64,000 bases of DNA from Sympetrum striolatum. Its lineage: Eukaryota > Arthropoda > Insecta > Odonata > Libellulidae. Positions 1 to 64,000 of the stretch are shown piece by piece. Position 1 is the first letter of the stretch. Every line of letters starts with the position of its first letter. The notes under the pieces are model-generated. The model was given only the letters and a program-made list of their open reading frames with translations, made no database searches and had not been told where the DNA came from. The stretch spans positions 1 to 64,000 of the forward strand of contig CANPUZ010000076.1 in the NCBI GenBank assembly GCA_947579665.1. The letters run 5' to 3'. The translations under genes were made by a program, and so were the position numbers.

Positions 1-1537
1 GAGTTTTCAGTAACTTTGAGGCGTTGTATCTCAGAGAATTGTTTTATGAAGTAAACACACTTTGGCTATCTTAAAAATTAATCCTGATTTCGTTATTTAT
101 GTATAAGCTGAGCATTCAATTGAATGCGTCACATACCGAACATTAAAAATTCGGCTGCATTATAAAATGCAGTAGACTCTTGATCATAGTTGATATTATA
201 ATTGAATTTGCAGGATTAAAGTTACATACTAAGGTGGAAAAAATGAAGACGTCAACTTTCAATAATTTAGACTAAGTAATAGGTAGGTGTTTAAACCAGC
301 AGACATCTGACGCAAACCCAGTCTTACGCACTGAGCGTTCAAAGAAAACAAAAATTTTCTATGAATTGAAATTTTGAATGGGCATTGTATGACCACGTGA
401 TTGATAGAATAAGTCATGCGATTCGTTGTATTCTATCCCCAGAAAAAAACTTGGCTACATCGAAAAGGAAGCTGAATAATTTAAGTCATAGTTTTAACAG
501 TTTATCAAATTTATTTCAAGTCATCAAGTCACAGTTCCGATAAATCTGTGCGTACCTTACGCGCACAATACCTTTCAGCTGACTGATTTCCTTCCAAAGT
601 GGTACATTATTAATAATAGTATCGCAAATTAATTTTTACTGATATCTTGTATTGGTCCAATACTTTTTCAAATTTGTACGGAAATTCGGTTATCGAATAA
701 TTTTCGTAAATATACATGAAATTAAATGGCAATCTTAAAATAAAGATCAGTATATACCGAGTACCAATCAGTATATATCATCCCGAGTAATGAAGAGTCT
801 ACTGTACAGACTTTTAATCGTCCAGAATGCTTAATAAAGGAACCAGTACCTTTGTAATTGTCGCTAAACTCATCTTCAGATGTGACCTCCGATAATATGC
901 CTATAATAAGACAATCCTAATTTATGCATCTATTAATGGTGATTGCATAGAATACACATTGCCATTAACTTTTTAAAAAACTTTCCCCACGTTTTTCCGA
1001 TAGAGGCCTCGAGCCAATAGCGGACTTAGGAAAGAAATTTCGGATGTCCATCTGTACCTTATGAAATCCAAATTAAACTCTCCTTCCATCTGTTTACTGT
1101 GAATTTCTCAAATCACTACTCACGAGCCTAGCTTTGCATTCACACCCTCAAAACTGTCACATGCAGAAGATCTAACTGAGCGTTTTAACAATCTGTTTGT
1201 CTCTTAAACGTAATCTTAATCTCTGTTTTAAGGGTGTAAGTTTCGAATTACTTCTCGAACGTTCCTTTGTATTTTTGCGAGGAGTAAACGAATCAGCACT
1301 TTCGAATTTTTTTCATGGGAATCTTATCTTATGCTGTGAGTCATCTAACTAAAGGATAGGCTTAAGAAATGCACATGTTGAACATTGAGTGCAAAACACT
1401 CGTATCTTAATGTCCCAATGGCCTCGTTATTGATAGAATCCAGTTGTAACGATCTATGGAGGAGCAATCGGAGTTGATCAGTAGTATTCATCGAGATAAA
1501 ACTAAGCAACACTATTCATCATCGTTAAGAAGATCAT
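1..1537. other. AT-rich stretch, no gene recognised
   Basis: No open frame with convincing protein-like composition, no RNA gene and no clear repeat was found on either strand. It may be intergenic or intronic DNA. Confidence 0.5.
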
Positions 1538-3205
1538 TTACCTGATGTTGGACTCGTTCGATGATAAGCCACAGGAAATCAAACGAACAACAGACCACGC
1601 CATTTCTAGTGCTTGCAGCGCTAACGTGTCTTGGCTATAGTCAGCCTCTTCTCTGAAGAACACATACGCTGCTGTTGTCATGTAAACTAATTTTTCGACA
1701 TAATGTACCAAAAGCTGAGGACCAAGCACTTTCCTGGCAGTAAGAAATGCGCGGATCAAACTTGTATGGAAGTTACGCCATGACCCAACCCTTTTCTTTG
1801 TGAGTAATCTTTCCCACGAAACTACCAGCGTATCCAAAGTTGCACGAGGCGCGTTTTTTCCAATTCGAAAGTGTGCGTATTTTATCATTTCTTCATTTAA
1901 GAATTCTTGTTTTTTGTTCAATCGCAACATTAAATGGATCAGAAGGGGATTTACGGAGGCGTTTTCCCAGTAAAATATTCACAAATCTGCGATAGAAAGT
2001 CTCCTATGTCCTTGTTATACACGACGTCGATTGCAATATACAGTGCAACGATTGAAGCGATGTGGGCCATCTGAAAGTAAGCGGTAATATTACTACGGTT
2101 ATCCTTCGCCATATCTAAATCAGACACAGTCGATAACGCTTTCTCGAACGTTTTTCGTGAGAGAATGAAATGCGATGTACAACCAAAGGAATCAAAATTA
2201 AGTGAATCCAAAGGGTTTGAAAGTATTTCTATCGCAATGTAATCCGCTGCGTCTTTTTCAAATAAGTGGTGGCGAGCGAAAAGCAAATAGTGAAGCCAAT
2301 TGTGGCACCCAACAAAGAATTTACACGACGATGTCCCATTACATCTGTGGTTAAATAATCCATAATAACATTACAACTGGCCACCAGTTGATCAAATGCG
2401 ATTAATCAACTTTTCTATTACGCAGTTCGTCAGTTACTGGACTCTGACCATTCCAAAGAGTGCGATTTGCCAAAGTTGTGTCATCCAATAACATCTATAA
2501 TTTTGGCCTAACATCAGTGTAATGATTTGGTGAGATAGTTGCATAGATAACATCAAAGGATGGCCAATCGTGCATTAGCCATGAGAGACGTGACAATATT
2601 GACAGAACAGGATATTGTTTTAGGGAATTTATCTTCTTCATGAATACGCAATATCTCTTATCTCGCTCAGAGATTTGACGTAGATCTTGACGGTCCTATT
2701 TTTTAAATATAATTTATTTTAAGAGCTGTGAATGATCGAATAAACGATAAAAAACTAAAGAAAAGATAGGTTTCTTTCTCAAGATTCCGACATAGTTTGT
2801 TACAAAAAATCAGCCGTATAAGGTTTCAAACCTAGCTAACTCGAAATAAATGTCCTCAGATTTCCATCACAGTATCCATGATCGTTGGAATGTGAACAAT
2901 TTGGAATAAGGTATTGGGAGGGTTGAAATTTTTTAATGAATTTATATGAAACTCATTTTGGGCCATCTTCATGTTTGTCTGCGAACGGCAACACATATAA
3001 GAAGTACGCAAACAGATGTTTGGATAGCTTACGATAGCAATAATGGAATGGTAAAACCAGACCGTTGATATCCGCGATCATTGACTAAATTTCCTTAACG
3101 GCCTTGAGTGACTTCAATCACTCTGCTGAATCGACGGCAAACAACATCTAAATACTGCTTTGCCTAAACCGGGACAAATGTTGCTTTAATATTGAATCCC
3201 GACAT
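1538..3205 (-). pseudogene. Degenerate intronless coding relic, unidentified
   Basis: Read on the minus strand, a protein-like sequence starts at an ATG at 3205 (MSGFNIKATFVPV, then a TAG) and continues in pieces down to the stop at 1538. The best-preserved pieces are a 111-codon frame (2286-1951) and a 130-codon frame (1930-1538). The upstream frame of the second overlaps the end of the first, so a frameshift rather than a gene boundary separates them. Between 2720 and 2290 other plausible pieces lie in alternating frames, including LSWLMHDWPSFDVIYATI. At least three frameshifts and several in-frame stops break it, and no splice sites explain the breaks. Amino-acid composition looks genuine, but I do not recognise the family. 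A captured gene of a large DNA virus, a retrocopy or a decayed transposon gene are all possible. Confidence 0.4.
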
Positions 3206-3415
3206 TATCTCTCCTTCATAAATGTTCTTAAATCATACATGCTCCCGTGAATTCTTTCTTACTATCAATAAATGTCCTCAGCATTAATGAATGAAATAAT
3301 GAGTTTATCACAGTTTTCAAATTTCGTGTTCCTACAATAGTAAAAAAAATCTGATGTGGCCAACACATGACTTTCTCCGTATTTATTGATAACAGAAGCC
3401 TATGCCGGTAATATA

Positions 3416-3700
3416 TAAATAACTCCAAAAGAATGAGTGTTACAGGAAAATGTTTTATACAACATTTGTAGTAAAAAACATTATCTATAACTTTGGTGCA
3501 GAATTGTATATACCTACATTGCATTCTGACAGAGTAGTGTATGAAAAACTTCCATTTCTGGATAAGCAACAACTTCCGGTTAACCATTATTCAAGAATTA
3601 CTCCTAAACAATCAGTGTTACGAAAAACTATTTCATACAAAAGTTGTAGTAAAAAACACTATCTATAACTTTTGTAAATAATTGTATATACCTTAATAGA
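3416..3700. repeat. Two direct repeats, about 178 bp period
   Basis: A block of roughly 90-100 bp starting near 3416 recurs diverged near 3594. Shared anchors are AGTGTTAC, TTGTAGTAAAAAACA, TATCTATAACTTT and AATTGTATATACCT. Short open frames across this block on both strands are probably by-products of the repeat. Confidence 0.6.
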
Positions 3701-3870
3701 GTATTTGCAAGGGTCAGAATTTGGCGATGAATTTTTTTCCAGAGAATTATTACATCATAAAAAAGTCAATCCTGGCGTAAAACTTATTTTTGTTGCCTGC
3801 CGTAAATAATATAAGCATCCAAAGTTACATTTTTTTCGGATCAACACCGAGGAAGGAAAAATATACGCTG

Positions 3871-3908
3871 ATTGGCTTCTAGATTCTGACGTCACCAACC
3901 CTATTGGC
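3871..3908. promoter_or_regulatory. CRE flanked by two inverted CCAAT boxes
   Basis: A perfect cAMP-response-type palindrome TGACGTCA (3887-3894) lies between two ATTGGC sequences (3871-3876 and 3903-3908), which are CCAAT boxes read on the other strand. This grouping is typical of RNA polymerase II promoters. A short open frame begins about 100 bp downstream at 4010. Function is inferred from motifs only. Confidence 0.3.
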
Positions 3909-4009
3909 GCTATTAGCAGTTTGATTACAACATCGAAGGTGCCGCGACGAGTTATTTTTACGTTTTTAATTCGAGGAGGGCAATCGTTTTCGGGAAAATT
4001 TTCACAGAA

Positions 4010-4207
4010 ATGCAAGAAGGATATTCAAAGGCTTCATCTAACAATCTGCCAGCGGTTGATGTGTTGATGGTGGCAGATTTTATGAGGAGTAACCCGGTTT
4101 ACAAAATGTACATGGCTTTAATTAGTGTGAATGGAAAGAGCTTAGAGAGCGTAGTGGATAGCGATTCTAAAGTTATGTGTAGGGATCTACATTGTACCAA
4201 TGCATAA
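4010..4207 (+). CDS. Small hypothetical ORF, 65 aa
   Basis: ATG-to-TAA frame of 65 codons with fairly protein-like composition, including LPAVDVLMVADFMRSNPVY. It lies ~100 bp downstream of the CRE/CCAAT cluster at 3871-3908. No family is recognised with confidence and no splice donor was identified. It could be the start of a longer gene, a transposon fragment or chance. Confidence 0.2.
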   Translation: MQEGYSKASSNNLPAVDVLMVADFMRSNPVYKMYMALISVNGKSLESVVDSDSKVMCRDLHCTNA

Positions 4208-4220
4208 AATAATATACAAA

Positions 4221-4244
4221 GTAGGCGACACGAATGTCGCCTAC
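4221..4244. repeat. Perfect 10-bp stem hairpin
   Basis: GTAGGCGACA, a 4-nt loop CGAA, then TGTCGCCTAC form a perfect palindrome 13 bp after the stop of the small ORF at 4010-4207. There is no following T-run, so it is not a simple terminator. Role unknown. Confidence 0.6.
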
Positions 4245-4809
4245 TGCAAAGATTTTGTCGCCCAAAGACAGTACTTGGTGCCGGCGAAAAAGAGTAAAAA
4301 ACTCAAGCGTTTGGATACAATGTTTCTTTTCAGGGATAGAGTTCGGGAGGTTTAGATAGCTCAGCGGGCTCAGCGATAAATTGTTTATTAAGGCGGGAAA
4401 CACAGATTCGATTTTTTAAGACTTTTTCGATGAGCGAGGCAAATAAAAGCAGACGTTCTCAAACATCTTTCCAAAATTTCTTCTCATCATTTCTATATAA
4501 TTTTACGATTTGTAATGTAGATATTTCTTACGTGTTTTTACTTACATTTTTGAAAAAATGCATTTAATTCAAGTTTTACGATAACTGAGTAGGGCTCCTT
4601 CACAAATTTATCATCTCTGTGTGTAAAATATTCAGTCATAGGACCGGTTGGGGCCTCATTTCCTCTAACATGAGCGACCAAGAGCTTTTTAGGGGTGAGA
4701 TGAGGAGAGAGATGGTTTGGCCTTGCTTTCCGCATCAAGCAAAAATGCCAGATTATGTTCGAATTAGATCAAGCTTTACCTTTGAATCTTGCTTTCGGGA
4801 ATAAAAAAC

Positions 4810-6140
4810 ACGCTTTCTTGTCGGATTCGCTTTCTTTTCCGTATCTTTCTGTAAGACAGCGGGGGTGTGGTGGTCTGTAGGTGGTCTTCTCGCCGTTCAG
4901 GATGATATACAGGTGTGGTACACTTTTATTAATTTTTCAGGAAGACACTGTGCCGCATACCGATTCGTTTCACAGGTGGAATGCCCTATCACTGCATCAT
5001 CAAAGAAAAGTCCTAAAAAGTGTAAAACACTTCCATCTGGGGCTACTTCAAAATTCATCGATGACTCTCCTTCAAATTGGAGTCTTGTTGAACTGTATCC
5101 TTAAGAAGCTTGAATCCGATACGTAGTCTTCAATGCCTTCATCTTCATCCACATCAGACACTTCACTTTCGTTATCACTTGCCATAATGAAAAGAGGAAA
5201 TAATTTACACCAGTTACATAATGATGTATAACGAAGAGAATATAAGAGCTTAAGGATTAGGAAATCTCTAATGACAGAATAGAAGCGCTATCAGCAGAGA
5301 AATGTAGAATGCTAGACGTGTACGCTCGAGAGGACAACGAATAACTAAGCATAGATGCCGTTTTGAGAGCAATTCTGTATTTCCCCCAAGTGGTGAATGT
5401 TCCCGACGGAAGGAATTTTTGAGGTTATAGCGTCGGAGGGCCTGCGAAAGAGATAAAAACATATGGGTTGGACAAAATGACAAACTTTCATTGTTCTTCT
5501 CACGGACCTTTTACCCGTACTTCGCACCACTTGTCCCTCTCCAAAGGGATTACACAGCATGCGACTGGTATTGAGTGTGGTGTGGGTGAAGGACCCTTGG
5601 GTTGTATGGTGTCCCGACTCAATAGAAAATAGAACGGAATGAAATAAATAAGGTCAAAGAAAATTTGCGAAGGGCGCTGCGCAACAGAGTGAACTCCACA
5701 AAATAGAAAAGTGAATGCCGTGTCTCTCTGTAAATAAAAAAATACTTTATTTGTCAGAAAGAGTAGCTGGAGTATGATCTCTATCTTAAATTTATTCTCC
5801 ACTATAAAAATTAGTTCCAATAATTTTAAAGATATGCTGCTTCTTATTGCGATAGTGTCATCTATTTATTCGGAAGCTTTGAAATACTATTAATATTTAA
5901 TTGAAATAATATTACACATATTATCACCTGTGTTGAACGTCTAAGCTGAAATCTATGTCAAAATTAAATTTTAAATATAATACAACAATTTCTTATTTAA
6001 TCAGACCTTTTATCTCTATCATTCTACCTTTTATTTTATGGTGCAGTTAAAGTTTAAGTTCAGATTAAAAATTATAAAATTAAATTGAATTGCAAAATTT
6101 AATTTTCAGTATAAATTTATCAGTAAATTATATTGCATTT
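4810..6140. other. No recognisable gene
   Basis: Overlapping short frames occur on both strands (for example around 4865-5126 and 5268-5820), but they overlap one another and show no conserved motif. The last 300 bp is very AT-rich. Confidence 0.4.
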
Positions 6141-6540
6141 ATATGTTAGGGTCATTCCACGCCAATTCGACAAGAAAATTGGCAAAATTGACGCTTTAAT
6201 TTACGCAATTGTTTACGAAAAATTGCAATGTTTAAAAATTGAAATTCTACGAAAGCGTCTTAGCATTTGAGGCCATATCTCCGGTAATATAGAAGCAAAA
6301 AAAATACTCAATATAGTTAAATTTAAAGGTATTGCGTTAGATAAGATAAATATAGATTTTTTATTTAAGCAATTTAATAAAGTTTATAACAATTTTAAAT
6401 TTTCAAATCGATTTTTGACTATGTACATTCGATTTCTCTCATTGTTTATATGTTGTACATACAACCCTCTTCTACAAATTAGATAAAATTGGTGAGGGTT
6501 ATATTTCATTTAAGAAAGAAAAACATTTTTTAGTATAGGC

Positions 6541-6830
6541 GTGACGCTCGCCGCGGCGCCGCGCCGTCCTGCTCGCGCGCCGAAGGCTTGGTAGTCTGTT
6601 TCCTAAGATCTCAGCACGCTTATTTCTCCATCCGCTTTCCACCTATTTTTACGATTTACCGACCTCTTAATTCTCTTTACCCTTGCGGTTCGCCATTTGC
6701 TTCCCACTGAAGTAATCGCCGCTTTGGCTTCCAGGATAAGCGACAGCCAGGGCCGGTTTAAGGGGGGGGGCCAGGAGGGGCCAGTGGCCCCGGGCCTCCA
6801 CCACTTGGGGGCCCCCACCAGCAGTGATAG
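6541..6830. mobile_element. GC-rich patch with possible DNA-transposon end
   Basis: A CpG-rich run (6541-6590) is followed by a sequence starting CAGGGCCGG at 6748. It then has a G9 tract and a GGCC-rich segment (6770-6815) able to fold on itself. Many hAT-type and related elements begin with CAG followed by a GC-rich G/C tract, so this may be one terminus. No matching second end or target duplication was found nearby. Confidence 0.25.
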
Positions 6831-8100
6831 AAGTTTCTGTAGAAAACAATATTTTGTACCTTGGATCAAAAAACTAGCTTTCAATGATTAAGCACATCAT
6901 AGTAAATCTGAATTCGAAAAAATAGACGAAAACTTCTCGATGAATTGTTTAATAATCAAGTTTTCCAGTTACTGTAAGTGGTAAATGTAATGACTAGTGA
7001 ACCAAAATTTTGAGCATTCAAAAGCCATGTACACTTTATATTCTTTGTATTTGCGGCTGACTTGATACTAGAATCTGTATAAATATAAGTATCGATATGG
7101 CAGCAATTTTGGCGATTTTCTATTAAAAAAATATTTTTGAAATATTTTTTCCGACCCCATACGTCTGTCCTAGTCAATTCTTATATTTTTCCTATGCGTC
7201 AAACACCATGTTTTTCTTTGAATATTCCCTCTAAAAATGTAAATTTTACACGATTAGCAGTTGGCGCCAATATGGCGATAACTTGAGTTGTAGGTGGCGA
7301 TTTCCAGCGAGTCGACTGGCGACAATCTATATTTTAATACTGGTAACCCTTCGCCCTGTCATGGCTGCTACGAAAATTTATGTTCCGTGTATTGTATGTA
7401 TCGTCAAGTTTTGTACCTCATCGAGTTTATAAACATAACAGTTTTGTTCACATTCTCGTGACAGTTATTATGGATAAGAGTAATTGGTGAGGTAGTTTGT
7501 TTTTTGGTATTTTATTGCACATTTGTCAAGAAAATCTTGACAATTTTTGTGATCAAGTCCAGTGTTGGGATTTCTAGTATTTCCCATTGTACAATTTAGG
7601 TTAGGTACGAGGGAATACGGATTGTTTTTTGTGTAGCAGTAGATTAGTATTGCGAAATTATTTATTTTATGACGATTTGTTTTAAGTTGTGTTTATTTTG
7701 TAAGGGAAAAAGTGGAAATAATTTTGTGCCATGATTTTCAGGTTAAAAGGATTTTTTTCGAATACAGATAGCCATGATATTTATTTTGCCTTGTTTTTGT
7801 AATTTATGAGCGTAGATAGAAATGATTGGGGAATGATTTTCGTTTATCCTTTGTCTGGGATACATGTTTACATAATGCGCATATTTTTTTATTATATATG
7901 TATATGACTTTCGAGTAAATTTTAATGACATAGTGCTTTATAATTATTCGCACTTAGGTTGAAAAATAGGGCGGGGGGACATCAAGTGGGACTGTTCCAA
8001 AACAAAGAGCCGAGCTTGATGATAAAAATAAGATTTAGATTGACGAAATTCAAAGCTGTTTCCTCGAATGATAAGATTTGAACGAGGGAAAAATACGAAA
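6831..8100. other. No recognisable gene
   Basis: AT-rich DNA with scattered short frames; no motif, tRNA or repeat pair was identified. Confidence 0.4.
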
Positions 8101-8112
8101 AATAAAAGTGAC

Positions 8113-8236
8113 ATCGATATTTCCGAGAGATAAATTTAATGGTTACATAACTCAGTGTTAGAACACTCGCCCGGAAAGTGAGAGGTCCTGGGTTTCGCCC
8201 CCACTGGAATCAGGATTTTTTCTCGGAAATATCGAT
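8113..8236 (+). mobile_element. tRNA-like unit inside 16-bp perfect inverted repeats
   Basis: Inverted repeats 8113-8128 (ATCGATATTTCCGAGA) and 8221-8236 (its exact reverse complement) enclose a tRNA-like core. An A-box-like ACTCAGTGTTAGAAC is followed by an anticodon-arm-like CTCGCCCGGAAAGTGAG and a mutated T-arm with GGGTTTCGCCCCC, so the B box has an extra T and lacks the A of TTCGA. This resembles the head of a tRNA-derived SINE. The short inverted repeats at its ends are unusual for a SINE and suggest a foldback or composite element. Confidence 0.5.
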
Positions 8237-11200
8237 TAATGTTTAGTTGGATGGCACAAATGGTTCAAATTGATTCACTCTATGACACAGTTTATAGATA
8301 ATTAAACAATATTACTTGCCTGCACTCCCACTTCCCACACCCTTCCCTCCTGCGCACTCCCTCCTCACACCCTAACCCGGTGCCCACTCACCCCACGGTC
8401 GAACAATGCGCCCTTCCTCCCACTTCCCTATGCACGGCAGGCACCTCCTTCCAACGCCCTTATCCTGCGCCTTCCCTCCAACTTCCCTACCCCGAAATCT
8501 TACCCTCGACGCCCTTCAACCCCCGAGGCTCCCCAACGACGCCTTACCCGGAGGCTTTCCACCGACGATCTCCCATTTCACCTTCCCCGGAAACTTTTAC
8601 CCAACGACCTCACAGAACGCTTTCCCCCGACGTCCAACCATCAAACCCATCTCCCTACGAATTCCCCAGAGTAGACTTTTATTTATTTAACCTGGTTGGG
8701 GAAGTGGGAGGGAGGTTGCGAGGGGTTGGGAAGTGGGTGGGAGGCCACAGGGTTAGAGCAAGGGCGCCACTGGTAGGGTCTCTCCCTACGAAATCACCCG
8801 AGTTGACTTTTATTTACTTAACCAAGGGCTGATGAGGCCTTACGGCCCAACACTCTTTTGTTTAATTATACATATATAAGTGCAGAATTAACAGAGATAT
8901 AATTACAATACATAAAAGTGACATAAATAGATAAAATAGCACATTTCCATTATTGTAAGTATCGAATAGATTGGTAATATATAAAATGTATACATAAGAA
9001 TAATATTCGTCGACATAAATATTATCATTAAATATGGAGCAAGCATATAATAGATAAATAAGAACATAACATTAACAATAAATACTTATTTAACGTACAT
9101 CACTACGAATCAGATAGAATATTAAAAGTAAAAAATAGTTTAAATAACTATAAAGAGAAATAAGTTCGCGGAATTTTTCAAAACGTGATTCCATAAATAG
9201 TTAAGAATAAAATCACATTATTGGGATGTGCACTTCACGGATCATCATCACTTCATAAGTCACTGTTTGCTTTTCTCAAGGATTTTTTGTTTCGTTCTTT
9301 CCAGGTTTAAATTCATCCCGACGCCAAACACGACGCAATCACTCGACGCCTCCGGGTCCCCCAATGAAGTCCCCTGAAGAGGACCTCCAACACTGTTCCT
9401 CGAGCCAAATTAATTAAAACATATTCATTAAATATTCTCAACAATGGTTCATGTATTAAACCAAATTTTGGAATATCATTGTATGAAATCCAATTAAATT
9501 AATAGCAAGCGTTCTTAAGCGAAGCAAATAAGAGCTAAAGGTATTTGCAGATAAATTTAATGACATTGAGTACTTGAAAATGTAAACGATGGAGGCTTCC
9601 AGAATGAGCGAATTTTTTTTAACAAATTGATTTTTGTTAAACATCCTGAAATGAAGTTAGGCTTTCTATTGTCTGCCTAGTATACCAAAATATTTTAATT
9701 AAACCATGCGGTTAAAAATATAAGTAAATTTCCTTCAACAAAGTGAGGAAAGAATCTAAGGGGATATTTCGCAATTTTAGTCATAATGTATTATTGAAGC
9801 TGGAGAAATCTCATTAAACATGGATATTAACGACTTAAATCATCTTCATCGTTTCTGTGAAGTAGCATGTCTAAAAAGGAAATCGTTTAAAGCTGCAAAT
9901 GTAAAACGCTAAGCAGTTGAAAACTGAGTTAAATTTAAGAAAGCATATCTATCTCAAAAGGACTGTGGAAGGAGTGATCGATTCCCTAAATAATACAGAC
10001 TAATGAGTAAAGAGCACAATTGTTAATCATTAATGATTCCTATGTTAGCAATTTCTAGTTGTGCATCGTAAAGTATAGGACAATTATCCAATAAAAACTT
10101 ACTTTCATTTCTATTCCTAATTACTCTGACTATGAGGCAATTTCTTAGAATTTATAAGAAAGTACTTGCATTAGCCAAGAAAATAGGTTATGCATGATTA
10201 ATCTCACGCCATTACTTCATTATAGACATGTGAAACAATATCGCAAACAAACTTACGTATAGATGTTTACATTGTCAGCTAACGAATGGAAAACGTTGAA
10301 TTTGTGAAAAGAGCTGATGTTGAAAATGGCACGGACCAATGACTGAGGTCGAAAAATGTTGACAGTTGAAGCTATTGAAATTTGGTGAAGCCTCGACCCT
10401 GCTTTTGATATGCCTGCATTCCACAAAAACCTGTTTTCGCGGAATTTTCTTTAACTTAATTATAGAATATGAGACAAATGAATTCGAAATATTAAAGAAA
10501 TTTTAAATGATTACCCTAATTTGATCGTCTTAAGCAGTGCTCTTATTGAAATTACCAAACATGCCCTGTTCAATAGCTGAACCTACCATTGATTCTCCTC
10601 ATTCCACAATCGCCCAGCAATATTTACTTCAATATTTACCTCTTTCCTAAATATCATGTTAATCATGGCAATAGTTTTCCCCTTAATTATATTCCACATA
10701 CAATTATGTTTAAAATAAACATTAAACCAACCATTGCCAACGGCTTGATGGTTAATGACCAGTGATACAAGACCGTCAATATGATCTAGCGACTTATATA
10801 TCGAGACTGAAAATGCTAAATCTCGGATTGAATTACTACTCTTCTATAGGCCTAACCTCAAACCTTTATAGTTCCGTAAAATAGGCATACATTCTTTTAA
10901 TAAACAAATAATTGAGCTGAATAAAAATATAGCGTTCATCATCAAGAGTACGATTTTTTCTAATCTTGTAATCTTACAATAGTTTCAATCCTTAGAACAA
11001 AATTATAGCAACATCAAAAGCAAAGACGTTTATTCATTTTCGGTTTCGTATGGCCCTGCGAACTTTTCGAGAAACACTAAGAAATGATCGGAACATGATG
11101 AGTTAAAACCTAAGAGGTGTTCCATGCGATAAAATAATGTAAAATGTTACTCCCGTTTCAGCCGGAAACTGGCACAATATTGCAAAAGTAAGACTTATTT

Positions 11201-12393
11201 AAGTTGAAAGTAAATCTAATATGATGAACATCCACTAACATTGAAAAATTCAATGAATGCAATAAACGTGCCTTAAAAAATATTTAAAATCATATATTGA
11301 TAGGTATGAAGACTACGGAACGATTCTAATGACTATTGTAATCATTGTTTTTTGTGATGAGCATAGTCAAAAAAAGTGCATTAATTTACATATGGAATTA
11401 TGTGCGTATTTCGAAATAAACGGGAAATTTATTCATAAGCAAATAGAATACTCAGAAAAATTATTTAAACACATCGAATAGAAAGCCTATTTTTCAAAGC
11501 GCAAGGTTTTTTTAAGCATGTCAGGTGGGAGAGGAATACCGAAAAGTTAATTCTAGCGATCATCGAAAGTTGCACCATTGAAATGATCCACGGAGAAGTA
11601 ATCCTATTAATCTCACATAACTTGGTTATTTATTTAATAATCGAAAGTCTTATATCGAATTAGGTAACTTACAAATAGCTACGTAATGGAATTTAGTATA
11701 AATTTCCTCACCTTACAGGTGCATTAAGAGTTTTTTAAGGCACACTGGGAGCATTGCTATTTATTATTAAACTACTCCTACTGTATTTATAATTTTTTGC
11801 TAAGGGCATGCAATTAAATTGATTAAAGGAATTATGAGGACCAATAATTGAATAATGAGAAAACTGTCGTTAAAAAATTTAAAATATCTTACGCTCAAGA
11901 TGTTAAACATCAGAACACAATGATCACAAAAAGTATAATGGCACAATATAAGATTGGATATATAATTTTAAAAGAACTTACCTGCAAAGGGCATCCGGAA
12001 GAATTCATTTGATAACCCTTCGCTAAAGGCAAGTTTTTTATAGCATCCGAGACAACCGGAAGAATCATCATCCAGAATAGATCAAAGATTGGAAATAGAA
12101 ATAAAAACGAATCAAATAAGTAACTAACTCATTATTTACCAAAAATATTGTGCAGTGCGTGTATAAAAATAAGCAGATAGTAGTACTGATCGATGTAGCT
12201 AGAATTTTCTATGTGAAGTCGAAAGATAAGGTTTGATACTGACATCGAACATGTTTGTGAACAATTCAATCTCAAAAGCCTAAGTAATGTTAACTGAAAT
12301 ACATCTAATATAAAATGCCATAGCCTGCTCATGTATTACACATTTCTGATAATAATTCCAAAATTTTATTGGATGGTATTCTGCAATTAATTT

Positions 12394-12541
12394 CACACAA
12401 TTAAAGTATTGTTAAAAGTGCTTCGACAGCTTAGGTCATTTCGCACATTGGCTCCCACCGGGATTCGAACCCGGGACCGCTTTCACCAAAGGCAAACGCG
12501 CTGTCCACATGACTATCCGGGAGCAACCACACAATTAAAGT
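12394..12541 (-). mobile_element. tRNA-derived SINE with 14-bp TSD
   Basis: The duplicated target CACACAATTAAAGT occurs at 12394-12407 and 12528-12541. Between them, on the minus strand, is a tRNA-like head (12524-12450): acceptor stem GCTCCCG/TGGGAGC, A-box-like GATAGTCATGTGG, a perfect B box GGTTCGAATCC in a CCGGG/CCCGG T-stem, then about 42 bp of unrelated tail. The anticodon arm is about 5 nt too long for a normal tRNA, so this is a SINE, not a working tRNA gene. Confidence 0.65.
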
Positions 12542-13248
12542 TATTATGTAATGCAATTGAATGACTCCTAAGACGAAGACAGGGAAAACTGCAATTTATT
12601 GTTAGAAACCATTATTGATCCTACGCTAGTATGTATAAGGCGTGCCTCGTACACTTTGGGAATATCGAATACCCTATAAGAGGTATCCTGATTTCTAAAA
12701 CAAAAAATTAAACGATCAGAAGATGATAAATTCCAGCGGAAGTTACTGAAAACTGATAAGTATATCCACCATCACATAAATATTGGTGATTTTAGATTTG
12801 GATTCACCTTATTCTCACAGATTTCCAACACAATATTAATGACCTAAATAACTTCATCGATATTATGCATTCCTATGCTTAAGTTATAAATTTAAAACCA
12901 GCAACATATTTTACAATGCCAAGCAAGCCGATGCTGCAATATCTGAAAGGTATTCTCTTAAAAGAACAGTGAGCAGGTGATTGATGGGATAGTACCCGAC
13001 ATTGTTCTATTAGTTCATCGATGGCTAAGAAATATGAAAATGCTATTTGCGTGTTCTACGCCGAGTGAAATCAAGACTAATATCCTTCTTCACTACAGAC
13101 TCAAACAGACATAACGCAAACAAAACAAAGATGTTTACAATGTAGAAGATCATTTACGAAAAAAAGACCTTGAAAAAGTGAAAAGACATGAACGTTAAAA
13201 TGGCTTTAACGTCTACATCATTTTAAAAATCTTAAGAATGGAAGTAAT

Positions 13249-13507
13249 TGAAATTTACATTTACATTTACATTTAAACCCTGCAATCCGCCAGTGGCGCG
13301 TGGCAGGGGGTGTAAGACACCAAAATACCTATCTAATCTGGAGAGCTATTTGCTTCTCTAATACTTCGCGGAAAAAATGACCAAAAGTAGCTATCTGTCC
13401 TGGCAACTACTTCCCTGTATCGCTTTTTTGTTTTCTCTCGAAGGTCGCGTAGGAATATAACTGGGATGACAATATCTGTTATCTCCTCCCCGAAATCGGT
13501 GAAATTT
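13249..13507 (-). mobile_element. 5'-truncated CR1-like LINE 3' fragment with 8-bp TSD
   Basis: TGAAATTT flanks the insert (13249-13256 and 13500-13507). Reading the minus strand, the insert encodes the last residues of an ORF2, RYREVVARTDSYFWSFFP, almost the same as the end of the larger element at 59829-61004 (RYREVIARTDNYFWSFFP). It then has a short 3' UTR with the shared CACCCCCTGCCA and CTGGCGG motifs and a tail of TAAATG repeats. Confidence 0.8.
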
Positions 13508-16500
13508 GAGGAAGCCTAGACCTTGAGGTGATTCCTTTATTTAATATGCTTCATTTCTGCTTTCAAGAAAGGAGGAAGTGAAAGTAAGCTCAAATAAATG
13601 AAAAGGGAAAAAATTAAAATCTGAAACTGGACTTCAAAGGGAATGCATGGAAGAGAAAACGGAATGACCTAATATTCCTTTATCACGGCGAAATTGTTTC
13701 CGCGTTTAAAACACCTAATTTCGCAATGATCAAGGAATAGGGAGTCATCCATGGCAATAACCTTTGTGATCTAAGTATACAATTATGAATTTACGAATCA
13801 GATATAAGGCAAGTTGATGAGATAAGCAATAATAAGACTAATCATTTATTAACGAATAAAAATATGGGAAAGTAAAACGCCTTCAAAAATATAAAAAGAC
13901 GAAACGTTCAGGTATTTAAAAATCATAAAGCCTGTTTAAACTAAACAATTGCGTAATATAAAATGTCATTTAGAAAGAACTAACGTATATTGGGCATCAG
14001 GAAGACTCCGTTTGATTATCATTGGTCGTGGGCACATTCAATGTCACATCCGAGACACCTAGAATAGATAGAATGCACTTCCTCAAAACTGGAAATAAGA
14101 AAGAAACACAAATTAATTAAGTGTTGAACAATTATTAACAGATTATATTGTGCAAAGTATGTATAAGAGCGAGCAGATGGCAGTAGCTCATACTCGGATT
14201 TCCTATGCGAAGTCACATGACCAAACGAAGATGTTTTGGAACTACAACTTCGATATTGGGAACAGTTAATTAATCTCGAAATAAAATTTAAAATATTACT
14301 TAGAGTACTTCCCCCCCTTTATGATTATATATAATAATTTATATGATAATATATGATTTCTCGAAGCAAAATCACATAAGAATGCTTCAAACGATCAAAG
14401 CTCGTAAAATAAAATTCGAATGTTTATTCAGATCCTTTCGGTAAATGACCGTTCAAAGTATCCGTGAAAATACTCAGGTAATTATACCATTAAATATTTC
14501 CGATAGCCATCTTGGGCAATCAAGTTGAACTAATATAAGGGAAGCCACACATCTTAGACTTCCATTGGATTTCAGATTAAATAATAAATAATACATTCGA
14601 AATAATTTATCCAGCTATCCTAGACTCAAAAATGAGAATAAGAACATACCAATGCAGCGACGAATGTCTATCCGATATTCAGAAACTACACAGACGAATA
14701 TGATGGACGATAAAACGAATTAGAAATTTAAATGTAGTTGATTTGATTCTGGTGTATAATATCCATTACTGAATTTTAACGAATTGTGATGTTATTGCTT
14801 TCTGCACACAGTCCTGCTGCCGTATAATTGAGTATTCAAATCAATTCTAAAAATGATGAATCTAAATACTATTTCTGCTTAAAAATACTTCGAGCTTAAA
14901 TGCGAAAAGCAGGGCTATTGAAGGCCAAGGACAAAAGGAATCTGAATCAAACGCTAAATTTACTTTAATTCAACGTAAAGGAAAAATAAAGATAGCTTGG
15001 ATGCGAAAAAAGCTGACTTAACTGCTAATGTCACAGCTGCAAACACTTCGTCTGATCACTCGCATAGATGTTTATCATAAGGATCGAAATATATTTTCAA
15101 CGTTGTAATAAACATTCAGATAATAATCCACGGTAATTAATGATAATGCGCGTACTTAACTAATGAATCGGATCCCAGGAAAGTCCACGAAAATCTTGAC
15201 GTCATGAATCAATCCCAAATTTGATAAATATATACTTCTCGAATAAAATCAATCAAACAATAATTAAGTTATACTTTTAAAATGTTTCGCATATGCTCGA
15301 ACCTATTGCCTGTACTTACAATTCAAAAGTAAACGGTTTTCCGGTAAAATAAGACCAGCAGCAGCTCTTCACTGAGTGACGTCTCCGAAGTAACTGAAAT
15401 TTAAAACTTTAGAAAAAAACGTTGAAACAAATACTGCACTGTGATTGGTCGAAAATCAACTTCTAGTTGAAACCCTTGTTTTCTTCCTACTGTTAACTGT
15501 TTTCATAAGCTAGATTATTCATCAAAATAAAATTTATTTAAGCGCAAAACAATTTAATTTACATTTAGAAATTATTGGAAGATTTATTTTAATTTAATAT
15601 TCTTCGATGAGAATACGTGTAGATCTCCCATGGGATGCGTTAATTTTCGAATAAAAAAACTGTTTACCTATAATATTAATTTACCAATAATTATTATGAA
15701 AAAAGGACCAGATTGAAAATATATTAAATACTAAACGCAAGTAACGTTATTCATTTCGCTAATAATTGGCAATAATGTAACGAAGGAATGCGAGTAACGA
15801 TCTACAAAATCAAATTGGAATATAAACTTCTGAATTATAATTAAAATCAATGATATATTTATAGTAAAAATGTAAAATTTCCATCGAAATTGGGAATCAT
15901 CTTTATTTTAGACAAATAATAACTCACATATTATATAGTTTTGAAACCTCAGAATACTTCTCTAACGTTTAGACATGAGTAAAGATATCTGTGATGTTAT
16001 GATTCTAACAATTAAGTTTTCTCCTTAAGAGAATCATTCGAAGGTATGATATCTCTTCTTTTGAAAGCACAATTATGCATTAGGAAATTAATTCAAATTA
16101 CATATAATCACGTCCTGATTTGTTAACTATTTATGGTCAATAGTAAGCTAAGAAATTTGGACTACAAGTCAGCAAGATAAAGCATAGACATTGCAAGCAA
16201 CAGAATTTGGGTGTATTATTCATTTAAGAATGCTTAAATTCTTCTCTTTACAATTCCGTCCGAAGACATGTCAGTGTTTTCAGCAACGAATTGCTCCTGT
16301 TATCTCAGGTTCGGTGTCGTCATAGGTATTCAAGGTTTTAAGAAAACCAAAAATTACTTTATTTTACATTAAAAACGTCACCATTAAAATGATCAACATT
16401 GATTAAAACTATACAAATGAAAATTGCTGATGATATATCAGCAAACTGTTGATGATAAGAGATGATGCGAAGGAATGTTTCTTACTGGTGATCATTGAAA

Positions 16501-18905
16501 TATTTCGAGGACGTCTACAAACTTTTTTAAAGTGTCGGCCCTAAGCTTGCAGTAAGTAACATGTTAGATACGACTGATTTATAGAGTTAATGATGAGATA
16601 AAATAAAATCCAAGGAATGAACAACTTACGATTTTTCCTCATGTAATTTGAATTCGGAATATCACGTCTGAATTCTATTATTTCAATCAGTATCTCTTCG
16701 TATTCTTATAGATGTTCCTATCTCTTTTCGATTGAATTTCATCACGAATCATACTTCCTGGATTCACGAAGCAAGACACATATGCAGTGTTATAACTGAC
16801 ACACTTTTCACAAGAACAAATATCTCCTTTGGCAATAAATACTTAAAATGCCCACGTATTTCGTTTCGTTCCACTGGTAGCACAATTTAACATAGGAAGG
16901 AAAATGTGGAAGTCACCTTCAAAATTCGAGCACATGGCATTAAGGCAGAGTTGAGAACGGCGGAAGTCACGTAATCAGATGACGAAGTGTAACTTTTCGT
17001 TGTTCAGAAATATCTATACCCACAATCCTTCTAAATTGCGCCCAAAATTCGTCACAATGGCCTCCATAGAAGTGTCATTTCGTTGTGTGCGAACTTTAAA
17101 AGAAAATTATTAGTTATCAGAGTGAAAATGTTTCCACAGAGTGCTTTGTATTTGGTTCTCCGTGAAATAACAAGGTCAGAATAGTTGTCCTAAATTTTTT
17201 ACGCTATAGTCTGTGAATATTCGTCGAGAAGTGATTTGTACGAGTTGGAATCTCAGTTTTATGACCAGTGCCATTTTCGAAAAGTGAGTAGAAGTTTTTC
17301 TGTGATGACAGTGCTCCGTAGTGCTTATAGTTTATAACTTTTTTCCGAGAATAGTAGTGCTTATAAAAGTAAAGAGGACACGAGTATTCCATCCGCATAA
17401 CACGATGTCTATCGCAAAGGAATGGCTAATGCTCCACATCAACAAGATGGACGAAAAGTATTGAATTGAACTGGTGCTGGAGGTTAATGTGTGCGATATT
17501 CCATTGCATGGCTTACATCAGGCACTTATATTACAAGAATGTGAAGGTAAGTGCTACAATTCCATAGATGAACGTGTTGTACAATTTTTTGCACAAAAAT
17601 AAGTTGAGTAACTAAAAGTCGAACGTATTCACTGAAAGAGTTTAAAGTTTGAGAGTAAGTGCAAAGACCCAGCGAATCCATCAAGTTATTTAACAATCAT
17701 TGCATCTACTTGGAAGCTACTAAAAAGTGTATTTAAGTCAATTTACAAGTACATATAAATAAATTACTTTGAATCTTGCTTAGACATATCTGCCTCTTAA
17801 CCCTTTCATTAATTAATACTCTATTCAAATTCGTCACTGCGAACGCTGTATGAATAATGTAACTTCTTCACCGATAGTCAAAGAATTCTTTTAAGAGGAA
17901 TAATATGCCTACTTAGGTAATATGTTAAAGTTGGTAGTTTACTGGAAATAATAATAAAAAGAGGAAAACTATACCATAGCCTCTTTCACCAATGCACACG
18001 AACCTTGAAAGAATTTTGAAGCTGTAAACTTTGGCATACTGTTTGTCAAAGAAAGGAATTCTTGGGTTCCTCAATAGCTTCTTATGACAAGACCTGAGAT
18101 AACCGAAGGAATTCGGAATTGAAAACAACGAATGTCTTCGGCTGGAATTGTAAAGAGGGAAATGTGGAGATTCCCAAATGAATAATACGACAAATAGAAG
18201 TCACAAAAATTCCCACTCTGCAATCTCGCTCAATAGAAATCCACACTTCTTAGCTTCTTCTTGTCCATGAGGAATATAATGTTTTGGATGTAATTATATG
18301 TAATGTGACTAAATTTCTGAAACCTAGCAAGTTGATTTCCTAAAGAAAAGATTAAGTATTATAGCTTTGAGTGGCTCGTTTGGAAGGGATTATTGCTAGA
18401 TGCATAACAACGCATGCATCTTTCTTCACATCTCAGAAAGGTATTCCGAGGTTTCAAAAGTAAACCTTATATCTGTAGGCCTAATATATAGGTTATTTCC
18501 TAATTCGATGAAATTTTAACACTTTTACTGATTTTCCCTCATTTTCAACTACATTTTAATATTCGGATTTAATATTGCAGATCGTCCCTCGCATTCCTGT
18601 TTCATTTATTTTCTAAGTTTTTATTTTATAACGGGAAATTATACAAAATAATTAGCAAATTATTAGTATGTTAATATCTTTGGTAAACAGTATTTTATCT
18701 CAGAAATAACGAATTCCAGGGGACGGGAAATCTATGGGAATTATAATCAAGGAATTTAGAAGTTAAAGTTAATCTTCCGATAATTTTTAAATTTAAATTA
18801 AATTGTTTTGCACTTAAATATATTTTGTTTCGAAGAATATTATAGTTTATGATAATTATTAACAGTATGCGGAAAGAAGGGGGTTCAACTGAAAGTTAAT
18901 CATCG

Positions 18906-18978
18906 ACCAATCACAGTGCAGTATTTGTATCAACTGTTTTTCGAAACTTTTGAACTTCAGTTGCTTCGAAGACGTCAC
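18906..18978 (+). promoter_or_regulatory. Promoter of right gene copy: CCAAT box, initiator, CRE-like site
   Basis: ACCAAT at 18906-18911, an initiator-like TTCAGT at 18956-18961 and a CRE-like GACGTCAC at 18971-18978 are all conserved in mirrored position in the left arm (ATTGGT at 15444-15449, AACTGA at 15392-15397, GTGACGTC at 15377-15384). Spacing of about 50 bp between CCAAT and initiator suits a polymerase II promoter. Conservation between arms is seen; promoter function is inferred. Confidence 0.4.
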
Positions 18979-19166
18979 CAAGTGAAGAGCTGCTGCCGGT
19001 CTTTTCCCCGGAAAACCGTTAACTTTTGAATTGTGGCAGTACCATAACTTCGAAATCAGGTATATGCGAGCTTGCGAAATTTCTGACTTTGACTTCATTA
19101 TTACTTCATTAATTTTAATCGAGGAGAATAAATTAATTTAATTAGAGAATATTTCCTGTCGTCAAG

Positions 19167-19202
19167 ATTTTCGTGGACTTTGCGGGGGATCTCCTATATT
19201 TG
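19167..19202 (+). CDS. Candidate 36-nt micro-exon
   Basis: Flanked by GTCAAG acceptor and GTAAGT donor, it reads 12 codons, IFVDFAGDLLYL. The left-arm partner (15194-15159) reads IFVDFPGIRFIS in the same frame. Family unknown. Confidence 0.4.
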
Positions 19203-19296
19203 GTAAGTCTGTGCATAATCATAATTTACTCTAGATTATGTTTCTATAAAAATATCATTTCGATCTTTATAATAAACGTATTTTGTGGGTGACGAG

Positions 19297-19325
19297 ATAA
19301 AGTGTTTGTAGCTAAGACATTGGCA
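19297..19325 (+). CDS. Candidate 29-nt micro-exon
   Basis: Bounded by an AG and a GT that align with an AG and a GTTAAGT in the left arm (near 15012-15045). The shared open frame reads KVFVAKTLA here and EVFAAVTLA in the left arm. Confidence 0.3.
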
Positions 19326-20583
19326 GTTTCGTCGGCAATTTCTCCTATCAATATTACTTTTATTTAACCTTGACTTAAGTAAAGCAAACGTTTACAATTC
19401 AGGTTTTATTTAATCAAGCCTGATTTCCGACTTTAAGCTCGGGAGTTTTCGTCAACGGAAGTCGTTTTAAGAGTTGCAATTGCTCGAATTGATTTAACAC
19501 TCAAATATATTTCATTGAGACTGTGTATTTCAAACAAAAATATCGCAGATCAATAGATGCCAATCAGAGATATTATCTGCCGGAATCAAACTGGATTTGC
19601 GTCAAATCATAATTTCATCATCCATTTCATAAATGTTAAATTTCCATCTTCCTATCCGTCTTTAAAAATTTGATTCAAAAATCAACAAATATGTAATCCT
19701 TAATAATATGTGGATATTCGTTTGCGCTGAATTGGTATATTCTTATCGTCGTATTCAAATAAAGAAAAGCTAACTAAATTATTTCGAAATCAATCAGGTG
19801 TACTTAATCTTACAATCTAAAGACCAATGTCAATTAACGGGTTTTTTTAATTGAATTACAACTAAGTTTTTTCCTATCCGTTAATTTTTAAATTATTAAT
19901 TCCGGCAAACCGTGCTTTCGACATAAGATACAAATATAAGTTGCATGTAATACATGGATAATACCATAGAGTAACTATGTTATATATGTTTTGTATAGTT
20001 ACTTTATGATAATACGTAGATACTGATCGCGTCTTAATGAGAGTGTTTGTTTTTTCACCCTCTAATCATGACAAGTTATTAGTTAGGAATTCATTATATT
20101 AAATTTAACGCATTTCTATTGGACATCTGCTATTATATTTTTGTTTTAAACAGAACTACTGAATTTAATTTCGGAAGTTTTATTGATATTATTTTATAAT
20201 TATTTCAGTAAATAGGAAATATTGGAATGAGATTTGAATTGAAATTGACAATCATTTACCTTTTTTAGCATTATTTTTATTCAATTAATATTACATTTTC
20301 AATCCGCTTAAATGTTTTCCTTAGCATTTTAAACATTGATTGAACAAATTGGCTAAAGTATTTTTTTCTTAGATGCCTTTATTTTAGTAAAGGTGTATCT
20401 GTTTTTGACATTGACTAAATATATTGTTTTGAATCCCGAAGAGATAACGTCTTCGATTGTGTTATCAGACCTCGTCTACGACTTCGTATATTAACTTAGA
20501 GCGATCGGTGTCTGATTCATGCGTCGTGCAATATTTTCTGTGGATAGTGAATTATTCGATTCTTTCTTTTTTCTACTTTTAAG

Positions 20584-20677
20584 GGAATGAATTCTGTCGC
20601 TGTTAGATGATGTGGTGTCTCAGGCGTAATACTGAAAGTGCGTTCAACGAAGGAATTCTCCCGGATGCCCAATACTG
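20584..20677 (+). CDS. Candidate exon, first of two related exons, with in-frame stop
   Basis: Acceptor TTTTAAG and donor GTCAGT bound 94 nt. Aligned with the related exon at 22426-22538, the conserved frame reads VSGVILKVRSTKEFSRMPNT near its end, but a TGA lies upstream at 20608-20610. An alternative acceptor CTCAG at 20618-20622 would avoid the stop. The exon leaves one nucleotide, which fits the two-nucleotide start of the next block at 21217. Confidence 0.3.
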
Positions 20678-21216
20678 GTCAGTGCTTTCAAAATACTATC
20701 ATCTATCATGTTGCACTTAGTTTAAACCGTTGTTTTCTCATTTATTGGAAAACTTGAGCGATGTAGATTTGTAATTGCATATTACTTTGTCTATATTTAT
20801 TCGTTTATAAATTATTAGTCTAATAGAATGTGTATAAATCATCAACTATACTCATATTCGATTTATAAATTAATTATTGATTGCATAGACGACAAAGATT
20901 ACGATAGTTTGCAATGGATGACTCCGTATTTATTAGCATTTCGTACTTAGGTTTTGCAATCGTGGAAACAATTTCGCCGTGGTGAGAGCGAATTCTATTA
21001 TGCAATTGTATTTTCCCTTTCATTCCTTCCCTTTTAACTCTAGCTCCAGCTTTCAGTTTCTTCCCTATTCATTAACTTACCTTCACTTTCTCATTTTTTG
21101 TAAGCAGAACTCATGCTTGTTAAGTAAAGGAATTCGGAAACACCTCAATCTTTAGTCCTCCTTAAATTTCAATCTCTTCCATAGTTAAGATTTTTAAAGT
21201 GATGTAGCCAATAGAG

Positions 21217-21251
21217 CCATTTTCGCCGTCATGTCTTTTAACGATTTCAAG
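21217..21251 (+). CDS. Candidate 35-nt micro-exon
   Basis: AG before and GT after. After completing a split codon it reads IFAVMSFNDFK. The left-arm partners read ILTFMSFHFFK (13203-13169) and IFNISSFHKFN (about 10327-10295), and the second right-arm copy reads HTFHKFK (22859-22879). The shared pattern is S/T-F-H/N-x-F-K/N. Confidence 0.4.
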
Positions 21252-21579
21252 GTCTTGCTTTCGTAAATGATCCCCGACATTGTAAACAACTATACTTAAT
21301 TTTGTTAGCGTTATTTTTTCACCAGTCTGTATTGAAGCTAATAAGAATAAGGAGAATTGTCTTTATAGCACTCGCCGTAGCGTATTCAACTAGAGTTTCA
21401 TAATTTCTTAGATATCGATGAACTAATAGAACAATGTCAGTTAGTATGTTGACCCTTGTTTCTGATCATTCCTCCTCCTCCCTTCTTTTTTAACAGATAG
21501 AGAATCCTTTTCATTTGTTGCATCTTTGGCTTCCTTGAAATTGTTAAACACTTTGTTTGTTTAAAATTTATAACTTAAG

Positions 21580-21605
21580 CATAAAAACGCATTAAGTCGA
21601 TGAAG
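21580..21605 (+). other. 26-nt exon-like block, first of three in the right arm
   Basis: CTTAAG acceptor and GTTATT donor bound a 26-nt block. The same length recurs at 23200-23225, 23637-23662 and, in the left arm, 12852-12877 (27 nt at 9844-9870). Four of the five are open in one frame with the pattern I/M-x-x-H/Q-x-x-D/N-E; this copy has a TAA. Only this copy keeps an obvious GT donor, so exon status is uncertain. Confidence 0.3.
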
Positions 21606-22425
21606 GTTATTTAACTCATTAAATTTACTTTTACTGTGGTACCTTCGGCTTCAATGACTCTAATAAAGGAAACCACTTTTATAAAGAAATTATCTACCAT
21701 TAAAATCATCAATAGTTTAGTATTTCTCGATATATTTATCCGTTTTCAGTAACCTCAGCAAGAATCTATCAATGTATGATCATTTATTGTTTTTTTTTGC
21801 TAATCAGATCAATTCTGAATATTTGATTTTCGTAGTTTACGAGGCGCGACTAATCAATGCTAACGTAGGATTCATTCATGTTTTATAACAATAAAATGCG
21901 GTTAAATGGATTTGTCGTCAATAATCTCTACTCTCAAATAACATTTTTATCGCAAAGATTTCTCCGTTAGATTGTGTCTCCGCCGTAGTCATGAAATATT
22001 AATCAAATTAGAACTATAGTAAGTTACAACTTATAAGACTACTCAACGCAACGAAATTGAGCAATATTTCCTTGATTTCATTTTCACGAGTAATATTTTT
22101 GCATTACGTAATATTTTTATTCATAAAAAATTATTTTGTGAATCCAAATTATTATTATGAATTGGAATTCCATAAACAGCCTTTAGTGTTTTATGTTAGA
22201 TACATTTCAGTCAACATATCTCTGCTTTTTATCCCAAATGAATTGATTGTAATTCCGAAGCGATATCTCCCAAACTTCTTCGATTTTGTATCGTACCTTG
22301 TCTTAAGACATTAAGATCGGTAATAACATCTGCTTTCTTTGATACACGCATCGTACTATATTTTCCGTAAATATTGAATAACCTGCTTAATTTATTCACG
22401 TTTTTTTCTTTTTTCATGTTTTGAG

Positions 22426-22538
22426 GGAGTTCGTTCCATCTATTCCGGGTGATGATTCTTCCGTGTGTCTCGGATGCAATAAAAAACGTTCCTCCAGCGA
22501 AGGGTCATCAAATGAACTCTTCCGGATTCGCAATAAAG
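22426..22538 (+). CDS. Candidate 113-nt exon
   Basis: Acceptor TTTTGAG and donor GTTAGT. The frame best conserved with the left arm (12081-11982) begins after two nucleotides and includes ILPCVSDAIKNVPPAKGHQ, against ILPVVSDAIKNLPLAKGYQ. A second frame is also open, so frame choice rests on conservation. It ends in phase 0, matching the phase-0 block at 22859. Confidence 0.45.
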
Positions 22539-22858
22539 GTTAGTACTTTTAAAATTATATTTTAACCTAATAGTACGCCATTATTTAGTTTAAAACGTTG
22601 CTGCATGATGTTTAATGAGCGGATCATCTCTTGTAATTTTAACAACGCAGTACGTTTCCAATTCCTTACGTGATTGAGTTTCAATCTTGATTTCGCTTGT
22701 ATCATATTCTTGAATAGAGCTAACTAAAGATCCCTGACTTACGTGGAGTCACTTTTATATTTATTTATAATCAAAGTTACCGATCGCCGATTCACACATC
22801 GATTAATGAATAATTAGATGACGAAGATTACTACCACGGATGAATCCTTATTGTTGAG

Positions 22859-22879
22859 CATACTTTTCACAAGTTCAAG
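22859..22879 (+). CDS. Candidate 21-nt micro-exon
   Basis: AG-bounded start and GT after the last base; reads HTFHKFK in phase 0, following naturally from the exon ending at 22538. Second copy of the block at 21217-21251. Confidence 0.35.
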
Positions 22880-23917
22880 GTCTTTTTCTTCATTTATAAT
22901 CTCTGACACTGAAAACATCTTTAATTGAATTTGTTTCCTATATTGTTCCAAGAGTCTGTAGTGAAGCTATGGCGTGAGGTTAGGCTTGAATAACTCCTCT
23001 TCTTAGCTTATGTAATTACTGTTTTATAAATTTTTAGATATCGATGATCTCATAGAAAAATTCGGGTAGCATATCTATCCTTTTTCCTCACTAATCCCAC
23101 TGCCTACTGTTCGTTTGTGATGGATAGATAGTTAAAGTAAGTTTGCACTACTTTGCATTGTACGATACGTTGCCGGTTAACAATAATTTAAAACTTAAGC
23201 ATATGCATACATAAAGACGACGAAGGATCATACAGATGATTAGTATTGTTTTAATTGTGGATCCTTTAGCTTCAATGAATTCAATTGAAATTGAAAATTT
23301 GTAATCATTATTCGGATTTGTAGCTATATTTATCCGTTAACTTCCGCAAGAATCTCTAATTTTATGATTCTTTATTGTTTTTCCTTTGATCTCAGAGTAA
23401 ACTTTAAAGGATATTCAACTGTCCCATAGATCATGAAGCACGCCTGGGTATTGTTAAAGTAGAAATAATTAATGATTTCCAATAATGTTTTTTACTTATT
23501 AGTCTGAATTCATTATTTAAGTAATCAATCACTAATCAGACAGTTTGATTAAGATGAAGAGAGTTTCTTAAAGTTCACGCCGTTTTGAACTCCTTGGCAT
23601 TTCATATTTGCGGCTTTAAACAATTTCCAACTTAAGCATGTTAATGCAAAGAAATAACGAAGGAGTTTTAAGACGTTAATATCGTTTTTGATGAGGTTTC
23701 CCCAGCTTCATGCACTGCAGTGTAGGACACCCGCAATTATGATAACAATGCATCGTAAAATCTCCCAAGCTTTCGGCATTTTTTGAATTTCAAAATTTTC
23801 CTCTTAAATTCCTTTGTCGCTTTAGTGGAGAAAAATACCCATATTTTTAATCGCATTGTTAAATTTATAATTTGTGCTCTACTCGACGGACAAAATGAAG
23901 CCTAACTTCGTTTTCAG

Positions 23918-24042
23918 GTTAAATAATAAAAATCAATTTATTATCAAAAAAAGCACAATACAAAAATCTTCGTCGGTTAAACTTTCATGTATTCAATATC
24001 ATAAATGTTCTTCGCACATACCTGTCGCTTTTATTTGTTCCG
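23918..24042 (+). CDS. Candidate 125-nt exon
   Basis: Acceptor TTTTCAG and donor GTAAAT. The frame reads LNNKNQFIIKK and onward. The left-arm partner (about 9635-9480) keeps the acceptor and reads MFNKNQFVKKN but has lost the donor GT. Low-complexity, lysine- and serine-rich; no family recognised. Confidence 0.35.
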
Positions 24043-24341
24043 GTAAATCACGCTTATTATATATTCAATTAGGTTTTATATAAATTCATCCTAAATGTGG
24101 TATAATATATGTACCTCAATTAAAATATTTAGTAAAGATACATAATAGCGAAATAGGATAATTTCTCCAATTTCACATTTTGCTTATTGAGTTTATACGA
24201 TAAATAATATTGCGTTATAACAAACATGCAATTCGCTGTAGTTCTTAGCGTGGCCTCCGCTTATACCGTTCCCGGATTACGTTACCGGAGTTGACGTGAA
24301 TGTGTTGTCATCGACTATGTTTTGTTCTTGGTGAATAATAG

Positions 24342-24495
24342 ACATGTTATTTTGCCTCGAGGAACGGCGTTGGAGGACATCTTCAGGAGACTGAGTTCGA
24401 AGTCCGACGAGGGATGGCGTCTGCGTCAGGATGAATTTTTACCGGGGAAGAGCAAAATAAACACTTCCTTGAGGAATAAAAAACGTGACTTATGA
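24342..24495 (+). CDS. Candidate terminal exon
   Basis: Follows an AATAATAG acceptor. One frame is open for 50 codons to a TGA at 24493 and includes ALEDIFRRLSSKSDEGW. A second frame starting DMLFCLEERRWRTSSGD stops at about 24393 and is also conserved with the left arm (9410-9255), so the frame is unresolved. Confidence 0.3.
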
Positions 24496-24959
24496 AGTGA
24501 AGTGAAAGTGAACCGTGAAGTTAACTTATTAACTTAACTATTTATTGAATCACACTTTGAACAAATCAATGGACTTATTTCTACTTATATCATTTAACCA
24601 TTATTAAGTTTTTTCTTCAATGGACTCATGGTGATGCACGTAAAAGAACAATTTGTTGTTATATTTCATTCATCAATTATGTGTTTATTCCATTTTCAAT
24701 GATGTTACTCCTTTATTTATCAACGCATAAAATTATCAATTATATATTTTGGTCCATCTCCCCAATCTTTCTGATTCTTAACGAATTTGGAATCTATATA
24801 CTATATATGTATATATAATCTTCATTATGTATTTATAACTGTCATGTAAGGTGATTATTTGAGTATGTAATTATTTATGTATGTAACTATCAATGTATTA
24901 ATTTTGTATTTTGCTCAAAAGAGCATACACGGGCAGAGAAGAGGGGCAATAGGCCTCAT

Positions 24960-25230
24960 CTGCTCCAGGCAAAATAAATAAAGGTAAAGTCGGGCGAACT
25001 CGTGGGGAGATGGGTTTAGGGGTGGGCTATGGAGAAAGCGTCGAGATAAGCCAGGGGTAAGGCAAACGGGGAGGTCCTCGGGGGTAAGCGTCCGATGAGG
25101 ACGTCGGGGGGAGGTCGTCGTGGGAAAACATCCTGTGAGGTTGTTAAGGGAGGGAGTCTGAAGTTAGGGCGTAAGGGTTGGGGGTCGGGGGACGTGATTG
25201 GGAAGGAGGTCGTTGAGAGAGTTGGCTTAG
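24960..25230 (+). terminator. AATAAA signal followed by G-rich tract
   Basis: AATAAA at about 24970 is followed by a strongly G-rich stretch at 25016-25200. The left arm mirrors this: AATAAA on the minus strand near 8810 and 8690 and a C-rich plus strand at 8330-8640. G-rich elements downstream of poly(A) signals can pause polymerase II; the role here is inferred. Confidence 0.3.
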
Positions 25231-25235
25231 ATAGA

Positions 25236-25311
25236 GATAACACGTTATGGCCAATATGTCGTAAAAATTTCAAGGCATTGGCACTTGTGGAACATGGTTA
25301 GAATTTTGATC

Positions 25312-25350
<39 letters not shown>
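25236..25350 (+). repeat. Partial microsatellite-end piece plus (TA)n
   Basis: ACACGTTATGGCCAATATGT and CGTAAAAATTTCAAG match the microsatellite end of the B-box elements to the right. A (TA)n run (about 25315-25350) follows. The rest of that copy is missing, so it is truncated at the junction with the inverted duplication. Confidence 0.6.
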
Positions 25351-25353
<3 letters not shown>

Positions 25354-26520
25354 GAGTAAAATGTAGCTTGCATACTGCAAGCAGATCGACAACACTAATT
25401 TCATATCGGCATCATATACCGGGACGGACATCAAAAGAAAAAAAAAATTCAAAATATTCGTAGAATTCGCTGCAATTTAATCACCTGGCAGCGAACCCCG
25501 GTCTTCCTGGTGTACTTACTATGCAGCAAAATAGAAAATTACTATATCAAACTATGTGTGAAAATTCAAGCAAAACTATTAGGTGCAACTACCTCAAACG
25601 ACGTCCTACTATTCACATACACTCCTTATTTGAGAAATTATAATGTGCTCTGGCATCGAACCCAGGAACAGCATGGTCTTATCTATTTTTTTTCTTAAAC
25701 AAAGTGTTAATATACATCTTCCATCTAAGCAAGAGCTCCCTTACATATCGAAAAATGCATAAAAAAATTATGAAAAGATACCCCATAGTATTATATATGG
25801 GTGATATTTTTACTGCCCGGCATCGAACCCGGGTCTTTCAGGCAATACTTTCTATGCAGCACAAAAGAAAAACACCATCTCTAACCGCGTATGCAAATTC
25901 AAGCAGAAATATTGGTTACAACTGCCTCAAATGACGTCCTACTTTTCCTTTATATTCCTTATGAGAGAAACGTTATTGTGCTCTGGCTTCGAACCCAGGA
26001 ACAGTACGGTCTTATGAAAATTTTTTTCTAAAACTTATTCGTACCATACATCTTCCAGCCAAGCACGAACATCCTATCATTTCGATAAGTGCATCTAAAA
26101 AAATAATGAAAAACGGCTCCCATGTATTTTAAAGGGCAGATCTTTGCATCGTCCTAGCATCGAACCCAGGATAACTTTTGTAAAAGTCATTGATGTTTTC
26201 GAAAGTCCAAGACCATAAATATAGGCACCTTGAGTTTTACTTCTCTACCTATCCGGAAAGTATTTTGTTTTAATTCCCGAAAATCACGGCAATGCATTCA
26301 AACGGGAAAAATCGGGAATTTGGGGCCCTCTGGAATCGAACCTATGACACTGAGGATCAAAGTCTCTTTTTTCCTGGGGGTTTCACGTTATGGCCAATAT
26401 GTCATAAAAATTTCAGATCAATGACGCTTGTAGTTTAGGCTGTGAATTTGTATCCTATCTATCTATCTATCTATCTATATAGGTATATATATGAATGAAT
26501 CCGGAGAAGCATCTATCTAT
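25351..26520 (+). mobile_element. B-box element copy 1, type I
   Basis: Six T-arm-like cores near 25494, 25660, 25826, 25992, 26164 and 26340, spaced 166, 166, 166, 172 and 176 bp. Type I has two alternating monomer kinds repeated (GCAGCACAA-linked and CAGGAACAG-linked). About 970 bp is nearly identical to 44746-45720. Confidence 0.8.
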
Positions 26521-26522
26521 TA

Positions 26523-27682
26523 TACGAGTAAAATGTTGCTTGCATACTGCAAGCAGATCGACAACACTATTTTCATGTCGGCATCATATCGGGACGGCCA
26601 TCAATATAAAAAGATGGATTGAAATTTTTCTTAAAATTCGCTGAAATTCCATCGTCTGGCATCGAACCCCGGTCTTTACTGTGAACTTACTATGCAGCAC
26701 AATAGAACATCACCATCTTTAACTATGTGTGAAAATTCAAGCAGAAATATGGGCTACAACTGCCTCAAATGACGTTCTAATTTTCACGAATTTAAATGGC
26801 TCTCTGGATTCGAACCAAGGACGATTTTGGAAGTCTAAAAAATGTTTCTGAAAGTTATTTATGATTTCTATCTATATGCCGAATTTGAAGTTTCTATATT
26901 ATTTACAAAGGTTTCAAAATAATTCCTAAAAATTGGATCAACTTCTGATTGCAGAGACACCTGGTGTCGAACCCAGGACACATTGATAGCTGTGAATGCA
27001 CTGTTTGATTTTTATGGACTTGATCTTTCTATATGCAAAGTTTGAAGTCGATATCGTACCGGGAAGTAACAAAAATTTGTTTCCGTTATCTCCGTAAGAA
27101 ATGCATAGAGGAATTTAAATGGCCCTCTGGGATCGAACCAAGGACCATCAGCGAATATGTAAAATTTGATTATGAAATATATTTATAATATCCCACCCCA
27201 TGCCGAATTTCGAGTTTCCATGTTATCGGAAAGAAGTCCAAAAAAAATCTTAAAATCGCCACAATGCAATTTAAACGGCCGATATTTGCCCCGTCCTAGC
27301 ATCGAACCATGGACCATATTCAACGATGTCTTTATGATTTACGTTGGATATGCACGGCTTCTAGCGATCCCTCGAATTTCAATTCTCTCCTTTTCCGGGA
27401 AGTGCCACAAAAAAATTTTCGAAAATCCCCGCCATGTATTCTTATGGGGAAAATCGCGACTTTGGGGCCTTCTGGAATCGAACCCATGACACCGAGGTTC
27501 AAAGTCGGCTTTTTCCTGGAGGTTGCACGTTATGGCCAATACGTCGTAAAAACTTCAAGTCAATGACGCTTTTGGTTTAGCCTGTGAATTTGTATCCTAT
27601 CTGGGTATCTGGGTATCTGGGTATCTGGGTATCTGGGTATCTGGGTATATATATGAATGAATCCGGAGAAGCATCTATATAT
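26523..27682 (+). mobile_element. B-box element copy 2, type II
   Basis: Cores near 26664, 26818, 26972, 27136, 27305 and 27482. Microsatellite end carries a GTATCTGG minisatellite (about six repeats) in place of TATC repeats. Confidence 0.8.
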
Positions 27683-27686
27683 CTAT

Positions 27687-28839
27687 TACGAGTGCGATGT
27701 AGCCTGCATACTGCAAGCAGATCGGCAATATTATTTATTTCGGCATCATATCGAGACGGTCCTCAAAAGAAAAAAAAAAGGATTGAAAATATTCTTAAAA
27801 TTCGCTTCAATTTTAGCGTCTTGCATCGAACCCGGGTCTTCCTGGTGAACTTACTAAGCGGCACAATAGAAGATAACTATATCTAACTATGTGTGAAAAT
27901 TCAAGCAGAAATATTTGCTACAACTGCTTCAAACGACGTTCTACTTTTCACGAATACAAATGGCTCTCTGGATTCGAACCAAGGACGATCGTGGGAATCT
28001 AGAACATGTTCCTGAAATGTATCAATAATCTCTATCTGTATGCTGAATTTCAAGTTTAAATATAATTGGGATATGGTTCCAAAAAATTCTGAAAAATCGG
28101 ATCATTTACTGATTGTAGAGACGCCTGGTGGTAAAACCAGGAAACATTGGTAGCTGTGAATTCACAGTTTGATTAGTGATGACTTGATCTTATCTTATGC
28201 AAAGTTTCAAGTAGATATAATATCGGGAAGCACCTAAAATGTGTTTCCGTAATCTCCATAAGAAATGCATTGAGGATTGTAAATGGCCCTCTGGGATCGA
28301 ACCAAGGACCATAAGGGAATATGTAAAATTTGATTATGAAATATAATTATGATATCTAACGCCATGCAGAATTTCAAGTTTCTATGCCATCGGAAAAGGG
28401 TTAAAAAAAAATCTTAAAAATCGCCGCAATGCATTTTAAACGGCCGATATTTGCCCCGACCTAGCATCGAACCAAGGATAATATTCGTAGATGTCTTTAT
28501 GGTTTCCTTTTGATATGCGTGGCATCTAGCGATCCCTCGAGTTTCAACTCTCTCCTTTTCCGGGAAGTGCCTCAAATAAATTTTGGAAAATCCCCGCCAT
28601 GTAATCTTATGGGGAAAATCGCGACTTTGGGGCCTTCTGGAATCGAACCCATGACACTCAGGTTCAAAATCACATTTTTTCTGGTGGTTACACGTTATGG
28701 CCAATACGTCGTAAAAATTTCAAGTCAATGACGCTTTTGGTTTAGCCTGTGAATTTGTATCCTATCTGGGTATCTGGGTATCTGGGTATCTGGGTATCTG
28801 GGTATATATATGAATGAATCCGGAGAAGCATCTATATAT
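27687..28839 (+). mobile_element. B-box element copy 3, type II
   Basis: Same layout as copy 2, also with GTATCTGG repeats. The third core is decayed (GGTGGTAAAACCAGG near 28130), and the starting sequence reads ACGAGTGCGATGTAGCCTGC, which weakens the hairpin. Confidence 0.8.
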
Positions 28840-29985
28840 AACGAGTAAAATGTAGCTTGCATACTGCAAGCAGATCGACAACACTAATTTTATATCGGCA
28901 TCATATCGGGTCGGTCCTTAATAGAAAAAAAAAGGATTGAAATATTTCTTCAAATTCGCTGAAATTTCATCGTCTGGCAATGAACCCGGGTCTCTCTGGT
29001 GAATTTACTATGCAGCACAATAGAAGATCACCGATTCTAACTATGTGTGAAAATTCAAGCAGAAATATTTGGCTACAACTGCCTCAAAAGACGTTTTAAT
29101 TTTCACGAATACAAATGGCTCTCTGGATTCGAACCAAGGACGATCTTGGAAATCTAAAATATGTTTCTAAAAGTTATTTATGATCTCTATCTATATGCCA
29201 AATTTCAAGTTTCTATATTGTTGGGAAAGGTTTGAAAATAATTCCTAAAAATCGGATCAATTTCTGAATGCAGAGACACCTGGTGTCGAAGCCAGGAGAT
29301 ACTGTAAGCTGTGAATGCAAAGTTTGATTTGTAACGACTGGCTTTTCTATCATGCAAAGTTTGATGTCGATAGCATGCCGGGAAGTACCTTAATTTTGTT
29401 TCCGTTATCTCCGTAAGAAATGCATTGAGAAGTGCAAATGGCCCTCTGGGATCGAACCAAGGACCATCAGCGAACATCTAAAATTTGATTATGATATATA
29501 TTCATGATATCTATCGACGTGCCGAGTTTCAAGTATCCATGTTATCGGGAAAGGATCCAAAAAAAATCTTAAAAATCGCCGCAATGCATTTTAAACGGCC
29601 GATTTTTGCACCGACCTAGCATCGAACCATGGACAAAATTCGAAGATGTCTTTTTGATTTTCGTTGGATATGCACGGCTTCTAGCGGTCCCTCGAATTTC
29701 AATTCTCTCCTTTTCCGGAAAGGGCCTCAAAAAAATTTTGGAAAATCCCCGCCATGTATTCTTATGGGGAAAATCGCGACTTTGGGGCCTTCTGGAATCG
29801 AACCCATGGCACCGAGGTTCAAAATCACATTTTTTCTGGCGGTTACACGTTATGGCCAATACGTCGTAAAAATTTCAAGTCAATCACGCTTGTGGTTTAG
29901 GCTGTGAATTAGTATCCTATCTATCTATCTATCTATATAGGTATATACATGAATGAATCCGGAGAAGCATCTATATATAATAGAT
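28840..29985 (+). mobile_element. B-box element copy 4, type II
   Basis: Complete copy ending in TATC repeats and GAATGAATCCGGAGAAGC; meets copy 5 end to end (microsatellite ends facing). Its end is nearly the same as that of copy 11. Confidence 0.8.
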
Positions 29986-29989
29986 TGAT

Positions 29990-31133
29990 ATAGATGCTTC
30001 TCCGGATTCATTCATATATCATATATATATATATTCATATATATATATATATATAGAGAGGATACAAAGTCACAGGCTAAACCACTAGCGTCAATGGCTT
30101 GAAATTTTTACGACATATTGGCCATAACGTATAACCGCCAAAAAAATTGTGATTTTGATCCTCAGTGTCATGGGTTCGATTCCAGAGGGCCCCAAAGTCC
30201 CGATTTTTCCCGTTTAAATGCATTGCTTTGATTTTCGGGAATTAGAAAAAATTATTCCCGGATAGGTAGAGAATTAAAACTCAAGGAGCCTTTATATATG
30301 GTCATGGTCTATCGAAAACATAAATGAGTTCTACGGAAAATAACCTGGGTTCGATGCTAGGTCGATGCAAAAATCTGCCGTTTAAAATGCATTGTGGCGA
30401 TTTTTAAGATTTTTTTTGACCCCTTTTCAAAGGCATGGAAACTTGAAATTCGGTATGAGGTTAGATACCATAAAATAATATCATATTATAATTTTTTATC
30501 TTCGCTGATGGTCCTTGGTTCGATCCCAGACGGACATTTATATTCATCAATGCATTTCTTACGGAGATAACGGAAACAAATTTTAGGTACTTCCCGGCAT
30601 GCTATCGACTTAAAACTTAGCGTGTTAAAAGAATAAGTCTTAACAAATAAAACTGTTTATTCACAGCTATCAATGTGTCCTGGGTTCGACACCAGGTGTC
30701 TCTGCAATCAGAAGTTGATCCGATTTTTAGGAATTATTTTGAAACCTTTGCCAATAATATAGAAACTTGAAATTTGGCATATAGATTGAGATTATTAATA
30801 ACTTTCAGAAACATGTTTTTTATTACCAAGATCGTCCTTGGTTCGAGTACCAAGAACCATTTACATTCGTGAACATTAGAGCGTCTTTTGAGGCAGTTGT
30901 AGCCAATATTTCTGCTTGAATTTTCACAGATAGTTAGAGATGGTGATATTCTATTGTGTTTCATATTAGGTTTACCATTAATACCCGGGTTCGATGCCAG
31001 ACGATGAAATTTCAGCGAATTTTAAGAAAAAATTAAATCCTTTTTTTCCTTATGAGGACCGTCCCGATGTGATGCCGATATGAAATTAGTATTGCTGATC
31101 TGCTTGCAGTTTGCAAGCTACATTTTACTCGTA
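29990..31133 (-). mobile_element. B-box element copy 5, type II, inverted
   Basis: Inverted copy; cores near 30175, 30350, 30510, 30685, 30845 and 30995 read GGTTCGA directly on the plus strand. Hairpin end abuts that of copy 6 with ATATAATAGAT between. Confidence 0.8.
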
Positions 31134-31140
31134 TATAATA

Positions 31141-32280
31141 GATACGAGTAAAATGTAGCTTGCATACTGCAAGCAGATCAGCAATACTAATTTCATATCG
31201 GCATCACATCGGGACGGTCCTCATAAGGAAAAAAAGGATTTAATTTTTTCTTAAAATTCGCTGAAATTTCATCGTCTGGCATCGAACCCGGGTATTAATG
31301 GTAAACCTAATATGAAACACAATAGAATATCACCATCTCTAATTATGTGTGAAAATTCAAGCAGAAATATTGACTGCAACTGCATGAAACGACGTCCTAC
31401 TATTCACGAATGTAGATGGCTCTCTGGATTCGAACCAAGGACTATTTAGGAAATCTAAAACATGATTTTGAAATGTATCTATGTTCTCTATTTATATGAC
31501 TAATTTCATGTTTTAATATTATTGGGAAGGGGTTAAAATTAATTCTTAAAAATCGGATAATTTACTGATTGTAGAGACGCCTGGTGTCGAACCCAGGAAA
31601 TATTGGTAATTGTGAATGCTCAGTATGATTTATTAGGACTTAATCTTATTTCATTTAAAGTTTAAAGTCGATATCGTGCCGGGAAGTACCTAAAATATAT
31701 TTCCGTTATCTCCATAAGAAATGCATAGAGGAATGTAAATGGCCCTCTGGGATCGAACCAAGGACCATCAGCGAATATGTAAAATTTGATTATGAAATAT
31801 ATGTATCAACTCCAACCTCATGCAAAATTTCAAGTTTCCTTGCCATCGGGAAAGGGTCCAAAAAAAATCTTAAAAATCGCCACAATGCATTTTAAACGGC
31901 CGATTTTTGCCTCGACCTAGCATCGAACTTAGGATATTTTCCGTAAAACTCATTTATGTTTTCGATAGATCATGGCCATATATAAAGGCTCCTAGAGTTT
32001 CAATTCTCTACCTATACGGGAAGTATTTTTTAAAAATTCCCGAAAATCTAAGCAATGCATTTAAACGGGAAAAATCGGGACTTTGGGGGCCTCTGGAATC
32101 GAACCCATGACACTGAGGATCAAAGTCGCTTTTTTCCTGGGGGTTATACGTTATGGCCAATATGTCATAAAAATTTCAAGTCAATGACGCTTGTGGTTTA
32201 GCCTGTGAATTTGTATCCTATCTATATAGCTATATAGCTATCTATTATATATAGATGCTTCTCCGGATTCATTCATGTAT
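31141..32280 (+). mobile_element. B-box element copy 6, type II
   Basis: Cores near 31290, 31430, 31585, 31755, 31920 and 32095. Its last segment with the CCGGATTCATTCAT motif (32255-32278) is inverted relative to the rest. With copy 7 it forms a pair closely resembling copies 12-13. Confidence 0.75.
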
Positions 32281-32292
32281 CCATATATATAT

Positions 32293-33410
32293 ACGAGTAA
32301 AATGTTGCTTGCATACTGCAAGCAGATCAACAACACTATTTTCATGTCGGCATCATATCCGGACGGCCATCAAAAGAAAAAAAAAGATTGAAATTTTTCT
32401 TAAAATTTGCCTAAATTCCATCGCCCGGCATCGAACCCGGGTCTTTACTGTGAACTTACTATGCAGCACAATAGACCATCACCATCTCTAACGATGTGTG
32501 AAAATTCAAGCAGAAATATGGGCTACAACTGCCTCAAAAGACGTTCTAATTTTTACGAATTTAAATGGCTCTCTGGATCCGAACCAAGGACGATCTTGGA
32601 AATCTAAAAAATGTTTCTGAAAGTTATTTATGATCTCTATCTATATGCCGAATTTAAAGTTTCTATATTATTGGCAAAGGTTTCAAAATAATTCCTAAAA
32701 ATCGGATTAACTTCTGATTGCAGAGACACCTGGTGTCGAACCCAGGACTCTTTGATAGCTGTGAATGCACTGCTTGATTTGTATGGACTTGATCTTTGTA
32801 CATGCAAAGTTTGAAGTTGATATCGTGCCGGGAAGTACCTAAAATTTGTTTCCGTTATCTCCGTAAGAAAAGCATTGGGAATTTCCAATGGTCCTCTGGG
32901 ATCGAACCAAGGACCATAAGCTAATATGTAAAATTCGATTATGAAATAAATTCATGATATCTATCGACGTGCTGAGTTTCAATAATTCATGTTATCGGGA
33001 AAGGATCCAAAAAAAATCTTAAAAATTGCCGCAATGCATTTTAAACGGCCGATTTTTGCCCCGGCCTGGCATCGAACCAAGGACAATATTCGAAGATGTC
33101 TTTCCGATTTTCGTTGGCTATGCAAGGCATTTAGCGGTCCCTAGAGTTTCAACTCTCTGCTTTTCCGGGAAGTGCCTCAAAAAAATTTTCGAAAATCCCC
33201 GCCATGTAATCTTATGGGGAAAAAACGCGACTTTGGGGCCCTCTGGAATCGAACCCATGACACTGAGGTTCAAAATCGCAATTATTCTGGAGGTTATACG
33301 TTATGGCCAATATGTCGTAAAAATTTCAAGCCATTGACGCTAGTGGTTTAGCCTGTGACTTTGTATCCTCTCTATATATATATCTATTATATATAGATGC
33401 TTCTCCGGAT
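32293..33410 (+). mobile_element. B-box element copy 7, type II
   Basis: Hairpin variant TGTTGCTTGC. Cores near 32430, 32580, 32735, 32900, 33070 and 33247. Nearly identical over most of its length to copy 13 (39192-40285). Confidence 0.75.
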
Positions 33411-33414
33411 TCAT

Positions 33415-33467
33415 TCATATCTATTATATATAGATGCTTCTCCGGATTCATTCATGGATATACCTAT

Positions 33468-33507
<40 letters not shown>

Positions 33508-34584
33508 GATACTAATTCACAGCCTAAACCACAAGCGTCCTTGACTTGAAATTTTTACGACGTATTGGCCATAACGTGTAACCGCCAGAAAAATTGCGAT
33601 TTTGATCCTCATGGTTATGGGTTCGATTCCAGAGGGCCCCAAAGTCGCTATTTTTTCCATAAGAATACATGGCGGGGATTTTCGAAAATTTTTTTGAGGC
33701 ACTTCCCGGAGAGAGAAAAAGTTGAAACTCCAGGGATCGCTAGAAACCGTGCGTATCCAACGAAAATCAGAAAGACATTTTAGAATTTAGTCCATGGTTC
33801 GATGCTAGGTCGGGGCAAAAATCGGCCGTTTAAAATGCATTGCGGCGATTTTGAAGATTTTTTTTGGATCCTTTCCCGATAACATGGATATTTGAAACTC
33901 GGCACGTGGATAGATATCATGAATATATTTCATAATAAAATTTTACATGTTCGCTGATGGTCCTTGGATCGATCCCAGAGGGCCATTTGCACTTCTCAAT
34001 GCATTTCTTACGGAGATAACGGAAACAAAATTTAGGTACTTTCCGGCATGTTATCGACTTCAAACTTTGCATGTAGAAAGATCAAGTCCATACAAATCAA
34101 ACAGTGCATTCACAGCTATCAATGTGTCCTGGGTTCGACACCAGGCGTCTCTACAATCAGTAACTGACCCGATTTTCAATGATTATTTTGAACCTTTTCC
34201 CAACAATATAGAAACATGAAATTTGGTATGTAGATAGAAATCATAGATATGTTTCAAAATCATGTTTTAGATTTCCAAGATCGTCCTTGGTTCGAATCCA
34301 GAGAGCCATTTACATTCGTGAAAATTAGAACGTCTTTTGAGGCAGTTGTAGCCAATATTTCTGCTTGAATCTTCACACATAGTTAGCGATGGTGATCTTC
34401 TATTGTGCTGCATAGTATGTTCACCAGTAAGACCCGGGTTCGATGCCAGGCGTAGAAATTTCAGCGAATTCTAGGGATATTTTCAATCCTTTTTCTTTTT
34501 CTTTTGAGGACCGTCCCGATATAATGCCGATATGAAATTAATGTTGTCGATCTGCTTGCAGTATGCAAGCAACATTTTACTCGT
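33415..34584 (-). mobile_element. B-box element copy 8, type II, inverted
   Basis: Begins with ATAGATGCTTCTCCGG and about eight TAGA repeats, then cores near 33620, 33805, 33965, 34130, 34295 and 34440, ending in the hairpin and TTTTACTCGT. Confidence 0.8.
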
Positions 34585-35755
34585 ATATATATATAGATGC
34601 TTCTCCGGATTCATTCATATATATAGCTATATAGCTATATAGATAGGATACAAATTCACAGGCTAAACCACAAGCGTCATTGACTTGAAATTTTTATGAC
34701 ATATTGGCCATAACGTGAAACCTCCAGGAAAAAAGCGACTTTGATCCTCAGTGTCATAGGTTCGATTCCAGAGGGCCCCAAAGTCCCGATTTTTCCCGTT
34801 TAAATGCATTGCCGTGATTTTCGGGAATTTTTAAAAAATACTTTCCGGATAGGTAGAGAAGTAAAACTCAAGGAGCCTATATTTATGGTCTTGGACTTTT
34901 GAAAACATCAATGACTTCCACAAAAAATATCCTGGGTTCGATGCTAGGACGATGCAAAGAACTGCCCTTTAAAATACATGGGAGCTGTTTTTCATTATTT
35001 TTTTTGATGCACTACTCGAAATAATAGGAAGTTCGTGCTTAGCCGGAAAGTGTAAGGTAACAATTGGTTTAAGAAAAAAATTTTCATAAGACCGTACTAT
35101 TCCTGGGTTCGGTGCCAGAGCACATTAACATTTCTCTCATAAGGAATATAAGGGAAAAGTAAGACTTCGATTGAGGCAGTTGCAGCCTATATTTCTGCTT
35201 GTATTTTCGCACATAGTTAAAGAATAATATCTTTTTATTATGTTGCATAGGAAGTTTCACCAGAAAGACCCGGGTTCGATGCCGGGCGGTAAATATGTCT
35301 CCCGTTTAAAATACATAGGGTTAGTATTTCATTATTTTTTTGATGCACTTATCGAAATGATAGGAAGTTCGTGCTTGGCCGGAAGATGTATGGTTAAAAC
35401 TGGTTTAAGAAAACAGTTTTCAGAAGACCGTAATATTCCTGGGTTCGATGCCAGACCACATTATCATTTCTCTCATAAGAAATATAAGGGAAAAGTAGGA
35501 CGTCGTTTGATGCAGTTGCAGTTGATATTTCTGCTTGAATTTTCACAGATAGTTAGAGATGGTGATTTTCTATTGTGCTCTATAGTAAATATCACCAAGA
35601 AGACCCGGGTTCGATGCCGGACGAATAAATTGCAGCGAATAATCAGAATATTTTCAATCCAATTTTTTTCTTTTGACGGCCTTCCCGATATGATGACGAC
35701 ATGAAATTAGTGTTGTCCATCTGCTTGCAGTATGCAAGCTACATTTTACTCGTAT
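34585..35755 (-). mobile_element. B-box element copy 9, type I, inverted
   Basis: Only type I copy in the middle of the array. Cores near 34760, 34940, 35105, 35272, 35440 and 35610. The microsatellite is a TATAGC repeat. Confidence 0.8.
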
Positions 35756-35757
35756 CA

Positions 35758-36860
35758 TATATATATATATATATATATAGAGAGGATACAAAGTCACAGG
35801 CCAAACCACTAGCGTCAATGGCTTGAAATTTTTACGACATATTGGCCATAACGTATAACCTCCAGAAAAATTGCGATTTTGATCCTCAGTGTCATGGGTT
35901 CGATGCCAGGTGGCTCCAAAGTCCCGATTTTTCCCGTTTAAATGCATTGCTTTGATTTTCGGGAATTAAAAAAAAATACTTCCCGGATAGGTAAAGAATT
36001 AAAACTCAAGGAGCCTTTATATGTGGTCATGATCTATCGAAAACATAAATGAGTTTTACGGAAAATAACCTGGGTTCGATGCTAGGTCGATGCAAAAATC
36101 TGCCGTTTAAAATGCATTGTGGCGATTTATAAGATTTTTTTTGGACCCCTTCCCGATGGCATGGAAACTTGAAATTCGGTATGAGGTTAGATACTATAAA
36201 AATATATCATAATCGAATTTTGCATATTCGCTGATGGTCCTTGGTTCGATCCCAGAGGGATATTTATATTCCTCAATGCATTTCTTACGGAGATAACGGA
36301 AACAAATTTTAGGTACTTCCCGGCATGCTATCGACTTAAAACTTAGCATGATAGAAGAACCAGTCTTAACAAATCAAACTATGCATTCATAGCTATCAAT
36401 GTGTCCTGGGTTCGACACCAGGTGTCTCTGCAATCAGAAGTTAATCCGATTTTTAGGAATTATTTTGAAACCTTTCCGAATAATATAGAAACTTGAAATT
36501 TGGCATATAGATTAAGATCATTAATAACTTTCAGAAACATTTTTTAAATTTCCAAGATCGTCCTTGGTTCGAGTCCAGAGAGCAATTTACATTCGTGAAC
36601 ATTAGAGCGTCTTTTGAGGCAGTTGTAGCCAATATTTCTGCTTGAATTTTCACACATAGTTAGAGATGGTGATCTTCTATTGTGTTTCATAGTAGGTTTT
36701 CCAGTAAGACCCGGTTTCGATGCCAGACGATGAAATTTCAGCGAATTTTAAGAATAAATTAAATCCTTTTTTTTCTTATGAGGACCGTCCCGATGTTATG
36801 CCGATGTGAAATTAGTATTGCCGATCTGCTTGCAGTATGCAAGCTACATTTTACTCGTAT
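35758..36860 (-). mobile_element. B-box element copy 10, type II, inverted
   Basis: Begins with a (TA)n run and lacks the GAATGAATCCGG piece at its own end; a stray copy of that piece lies at 36880-36918. Closely resembles copy 5. Confidence 0.75.
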
Positions 36861-36918
36861 ATATATATGAATATATGATATATGAATGAATCCGGAGAAG
36901 CATCTATATATAATAGAT

Positions 36919-38060
36919 ATACGAGTAAAATGTAGCTTGCATACTGCAAGCAGATCGGCAATACTAATTTCATATCGGCATCATATCGGGACGGTCTTTA
37001 AAAGAAAAAATAGGATTTAATTTTTTCTTAAAATTCGCTGAAATTTCATCGTCTGGCATCGAACCCGGGTCTTACTGGTAAACCTAGTATGAAACACAAT
37101 AGAAGATCACCATCTCTAACTATGTGTGAAAATTCAAGCAGAAATATTGGCTATAACTGCCTCAAAAAACGTTCTAATTTTCACGAATGTTAATGCCTCT
37201 CGGGACTCGAACCAAGGACGATCGTGGAATTCTAAAATATGTTTCTGATAGATGTTTATGATCTCTATCTATTTGCCGAATTTCAAGTTTCTATTTTAGT
37301 GGGAAAGGTTTCAAAATAATTCCTAAAAATCGGATCAAATTCTGATTTCAGAGACACCTGGTGTCGAACCCAGGACGTATTGCAAGCTGTGAATGCAGAG
37401 TTTGATTTGTAAAGACTTACTCTTGTATCAAGCAAAGTTTGAAGTTGATAGCATGTCGGAAAGTACCTAAATTTTGTTTCCGTTGTCTCCGTAAGAAATG
37501 CATTGAGAAGTGCAAATGGCCCTCTGGGATCGAACCAAGGACCGTCAGCGAACATGTAAAATTTGATTATGAAGATTATTCATGCTATCTATCCACGTGC
37601 CGAGTTTCGAATATCCATGTTATCGGGAAAGGATCCAAAAAAAATCTTCAAAATCGCCGTAATGCATTTTAAACGGCCGATTTTTGCCCCGACCAAGCAT
37701 CGAACCATGGACTATATTCTAAGATGTTTTTCTGATTTTCGTTGGATACGCACGGCTTCTAGCGATCCCTCGAGTTTCAACTCTTTCTCTCCCCGGGAAG
37801 TACCTCAAAAAAATTTTCGAAAATCCCCGCCATGTATTCTTATGGAGAAAATCGCGACTTTGGGGCCCTCTGGAATCGAACCCATGACCCTGAGGATCAA
37901 AATCGCAATTTTTCTGGCGGTTACACGTTATGGCCAATACGTCGTAAAATTTTCAAGTCAATCACGCTGGTGGTTTAGGCTGTGAATTAGTATCCTATCT
38001 ATCTATCTATCTATATAGGTATATACATGAATGAATCCGGAGAAGCATCTATATATAATA
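36919..38060 (+). mobile_element. B-box element copy 11, type II
   Basis: Cores near 37065, 37205, 37365, 37530, 37700 and 37880; complete microsatellite end with TATC repeats. Confidence 0.8.
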
Positions 38061-38077
38061 GATATATATATATAAAT

Positions 38078-39191
38078 ACGAGTAAAATGTAGCTTGCATA
38101 CTGCAAGCAGATCGGCAATACTAATTTCATATCGGCATCACATCGGGACGGTCCTCATAAGAAAAAAAAGGATTTAATTTTTTCTTAAAATTCGCTGACA
38201 TTTCATCGTCTGGAATCGAACCCGGGTCTTACTGGAAAACCTTCTATGAAACACAATAGAAGATCACCATCTCTAACTATGTATGAAAATTCAAGTAGAA
38301 ATATTGGCTACAACTGCCTCAAAAGACGCGCTAATGTTCACGAATGTAAATTGCTCTCGGGACTCGAACCAAGGACGATCTTGGAAATTTAAAAAATGTT
38401 TCTGAAAGTTATTATTGATCTTAATCTATATGCCAAATTTCAAGTTTCTATATTATTGGGAAAGGTTTCAAAATAATTCCTAAAAATCGGATCAACTTCT
38501 GATTGCAGAGACGCCTGGTGTCGAACCCAGGACACATTGATAGCTATGAATGCATAGTTTGATTTGTTAAGACTGGTTCTTCTATCATGCAATGTTTTAA
38601 GTCGATAGCATGCCGGGAAGTACCTTAAACTTGTTTCCGTTATCTCCATAAGAAATGCATTGAGGAATGTAAATGGCCCTCTGGGATCGAACCAAGGAAC
38701 ATCAGGGAAAACATAAAAATCCATTATGAAATATATTTATGATATCTAAACCCATACCGAATTTCAAGTTTCCATGCCATCGGAAAAGGGTCCAAAAAAA
38801 ATCTTAAAAATCGCCACAATGCATTTTAAACGGCCGATTTTTGCCCCGACCTAGCATCGAACCCAGGATATTTTTCGTAAAACTCATTTATGTTTTCAAT
38901 AGATCATGTTCATATATATAGGCTCCTTGAGTTTTGATTCTCTACCTATCCGGGAAGTATTTTTTTTTAATTCCCGAAAATCAAAGCAATGCAATTAAAC
39001 GGGAAAAATCGGGACTTTGGGGCCCTCTGGAATCGAACCCATGACACTCAGGTTCAAAATCGCAATTTTTCTGGGGGTTTCACGTTATGGCCAATATGTC
39101 ATAAAAATTTCAAGTCAATCACGCTTGTGGTTTAGCCTGTGAATTTGTATCCTATCTATATAGCTATATAGCTATATAGCTATATAGCTAT
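38078..39191 (+). mobile_element. B-box element copy 12, type II
   Basis: Cores near 38220, 38360, 38520, 38690, 38860 and 39040. Ends in TATAGC repeats directly joined to copy 13, with no GAATGAATCCGG piece. Confidence 0.8.
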
Positions 39192-40285
39192 ACGAGTAAA
39201 ATGTTGCTTGCATACTGCAAGCAGATCGACAACACTATTTTCATGTCGGCATCATATCCGGACGGCCATCAAAAGAAAAAAAAAGATTGAAATTTTTCTT
39301 AAAATTTGCCTAAATTCCATCGTCCGGCATCGAACCCGGGTCTTTACTGTGAACTTACTATGCAGCACAATAGAACATCACCATCTCTAACGATGTGTGA
39401 AAATTCAAGCAGAAATATGGGCTACAACTGCCTCAAAAGACGTTCTAATTTTTACGAATTTAAATGGCTCTCTGGATTCGAACCAAGGACGATCTTGGAA
39501 ATCTAAAAAATGTTTCTGAAAGTTATTTATGATATCTATCTATATGCCGAATTTGAAGTTTCTATATTATTGGCAAAGGTTTCAAAATAATTCCTAAAAA
39601 TCGGATTAACTTCTGATTGCAGAGACACCTGGTGTCGAACCCAGGACTCTTTGATAGCTGTGAATGCACTGTTTGATTTGTATGGACTTGATCTTTGTAC
39701 ATGCAATGTTTGAAGTTGATATCGTGCCGGGAAGTACCTAAAATTTGTTTCCGTTATCTCCGTAAGAAAAGCATTGGGAAGTGCAAATGGTCCTCTGGGA
39801 TCGAACCAAGGACCATAAGCTAATATGTAAAATTCGATTATGAAATAAATTCATGATATCTATCGACGTGCCGAGTTTCAATAATCCATGTTATCGGGAA
39901 AGGATCCAAAAAAAATCTTAAAAATCGCCGCAATGCATTTTAAACGGCCGAATTTTGCCCCGGCCTAGCATCGAACCAAGGACAATATTCGAAGATGTCT
40001 TTCCGATTTTCGTTGGCTATGCACGGCATTTAGCGGTCCCTCGAGTTTCAACTCTCTGCTTTTCCGGGAAGTGCCTCAAAAAAATTTTCGAAAATCCCCG
40101 CCATGTAATCTTATGGGGAAAATCGCGACTTTGGGGCCCTCTGGAATCGAACCCATGACACTGAGGTTCAAAATCGCAATTTTTCTGGAGGTTATACGTT
40201 TTGGCCAATATGTCGTAAAAATTTCAAGCCATTGACGCTAGTGGTTTAGCCTGTGACTTTGTATCCTCTCTATATATATATATAT
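39192..40285 (+). mobile_element. B-box element copy 13, type II
   Basis: Cores near 39330, 39480, 39640, 39800, 39970 and 40150; last recognisable full copy. A diverged hairpin end (TACTAGTAAATGGGTGCTTG at 40287) follows, suggesting another, decayed copy began there. Confidence 0.8.
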
Positions 40286-40286
40286 A

Positions 40287-43200
40287 CTAGTAAATGGGTG
40301 CTTGCAAACTGCAAGCAAAGAAAATTATGAAGGGATGTGTGTCTTTTTAATTATACTACCGTCTATCGTATACCTAATTTTCAAATATGAGATCGAGTTT
40401 CATCTAATAATATAATAATTATTTCGAAAGCCTTTCACGTTTAATTGAGACGGGAGTTTTGCAGTTGAGACCTTAAAGAATACGCATACGTAAAATTAAA
40501 TTAAAGAAATGCGCCAAACAAATTTAAGTAATAATAAAAGTCTTCGTAAGATAAAAAGGCGAGAAATCGATGGATGATTCGTTACCTGTAGTACTCGGTT
40601 CAGTGCAAGGCATACTTCAATTGAATCCTATGCACATTAAATGGCGTCTAAAGCGGCACAATGAGCTCCGTTTCTAATTAAATAAACAAATAGAAATGAG
40701 GCAACGTAGTTGAATAATTTTGAAGAATGTAGAAAAAGAAGTTGAATTTAAAGCCCATATGGAGATGTTGGGAAAATATTTTGCATGCGATGATAAACGC
40801 AGAAATTGTTTTTACTTACAAAAATTATCCAGCGAACACGTAGAACTACATAATCCGAAGGTCGTTCAAGGTTTTAGGACGTCCCCCTTTGGATTTCAAA
40901 GGCCTTCTACGCTTATTTGATACGGGAGATTTGGAGTTGATTCCTAATGAATGTGCATTTGTAAAATTAATTTAAGAAAATACGCCAATCAAAGCAAAGT
41001 TAGAATAAAAATCTGCATAAGATAAAAATGCGGAAAATAAATAGACGATTACCTGTGAAGTATTCGGTTCAGTGCCAGACATAATGAAATTGAATCCTAT
41101 GTTCATTAAATGGCATCTACCACGACAATGAGCTCCGTTTCTAATTATATAAACAAACAAATATGCTACAGGTAACGTATCTATGTAAATAATTTTGAAA
41201 AACGTAGAAAAAGAACTTAATTCTAAAGCCCGTTTGCAGAATATGAAAAAATAATTTGAGGTGAATACAATAGAAAAGAGTAAACATAGTAAGCATACAT
41301 TTTTAATCGCAGAAATTGTTTTACTTACGAAGAATCATCCAGCTGATACGTAGAAAAACGTAATCCAAAGTTCGTTCAAGGAAATCAGCGTATTTTATGA
41401 GTAGATTTTTGTTGTTTATTTTGATGAAAGTTAAATGTTCTTGATGTATATTAATATTACAAACAAAAGAATATTGAAAAATATTTCAAAAACTTCATAC
41501 TTTCATCACGGCGTATGTTATTTGAACTGCAAACAAATTTGTATTCCACGTAAATAATGGTCGTAGCCAAAGTTTTTATCTTGGGAAGGGTGCAAATAAA
41601 AACATTATTAATTTGTATTTAATTTAAGATGTTGCCGACATGGCGAAATTGGATGCAGGAAAAATGAAAATTCCACTTTGAGGTATAATTTAGTTAAATA
41701 CTCTCCACTGTACGTACATTTTTCATGCTTATGTGAATGAAAACATTTGGTTCTTCATGGACATTTATCGTTTCCCCAGCAGTATCCCATATCATTACGT
41801 AAGGTACTACGTATTAATTAAAAAAACGAAAATTTAACTTAATTTTAAATTCTGTATGGATAAGATGACAGAATAAATATATGTTATTAAAATAGAAAAG
41901 ACGATACATAATAGGCATACAATTAAAAGCACAATTTTCACACACGAAAGGCAATCCAACATATACGTATAATCCTAACATCGTTCAAGGATATAATTTT
42001 ATTTCCTGTGTAGATATTTGTTGTTCATTTAAATGAAAGTTACACTTTCTTGATATTCAATTATAATATGGTCCTTCAAGAAAGGCGGGCTGCAACGGGT
42101 TTGGCTGCCCGTATGAGCTTTTTGGTTACAATGTATCACAATGTATGTAGTATGAAATTGAGGCATACGTTACTTAAAGCTTCCCCTCCTAAAAGGAACA
42201 TCATCTAAAGAAGCCACACTATGAGGTGGCACGCGAGACAGGACGCTGGAGCTTATCTGTCGATCTTAAGAGAAACTAAGGGCAAAATACCAAACACACC
42301 GAGTGCGGTGAGAAAGTGGTCACTGTGCTAGGACTCCAACACCAAGGTACGAATTCCGGCTAGCAAGATTTTTCTGGCTATAGAATGGTTGAGTGTCTTT
42401 GTTAATAGTATTAGTTATTGAAATGGTGGTAATTGGGATCTTCCTGCTTTCATCAGAGATGTTATGAATATTGTTATTAATTATAACGCCATAAAGTAGG
42501 AATCGGAAATGGCCATTGCAAAGGAAGTTTTTAGACATAATTTAATATACGATAAATGCATTGGGTTAAGTGAGAATAAAGTGAAATACTACTATACTAA
42601 ACTATACCGATTTTGATGCTAATGATTCGTATTGTTTGCAGTTATATTATTTCTAAATAATATCGTTGAAACTATTAATTTACATTAATATTCTGATAGT
42701 AATATTTTAGGATGATGTAAATCTCAGTTGTACTTACTTTTACTCAGGCATAGGTAGACTTGATCCGGTATAATACGTTCTTCATCAGTAATTAATGAGT
42801 ATTTTTCATCGAAATTGCTTTCTTATCCCCCTTATATAGATTCAGTGTAGACTTTTAAATTTAATCCTTGAATAATCTCACTACTTACATGACTTTTCCG
42901 ATTATCTTCGTTTATAAATGGTCTCGTATTTTCTACATAAACTTATGTTATCACAGTATGTATTCCCGAATAATTCATTGACCGTGCAGATATTCGCTGT
43001 CCATTTTGATGAAAGTTACATTTTTCAACCTTCAGTCATAACATATATGGAAAGAAAATTTTTTTAATTATACCACTGTCTATTGTATGCATAATTTTCA
43101 AATAAGTGAGATCGAGATTCGCCAAATAATATGATAGTAAAATAATCATTTCTAAAGCCTTTCGCGTTTATGAGATACGGGAGTCTGTAATGAATACGCA

Positions 43201-44600
43201 TTCGTAAAATTATATTAAAGAAATACGCCAAACAAAGTAAAGTCAGAATAAAAATCTGCATAAGATAAAATGCGGAATAAATAGACGATTACCTGTGTAT
43301 TATGTGGTTGAGTGCAAGACATTCTGCAAAATAATCCTATATTCATTAAATGTTGTCTACTACGACAATGAGCTCCGTTTCTAATTAAATAAACAAATAG
43401 ACAATAGGCAACGTAATTATGTAAATAGTTTTAAAGTACGTAGAAAAAGAACTTTATACTAAAGTCCGTTTGGAGAAGATGGGAAAATAATATTCATACA
43501 ATGATACATGCAAAGATTGTTTTTACTAACCAAGAATTATCCAGCGTAGAACAACGTAATCAGAAAGTCGTTGAAGGAAATCAGTGTATTTTATGAGTAG
43601 ATTTCTGTTTTTTTTATTTTGATGAATGTTGAATTACGTAATATATTACGAACTAATTGTGTACTACGTATTAATTAAAGAAACGTAGAAAAAGAACTTA
43701 ATTTTAAATTCTCTTTGGAAAGGATGACAGAATAATTATATGTAATTAAAATAGAAAAGAATAAACATAATAGGCATAAAATTAAAAGAACAGAAACTCA
43801 CACACACGAAAAGCAATTCACCATATGCGTAAACCAACGATATCCTAACATAGTTCAATAATACCATGTATTTCCTGATTAGATATTTGTTGTTCATTTA
43901 GATGAGAGTTCAGTATATGATAAATGTATTTGGTTAAGTGAGCTATGAATTATAATATATTAATAAATTATAGTGTTCGCGAAACTAATGATTCGTAATG
44001 CTTACAGTTATGTTATTTCTAAAGATTGTCGTTAAACCTTTTAATTTACATTAATATCCCTATTTATTAATTTATATTCGTATCTATGTACTTCATTCTA
44101 GAATAATCTCACTACTTACATGACTTTTACGATTATCTTCGTTGTTAATGGTCTCGTATTCTCTACATAAACTTATGTTATCACAGCATGCATTCACGAT
44201 TGATTCATTGACCGTGCAGATATCCACTGTCTATTTTAACGAAATTTACATTTTTCAGCATTCAGTAATAACATGTATCGAAAGAAAGATTTAAAATAAT
44301 TAAAAATGCATCAAACCTTTATCATTGCATATGAAAATAGGATCGTAAACAAACTTGTTTTCGATTCAAACAATGGTTGTTGCCATAGATTTAATTTTCA
44401 AAATGAGGAGAAAAAAACGTAATAAATTGGCGTTCAAACTAAAATTTTGCAAATTTCCTGCCGGAATGTTCAAATCGGCCGCAAGAAAAGAAAACTTTGA
44501 TCCTTTAGACGTAATATAGACCAAGTCCCACTGCTTTACGATTACATTTTCATATTTTTATGAACGAAAGAAATTTGCTCTGCATGGCCAGGCCAGGCTC
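40287..44600. repeat. Older diverged repeat domain, perhaps decayed B-box monomers
   Basis: Blocks recur in direct orientation: 40440-40700, 40905-41170 and 43160-43420 share GACAATGAGCTCCGTTTC and ATTCATTAAATG. 41811-42050 matches 43661-43910, and 42880-43055 matches 44115-44290. The first set contains GGTTCAGTGC near 40600 and 41068, at the place where the young elements have GGGTTCGATGC, with similar flanks (GCCAGAC, ATGAAATT). About 42060-42540 is different, unrecognised DNA. Confidence 0.5.
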
Positions 44601-44602
44601 TG

Positions 44603-44742
44603 CCAGGCGATTAAATTGCAGCGAATTCTACGAATATTTTGAATCCTTTTTTTTTTCTTTTGAGGACCGTCCCTATATGATACCGATATGAAATTAGTGT
44701 TGTCGATCTGCTTGCAGTATGCAAGCTACATTTTACTCGTAA
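44603..44742 (-). mobile_element. Hairpin-end fragment of a B-box element
   Basis: Carries one monomer start, the hairpin and TTTTACTCGT; meets the next copy head to head with a 3-4 bp spacer (44743-44745). Confidence 0.75.
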
Positions 44743-44745
44743 TAG

Positions 44746-45720
44746 ATACGAGTAAAATGTAGCTTGCATACTGCAAGCAGATCGACAACACTAATTTCAT
44801 ATCGGCATCATATACCGGGACGGACATCAAAAGAAAAAAAAAATTCAAAATATTCGTAGAATTCGCTGCAATTTAATCACCTGGCAGCGAACCCCGGTCT
44901 TCCTGGTGTACTTACTATGCAGCAAAATAGAAAATTACCATATCAAACTATGTGTGAAAATTCAAGCAAAACTATTAGGTGCAACTACCTCAAACGACGT
45001 CCTACTATTCACATACACTCCTTATTTGAGAAATTATAATGTGCTCTGGCATCGAACCCAGGAACAGCATGGTCTTATCTATTTTTTTTCTTAAACAAAG
45101 TGTTAATATACATCTTCCATCTAAGCAAGAGCTCCCTTACATATCGATAAATGCATAAAAAAATTATGAAAAGATACCCCATAGTATTATATATGGGTGA
45201 TATTTTTACCGCCCGGCATCGAACCCGGGTCTTTCAGGCAATACTTTCTATGCAGCACAAAAGAAAAACACCATCTCTAACCGCGTATGCAAATTCAAGC
45301 AGAAATATTGGTTACAACTGCCTCAAATGACGTCCTACTTTTCCTTTATATTCCTTATGAGAGAAACGTTATTGTGCTCTGGCTTCGAACCCAGGAACAG
45401 TACGGTCTTATGAAAATTTTTTTCTAAAACTTATTCGTACCATACATCTTCCAGCCAAGCACGAACATCCTATCATTTCGATAAGTGCATCTAAAAAAAT
45501 AATGAAAAACGGCTCCCATGTATTTTAAAGGGCAGATCTTTGCATCGTCCTAGCATCGAACCCAGGATATTTTTTGTGAAAGTCATTAATGTTTTCGAAA
45601 GTCCAAGACCATAAATATAGGCACCTTGAGTTTTATTTTTCTACCTATCCGGAAAGTATTTTTTAAAAATTCCCGAAAATCACGGCAATGCATTTAAACG
45701 GGAAAAATCGGGACTTTCGA
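44746..45720 (+). mobile_element. B-box element, type I, truncated
   Basis: Nearly identical to 25351-26325, then breaks at about 45715 (CGGGACTTTCGACGCTATGG) into an inverted piece of another copy. The high identity over 970 bp indicates recent duplication or conversion. Confidence 0.8.
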
Positions 45721-46258
45721 CGCTATGGCCATAACGTGAAACCTCCAGGAAAAAGCCGACTTTGAACCTTGGTGTCATGGGTTCGATTCCAGAAGGCCCC
45801 AAAATCGCGATATTCTCCATAAGGATACATGGCGGGGATTTTCCAAAATTTTTTGGGTGTACTTCCCGGAAAAGTAGAGAGTTGAAATTCGAGGGATCGC
45901 TAGAAGCCGTGCATATCGATCGAAAATCAAAAAGACATTGCCTTATATGGTCCATGGTTCGATGCTAGGTCGGGGCAAATATCGGCCGTTTAAAATGCAT
46001 TGCGGCGATTTTGAAGATTTTTTTTGGATCCTTTCCCGATAACATGGATACTTGAAACTCGGCACATGTATAGATATCATGAATATATTTCATAACAAAA
46101 TTTTTTATGTTCGCTGATGGTCCTTGGTTCGATCCCGGAGGGCCATTTGCACTTATCAATGCATTTCTTACGGAGATAACGGAAACAAAATTTAGGTACT
46201 TCCCGGCATGCTATCGACTTCAAACTTTGCATGCAATCATGCAAAGTTTGAAGTCGAT
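45715..46258 (-). mobile_element. Inverted partial B-box element, type II
   Basis: Contains three cores (near 45780, 45960, 46130) and stops inside the third-monomer region at a perfect palindrome (46213-46258). Confidence 0.75.
46213..46258. repeat. Perfect 21-bp palindrome, 4-nt loop
   Basis: Left arm 46213-46233, spacer CAAT, right arm 46238-46258. The left arm is normal element sequence (CGACTTCAAACTTTGC); the right arm is its exact inverse and marks the end of the element piece. This is the footprint of a foldback or template-switch rearrangement. Confidence 0.8.
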
Positions 46259-46280
46259 TAGGATTAGTCGTGTATGCTTA

Positions 46281-46473
46281 TGGATGGTACCGCCGCCTTG
46301 TGCGCTCATGGATGGTACCTGCCTTGTACAGTCATGGTGGTTCCGCCGTTATCTTAAGTAATGGATTGTACCGCTATCATGTTCTGTCATTGATCGTACT
46401 TCCGTATTGTTTAGTCATGGATGGTTTCGCCACCTTGTTTAGTCATGGCTAGTACCGCCGTCCTGCTCGGTCA
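46281..46473 (+). repeat. 28-bp minisatellite, seven units
   Basis: Units of 26-28 bp begin TGGATGGTACCGCCG and end near GTCA; seven diverged copies follow one another directly after the palindrome. Confidence 0.75.
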
Positions 46474-46479
46474 TGTTAG

Positions 46480-47440
46480 CTTAAACCGAAACCCAATTCT
46501 CTCCGATTTGAAGCCAATCCGCCCCTTGTGATAGGATTCTCAGCTACACATTCCCGAATGATATTGTCCTTTTTTTGAGGTTCATCTAGGCCGGCCCGCA
46601 CGTGATCTACTTCTCAAAGTATTATCATCATCATTGCTGCGATTGATTGATCTTTAGACGGTATTTCGATGCACTCTTTACTGCCTTACCACTTCTGAAA
46701 CGGAGCGTCCAGTAGCTAATGACCCCACAATCTCTCCCCTAACTGCTGGTGAAATCTCAGAAAATGGAGTTCGATCCATCTCCAAAAGCTGGTGATTACG
46801 AACTGCAAGCATATAACTTATGTATACAATATCCTATTGCATTGATAGACTAATTATAAGTATTTCGGGTGTCTCTTATTCGTATGACCCAAAAGCCGAT
46901 AACAAGGAAGTCATTATAGTTTAAAATCTCATGTTTCGATACTTATAAAGCTAAACGTAACAAAGGTCTCAGTCTCAGACCTTTTTTCCGTTGTGATCCG
47001 ACGGATAGAATGCTGTAAGTACGAATGGGGAAACATTTTGGGGAATGAGAGGAAATTTAACTCTAATCAGCTCACAGTATGCAAGTAACTTTTACTCGTA
47101 TTCTCAAAAGATTTATCTAGCACTGAATGGGCAACAGATCTTGGTTGATTCTTCCTTAGTATCCTCATTTCATGAAACATTGCCTTCAATTCCATTGCCT
47201 TGCCTGAGTGGTATATGACGGCAAGTTACGTATAATGGACAATAAAGGTCTTTATCAAGAATCCTTTGCACAGGAGAGAGAAATGAGAAGAAAGATAGTT
47301 TGAAGAAAACTATATTAACCAGCGAGTGACGGTGAGATTGAGGGCTTTATATAGAATGATGTAGAGTCATGAAATAAGTGAGGCCAAGGTGTGTTCACTC
47401 ACATAATTTATTTTTCATTTTCCTGACGGAAATGATAGAG
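46480..47440. other. No gene recognised; one hairpin-end remnant
   Basis: A degenerate B-box-element end lies at 47068-47101 (CAGTATGCAAGTAAC then TTTTACTCGTA). The remainder shows no supported feature. Confidence 0.4.
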
Positions 47441-47449
47441 AAAACCTCT

Positions 47450-47807
47450 AAAGGAAAGAAAAGAGACAAACTGACTGCAGCTGGACCCGGGCCTCTTGTG
47501 AAAGCACCTCAGAGAATGACGGCGAGGGATTATTGCAATATATTGGAAGATAATTTTCTGCCATACGCCAACAAAATCGTCACAGAAGGCGAAGAAGTGT
47601 TTTTTGACCATTGAAAATTTATGGGGAATTATCATGCAAGAGTGGACGGCAGATAGTCAGCGCAGTCCTGCGTCTCTGGAGCAGCACATCAGGGATATCT
47701 GGACCTCTCTTGAGCGGCGTCCAGGTTTATTCAAAAACCTGGTTGATTCAATGGGACGGCGACTGCAGAGCGCGATAGAGGTTGACGGAGATATCACCGA
47801 ATATTAA
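47450..47807 (+). pseudogene. Tc1/mariner-like transposase C-terminal relic
   Basis: One frame (to 47614) reads GPGPLVKAPQRMTARDYCN and LEDNFLPYANKIVTEGEEVFF. A second frame from about 47604 reads IENLWGIIMQEW, LVDSMGRRLQSAIEVDGD and ends EY at 47807. Both are typical of the end of Tc1-family DDE transposases. The stretch that should follow EVFF, including the second catalytic aspartate and HTS region, is deleted, and the frame shifts at the junction, so no enzyme can be made. N-terminal DNA-binding region and terminal inverted repeats were not found. Confidence 0.7.
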
Positions 47808-47814
47808 ATTATTC

Positions 47815-48490
47815 AAAGAAATCTTCCGTATTTCATTCATTCCGATATTCATCGGGAATTATAGATCCCTTATTCTTACATTTCCACATTCAAATTCATC
47901 GAGGATATAATAATATAATGGGGCTATTTGCCAGTAACAACGCTGAAATCGTAAATAATCGCAATAAACTAATTATAAAGTTAGTATCTTTTAAGAATCA
48001 AGCAATTCAGTAGAAATTCATTTTAATAACAGAGCGAATGACTTCAACGAAATTAATATATTTCCAATGAAATTCTCCAGAAATGGTATCGATTAAATTG
48101 GGGTAGGAAATAAAAAAAATATTTTCGTTGTTGAGATATTTCTATTGTCTATTTAAGCATGGTAATATTTCATAGAAAAGCATTTATAAGACAAAAAGAT
48201 AAAGCCAAAATTAAAGGAACAGAAAATATTATTCCGCTACATTTTAGATGAATATTCAACCTGAAAGCAGCTTAAGGAGTGAAAATATCAGCATTAACAC
48301 TCACATTTAATATGCTAGAAGGCTGAAGTCACTCGCACTTGCCTCAACGTTGCTCGTCTAGCTAAAATAGAAAATCCTTTCTTTTCGGCGAATTTTCTCA
48401 GTCGCAGACCAAAAGAATCAAATCTTCCCGTTCTTTCCAATGGTTTGAGGCGCTGTGTCTATTCGAGTGCGGTTCCCAGAAATTCCAAAG
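47815..48490. other. No gene recognised
   Basis: AT-rich DNA without supported features. Confidence 0.4.
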
Positions 48491-48731
48491 TCAGCCGTAA
48501 TTTCCCTTACTCGCCGTAAGTTCCAAAACATTTACCCCCACTTCTGTTTTCCTTCCCTCCTGCAAATTACGTAGTACCAACATAAATTTTAAGTGCACTC
48601 TTTGGCCGCTAGAGTAGCGACGGGACATGCCCACAGACTTATGCAAACGACTGTACATGTTTCTTTCTGTTTCACCAATTTGTCTATTGAGGTAGGGGGG
48701 GTAACCATTCGCGACAGTTATTTCTTTTACG
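48491..48731 (-). pseudogene. PLE reverse transcriptase relic, downstream part
   Basis: The minus strand reads KEITVANGYPPYLNRQIGET directly after the inserted element's hairpin end. The NGYPP motif also occurs in the better-preserved PLE at 52053-54097 at the matching place (FTNGYPPELI). The rest is poorly conserved. Confidence 0.5.
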
Positions 48732-49888
48732 AGTAAAATGTAGCTTGCATACTGCAAGCAGATAGACAACACTAATTTAATATCGGCATAATATCGGGAC
48801 GGTCCTCAAAAGAAAAAAAAAAGATAGAAAATTTTCTTAAAATTCGCTGCAATTTAATCGTCTGGCATCGAACCTGGGTCTTCCTGATAAACTTACTATG
48901 CAGCACAACAGAAGATCACCATCTTTAACTATGTGTGAAAATTCAAGCAGAAATATTGGCTGCAACTGCCTCAAACGACGTCCTACCTTTCCCATATATT
49001 CCTTATGAGAGAAATTTTAATGTGTCCCGGCATCGAACCCAGGAACAGCATGGTTTTATCTATTTTTTTCATAAACCAGGTTTTAATATACATCTTCCAT
49101 CTAAGTAAGAACTTCCTATCATTTTGATAAATGCATCAAAAAAATAATGAAATGCTACCCCAATGTATGATGTATGGGGGATATATTTATAGCCAGGCAT
49201 CGAACCCGGGTCTTTCTGGCAATACGTTCTATGCAGCACAATAGAAAATAGGCATCTTCAACTATGTGTAAAAATTCAAGCAGAAATATTGGTTGTAACT
49301 GCCTCAAACGACGTCCTGCTTTCCCTTTATATTCCTTATGGAGAAAAGTTATTGTGCTCTGGCATCGAACCCAGGAATAGTACGGTCTTGTGAAAATGTT
49401 TTTCGTAAACCAATTTTTACCATACATCTTCCGGCCAAGCACGAACTTCCTATCATTTCGATAAGTGCATCAAAAAAATAATGAAAACCTACTCCCATGT
49501 ATTTTAAAGGGCAGATATTTGCATCGTCCTAGCATCGAACCCGGGATTTTTCCGTGAAAGTCATTTATGTTTTCGATAGATTACGACCATATATAAAGGC
49601 TCCTAGAGTTTTGATTCTCTATCTATCCGGGAAGTATTCTTTAAACATTCCGGAAAATCAAAGGAATGTTTTTAAACGGGACAAATCGGGAATTTGGGGC
49701 CTTCTAGAATCGAACCCATGACACTGAGGATCAAAATCTTTCTGGTGGTTATACGTGATGACCAATACGCCGTAAAAATTTCAATTTAATCACGCTTGTG
49801 GTTTAGGCTGTGAATTTGTATCCTATCAATCTATCTATCTATCTATATACATGAATGAATCCGGAGAAGCATCTATATATAATAGATA
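48732..49888 (+). mobile_element. Complete B-box element inserted in a PLE relic, type I
   Basis: Hairpin end at 48732, cores near 48870, 49035, 49207, 49370, 49540 and 49715, microsatellite end at 49815-49888. PLE coding sequence on both sides continues in the expected register when the element is removed. No duplication longer than a base or two is required, so these are probably the true element ends. Confidence 0.75.
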
Positions 49889-50235
49889 GTTATAAGTTCA
49901 AGAAGAAAGTTTTTGGGGGACAGAGGGATTTTAAACAATCTATGGATGAGGCTATGGAAGGCGGCGAACTTGAGTGAGTAGTGGTGGTTAGAGGTAAATA
50001 AAATGGTATTGTTAGTATAAGTCGGTTTTCTATAAATACTGAATTCGATTTTTTGATTTATTAGGAGTAGGGTGAGGTCTAGGAAGTTCAAACAATTATC
50101 AGTTTCAGTTTCATGGGAGAAGGAAATGTTCGGATGGGCACAATGGTCCACAAGAGATCCCTGTAGGCGCTGGACAGAACCTCGAAAGATCTTCGCGACA
50201 ACCAGAACATTTTTGGCGTAGCCATGATTCTGTTG
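49889..50235 (-). pseudogene. PLE reverse transcriptase relic, upstream part
   Basis: The minus strand reads HPNISFSHETETDNCLNFLD, IEFSIYRKPTYTNN and AAFHSLIHRLFKIPLSPKNF, matching the PLE at 52053 (HPSISFSHENEVNKSLNFLD, FSFSIYRKPSYTDH, AAFHSLVHRLLRIPMSPENF). Upstream it reads GYAKNVLVVAKIFRGSVQRLQ-like sequence where the YxDD motif belongs, so the catalytic residues are lost. Confidence 0.75.
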
Positions 50236-50239
50236 TCCC

Positions 50240-51862
50240 GTGTTTTTCGTCAGACTCTTCCAGTTATTCCCCGATTAACTGAAGCTGACGAACTAAATGC
50301 TTATTATTTAAATGCATAAAATCATCAAATTTGCGGGGGACACTCCGATTGACGACTAACATGCGAATGTTTTTGTAACAAGATCAAAGTGTCATTCCGA
50401 AGCAAAGGTTGGACATTGGTAATAGGAAAGTAGCACTTCCACCGGATTCATCACATTACCCACAGATTTCTGTCAGATGTCCGAATCGAAAGAGTGGCTC
50501 ATTCAGCGTGTTTTTCCAGACGTAGAGCAATAACTCAAAAACCATAATTGGCTGAGCGAACTAGTAATATTGATAGAAATAAAATATGTCGATGATCTCA
50601 ATGCGACCATTCAACATTTCATTTCGGGACAGTCGATTTTAAGCGGCTGCAATTGTGAGTCTGCGCTTTGCGATGACCATAATCACAAGGACAGTCGTTG
50701 GAAGCTAAATAAAGTAAATCCATCCTGCGAGGAATACAAGCAACATGAAAAACTTAATATTAAGATGGAAATAGGTATAACCTGTTTCGGGGTTACCATC
50801 AAAACTCAATATAAACATAAGGAGGGTGACTGGCTCTGATACAGATACAAAAATTACTCCAGTAGCGGTACTCCAGTCTCTATTAGTTTATAATCACTAT
50901 AATTATTCCTTATTTTTACGCACTTATGTCGTAGAGATAAATAGTTTTTTATCCAACATAATGGAACTCCACGAATTCCTATCTGTTTTTTTACCTGAAA
51001 ACTAGCGGAAGTGCCCATTGAAATTCAACGGGGATAATAAGTACACATATATGAAGTTATACTCTCTTACGATTTTAGCAGCTAATGGTTGACCGGTAGA
51101 AAACCCTCCCAGCCCTTAGGTAGATGACTTTATTGTTTGTATATTGGTTCGCATTAAAGATTTTATCTAGGAAAATGGATTGAGAATGAAATTTATGATG
51201 TTTGGATAGTATATAAGCATACATATACTTGCAGGTATTTCATTTGTATGCATTTAATATTAATGATTATACAGTTACAATGGCTCTTACACGATTGTAG
51301 AAAGCCAAGAAGTTTTACGGACTTTTACTGATGGATTCCAACACTACATGCCTCTCATTTCACCCATTGTACAGATACCGTACATTACTTGTGAGACAAT
51401 ATTTAAATCCACTGGAGTTTAAATCTCCTGTAGGCGCACTTAGTGTCATTTTGGAAAATCTCCAACGCTTATATGTGCGTAAAGCACACACACTCTCGTC
51501 ATAAAAGGTTGCAATAATACTAACTAAGATACGTAACCTAACAAACGTACTGGTAGAAAGTCTAACATACCAAAATATTGAAATTTTGATGGCCACTTTT
51601 CAAAATCACGGTTATACCTTAGTGAAACACTTCCATTAAAAACATAGGTAAATTATATTATTCATTCATAATTAATTGTGCTAGTCAAGAAGTAAATGAC
51701 AATACACGTATATATGTTATTAACTATGTCAAATTCGTCTATGTTGGCGTAGAAACTGAGTTCTGCTTATACTTCATCAGTAATAAATGCAATAATTTAA
51801 TCTTTAGTAACTTTAATCGGCAGTTATAAACTAAATAAATTCATTTCACTTCCAATTTATAA
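50240..51862. other. No gene recognised
   Basis: A 89-codon open frame at 50570-50839 has no recognisable motif. The rest is AT-rich with no supported feature. Confidence 0.4.
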
Positions 51863-51928
51863 CTAATTATAACACAGAATAATTTATTACAAAAATTGTA
51901 CTAGTCCACAAAAATAATTAAAAACATT

Positions 51929-51962
51929 GACCGGTTTCGGCAAGTGGTTATGCCATCATCAG
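51929..51962 (-). ncRNA. Hammerhead ribozyme motif in PLE 3' region
   Basis: On the minus strand CTGATGA is followed by a stem-loop (GGCA ... TGCC) and then GAAAC, the conserved hammerhead core. A minimal stem III (AC/GT around CG) and a GTC cleavage triplet follow. Flanks GTATT and AATGT can pair as stem I with two G-U pairs. Hammerheads with very short stem III are known in PLE terminal repeats, where they are thought to act in RNA processing. Confidence 0.7.
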
Positions 51963-52052
51963 AATACAGAATGAAGCTTGAACAAAGAGTTTAAAACTAA
52001 GCTAGGGAGGGGAAGGGGGAAAAAAGGGGGGGAAAAGGGTGGCTGGGATTCG

Positions 52053-53819
52053 TCAACTAAAAGAAAAGGAAGGAGGGGGCAAGTTGCGAGAAGAAAGAGT
52101 AGGAATGGTGGTTATGAGCCGACATTGTATTGAGCAGGGGGGGGGGGATAAATGAGGAATGAGAGTCATTAAGAGCGGAGACCTGTTATGCGAAAAGAGG
52201 AACTCATTAGCTAAATCAAAACAATATCGCTGGTGAAGGTTGATGTATAACTCTTCCAAGAGGTTCATTCTGATGCCTTTAGTTCCTTTATGTAAAATGA
52301 CAGGGGAGAAGGAGGAGAGATGGCCATTGACTGATAAGTGGTCAGCGAAATGAGACTGACCGGATTTATTGACAAAACTTTTCTCATGCTCGGATGCTAT
52401 TTTTTCGATGCACCTTCCGGTTTGGCCGACGTAAGAGGTATTGCAGTTGTTACAGTCAAGTCTATAAATTCCAGGTTTTTTAAGGGGGTCAATACGATCC
52501 TTAGAGTTGCTGAGTAAGGAATGCAGGTTGGCTTTGGAGTAAAAGGCTGGGCGTTTTTCGTCAGAGGTTAAAATTTTTGCACATTTAATACTACAGTTAT
52601 CAATAAAATTAAATTTAACCCATTTGGGCTGTGCGTCCGGATTAACAGCAGGCGGGAAGTACAGTTCACGTAAGGCCAGTTTTTTCCGCTTATTGCGGAG
52701 TATGTTGCTAATGAGTTCAGGAGGGTAACCGTTAGTGAAAGCAATGGAGCATATTGTGTTAAATTCATGATTAAAATTTTCGGGTGACATGGGTATTCGG
52801 AGGAGCCTATGGACAAGAGAGTGAAATGCAGCCATTTTATGGGGAATGGGGTGATTAGAATCAGCCGGAATAACGTGGTCAGTGTAGGACGGTTTCCTGT
52901 AGATTGAGAAAGAGAAACGGGAATCTATTAAAGTTAGTGAGATATCTAGGAAGTTAAGTGACTTGTTTACTTCATTTTCGTGACTGAAGGATATAGAAGG
53001 GTGAATGGAATTAAGAAGTGATAAAAATTGAGTTATTTGCCGGTTCGAACCGGTCCAGAGGCACAAAATATCGTCAAAATATCTGTACCACTTAAAAACG
53101 TTAGATAAAAGTGGAGCATTACTCTTAAATAAGACATGTTCAAAATGATCCATGAATAAATCGGCGATAAGTGGAGATAACGGTGACCCCATGGCCAGTC
53201 CTTTTTGTTGTCTATAAAATTTACCATTAAAAAGAAAATAGTTCTGTGTTAAACAAACATTGAGTAATTTTAAAAGGTCACTAACAACATTCTTGTTGGT
53301 GTCATGTTTCACTAAAAGTTCTTCAACAATAACCAAAGATTCGTCCACGGGCACATTAGTGAACAGATTATTCACGTCAAAAGAAACCAGCTTACAGTTC
53401 GGGGGAAGTGATAGTGTTTTTAATTCGTCGACTAACTCCACTGAGTTTTTCACTGTATATTTCGGATTAAAAACACCTAAATTTACTAAAAGATTGTTCA
53501 ATCGGAAAGCCAGTGAGTGGGAGGGTGAGGAGACACTTGACACTATGGGGCGTATTGTCAGGTCTTTTTTATGAACTTTTGGTAAACCATATAGTCTCGG
53601 TGGGAGGGGGTTCATATTAATCAAGCGGAACTTGAGGCTGTCGTCTAGAATGGTGGCACGGGACACTGCTTCTTTAACACACGCTTGGTATTTCACAGTA
53701 GGGTCCTTAGGGACTTCAACAATATCATTATTCACGATGAAGTCATTACATTTATCGATATAGGTGTTCTTATCGAGAATAACAACACAATTGCCTTTAT
53801 CTGCTTTACAAATCACCAA
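52053..53819 (-). CDS. PLE polyprotein: reverse transcriptase and GIY-YIG endonuclease
   Basis: The 588-codon frame copies element RNA into DNA (RT) and nicks the target (GIY-YIG nuclease). RT motifs: YGLPKVHK (77-84), SFDVNNLFTNV (146-156), QQKGLAMGSPLSP (204-216), the catalytic YFDD (247-250) and IYRKPSYTD (306-314). GIY (450-452) and YVG (463-465, the YIG position) with QTGR follow, as in PLEs carrying an endonuclease. The frame begins at a TTG only because of a frameshift upstream. Coding sequence continues to 54097: TTAEDLVICKADKG joins in frame, and beyond a shift near 53918-53935 lies FSDKELNFLSKGLKYNP. The copy is therefore nearly intact in its domains but not functional as it stands. 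Confidence 0.85.
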   Translation of the reverse strand: MVICKADKGNCVVILDKNTYIDKCNDFIVNNDIVEVPKDPTVKYQACVKEAVSRATILDDSLKFRLINMNPLPPRLYGLPKVHKKDLTIRPIVSSVSSPSHSLAFRLNNLLVNLGVFNPKYTVKNSVELVDELKTLSLPPNCKLVSFDVNNLFTNVPVDESLVIVEELLVKHDTNKNVVSDLLKLLNVCLTQNYFLFNGKFYRQQKGLAMGSPLSPLIADLFMDHFEHVLFKSNAPLLSNVFKWYRYFDDILCLWTGSNRQITQFLSLLNSIHPSISFSHENEVNKSLNFLDISLTLIDSRFSFSIYRKPSYTDHVIPADSNHPIPHKMAAFHSLVHRLLRIPMSPENFNHEFNTICSIAFTNGYPPELISNILRNKRKKLALRELYFPPAVNPDAQPKWVKFNFIDNCSIKCAKILTSDEKRPAFYSKANLHSLLSNSKDRIDPLKKPGIYRLDCNNCNTSYVGQTGRCIEKIASEHEKSFVNKSGQSHFADHLSVNGHLSSFSPVILHKGTKGIRMNLLEELYINLHQRYCFDLANEFLFSHNRSPLLMTLIPHLSPPPCSIQCRLITTIPTLSSRNLPPPSFSFS

Positions 53820-54989
53820 ATCCTCGGCGGTGGTAGCTTTTTTGATGCTGTTGAGGGTTTTTAAATTTGAAATTTCCTTGAAGTTAGGCGGTGGAAGAGA
53901 AGATAGGTGAGAGGATTTCAGAACAATTGTACTTCAGGGCGTTTGGAGGTGGCACAGTCCAATGTCAAATCTATAAAGTCCTCAGCCTTTTTTGGGAGTG
54001 CAGGGTTATATTTAAGGCCTTTACTGAGGAAATTAAGTTCTTTATCACTGAATTGATGATGTGAGATGTGTTCCACCAGATCTCCTTGGATACTATTCTA
54101 ATTATAACACTTTTGAAGTATCTGAATCATAAAAAATACTTCACAGCACCTAACGTCTGTGATATGATTTACAAAAAAGAAAAAGGCACTGTCGCGAGAA
54201 ATATCTGTTTAAAAGAAATAGACAAATTTATTTAAAATATTTTGAGGATTTTCAACCGAAAAAACCACTAAACAAACTTACTTTTCAGTGATAAACCAAC
54301 TGAGGCGAGAGGCTAGCTCTAGAAATTTCCGCCATAAAGTTTGTTTACATCCATGATGCGTTGCGGTTAAAGTTACTTTTAAGATTTAAATACCAATTAA
54401 GGCTTAAATATCGACAAAAATACGTTTTGTTAGAGTTTACGTGAAGATTTCGGTCAAGGTCGACTCTAAATATATGTTATAATACCGGACCTAAGTTTAA
54501 AAAATAGTAAGAGAGTAGTTCACTTAATCAGGTTAATCATTTTCGTTGACCGCGGAATTACGATGTTGTAAATAGATATGCTACATAATTTAAGTCAGAA
54601 TATAACATTAAAAAGGTCTTCAACTTACCAGGGAGTATGCAAATAATCTCCAGATTTTTCAAAAGGTAATTTAGTAAACACGCTAACACCAAATTCGCGT
54701 AACCATCTATAAATATTTACGTTGCTATAAACAAACATGACGTCAACACGGGCCTAAATCTCGATATTTTTTCTAATGAGGAAATTCAACAACCGCATTC
54801 GTCGTTAATGGGAACAGACTTGTTTGTAACCTCCAAAATCTCTCTAATATTTCTTATATTTTATGAAAATACTGGCAATTTCTAATCGAAATCGCTGGTA
54901 CACGACTAAAATAAGAAACTTTATTTAATTTACCTTCTTTTGATGGCATTCCCGACTTTCAACAACGATTCTTTCTAACTTAATTTTGC

Positions 54990-55095
54990 AAAATAAATAA
55001 GGCCTGCAACCGATAAAAGCCAAGTTTACGTGAATTCCTTATGGAACCCTATTATGGACTCCTGGGTTCGAACCCGGGCTTTCTTAGTAATGAGA
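54990..55095 (+). repeat. Isolated B-box / T-arm-like sequence
   Basis: CCTGGGTTCGAACCCGGG (about 55061-55078) is a near-perfect palindrome containing GGTTCGA, followed by CTTTCTTAGTAATGAGAATAG. It resembles the first monomer kind of the 25-40 kb elements but no neighbouring monomer was found; it could equally be a tRNA relic. Confidence 0.35.
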
Positions 55096-55189
55096 ATAGT
55101 ATTCCTGGGGGTTTCTAACTCGTAGAAACACAATACAGTTTGTTTCGAATCTCTAAGTCAAACCGTTTCTGAAATAAAGGGGGGGATGG

Positions 55190-55551
55190 ACGGACTCCTC
55201 GGAAATTATATATAAAGATATGTTATGACCAAGAGTGTCAAAAGCCTTTTTAATGTCAATATATAATCACACATTATATGCACTTTATATATGTAAGATA
55301 AGTGATTTTCTAAAGCATTCCACACCTAAATCCAAACTGGCGTGAGCTTAGAAACCCGTTTTTATCCAAAACCTCAATAATCTTTTCTTAAATAATTTTT
55401 CTATGATCTTGGAAAATATCGGCAGAAGCAAAATGTGCCTGTATTTTTGAAATTGGGTTTTATCACCTTTTTTAAATAGGGGCATTACCACTGCCTTTTT
55501 TAAGTAACTAGGAAATTCACCATTTGAGTCACCACTAGTTTGCGGTATCAA
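55190..55551 (-). pseudogene. Decayed LINE reverse transcriptase fragment
   Basis: The minus strand reads FPSYLKKAVVMPLFKKGD and LLPIFSKIIEKLFKKRLL (RT fingers region). In broken frames it then has FGFR and a KAFDT-like motif near 55240. It differs from the CR1-like element at 58-61 kb (LPIFSKIIEKL against LTSIF*KIMEHI), so it is another LINE lineage. Stops and frameshifts throughout. Confidence 0.65.
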
Positions 55552-55559
55552 CTTTTCAT

Positions 55560-57575
55560 GATTCGCGGATGGGAGCTATCATCTTTGTATACTTACGGAC
55601 CGGAAAAAAACAAAAAATGTAGATTATCAATAAGATTTACATTAAATAACTCTTTTTAGCTTTCGTGTGAATAAAAGACATTGAATGCATTTGAATTACA
55701 AGTAGGTTTCTATGATAAACGAAATTCGGAAAGTTGGAAAGTTGATTAGGATTGACAATCGCTGATCTAAAGTTATAATCAAATAAACTGTAAGTGATAC
55801 GAAGCTCACCGAGTCATCTAGTCATTTATAATTATAATAAGGGATTTTATTCAGGGCGAGATCGAAACTAAAATGCCTCAGCCCTTCGTCATGTAAATAA
55901 AAAAGAAGAACCGATAAATAAAATAGAGTCATATAAATAAAAAAGAAAAACCAGTAACATAAATATCATACAAAAACAAAAAAACAAATAGTTATACATT
56001 TACTAGTAATTAGGTAAGAAATAGACGGAATTTTAGGTCACCGGATAATGACTTCGATACAATTTTGAAAAAGTGTGACGATTGGCGATTGTAGCTAAAT
56101 GTAGCTTCAGTAGTTAACTTCTTCGAAAGAAATATACAATAAATTTTTATTCGTACAGCCTCCGTGGAGTAAGCTTAATGACAGTAAAATCGGAGAAATA
56201 TCTCGAAGTAACCCTCGCGATTAATTTATCATGGAGTACACAAATCCGATACATATTTGGAAATACTTTCTACATGCAAAATCATTGTCTGCCATGTCTC
56301 TTAAATAAATAAGTATATTTGTTTCAATATCTTCAATCCTTTCGATGCTGTTACATTCGAAGGCAGAACATGAACTGTGGCTGCTGCTTCTATGAATTAT
56401 TGGTTTAAAATTAAATAAGTGCTATCCTTTATTCTAAGTTTCTTCTATCCTTTCTCTCATTAAGTTCCTCTTGCGAGTTTGCTCGAGATTCCTGACAGAA
56501 ATGCATTGTTTTATTGCAAGTCCCCACCGCATCTCTACTACATTTGCAGTTCGCCAACGACTGGCAGAACTGTTCGCACAAATTCTAGCTATTCTGTTTA
56601 AAACTCCATAGAAGAAATGGTAGCAGATTCATTTGAGCCAACGTCATTCCTAAAGAGTGAGCTTTTAAGATAAATTTCTTCGACTTACATTTGTCTATAA
56701 TAGACACTACATATTTTCTTTATTCGTATTAGTTTAGAAAAGAAAGATCGAGATATCGTGCCTTCGAAGCCATCGGATGCTGCACGAAATAAATTCAGCA
56801 TTTCCTCAGAATCTTTCTCTCTTTTCCACCGAAATAGAACGAAAAGTAGAAGGCGGACGCATTTCTCAATGCATTTTATCGCAAATTGTAGACATTCCCA
56901 CATATTACCCGTGGACGATTGTCTCCAAAACTTTCTGCACAGGAAATTGATAACACAGCAAGAACATGAAATAAGATAGACTTTGATGCTAGAAACTAAT
57001 GTGTAACTCGAAAGATGGTCCAAAAAACATTGTTTCAAAGAAAATTCCCCCTAATTCCTAATCTTCTTGAAAGTATTACTTTCTTATTTCCCTTTCAATT
57101 TTGATAGTATAGAATCTTGTCTAAGTAACTCTATGCTACCCGGAGTCACTTTTACTCAATGCTGAGTATTTTCAAAATCAATTTTCGCCAACTTTACTTT
57201 GTTATGCAAGTCGGAACATTTTCTCGTAAGAAATACACTGGACCATAAGAATTACACAGTCTCTTCATAATTTTAGACGAACTTGAAGAGAGGAATGAGG
57301 ATTACTAGGCAGAATGACGTACCCTGCGGTTTCACTGACAAGGAGCCACAATGCTGTGAAAACGCAAGCGAAGCACAATGACTAACACTTCTCTGAGGAG
57401 AGACCTTGATAAGAGCCCTCAGTGGGTTTCATTTCATCGCAAGACTGAGACAAAAGTAAATGAAAGATACAGTTTTCTCTATCATGTACCAAATGACAAA
57501 TTAATATATTTCATTCATAATGTGGTATCAGGAACCACAAACCACTATGAATAGCTAATAATGTGACTCTCCACA
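55560..57575. other. No gene recognised
   Basis: A 117-codon minus frame (56685-57038) overlaps a 73-codon plus frame; neither shows a known motif. Otherwise AT-rich. Confidence 0.4.
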
Positions 57576-57621
57576 GATGGATGGCAGCGATTTGACATCC
57601 GAGGTGTGCAGGACCCCTTGA

Positions 57622-57942
57622 GTGACTTGGTCACGAAACTTTAAGGACCTGATCGCCGAGGCTTCCCGAGTCGAGAGTGAGTCGGGTGTCCGTGTGTCGC
57701 TGTCATTTTGCAGCATAGTTCCGCGGTCGGACCGTGGTTCTGAGGTTTGGAGTCGCGTTGTCGGCCTGAACCAAAGACTGCGGGACTTCTGTAGGAGCAA
57801 CGGGGTCGGGTTCGTCGATTTGAGGCCGGTTCTTGATTCATGTCGGCTACCTCTTAATCGTTCTGGCGTTCATTATACTGCCCGGGCGGCGGAGCTGGTG
57901 GCACGTAGGATTTACGAGGTAAATAGGGTTTTTTTAGGTTAG
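57622..57942 (+). CDS. LINE ORF1 C-terminal part, SGNH esterase-like
   Basis: The open frame of 106 codons lies downstream of an in-frame TGA (57619). It reads VSLSFCSIVPRSDRGS, LNQRLRDFCRSNGVGFVDL and NRSGVHYTARAAELVARRI, in the spacing of the last blocks of SGNH/GDSL hydrolases found in ORF1 of CR1-type elements. The catalytic Asp-x-x-His block normally reads DGVH or similar; here it is SGVHY, so the aspartate is missing. It is probably a decayed or truncated ORF1, and its last codons overlap the open ORF2 frame. Confidence 0.55.
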   Translation: MTWSRNFKDLIAEASRVESESGVRVSLSFCSIVPRSDRGSEVWSRVVGLNQRLRDFCRSNGVGFVDLRPVLDSCRLPLNRSGVHYTARAAELVARRIYEVNRVFLG

Positions 57943-58025
57943 ACTATTATCAGAGTTCGCCACCCCAGGTAGTTTTAGAGTCCAATTCTTCCGGTTTAAA
58001 TGAGAGCGATATAACGCAGATAGAT

Positions 58026-59822
58026 TTGCGAGAGAAAAATTTAAATCTAAGGGGAAATAATAATATTAAGAAAGTACATTCAGCGGTAGGAATTATAAAT
58101 AACACCCACGTAAATAGGCAAGTAGAAACGCATGATCTTAGTCCCCGAAATAGAAACAGTAGCATTGACAATAAAGAGAAATTCAATTCAAAAATCGTTA
58201 CGGTTATTCCAAACAGAAATCCAACTTTAAAGCGCGAACTCAGAGATCTAAAAATAATAGTCGTGAATTGCAGAAGCATACGTAATAAGCAGGTGGAATT
58301 TCTTAACCTTACAAGGAGCACTTGCGCGGATATCATACTAGGATCTGAGAGTTGGTTAAGCGAAGACATTAATTCAAGCGAGATATTTCCTCCAGATTAT
58401 GTGATATATCGCAAAGATAGACAGGGTAGAGTAGGCGGTGGAGTTTTTATCGCTGTAAAGAACCATTTGATTAGTCAGCGAGATGAGTTTGTAGAAAATA
58501 GCAGGAGCGAAATGATGTGGTGCTCGATTTTAAGACCTAACGGTAGTAAGATTTATGTTTGTTCATTGTATCGTCCTCCCGATGGCGAAATTGATTGTAT
58601 TGACGATTTATCCGGGACGTTACAGATAATCGGTGAAAAAGTAAAAGATCCCATCATAGTTGTAGGAGGAGATTTTAACCTACCACATATTAATTGGCGG
58701 AATTTAACATGCTCCAACTCTAGTAGAGAGAGAAAAGTTTCTCAAAAATTAATCGATACTTTCTCGTCGCATGCGATAGAACAGGTAAACATGACGAAGA
58801 CTCGAACGACTCGTGCGGGTGAAGGTAACATCCTAGATTTACTAGCCACCACCCACCCACAATTGATAGCTAATCTCGATATAGTTGACGGTATTTCAGA
58901 CCATGATGTCATAATGGCGGAGATGAAAGCAGTAGCGGTTAAATCTCTTAAGCCACCGAGGCAAGTATATGTAATTCGCAAAGCTAATTTTTCGGAGTTT
59001 AGGGTTTATATTAACGAGTGCAAGGATGATTTTTTCCGCTTCTTGGGTGCAAATACAGTAAATGATAGTTGGATAGAGTTTCTCCGGATAATCAAAGAGG
59101 GTTTAATTAAATTTGTTCCTACTAAGAGCGTGCGTGAGCGTAAAGAGCCACGGTGGACGAAACCTAAATTACGAGCATTACATAGGAAGCAAAGAGTCAT
59201 TCACTCGCGATGGAGAAAACTCAAAGCATGCGGAACGAACCATGAGCTCGAAGAACAAAACTATAGAGAAGTGCGAAAGTTAGTTAAGGAAGAAGCGCGA
59301 AAAGAATACCAGGAATATAGATCTCGAACCCTATTAGAATCATTAGGTGGCGATCAGAAAGAATTTTGGTCATACGTGCGTGAGACCCGTGGAGGTCAGT
59401 TTTCTGTGCCTAGCCTCATAAGCGCAGAGGGAATTACCGTAAATAAATCAGAAGATAAAGCTAACTTACTTAACAGGCACTACCAGAAATGCTTCACTGT
59501 AGACAATGGTCAAGTTAAGGATTTTACCTCGCGCATTGATTCAGAGATGTGTCCCATCGAGATATCGGTTGATGGAATTGGAAAGTTATTGCGAGATATT
59601 GATAGGAAAAAGGCGCCAGGACCCGAAGGTATTCCCGCTGTTGTAATAAAAACTTTAGCCGATGAAATTGCTCCGCTTCTACAGATTTTCTATCAGAAAT
59701 CATTGGATGAGGGAACCGTCCCAATGTCGTGGAAAAAAGCTAATGTCACTCCGGTGCCTAAGAAAGGGCGCGCGTCAAAACCAGATGATTATAGGCCTAT
59801 TTCATTAACTTCAATTTTTTGA
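58026..59822 (+). CDS. LINE ORF2 first part: endonuclease and start of RT
   Basis: 598 codons. The apurinic-type (EEP) endonuclease nicks target DNA to prime reverse transcription. Landmarks are VNCRSIRNK (80-88), GSESWLSEDI (106-115, the metal-binding Glu), RVGGGVFIAV, YVCSLYRPPDG, the catalytic GGDFN (204-208) and SDHD (301-304). The RT fingers begin KKAPGPEGIPAVVIK, and the frame stops at YRPISLTSIF with a TGA (59820-59822). The frame is open back to 57927 but has no ATG before the endonuclease; the first codon listed is a TTG. Either the start codon was lost or initiation is unconventional. Confidence 0.85.
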   Translation: MREKNLNLRGNNNIKKVHSAVGIINNTHVNRQVETHDLSPRNRNSSIDNKEKFNSKIVTVIPNRNPTLKRELRDLKIIVVNCRSIRNKQVEFLNLTRSTCADIILGSESWLSEDINSSEIFPPDYVIYRKDRQGRVGGGVFIAVKNHLISQRDEFVENSRSEMMWCSILRPNGSKIYVCSLYRPPDGEIDCIDDLSGTLQIIGEKVKDPIIVVGGDFNLPHINWRNLTCSNSSRERKVSQKLIDTFSSHAIEQVNMTKTRTTRAGEGNILDLLATTHPQLIANLDIVDGISDHDVIMAEMKAVAVKSLKPPRQVYVIRKANFSEFRVYINECKDDFFRFLGANTVNDSWIEFLRIIKEGLIKFVPTKSVRERKEPRWTKPKLRALHRKQRVIHSRWRKLKACGTNHELEEQNYREVRKLVKEEARKEYQEYRSRTLLESLGGDQKEFWSYVRETRGGQFSVPSLISAEGITVNKSEDKANLLNRHYQKCFTVDNGQVKDFTSRIDSEMCPIEISVDGIGKLLRDIDRKKAPGPEGIPAVVIKTLADEIAPLLQIFYQKSLDEGTVPMSWKKANVTPVPKKGRASKPDDYRPISLTSIF

Positions 59823-59828
59823 AAAATA

Positions 59829-61004
59829 ATGGAGCATATTATAGCGAGCTCTATCATGCGCTTTCTTTCCGAAAAGGGAGCAATCAGTCAGAGCCAGCAC
59901 GGATTCCGTAAAGGTAGGTCTTGTGAGACCCAGTTAACGCTTTTTATGAATGACGTATCTAAAGCAGCAGACGGCGGTGTTATATCAGACGCAGTTTTCC
60001 TAGATTTCAGGAAAGCTTTCGACACAGTTTCTCACGAAAAGCTTATCCAAAAGCTGAGTGCCTACGCGATCGACGAAAAAGTTATCAGATGGACCAAATC
60101 TTTTCTAGAAAACAGATCTCAGCGAGTTGCGTTAGATGGAGTTTTATCCGAAGAAATAAGTATCTCATCAGGAGTTCCACAGGGAAGTGTTCTTGGTCCA
60201 ATCTTATTTCTAATTTACATTAACGACCTCGTAGATAACGTAAAGAGTAAGGTTAGATTATTTGCCGATGATACCCTGATATACAGAGAGATTTTGACAG
60301 AAAACGATTGTAATGTGCTTCAAGACGACCTGGACGTAATATCAGGATGGTGTAAAGATTGGCAGCTGGATTTAAATATAAATAAATGCGTTGCCATGAG
60401 TTTTACGCGCTCCACAAACATAATTCCCACGCAGTACCAAATCTCAGGTCATCCATTAGAGTTAGTTCACGACAACAAATATCTAGGAGTCACGTTTAGC
60501 AGTAACTTATCTTTTAAAGAACATATTCGAGATGCGATAGGAAAAGCGAATAGAATGCAAAGATTAACTGGTAGAACGTTGAGAGGATGCTCATCGAGAG
60601 TCAAAGAAATAGCTTACTTTTCTCTTATTCGTCCGAGTCTTGAATACTGCTGTGCGGTTTGGGACCCACACGAAGTAGGTTTAGTCTCAGATTTAGAGAT
60701 GGTCCAGCGTAGAGCAGCCCGAATCGTTTGCGGGGATTTCAGGTTTGATAGCAGCGTTACGGCAATGATAGAGTCCCTCAGTTGGAATTCACTACAGATG
60801 AGAAGATCTGAATATCGACGGAAACTTTTCGAAAAGTTCAATCGTTCAGAATTTATAGACGAAGTAAGTGAAATGTTAGTGCCAGTAAGGAGCGAACGCG
60901 ATCTCCGAGAGGCATCGACGAAGCGTTATAGGGAAGTAATCGCAAGGACGGATAATTACTTTTGGTCGTTTTTTCCCCAAGCTATTAGAGATGCTAATAG
61001 GTAG
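59829..61004 (+). CDS. LINE ORF2 second part: reverse transcriptase
   Basis: 391 codons in the same frame as the preceding part, separated only by the TGA at 59820-59822 and two codons. Motifs are QHGFRKGRSCETQL (23-36), FLDFRKAFDTVSH (RT motif A, 57-69), SGVPQGSVLGP (motif B, 114-124), the catalytic FADDT (145-149) and YLGVTFSSNLSF. It ends FFPQAIRDANR. The split is therefore a single nonsense mutation in a protein of about 990 residues, which suggests a fairly young copy. Confidence 0.85.
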   Translation: MEHIIASSIMRFLSEKGAISQSQHGFRKGRSCETQLTLFMNDVSKAADGGVISDAVFLDFRKAFDTVSHEKLIQKLSAYAIDEKVIRWTKSFLENRSQRVALDGVLSEEISISSGVPQGSVLGPILFLIYINDLVDNVKSKVRLFADDTLIYREILTENDCNVLQDDLDVISGWCKDWQLDLNINKCVAMSFTRSTNIIPTQYQISGHPLELVHDNKYLGVTFSSNLSFKEHIRDAIGKANRMQRLTGRTLRGCSSRVKEIAYFSLIRPSLEYCCAVWDPHEVGLVSDLEMVQRRAARIVCGDFRFDSSVTAMIESLSWNSLQMRRSEYRRKLFEKFNRSEFIDEVSEMLVPVRSERDLREASTKRYREVIARTDNYFWSFFPQAIRDANR

Positions 61005-61093
61005 GAATGAATAATGGTGGTGTATTACACCCCCTGCCATACGCCTCTGGCGGCTCGCGGGGTATATATCTAAATCTAAAATCTAAATCTAAA

Positions 61094-62677
61094 CGCCAGT
61101 AGTCGGCAAATCACGTTTGAATATCTGAGACGCCTTTTTTATCGTAACTTATTCTTCTTCACGTCTGTTTTTGGCTTTTTATATATTTTCACCTTATTTC
61201 GAGACCTAGCGGTACATTTTCTTTTACGTAGTCTAAAAGTCTCATTACCCTCAAAAAGGTTGTTTTCCCAGTTGGAAATTCTCTGCCTTTAGGCAACTTC
61301 CATCTTCGCAGCGGGTGGCAAGTTGTGTACGAGTGACGCTGTGCAGGTGTTTTCTGGTGTCGAAAGCGCATGGAACGCTCGATCTCTTGGCTGCATTCGA
61401 CCGACAGCGACCCTCTCTCCGAGAAGGGCTGCTCGTCCGAGCAGTGCAGTTAAGGATAAAGAGGTTAAGGGAATTCGATCATCTGATTAGACGTGCCTCT
61501 TCCGTGGTCTCGATGTTATCATAGGAAGGATAAATGGTAATAGAATAAAAGAGTAATAAAATATTCCTAGAGATTTTCGATTTGTTTCCCGTGAATAAAG
61601 AGCAGGTGGTTTAATTGCCGTGAAATCCTATCAGCGGAGCACGAAAGTGCATTGAAGGCTTCTCGTGCACGATCAAATCTCATCTGGACAATTAGGTGCA
61701 ATTTAATGAGGAAATAAATTTGCATACGAGTAAGAATAATGAAAGAACATATGAAGTGATTCCATCGTCCAGATGAGGACTTAAAAATAATAGCGCAAGA
61801 ATAGTAGTAAAAAATGATTCAAAAATATTTGTGAATGGAATAAAATTGCAGGTGAACATTTTATCGGCCAATTTTAAATAAGACGGTGACCACAAATCCA
61901 ATTACTTGAAATACGAATACTTGCATAAGAAATACAATAAACCTAAACATAAATATCGCATAGGGATTGAGCCGAAGACGAGCGAAATAAAAGATAAATA
62001 GATAATTTGAAAGAGGCTTTCGAAGGCTTCAAAGGACGCATAATGTCGATCTTAAAAGGTAAGTAAAATGACCAGAGAAGGAAATGCCAGTTGAGATGAT
62101 GCTTAGATATATGAATTTCTACGTCCCTTCAAAATATTCCAGAATGAATTGAAAAGAGATTCAGCGTAAACGCTCTCTCGGAAAGAGACGACTCCGAGGC
62201 AAAATATCAGCCGTTCTCCCGCACTGCCAAGCGCGATCGGATTTGGTACCGGATCGCAGAGCAAGGGAAACCGACCTTCTCGCACACGCATTAAATTGGA
62301 CTTAGCGGCACGATGAACCATACTTTTGTTAGCTGGGCAATTGTTTCAAATAAGGAATGGAAATCGTCGAATATTGATCCACAACTGAATCCAATGATAA
62401 TCCACCTTTTTCGCTCGGTGAAGCGATGGTAACGTAAGGGAAAGAATTCGGTGGAAGGACTGCTTGTGGGCTGACATATTGCAGAACCAGAGGTCGTTAA
62501 AGGCACTCCTCTCGAAGAATGGAGATACGACCAGGTGTTCATAGGTGTGGCATTGCGTCATACTGCGAGTCTAATTTGACGGAGTAAAAGTGAAGACATC
62601 CACGTTAGTTTTAAGGGATTATTCTCGAACCTTATATAGACTTGATCAGCAGGCGCTATTGTTTCACCTCACGGAAA
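61094..62677. other. No gene recognised
   Basis: Several short overlapping frames on both strands (for example 61315-61524 and 62103-62542) lack motifs. Confidence 0.4.
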
Positions 62678-62858
62678 GTTGGTAAGGAATTTGGTATGAA
62701 AGTAATTTTCCATTCGCAATTTTCAATCCCAAGGAACACTAGGACGAAGTTTTCCATTACAAACATACATACATGAAATGAGCTTCATTGCTGTAATGCG
62801 ATTTACTGTAGCTCATCTAAATCTGTGTTGGTAAGGAATTTGGTATGAAAGTAATTTT
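62678..62858 (+). repeat. Perfect 32-bp direct repeats 117 bp apart
   Basis: 62678-62709 and 62827-62858 are identical (start GTTGGTAAGGAATTTGG). Too long for an ordinary transposon target duplication, so a local duplication is more likely. Confidence 0.75.
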
Positions 62859-64000
62859 TGAATTTTAAAAACTAGTCTGCTCGTAGATTTAAAAATGACT
62901 ATTCAGATTGTTAATACTTATACGTTTCTCAAAGTGTAAGTAATATTACATGCATCACTTATCAGAATGATTAAATCTTTGAAAACCAAAATCTTTATCC
63001 TTTCTCCTCGAGCATTTATTATTATAGGCCTCTCAATCCAAAAAGTATGATGGTGAATATTCTCAGAAGTCTTTTGACGAAATATAAGGATTAGAATAAC
63101 ACAGTTTTTTCACTTTCTCTAATAATAAATCTAATATTCCGCTGCTGTGAGAGGAGCCGCATTCGGCGTCTTTATCAAGCTGTCAAAAAACGGAGTCATT
63201 TTAAACCCCCAAAAAACGCGTCTGAAACGCGTAAGTTGACGCATCCGCACGAGCAGTTTGCACAGCGCATGAGGAGGCGTTTGAGAGCGGGCGTGACAAC
63301 GAATTGACCACTCAATTTCGATTTCGTGGGGAGAAAAGAAAAAGATCGGAAAAATCACGGAGTTAAAAAAGATTCCGGAAGGTAGTAGAGGCCCTCATCG
63401 GAGGGCAAATTATTTTAAAACAAATTTCTGTGTTACGATAAGGTTCCTCTTATAAGACTTCTATTTAGAGTTATTCGGTCTCGAGAAGGAGAGAATTCCT
63501 GTGGGAGGAAAACAAAGCGTCAGTAATGCGTATTAGGGAAAATGCATGGTCATCCTTGAAAATGAGGATTATAATCCGAAGTGTCTTATCAAGGCTAATA
63601 ACCTATTAATTTAGCAGTAGGATTCCTCTGACTCTTATATAGCAATAAAGAATTTCTTCAATCTGCAAAAAAATAGTTAAATACTACACTCTAGAGAAAA
63701 ATTTCAGGCGATTCCGATGCAACCGCAGTCACCACACACGCCATGGATTGCCAATGATTACCAAATCAGAATAGTGGTATCGGCAATATTATCTCTGACC
63801 TACGCTTTTGCCTGTAAATCAAACGGTGTAATTGGCAAATTCCAGAAAAGTTCGCGAAACTCTTTCAGATGAGATTGGACGCAATCATGCTCCGGAAGTC
63901 GAATTGTATCACATTAATGTCTTCCGAAGCGAAAAAGAGACCATGCGGTCAAAATGAATATTCGTGATTGGAATACGTGTATTCGTGATTCGTGGTGGCT
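62859..64000. other. No gene recognised
   Basis: No supported coding, RNA or repeat feature in the last 1.1 kb. Confidence 0.4.

Follow-up and report, generated by a model that had tools for sequence, protein, structure and literature searches.

The window analysed here, 64,000 nucleotides of Sympetrum striolatum contig CANPUZ010000076.1 (GCA_947579665.1), carries an array of repeats that have diverged around a motif resembling the B box of Pol III promoters, GGTTCGANNCC, and raises the question of what keeps this motif in place. A preliminary description of the sequence had counted about 13 six-monomer elements in 15 kb; we found 13, each of ~1.15 kb with six motif positions, from 25353 to ~40285. 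Further copies at 44749-46260 and 48730-49886 give 15 elements and one partial copy in the window, with 92 monomer positions. Element 5' ends, which lie at a microsatellite, are approximate throughout.

Within the array, subfamily B is represented on the minus strand by E2 (26525-27686, with an 8-bp microsatellite close to its 5' end), E3 (27688-28840, whose M4 motif has decayed to four mismatches), E4 (28842-29984), E6 (31145-32290), E7 (32294-33380), E11 (36922-38063), E12 (38079-39192) and E13 (39193-40285). The last two are without the 5' segment, and E13 adjoins the CTAG 3' end of a different family. On the plus strand, the same subfamily includes E5 (29986-31131), head-to-head with E4 and tail-to-tail with E6, E8 (33381-34583), which carries the 5' segment twice in tandem, and E10 (35753-36857), which lacks it. 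Subfamily A comprises E1 (25353-26520, minus strand, six motif positions), E9 (34584-35752, plus strand), E14 (44749-45735, minus strand, five motif positions) and E15 (48730-49886, minus strand), the last lying within a Penelope-like (PLE) ORF with its termini indicated by the flanks. The partial copy, E14b (45730-46260, plus strand, three motif positions), is head-to-head with E14. All copies come from this one window, and recent duplicates are among them (E1/E14, 99% identity; E7/E13, 98%).

The motif had been described as retained in every monomer, which is largely the case, with the qualification that not all copies are exact: GGTTCGANNCC is intact at 65 of the 92 positions, 24 have one mismatch, two have two mismatches and one has four. 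In the 13-element interval, 56 of 78 positions are exact. Exact matches to the pattern number 68 over the whole window, compared to 0.26 expected from shuffles; among them are a tRNA call and a palindrome that was counted once per strand. The description of six diverged monomers holds for the number of motif positions, but masking the motif separates them into M3/M5 and M1/M2/M4/M6, two sets linked by chains of matches and barely similar to each other. Masked matches between the groups had a best E of 4e-3, two at 3e-2 and the remainder at least 0.1. Common to all positions is a ~17-bp site with the consensus (T)CC(T/C)(G/T)GGTTCGATNC(C/T)AG(A/G), exemplified by E2 M3 (27125-27145, minus strand; offsets -6 to +14 around GGTTCGATCCC). 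Six such sites occupy the centre of each element, one every 148-177 bp, a spacing near nucleosome length.

A comparison of the B-box columns with the rest of the repeat had been proposed as a test, and the B-box columns indeed evolve more slowly. Within monomer-type groups (leaving out group M1A, with three rows), divergence was 2.1% at the nine specified columns (17/801), 5.1% in the near flank (32/623) and 10.0% outside the motif and near flank (1245/12438). The two N columns diverged by 4.5% (8/178) and, being better kept than the rest, are not fully free. Among 150 sliding windows, the two with the lowest divergence begin at offsets -1 and 0, and the nine slowest of 157 columns fall at offsets -4 to +12. 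CpG dinucleotides followed the same pattern, with changes in 2/89 cells at the motif CpG and 99/486 at other CpGs. Divergence of the 11-mer was 0.8-4.2% at each of M1-M6, compared to 9.2-21.0% upstream and 3.4-12.6% downstream. At M2, the downstream flank diverged by 3.4%, offsets -4 to +12 by 4.8% and the 11-mer by 1.1%. In M6, divergence was similar in the segment from -85 to -60 (4.6%) and in the extended site (5.5%). Changes private to a single copy were slightly rarer in the motif (15/801 versus 392/12411, p = 0.044), and since the difference is just slight, the copies seem not to be maintained by the host.

Our best explanation, which we hold tentatively and at somewhat less than an even chance, is that these are extended B-box sites of the extra-TFIIIC (ETC) kind that recruit TFIIIC and were kept by selection in the Helitron-like source elements that amplified. 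When monomer positions were mapped, by our own alignment, onto the base contacts of human TFIIIC as listed in PMC11811891, the six contact positions were kept in 97, 100, 99, 98, 99 and 82% of monomers. All six are intact in 70/92 monomers, and the five other than +10 in 87/92. Over all monomers, retention within the 11-mer is lowest at the two N positions (74 and 47%), followed by +10 (82%). From this sequence match, we infer that TFIIIC may bind the sites.

The conserved block exceeds the B box: offsets -4, -3 and +12 match the core in invariance and are absent from the human contacts listed. This extension is one reason to consider that the site is bound by another sequence-specific protein, be it the replicase of the element itself or a DNA-binding protein of the host, and resembles a B box by coincidence. 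A partial dyad, CTGG-N8-CCAG centred on TCGA, also points in that direction, with standard pairs in 98, 62, 77 and 83% of monomers and in 41% at the outermost pair. Against a symmetric site, however, the mirror positions are unequally kept, +1/+2 at 97/99% and +7/+8 at 74/47%, as in a B box. Matches to the CENP-B box scored near shuffles (6.35 versus 6.21 of 9). We regard a different binding protein as rather unlikely, though a serious competitor.

The context of the motif had been likened to a tRNA T arm. Three of its pairs are present in most monomers (53-61 in 96%, 52-62 in 99% and 50-64, mostly as T-G, in 91%), but 51-63 and 49-65 form in just 30% and 39%; over all pair cells, 71% are standard and 53% Watson-Crick. 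With two of five pairs mostly broken, a tRNA T arm was rejected as the conserved object. Folding could also matter mechanically: hairpins that aid replication slippage, or short gene conversion between sites, might preserve the motif without any binding protein. Folding is indeed better in motif 35-mers than in control windows (mean z -0.74 versus +0.23; z below -1.5 in 22% versus 5%), and a G-to-T change at -1 is common to M2, M3 and M5 of subfamily B, M2 belonging to the other group. However, hairpin shapes vary between monomers and no single stem is retained throughout, so a conserved hairpin was rejected, and conversion alone does not explain why the fixed columns diverge so little relative to their own flanks. 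Mechanics alone is a very improbable account.

An A-box-like stretch, TTAGAGATGG, reported upstream of the B box, occurs 11 times in the window and in 8 of the 15 M6 units. Scoring with variable spacing, which gave 8/8 for a human tRNA gene control and 7 for the window's own tRNA call, each at the expected place, yielded a mean of 6.73 of 8 for M6 compared to 5.96 in shuffles, with scores of at least 7 in 9/15 M6 copies and 12% of shuffles. The stretch is thus real in M6; M1-M5 scored near or below shuffles, with no A box clearly above chance. A fixed-spacing test gave no signal (5.71 versus 5.67 of 8), and there the best match of the tRNA control was misplaced. Runs of at least four T within 120 nt downstream were present at 87/92 monomers, in agreement with the preliminary description, which is unsurprising because the DNA is AT-rich.

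These features fit a possible Pol III unit in which M6 would be a working type 2 promoter, with the A-like stretch TAGTTAGAGATGG, a B box and a T-run, and the remaining sites helpers, spacers or relics. The 15 M6 copies have downstream T-runs, and their A-to-B spacing is inside the 30-67 bp range given for tRNA genes in PMC11811891. The M6 copies are related, though, and so amount in effect to a single ancestral match, while the A-like stretch, at 9.0% divergence, is kept no better than most of the sequence around it, and five further sites are left unexplained. No Rfam match to a tRNA-, 5S- or 7SL-type head was found at E <= 1 in 25240-40330 or 48700-49920. We consider a Pol III unit unlikely. 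No structured RNA family reached its gathering score anywhere in the window. At E <= 1, 25240-40330 had 22 sub-threshold matches, 21 of miRNA type and one to RUF2, and 48700-49920 had none; those 22 mostly sit at inverted AT-rich junctions.

Judging from its ends, the carrier looks like a non-autonomous Helitron-like element rather than a SINE. All 16 of the 3' ends found consist of a hairpin, 9 nt and CTCG, followed by T; the search patterns required the hairpin letters, with 15 ends found without requiring CTCG/T and that of E3 added by a pattern requiring C[AT]CG. In E15, this end (48730-48759, minus strand) reads GCTTGCA-GTA-TGCAAGC, 9 nt and CTCG, with a DNA fold z of -3.4 (-3.7 in a second copy). 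Of 14 element starts, nine have the 5' segment oriented like the element itself and five lack it; in E15 it is a 35-nt segment (49853-49887, minus strand), A followed by TCTATTATATATAGATGCTTCTCCGGATTCATTC. A 5' TC after A was found in 4 of the 9 correctly oriented segments (E4, E8, E11 and E15), the other five being altered at the junction. The M6 A-like stretch and this low TC count weaken our preferred reading and raise the probability of the Pol III unit.

E15 provides one insertion in which the flanking PLE ORF joins in frame without a target-site duplication (TSD). Three in-frame joins, A^T among them, yield the same protein, and the interrupted ORF copy may have frame errors; the joins match the residue spacing of 5 homologs caught by pattern among 120 listed. 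Protein searches with the PLE gave a top identity of 50% (best 120 of 322), the named relatives among the matches listed being insect sequences at 36-44% identity. A LINE gave a top identity of 66%, with one piece at 77% over 64% (best 120 of 7718). Among seven window ORFs scanned (15 are at least 120 aa), three had Pfam matches to families of reverse transcriptases or endonucleases and four had none, with no match to rep/helicase. A 22-mer, two patterns and a distant phage search returned no matches in prokaryotic or viral collections, which says little given the nature of those collections.

Like canonical Helitrons as defined in PMC8969392, the element has a single 3' hairpin near its end, with one insertion compatible with A^T, no visible TSD there and a 5' TC in some copies. 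Unlike them, it ends in CTCG instead of CTRR (the neighbouring family ends in CTAG) and comes with no rep/helicase match in the ORFs scanned. There is also a likeness to Cg_HINE and Pearl of bivalves and DINE-TR1 of Drosophila, described in PMC7492417, PMC4067079 and PMC9659126 as non-autonomous Helentrons with central repeats. The element shares with them repeats of ~160 bp in its centre (as many as six in Pearl), a microsatellite on the left flank, a 3' palindrome and dispersed copies. It differs in its two little-related repeat groups with a common B-box-like site and, relative to HINE, in that the 11-15 bp subterminal inverted repeats were not found in E15 and E4, whose best inverted matches were no better than shuffles; on these two copies, membership of HINE was rejected. 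The same sources note two motifs of lower variability in Cg_HINE.

Of the three readings first offered for the array, a hexameric SINE-like unit finds no support, given the lack of a tRNA match, an A box above chance in M6 only, the Helitron-like 3' end and the one insertion, E15, joined in frame without a TSD. The dispersed insertion of at least one full copy, E15, in another mobile element casts doubt on a chromatin-organising satellite. Extra-TFIIIC sites are the best of the three, as an unproven candidate. Yeast and human ETC sites are extended B boxes that bind TFIIIC without a Pol III gene, according to PMC12409998 and PMC11724288. The sites here share what looks like an extended B box, but six occur per mobile element, with 92 positions in ~25 kb and an A-like stretch at one of six. 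Pol III promoter-like elements also occur in two satellites, Satellite 1 of Xenopus and Hy/Pol III of Hydromantes, for which PMC9659126 lists an origin from SINE-like, tRNA-related regions; the present repeats showed no tRNA relation.

Under the TFIIIC explanation, the array would consist of copies of a ~1.15-kb non-autonomous element of rolling-circle type, and the ~17-bp site would act as an extended B box, without an A box at five of six positions, that recruits TFIIIC in the manner of an ETC site. Selection would have favoured such recruitment in those source elements that went on to amplify, for instance if bound TFIIIC left the element accessible to the replication enzyme or protected it from silencing. 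The anatomy of the element, the conservation of the site, the two repeat groups, the 3' ends and the single TSD-free insertion are observations; rolling-circle movement, TFIIIC binding and an advantage from it are inferred. In a fuller picture, arrays of TFIIIC sites at nucleosome-length spacing, kept in two little-related sequence contexts, would serve a rolling-circle transposon by helping it to stay open or to evade silencing, and its spread would seed insulator-like TFIIIC clusters; we regard this picture as rather unlikely.

We know of no account of what, if anything, keeps the sequence of the central repeats in Helitron-type elements. PMC12628747 describes these repeats as giving rise to satellite DNA. 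Among the literature matches listed, none linked Helitron-type repeats to TFIIIC or a B box in its title or the start of its abstract, which does not prove that such a link is absent from the literature. Here, divergence at the B-box-like site is about one fifth of that in the remainder of its repeats, whose two groups have little else in common. This offers a concrete, testable candidate, putative recruitment of TFIIIC; were it correct, such mobile elements would disperse ETC-like sites in clusters.

The array described beforehand as about 13 elements in 15 kb comprises 13 elements of ~1.15 kb each in mixed orientations (25353-40285), to which further copies, two elements and one partial, must be added at 44749-46260 and 48730-49886. 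With GGTTCGA taken as forward, a complete copy such as E15 begins with a 35-nt 5' segment and a microsatellite, continues with the start GGATAC... and six motif-bearing monomer positions (M1-M6), and closes with the hairpin GCTTGCA-GTA-TGCAAGC, nine bases and CTCG. The correctly oriented 5' segment was missing from 5/14 element starts. Two subfamilies, A (E1, E9, E14 and E15) and B (all other elements), were 59-68% identical to each other, compared to 83-99% inside A and 79-98% inside B. The microsatellite repeat unit varies from copy to copy; among the microsatellites compared (27598-27648, 28763-28805, 33468-33507 and 39156-39192), units at the same place include the 8-bp TATCTGGG, ATAG, and CTATATAG. 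At junctions 29993, 32254, 33396, 33433 and 36904, copies of the 5' segment are doubled, inverted or placed between two tails, as though only the 5' ends had been inserted there. Immediately past E1 lies the diverged 5' portion of a related element (25241-25343), and a lone stretch at 47066-47101 matches the elements' 3' end at 86% identity.

E15 sits inside a Penelope-like ORF, which it splits. Presuming that the interrupted copy was free of frame errors of its own, its flanks allow six in-frame joins, three of which yield the residue spacing of homologs (five caught by the pattern among 120); A^T with 5' TC is among them. CTCG followed by T was detected at 15 3' ends, in a search that did not require the last bases, and at E3. 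The carrier element shares Helitron-like traits at its ends, as these are defined in PMC8969392. Because its 3' CTCG departs from the CTRR of canonical Helitrons, and because the subterminal repeats that HINEs (non-autonomous Helentrons) possess according to PMC4067079 and PMC7492417 were not found in two copies tested, we call it Helitron-like and assign it to neither family. The 3' end of another Helitron-like family adjoins E13 (40270-40325); it forms a strong hairpin (DNA fold z -4.95) and terminates in the canonical CTAG, with T as the next base. Other neighbours are a Penelope-like reverse transcriptase ORF (52053-53933, minus strand) and a LINE (57927-61004, plus strand) whose two abutting ORFs encode endonuclease and reverse transcriptase.

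The preliminary description of six diverged monomers holds for the number of positions, but the monomers fall into two groups. In profile searches with offsets -6 to +14 from the motif masked, M3 joined M5, while M1, M2, M4 and M6 joined one another, partly through chains, as there was no direct match between M3 of subfamilies A and B or between M4 of A and B. Between groups, the best match had E 4e-3, two had 3e-2, and the remainder at least 0.1. Pairwise consensus scores were mostly consistent with this split, the exception being M1-M3 downstream in subfamily B (z 3.5). Self-comparison of E2, E9, E12 and E15 revealed a two-unit period (lags 324-337 bp), and sites were spaced 148-177 bp apart (mean 165, 76 intervals). 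Mean unit identity in E2, E9 and E13 was 80-84% in the extended site versus 41-44% outside. Either the two groups are too old for much beyond the motif to survive, or the motif may have been set into two different sequences. A G to T change at offset -1 in subfamily B is common to M2, M3 and M5, hence across groups, and may point to short conversion tracts or to selection acting jointly. Elsewhere, a single monomer-like stretch (55051-55113; profile E 6e-4, motif included) bears the palindromic GGTTCGAACC and is possibly a distant relative of the monomers.

Over all monomers, retention within the 11-mer is lowest at the two N positions of the B box. We mapped the human TFIIIC base contacts listed in the structure paper PMC11811891 to offsets +1, +3, +4, +5, +9 and +10, which were retained in 97, 100, 99, 98, 99 and 82% of monomers, respectively, with all six kept in 70/92; the listed contacts leave the conserved offsets -4, -3 and +12, beyond the B box, unaccounted for. 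Any function of this candidate TFIIIC site would be one suggested by motif conservation in one window of one genome. The A box proposed upstream was borne out in M6 at most: with variable spacing, M1-M5 scored near or below shuffles (5.67-6.44 vs 5.86-6.29), whereas M6 scored 6.73 vs 5.96, with at least 7 in 9/15 copies. M6 could conceivably hold a Pol III unit, but its A-like stretch is 9.0% diverged, no better than most of its surroundings, and the matches are in effect one because M6 copies are related. As kept structures, we rejected both a T-arm, for which three of the five pairs of the proposed T-arm-like context form and two mostly do not, and a hairpin, of which no one shape is retained among monomers. 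Rfam searches returned no tRNA match; ARAGORN called a tRNA-Gln(TTG) at 12450-12523, lacking an Rfam tRNA match at gathering score, which is perhaps a decayed copy.

The claim of some 90 sites with the motif kept in every monomer agrees with the 92 monomers counted, although it is exact in only 65 (of the others, 24 differ at one position, 2 at two and 1 at four). The nine slowest columns by IQ-TREE site rates (157/197 columns, those with at least 60 letters) all lie within offsets -4 to +12, a result inflated by a single alignment that forces together groups little related outside the motif. A cleaner comparison within monomer type and subfamily, leaving out M1 of subfamily A (three rows), confirmed that B-box columns evolve more slowly than flanks: changes affected 17/801 cells at the nine specified positions, 8/178 at the two N positions, 32/623 in the near flank and 1245/12438 elsewhere (core vs rest p = 8e-18, assuming independent cells although copies are related). 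CpG changes numbered 2/89 cells in the motif versus 99/486 at other CpGs. From M1 to M6, 11-mer divergence was 0.8, 1.1, 2.3, 3.0, 3.6 and 4.2%, with flanks at 9.2-21.0% (-40 to -7) and 3.4-12.6% (+13 to +45). Two other well-kept stretches, M6 at offsets -85 to -60 (60-85 nt before the site; noted together with 49360-49540; 4.6%, on a par with the site) and the M2 flank downstream of the site (3.4%, close to motif level), count against the site being unique in its role. For changes private to one copy, the gap shrinks to 15/801 motif cells versus 392/12411 others (p = 0.044). There is little sign of host upkeep of the inserted copies; because the private-change difference is small, the constraint mostly predates the present copies and acted on source elements.
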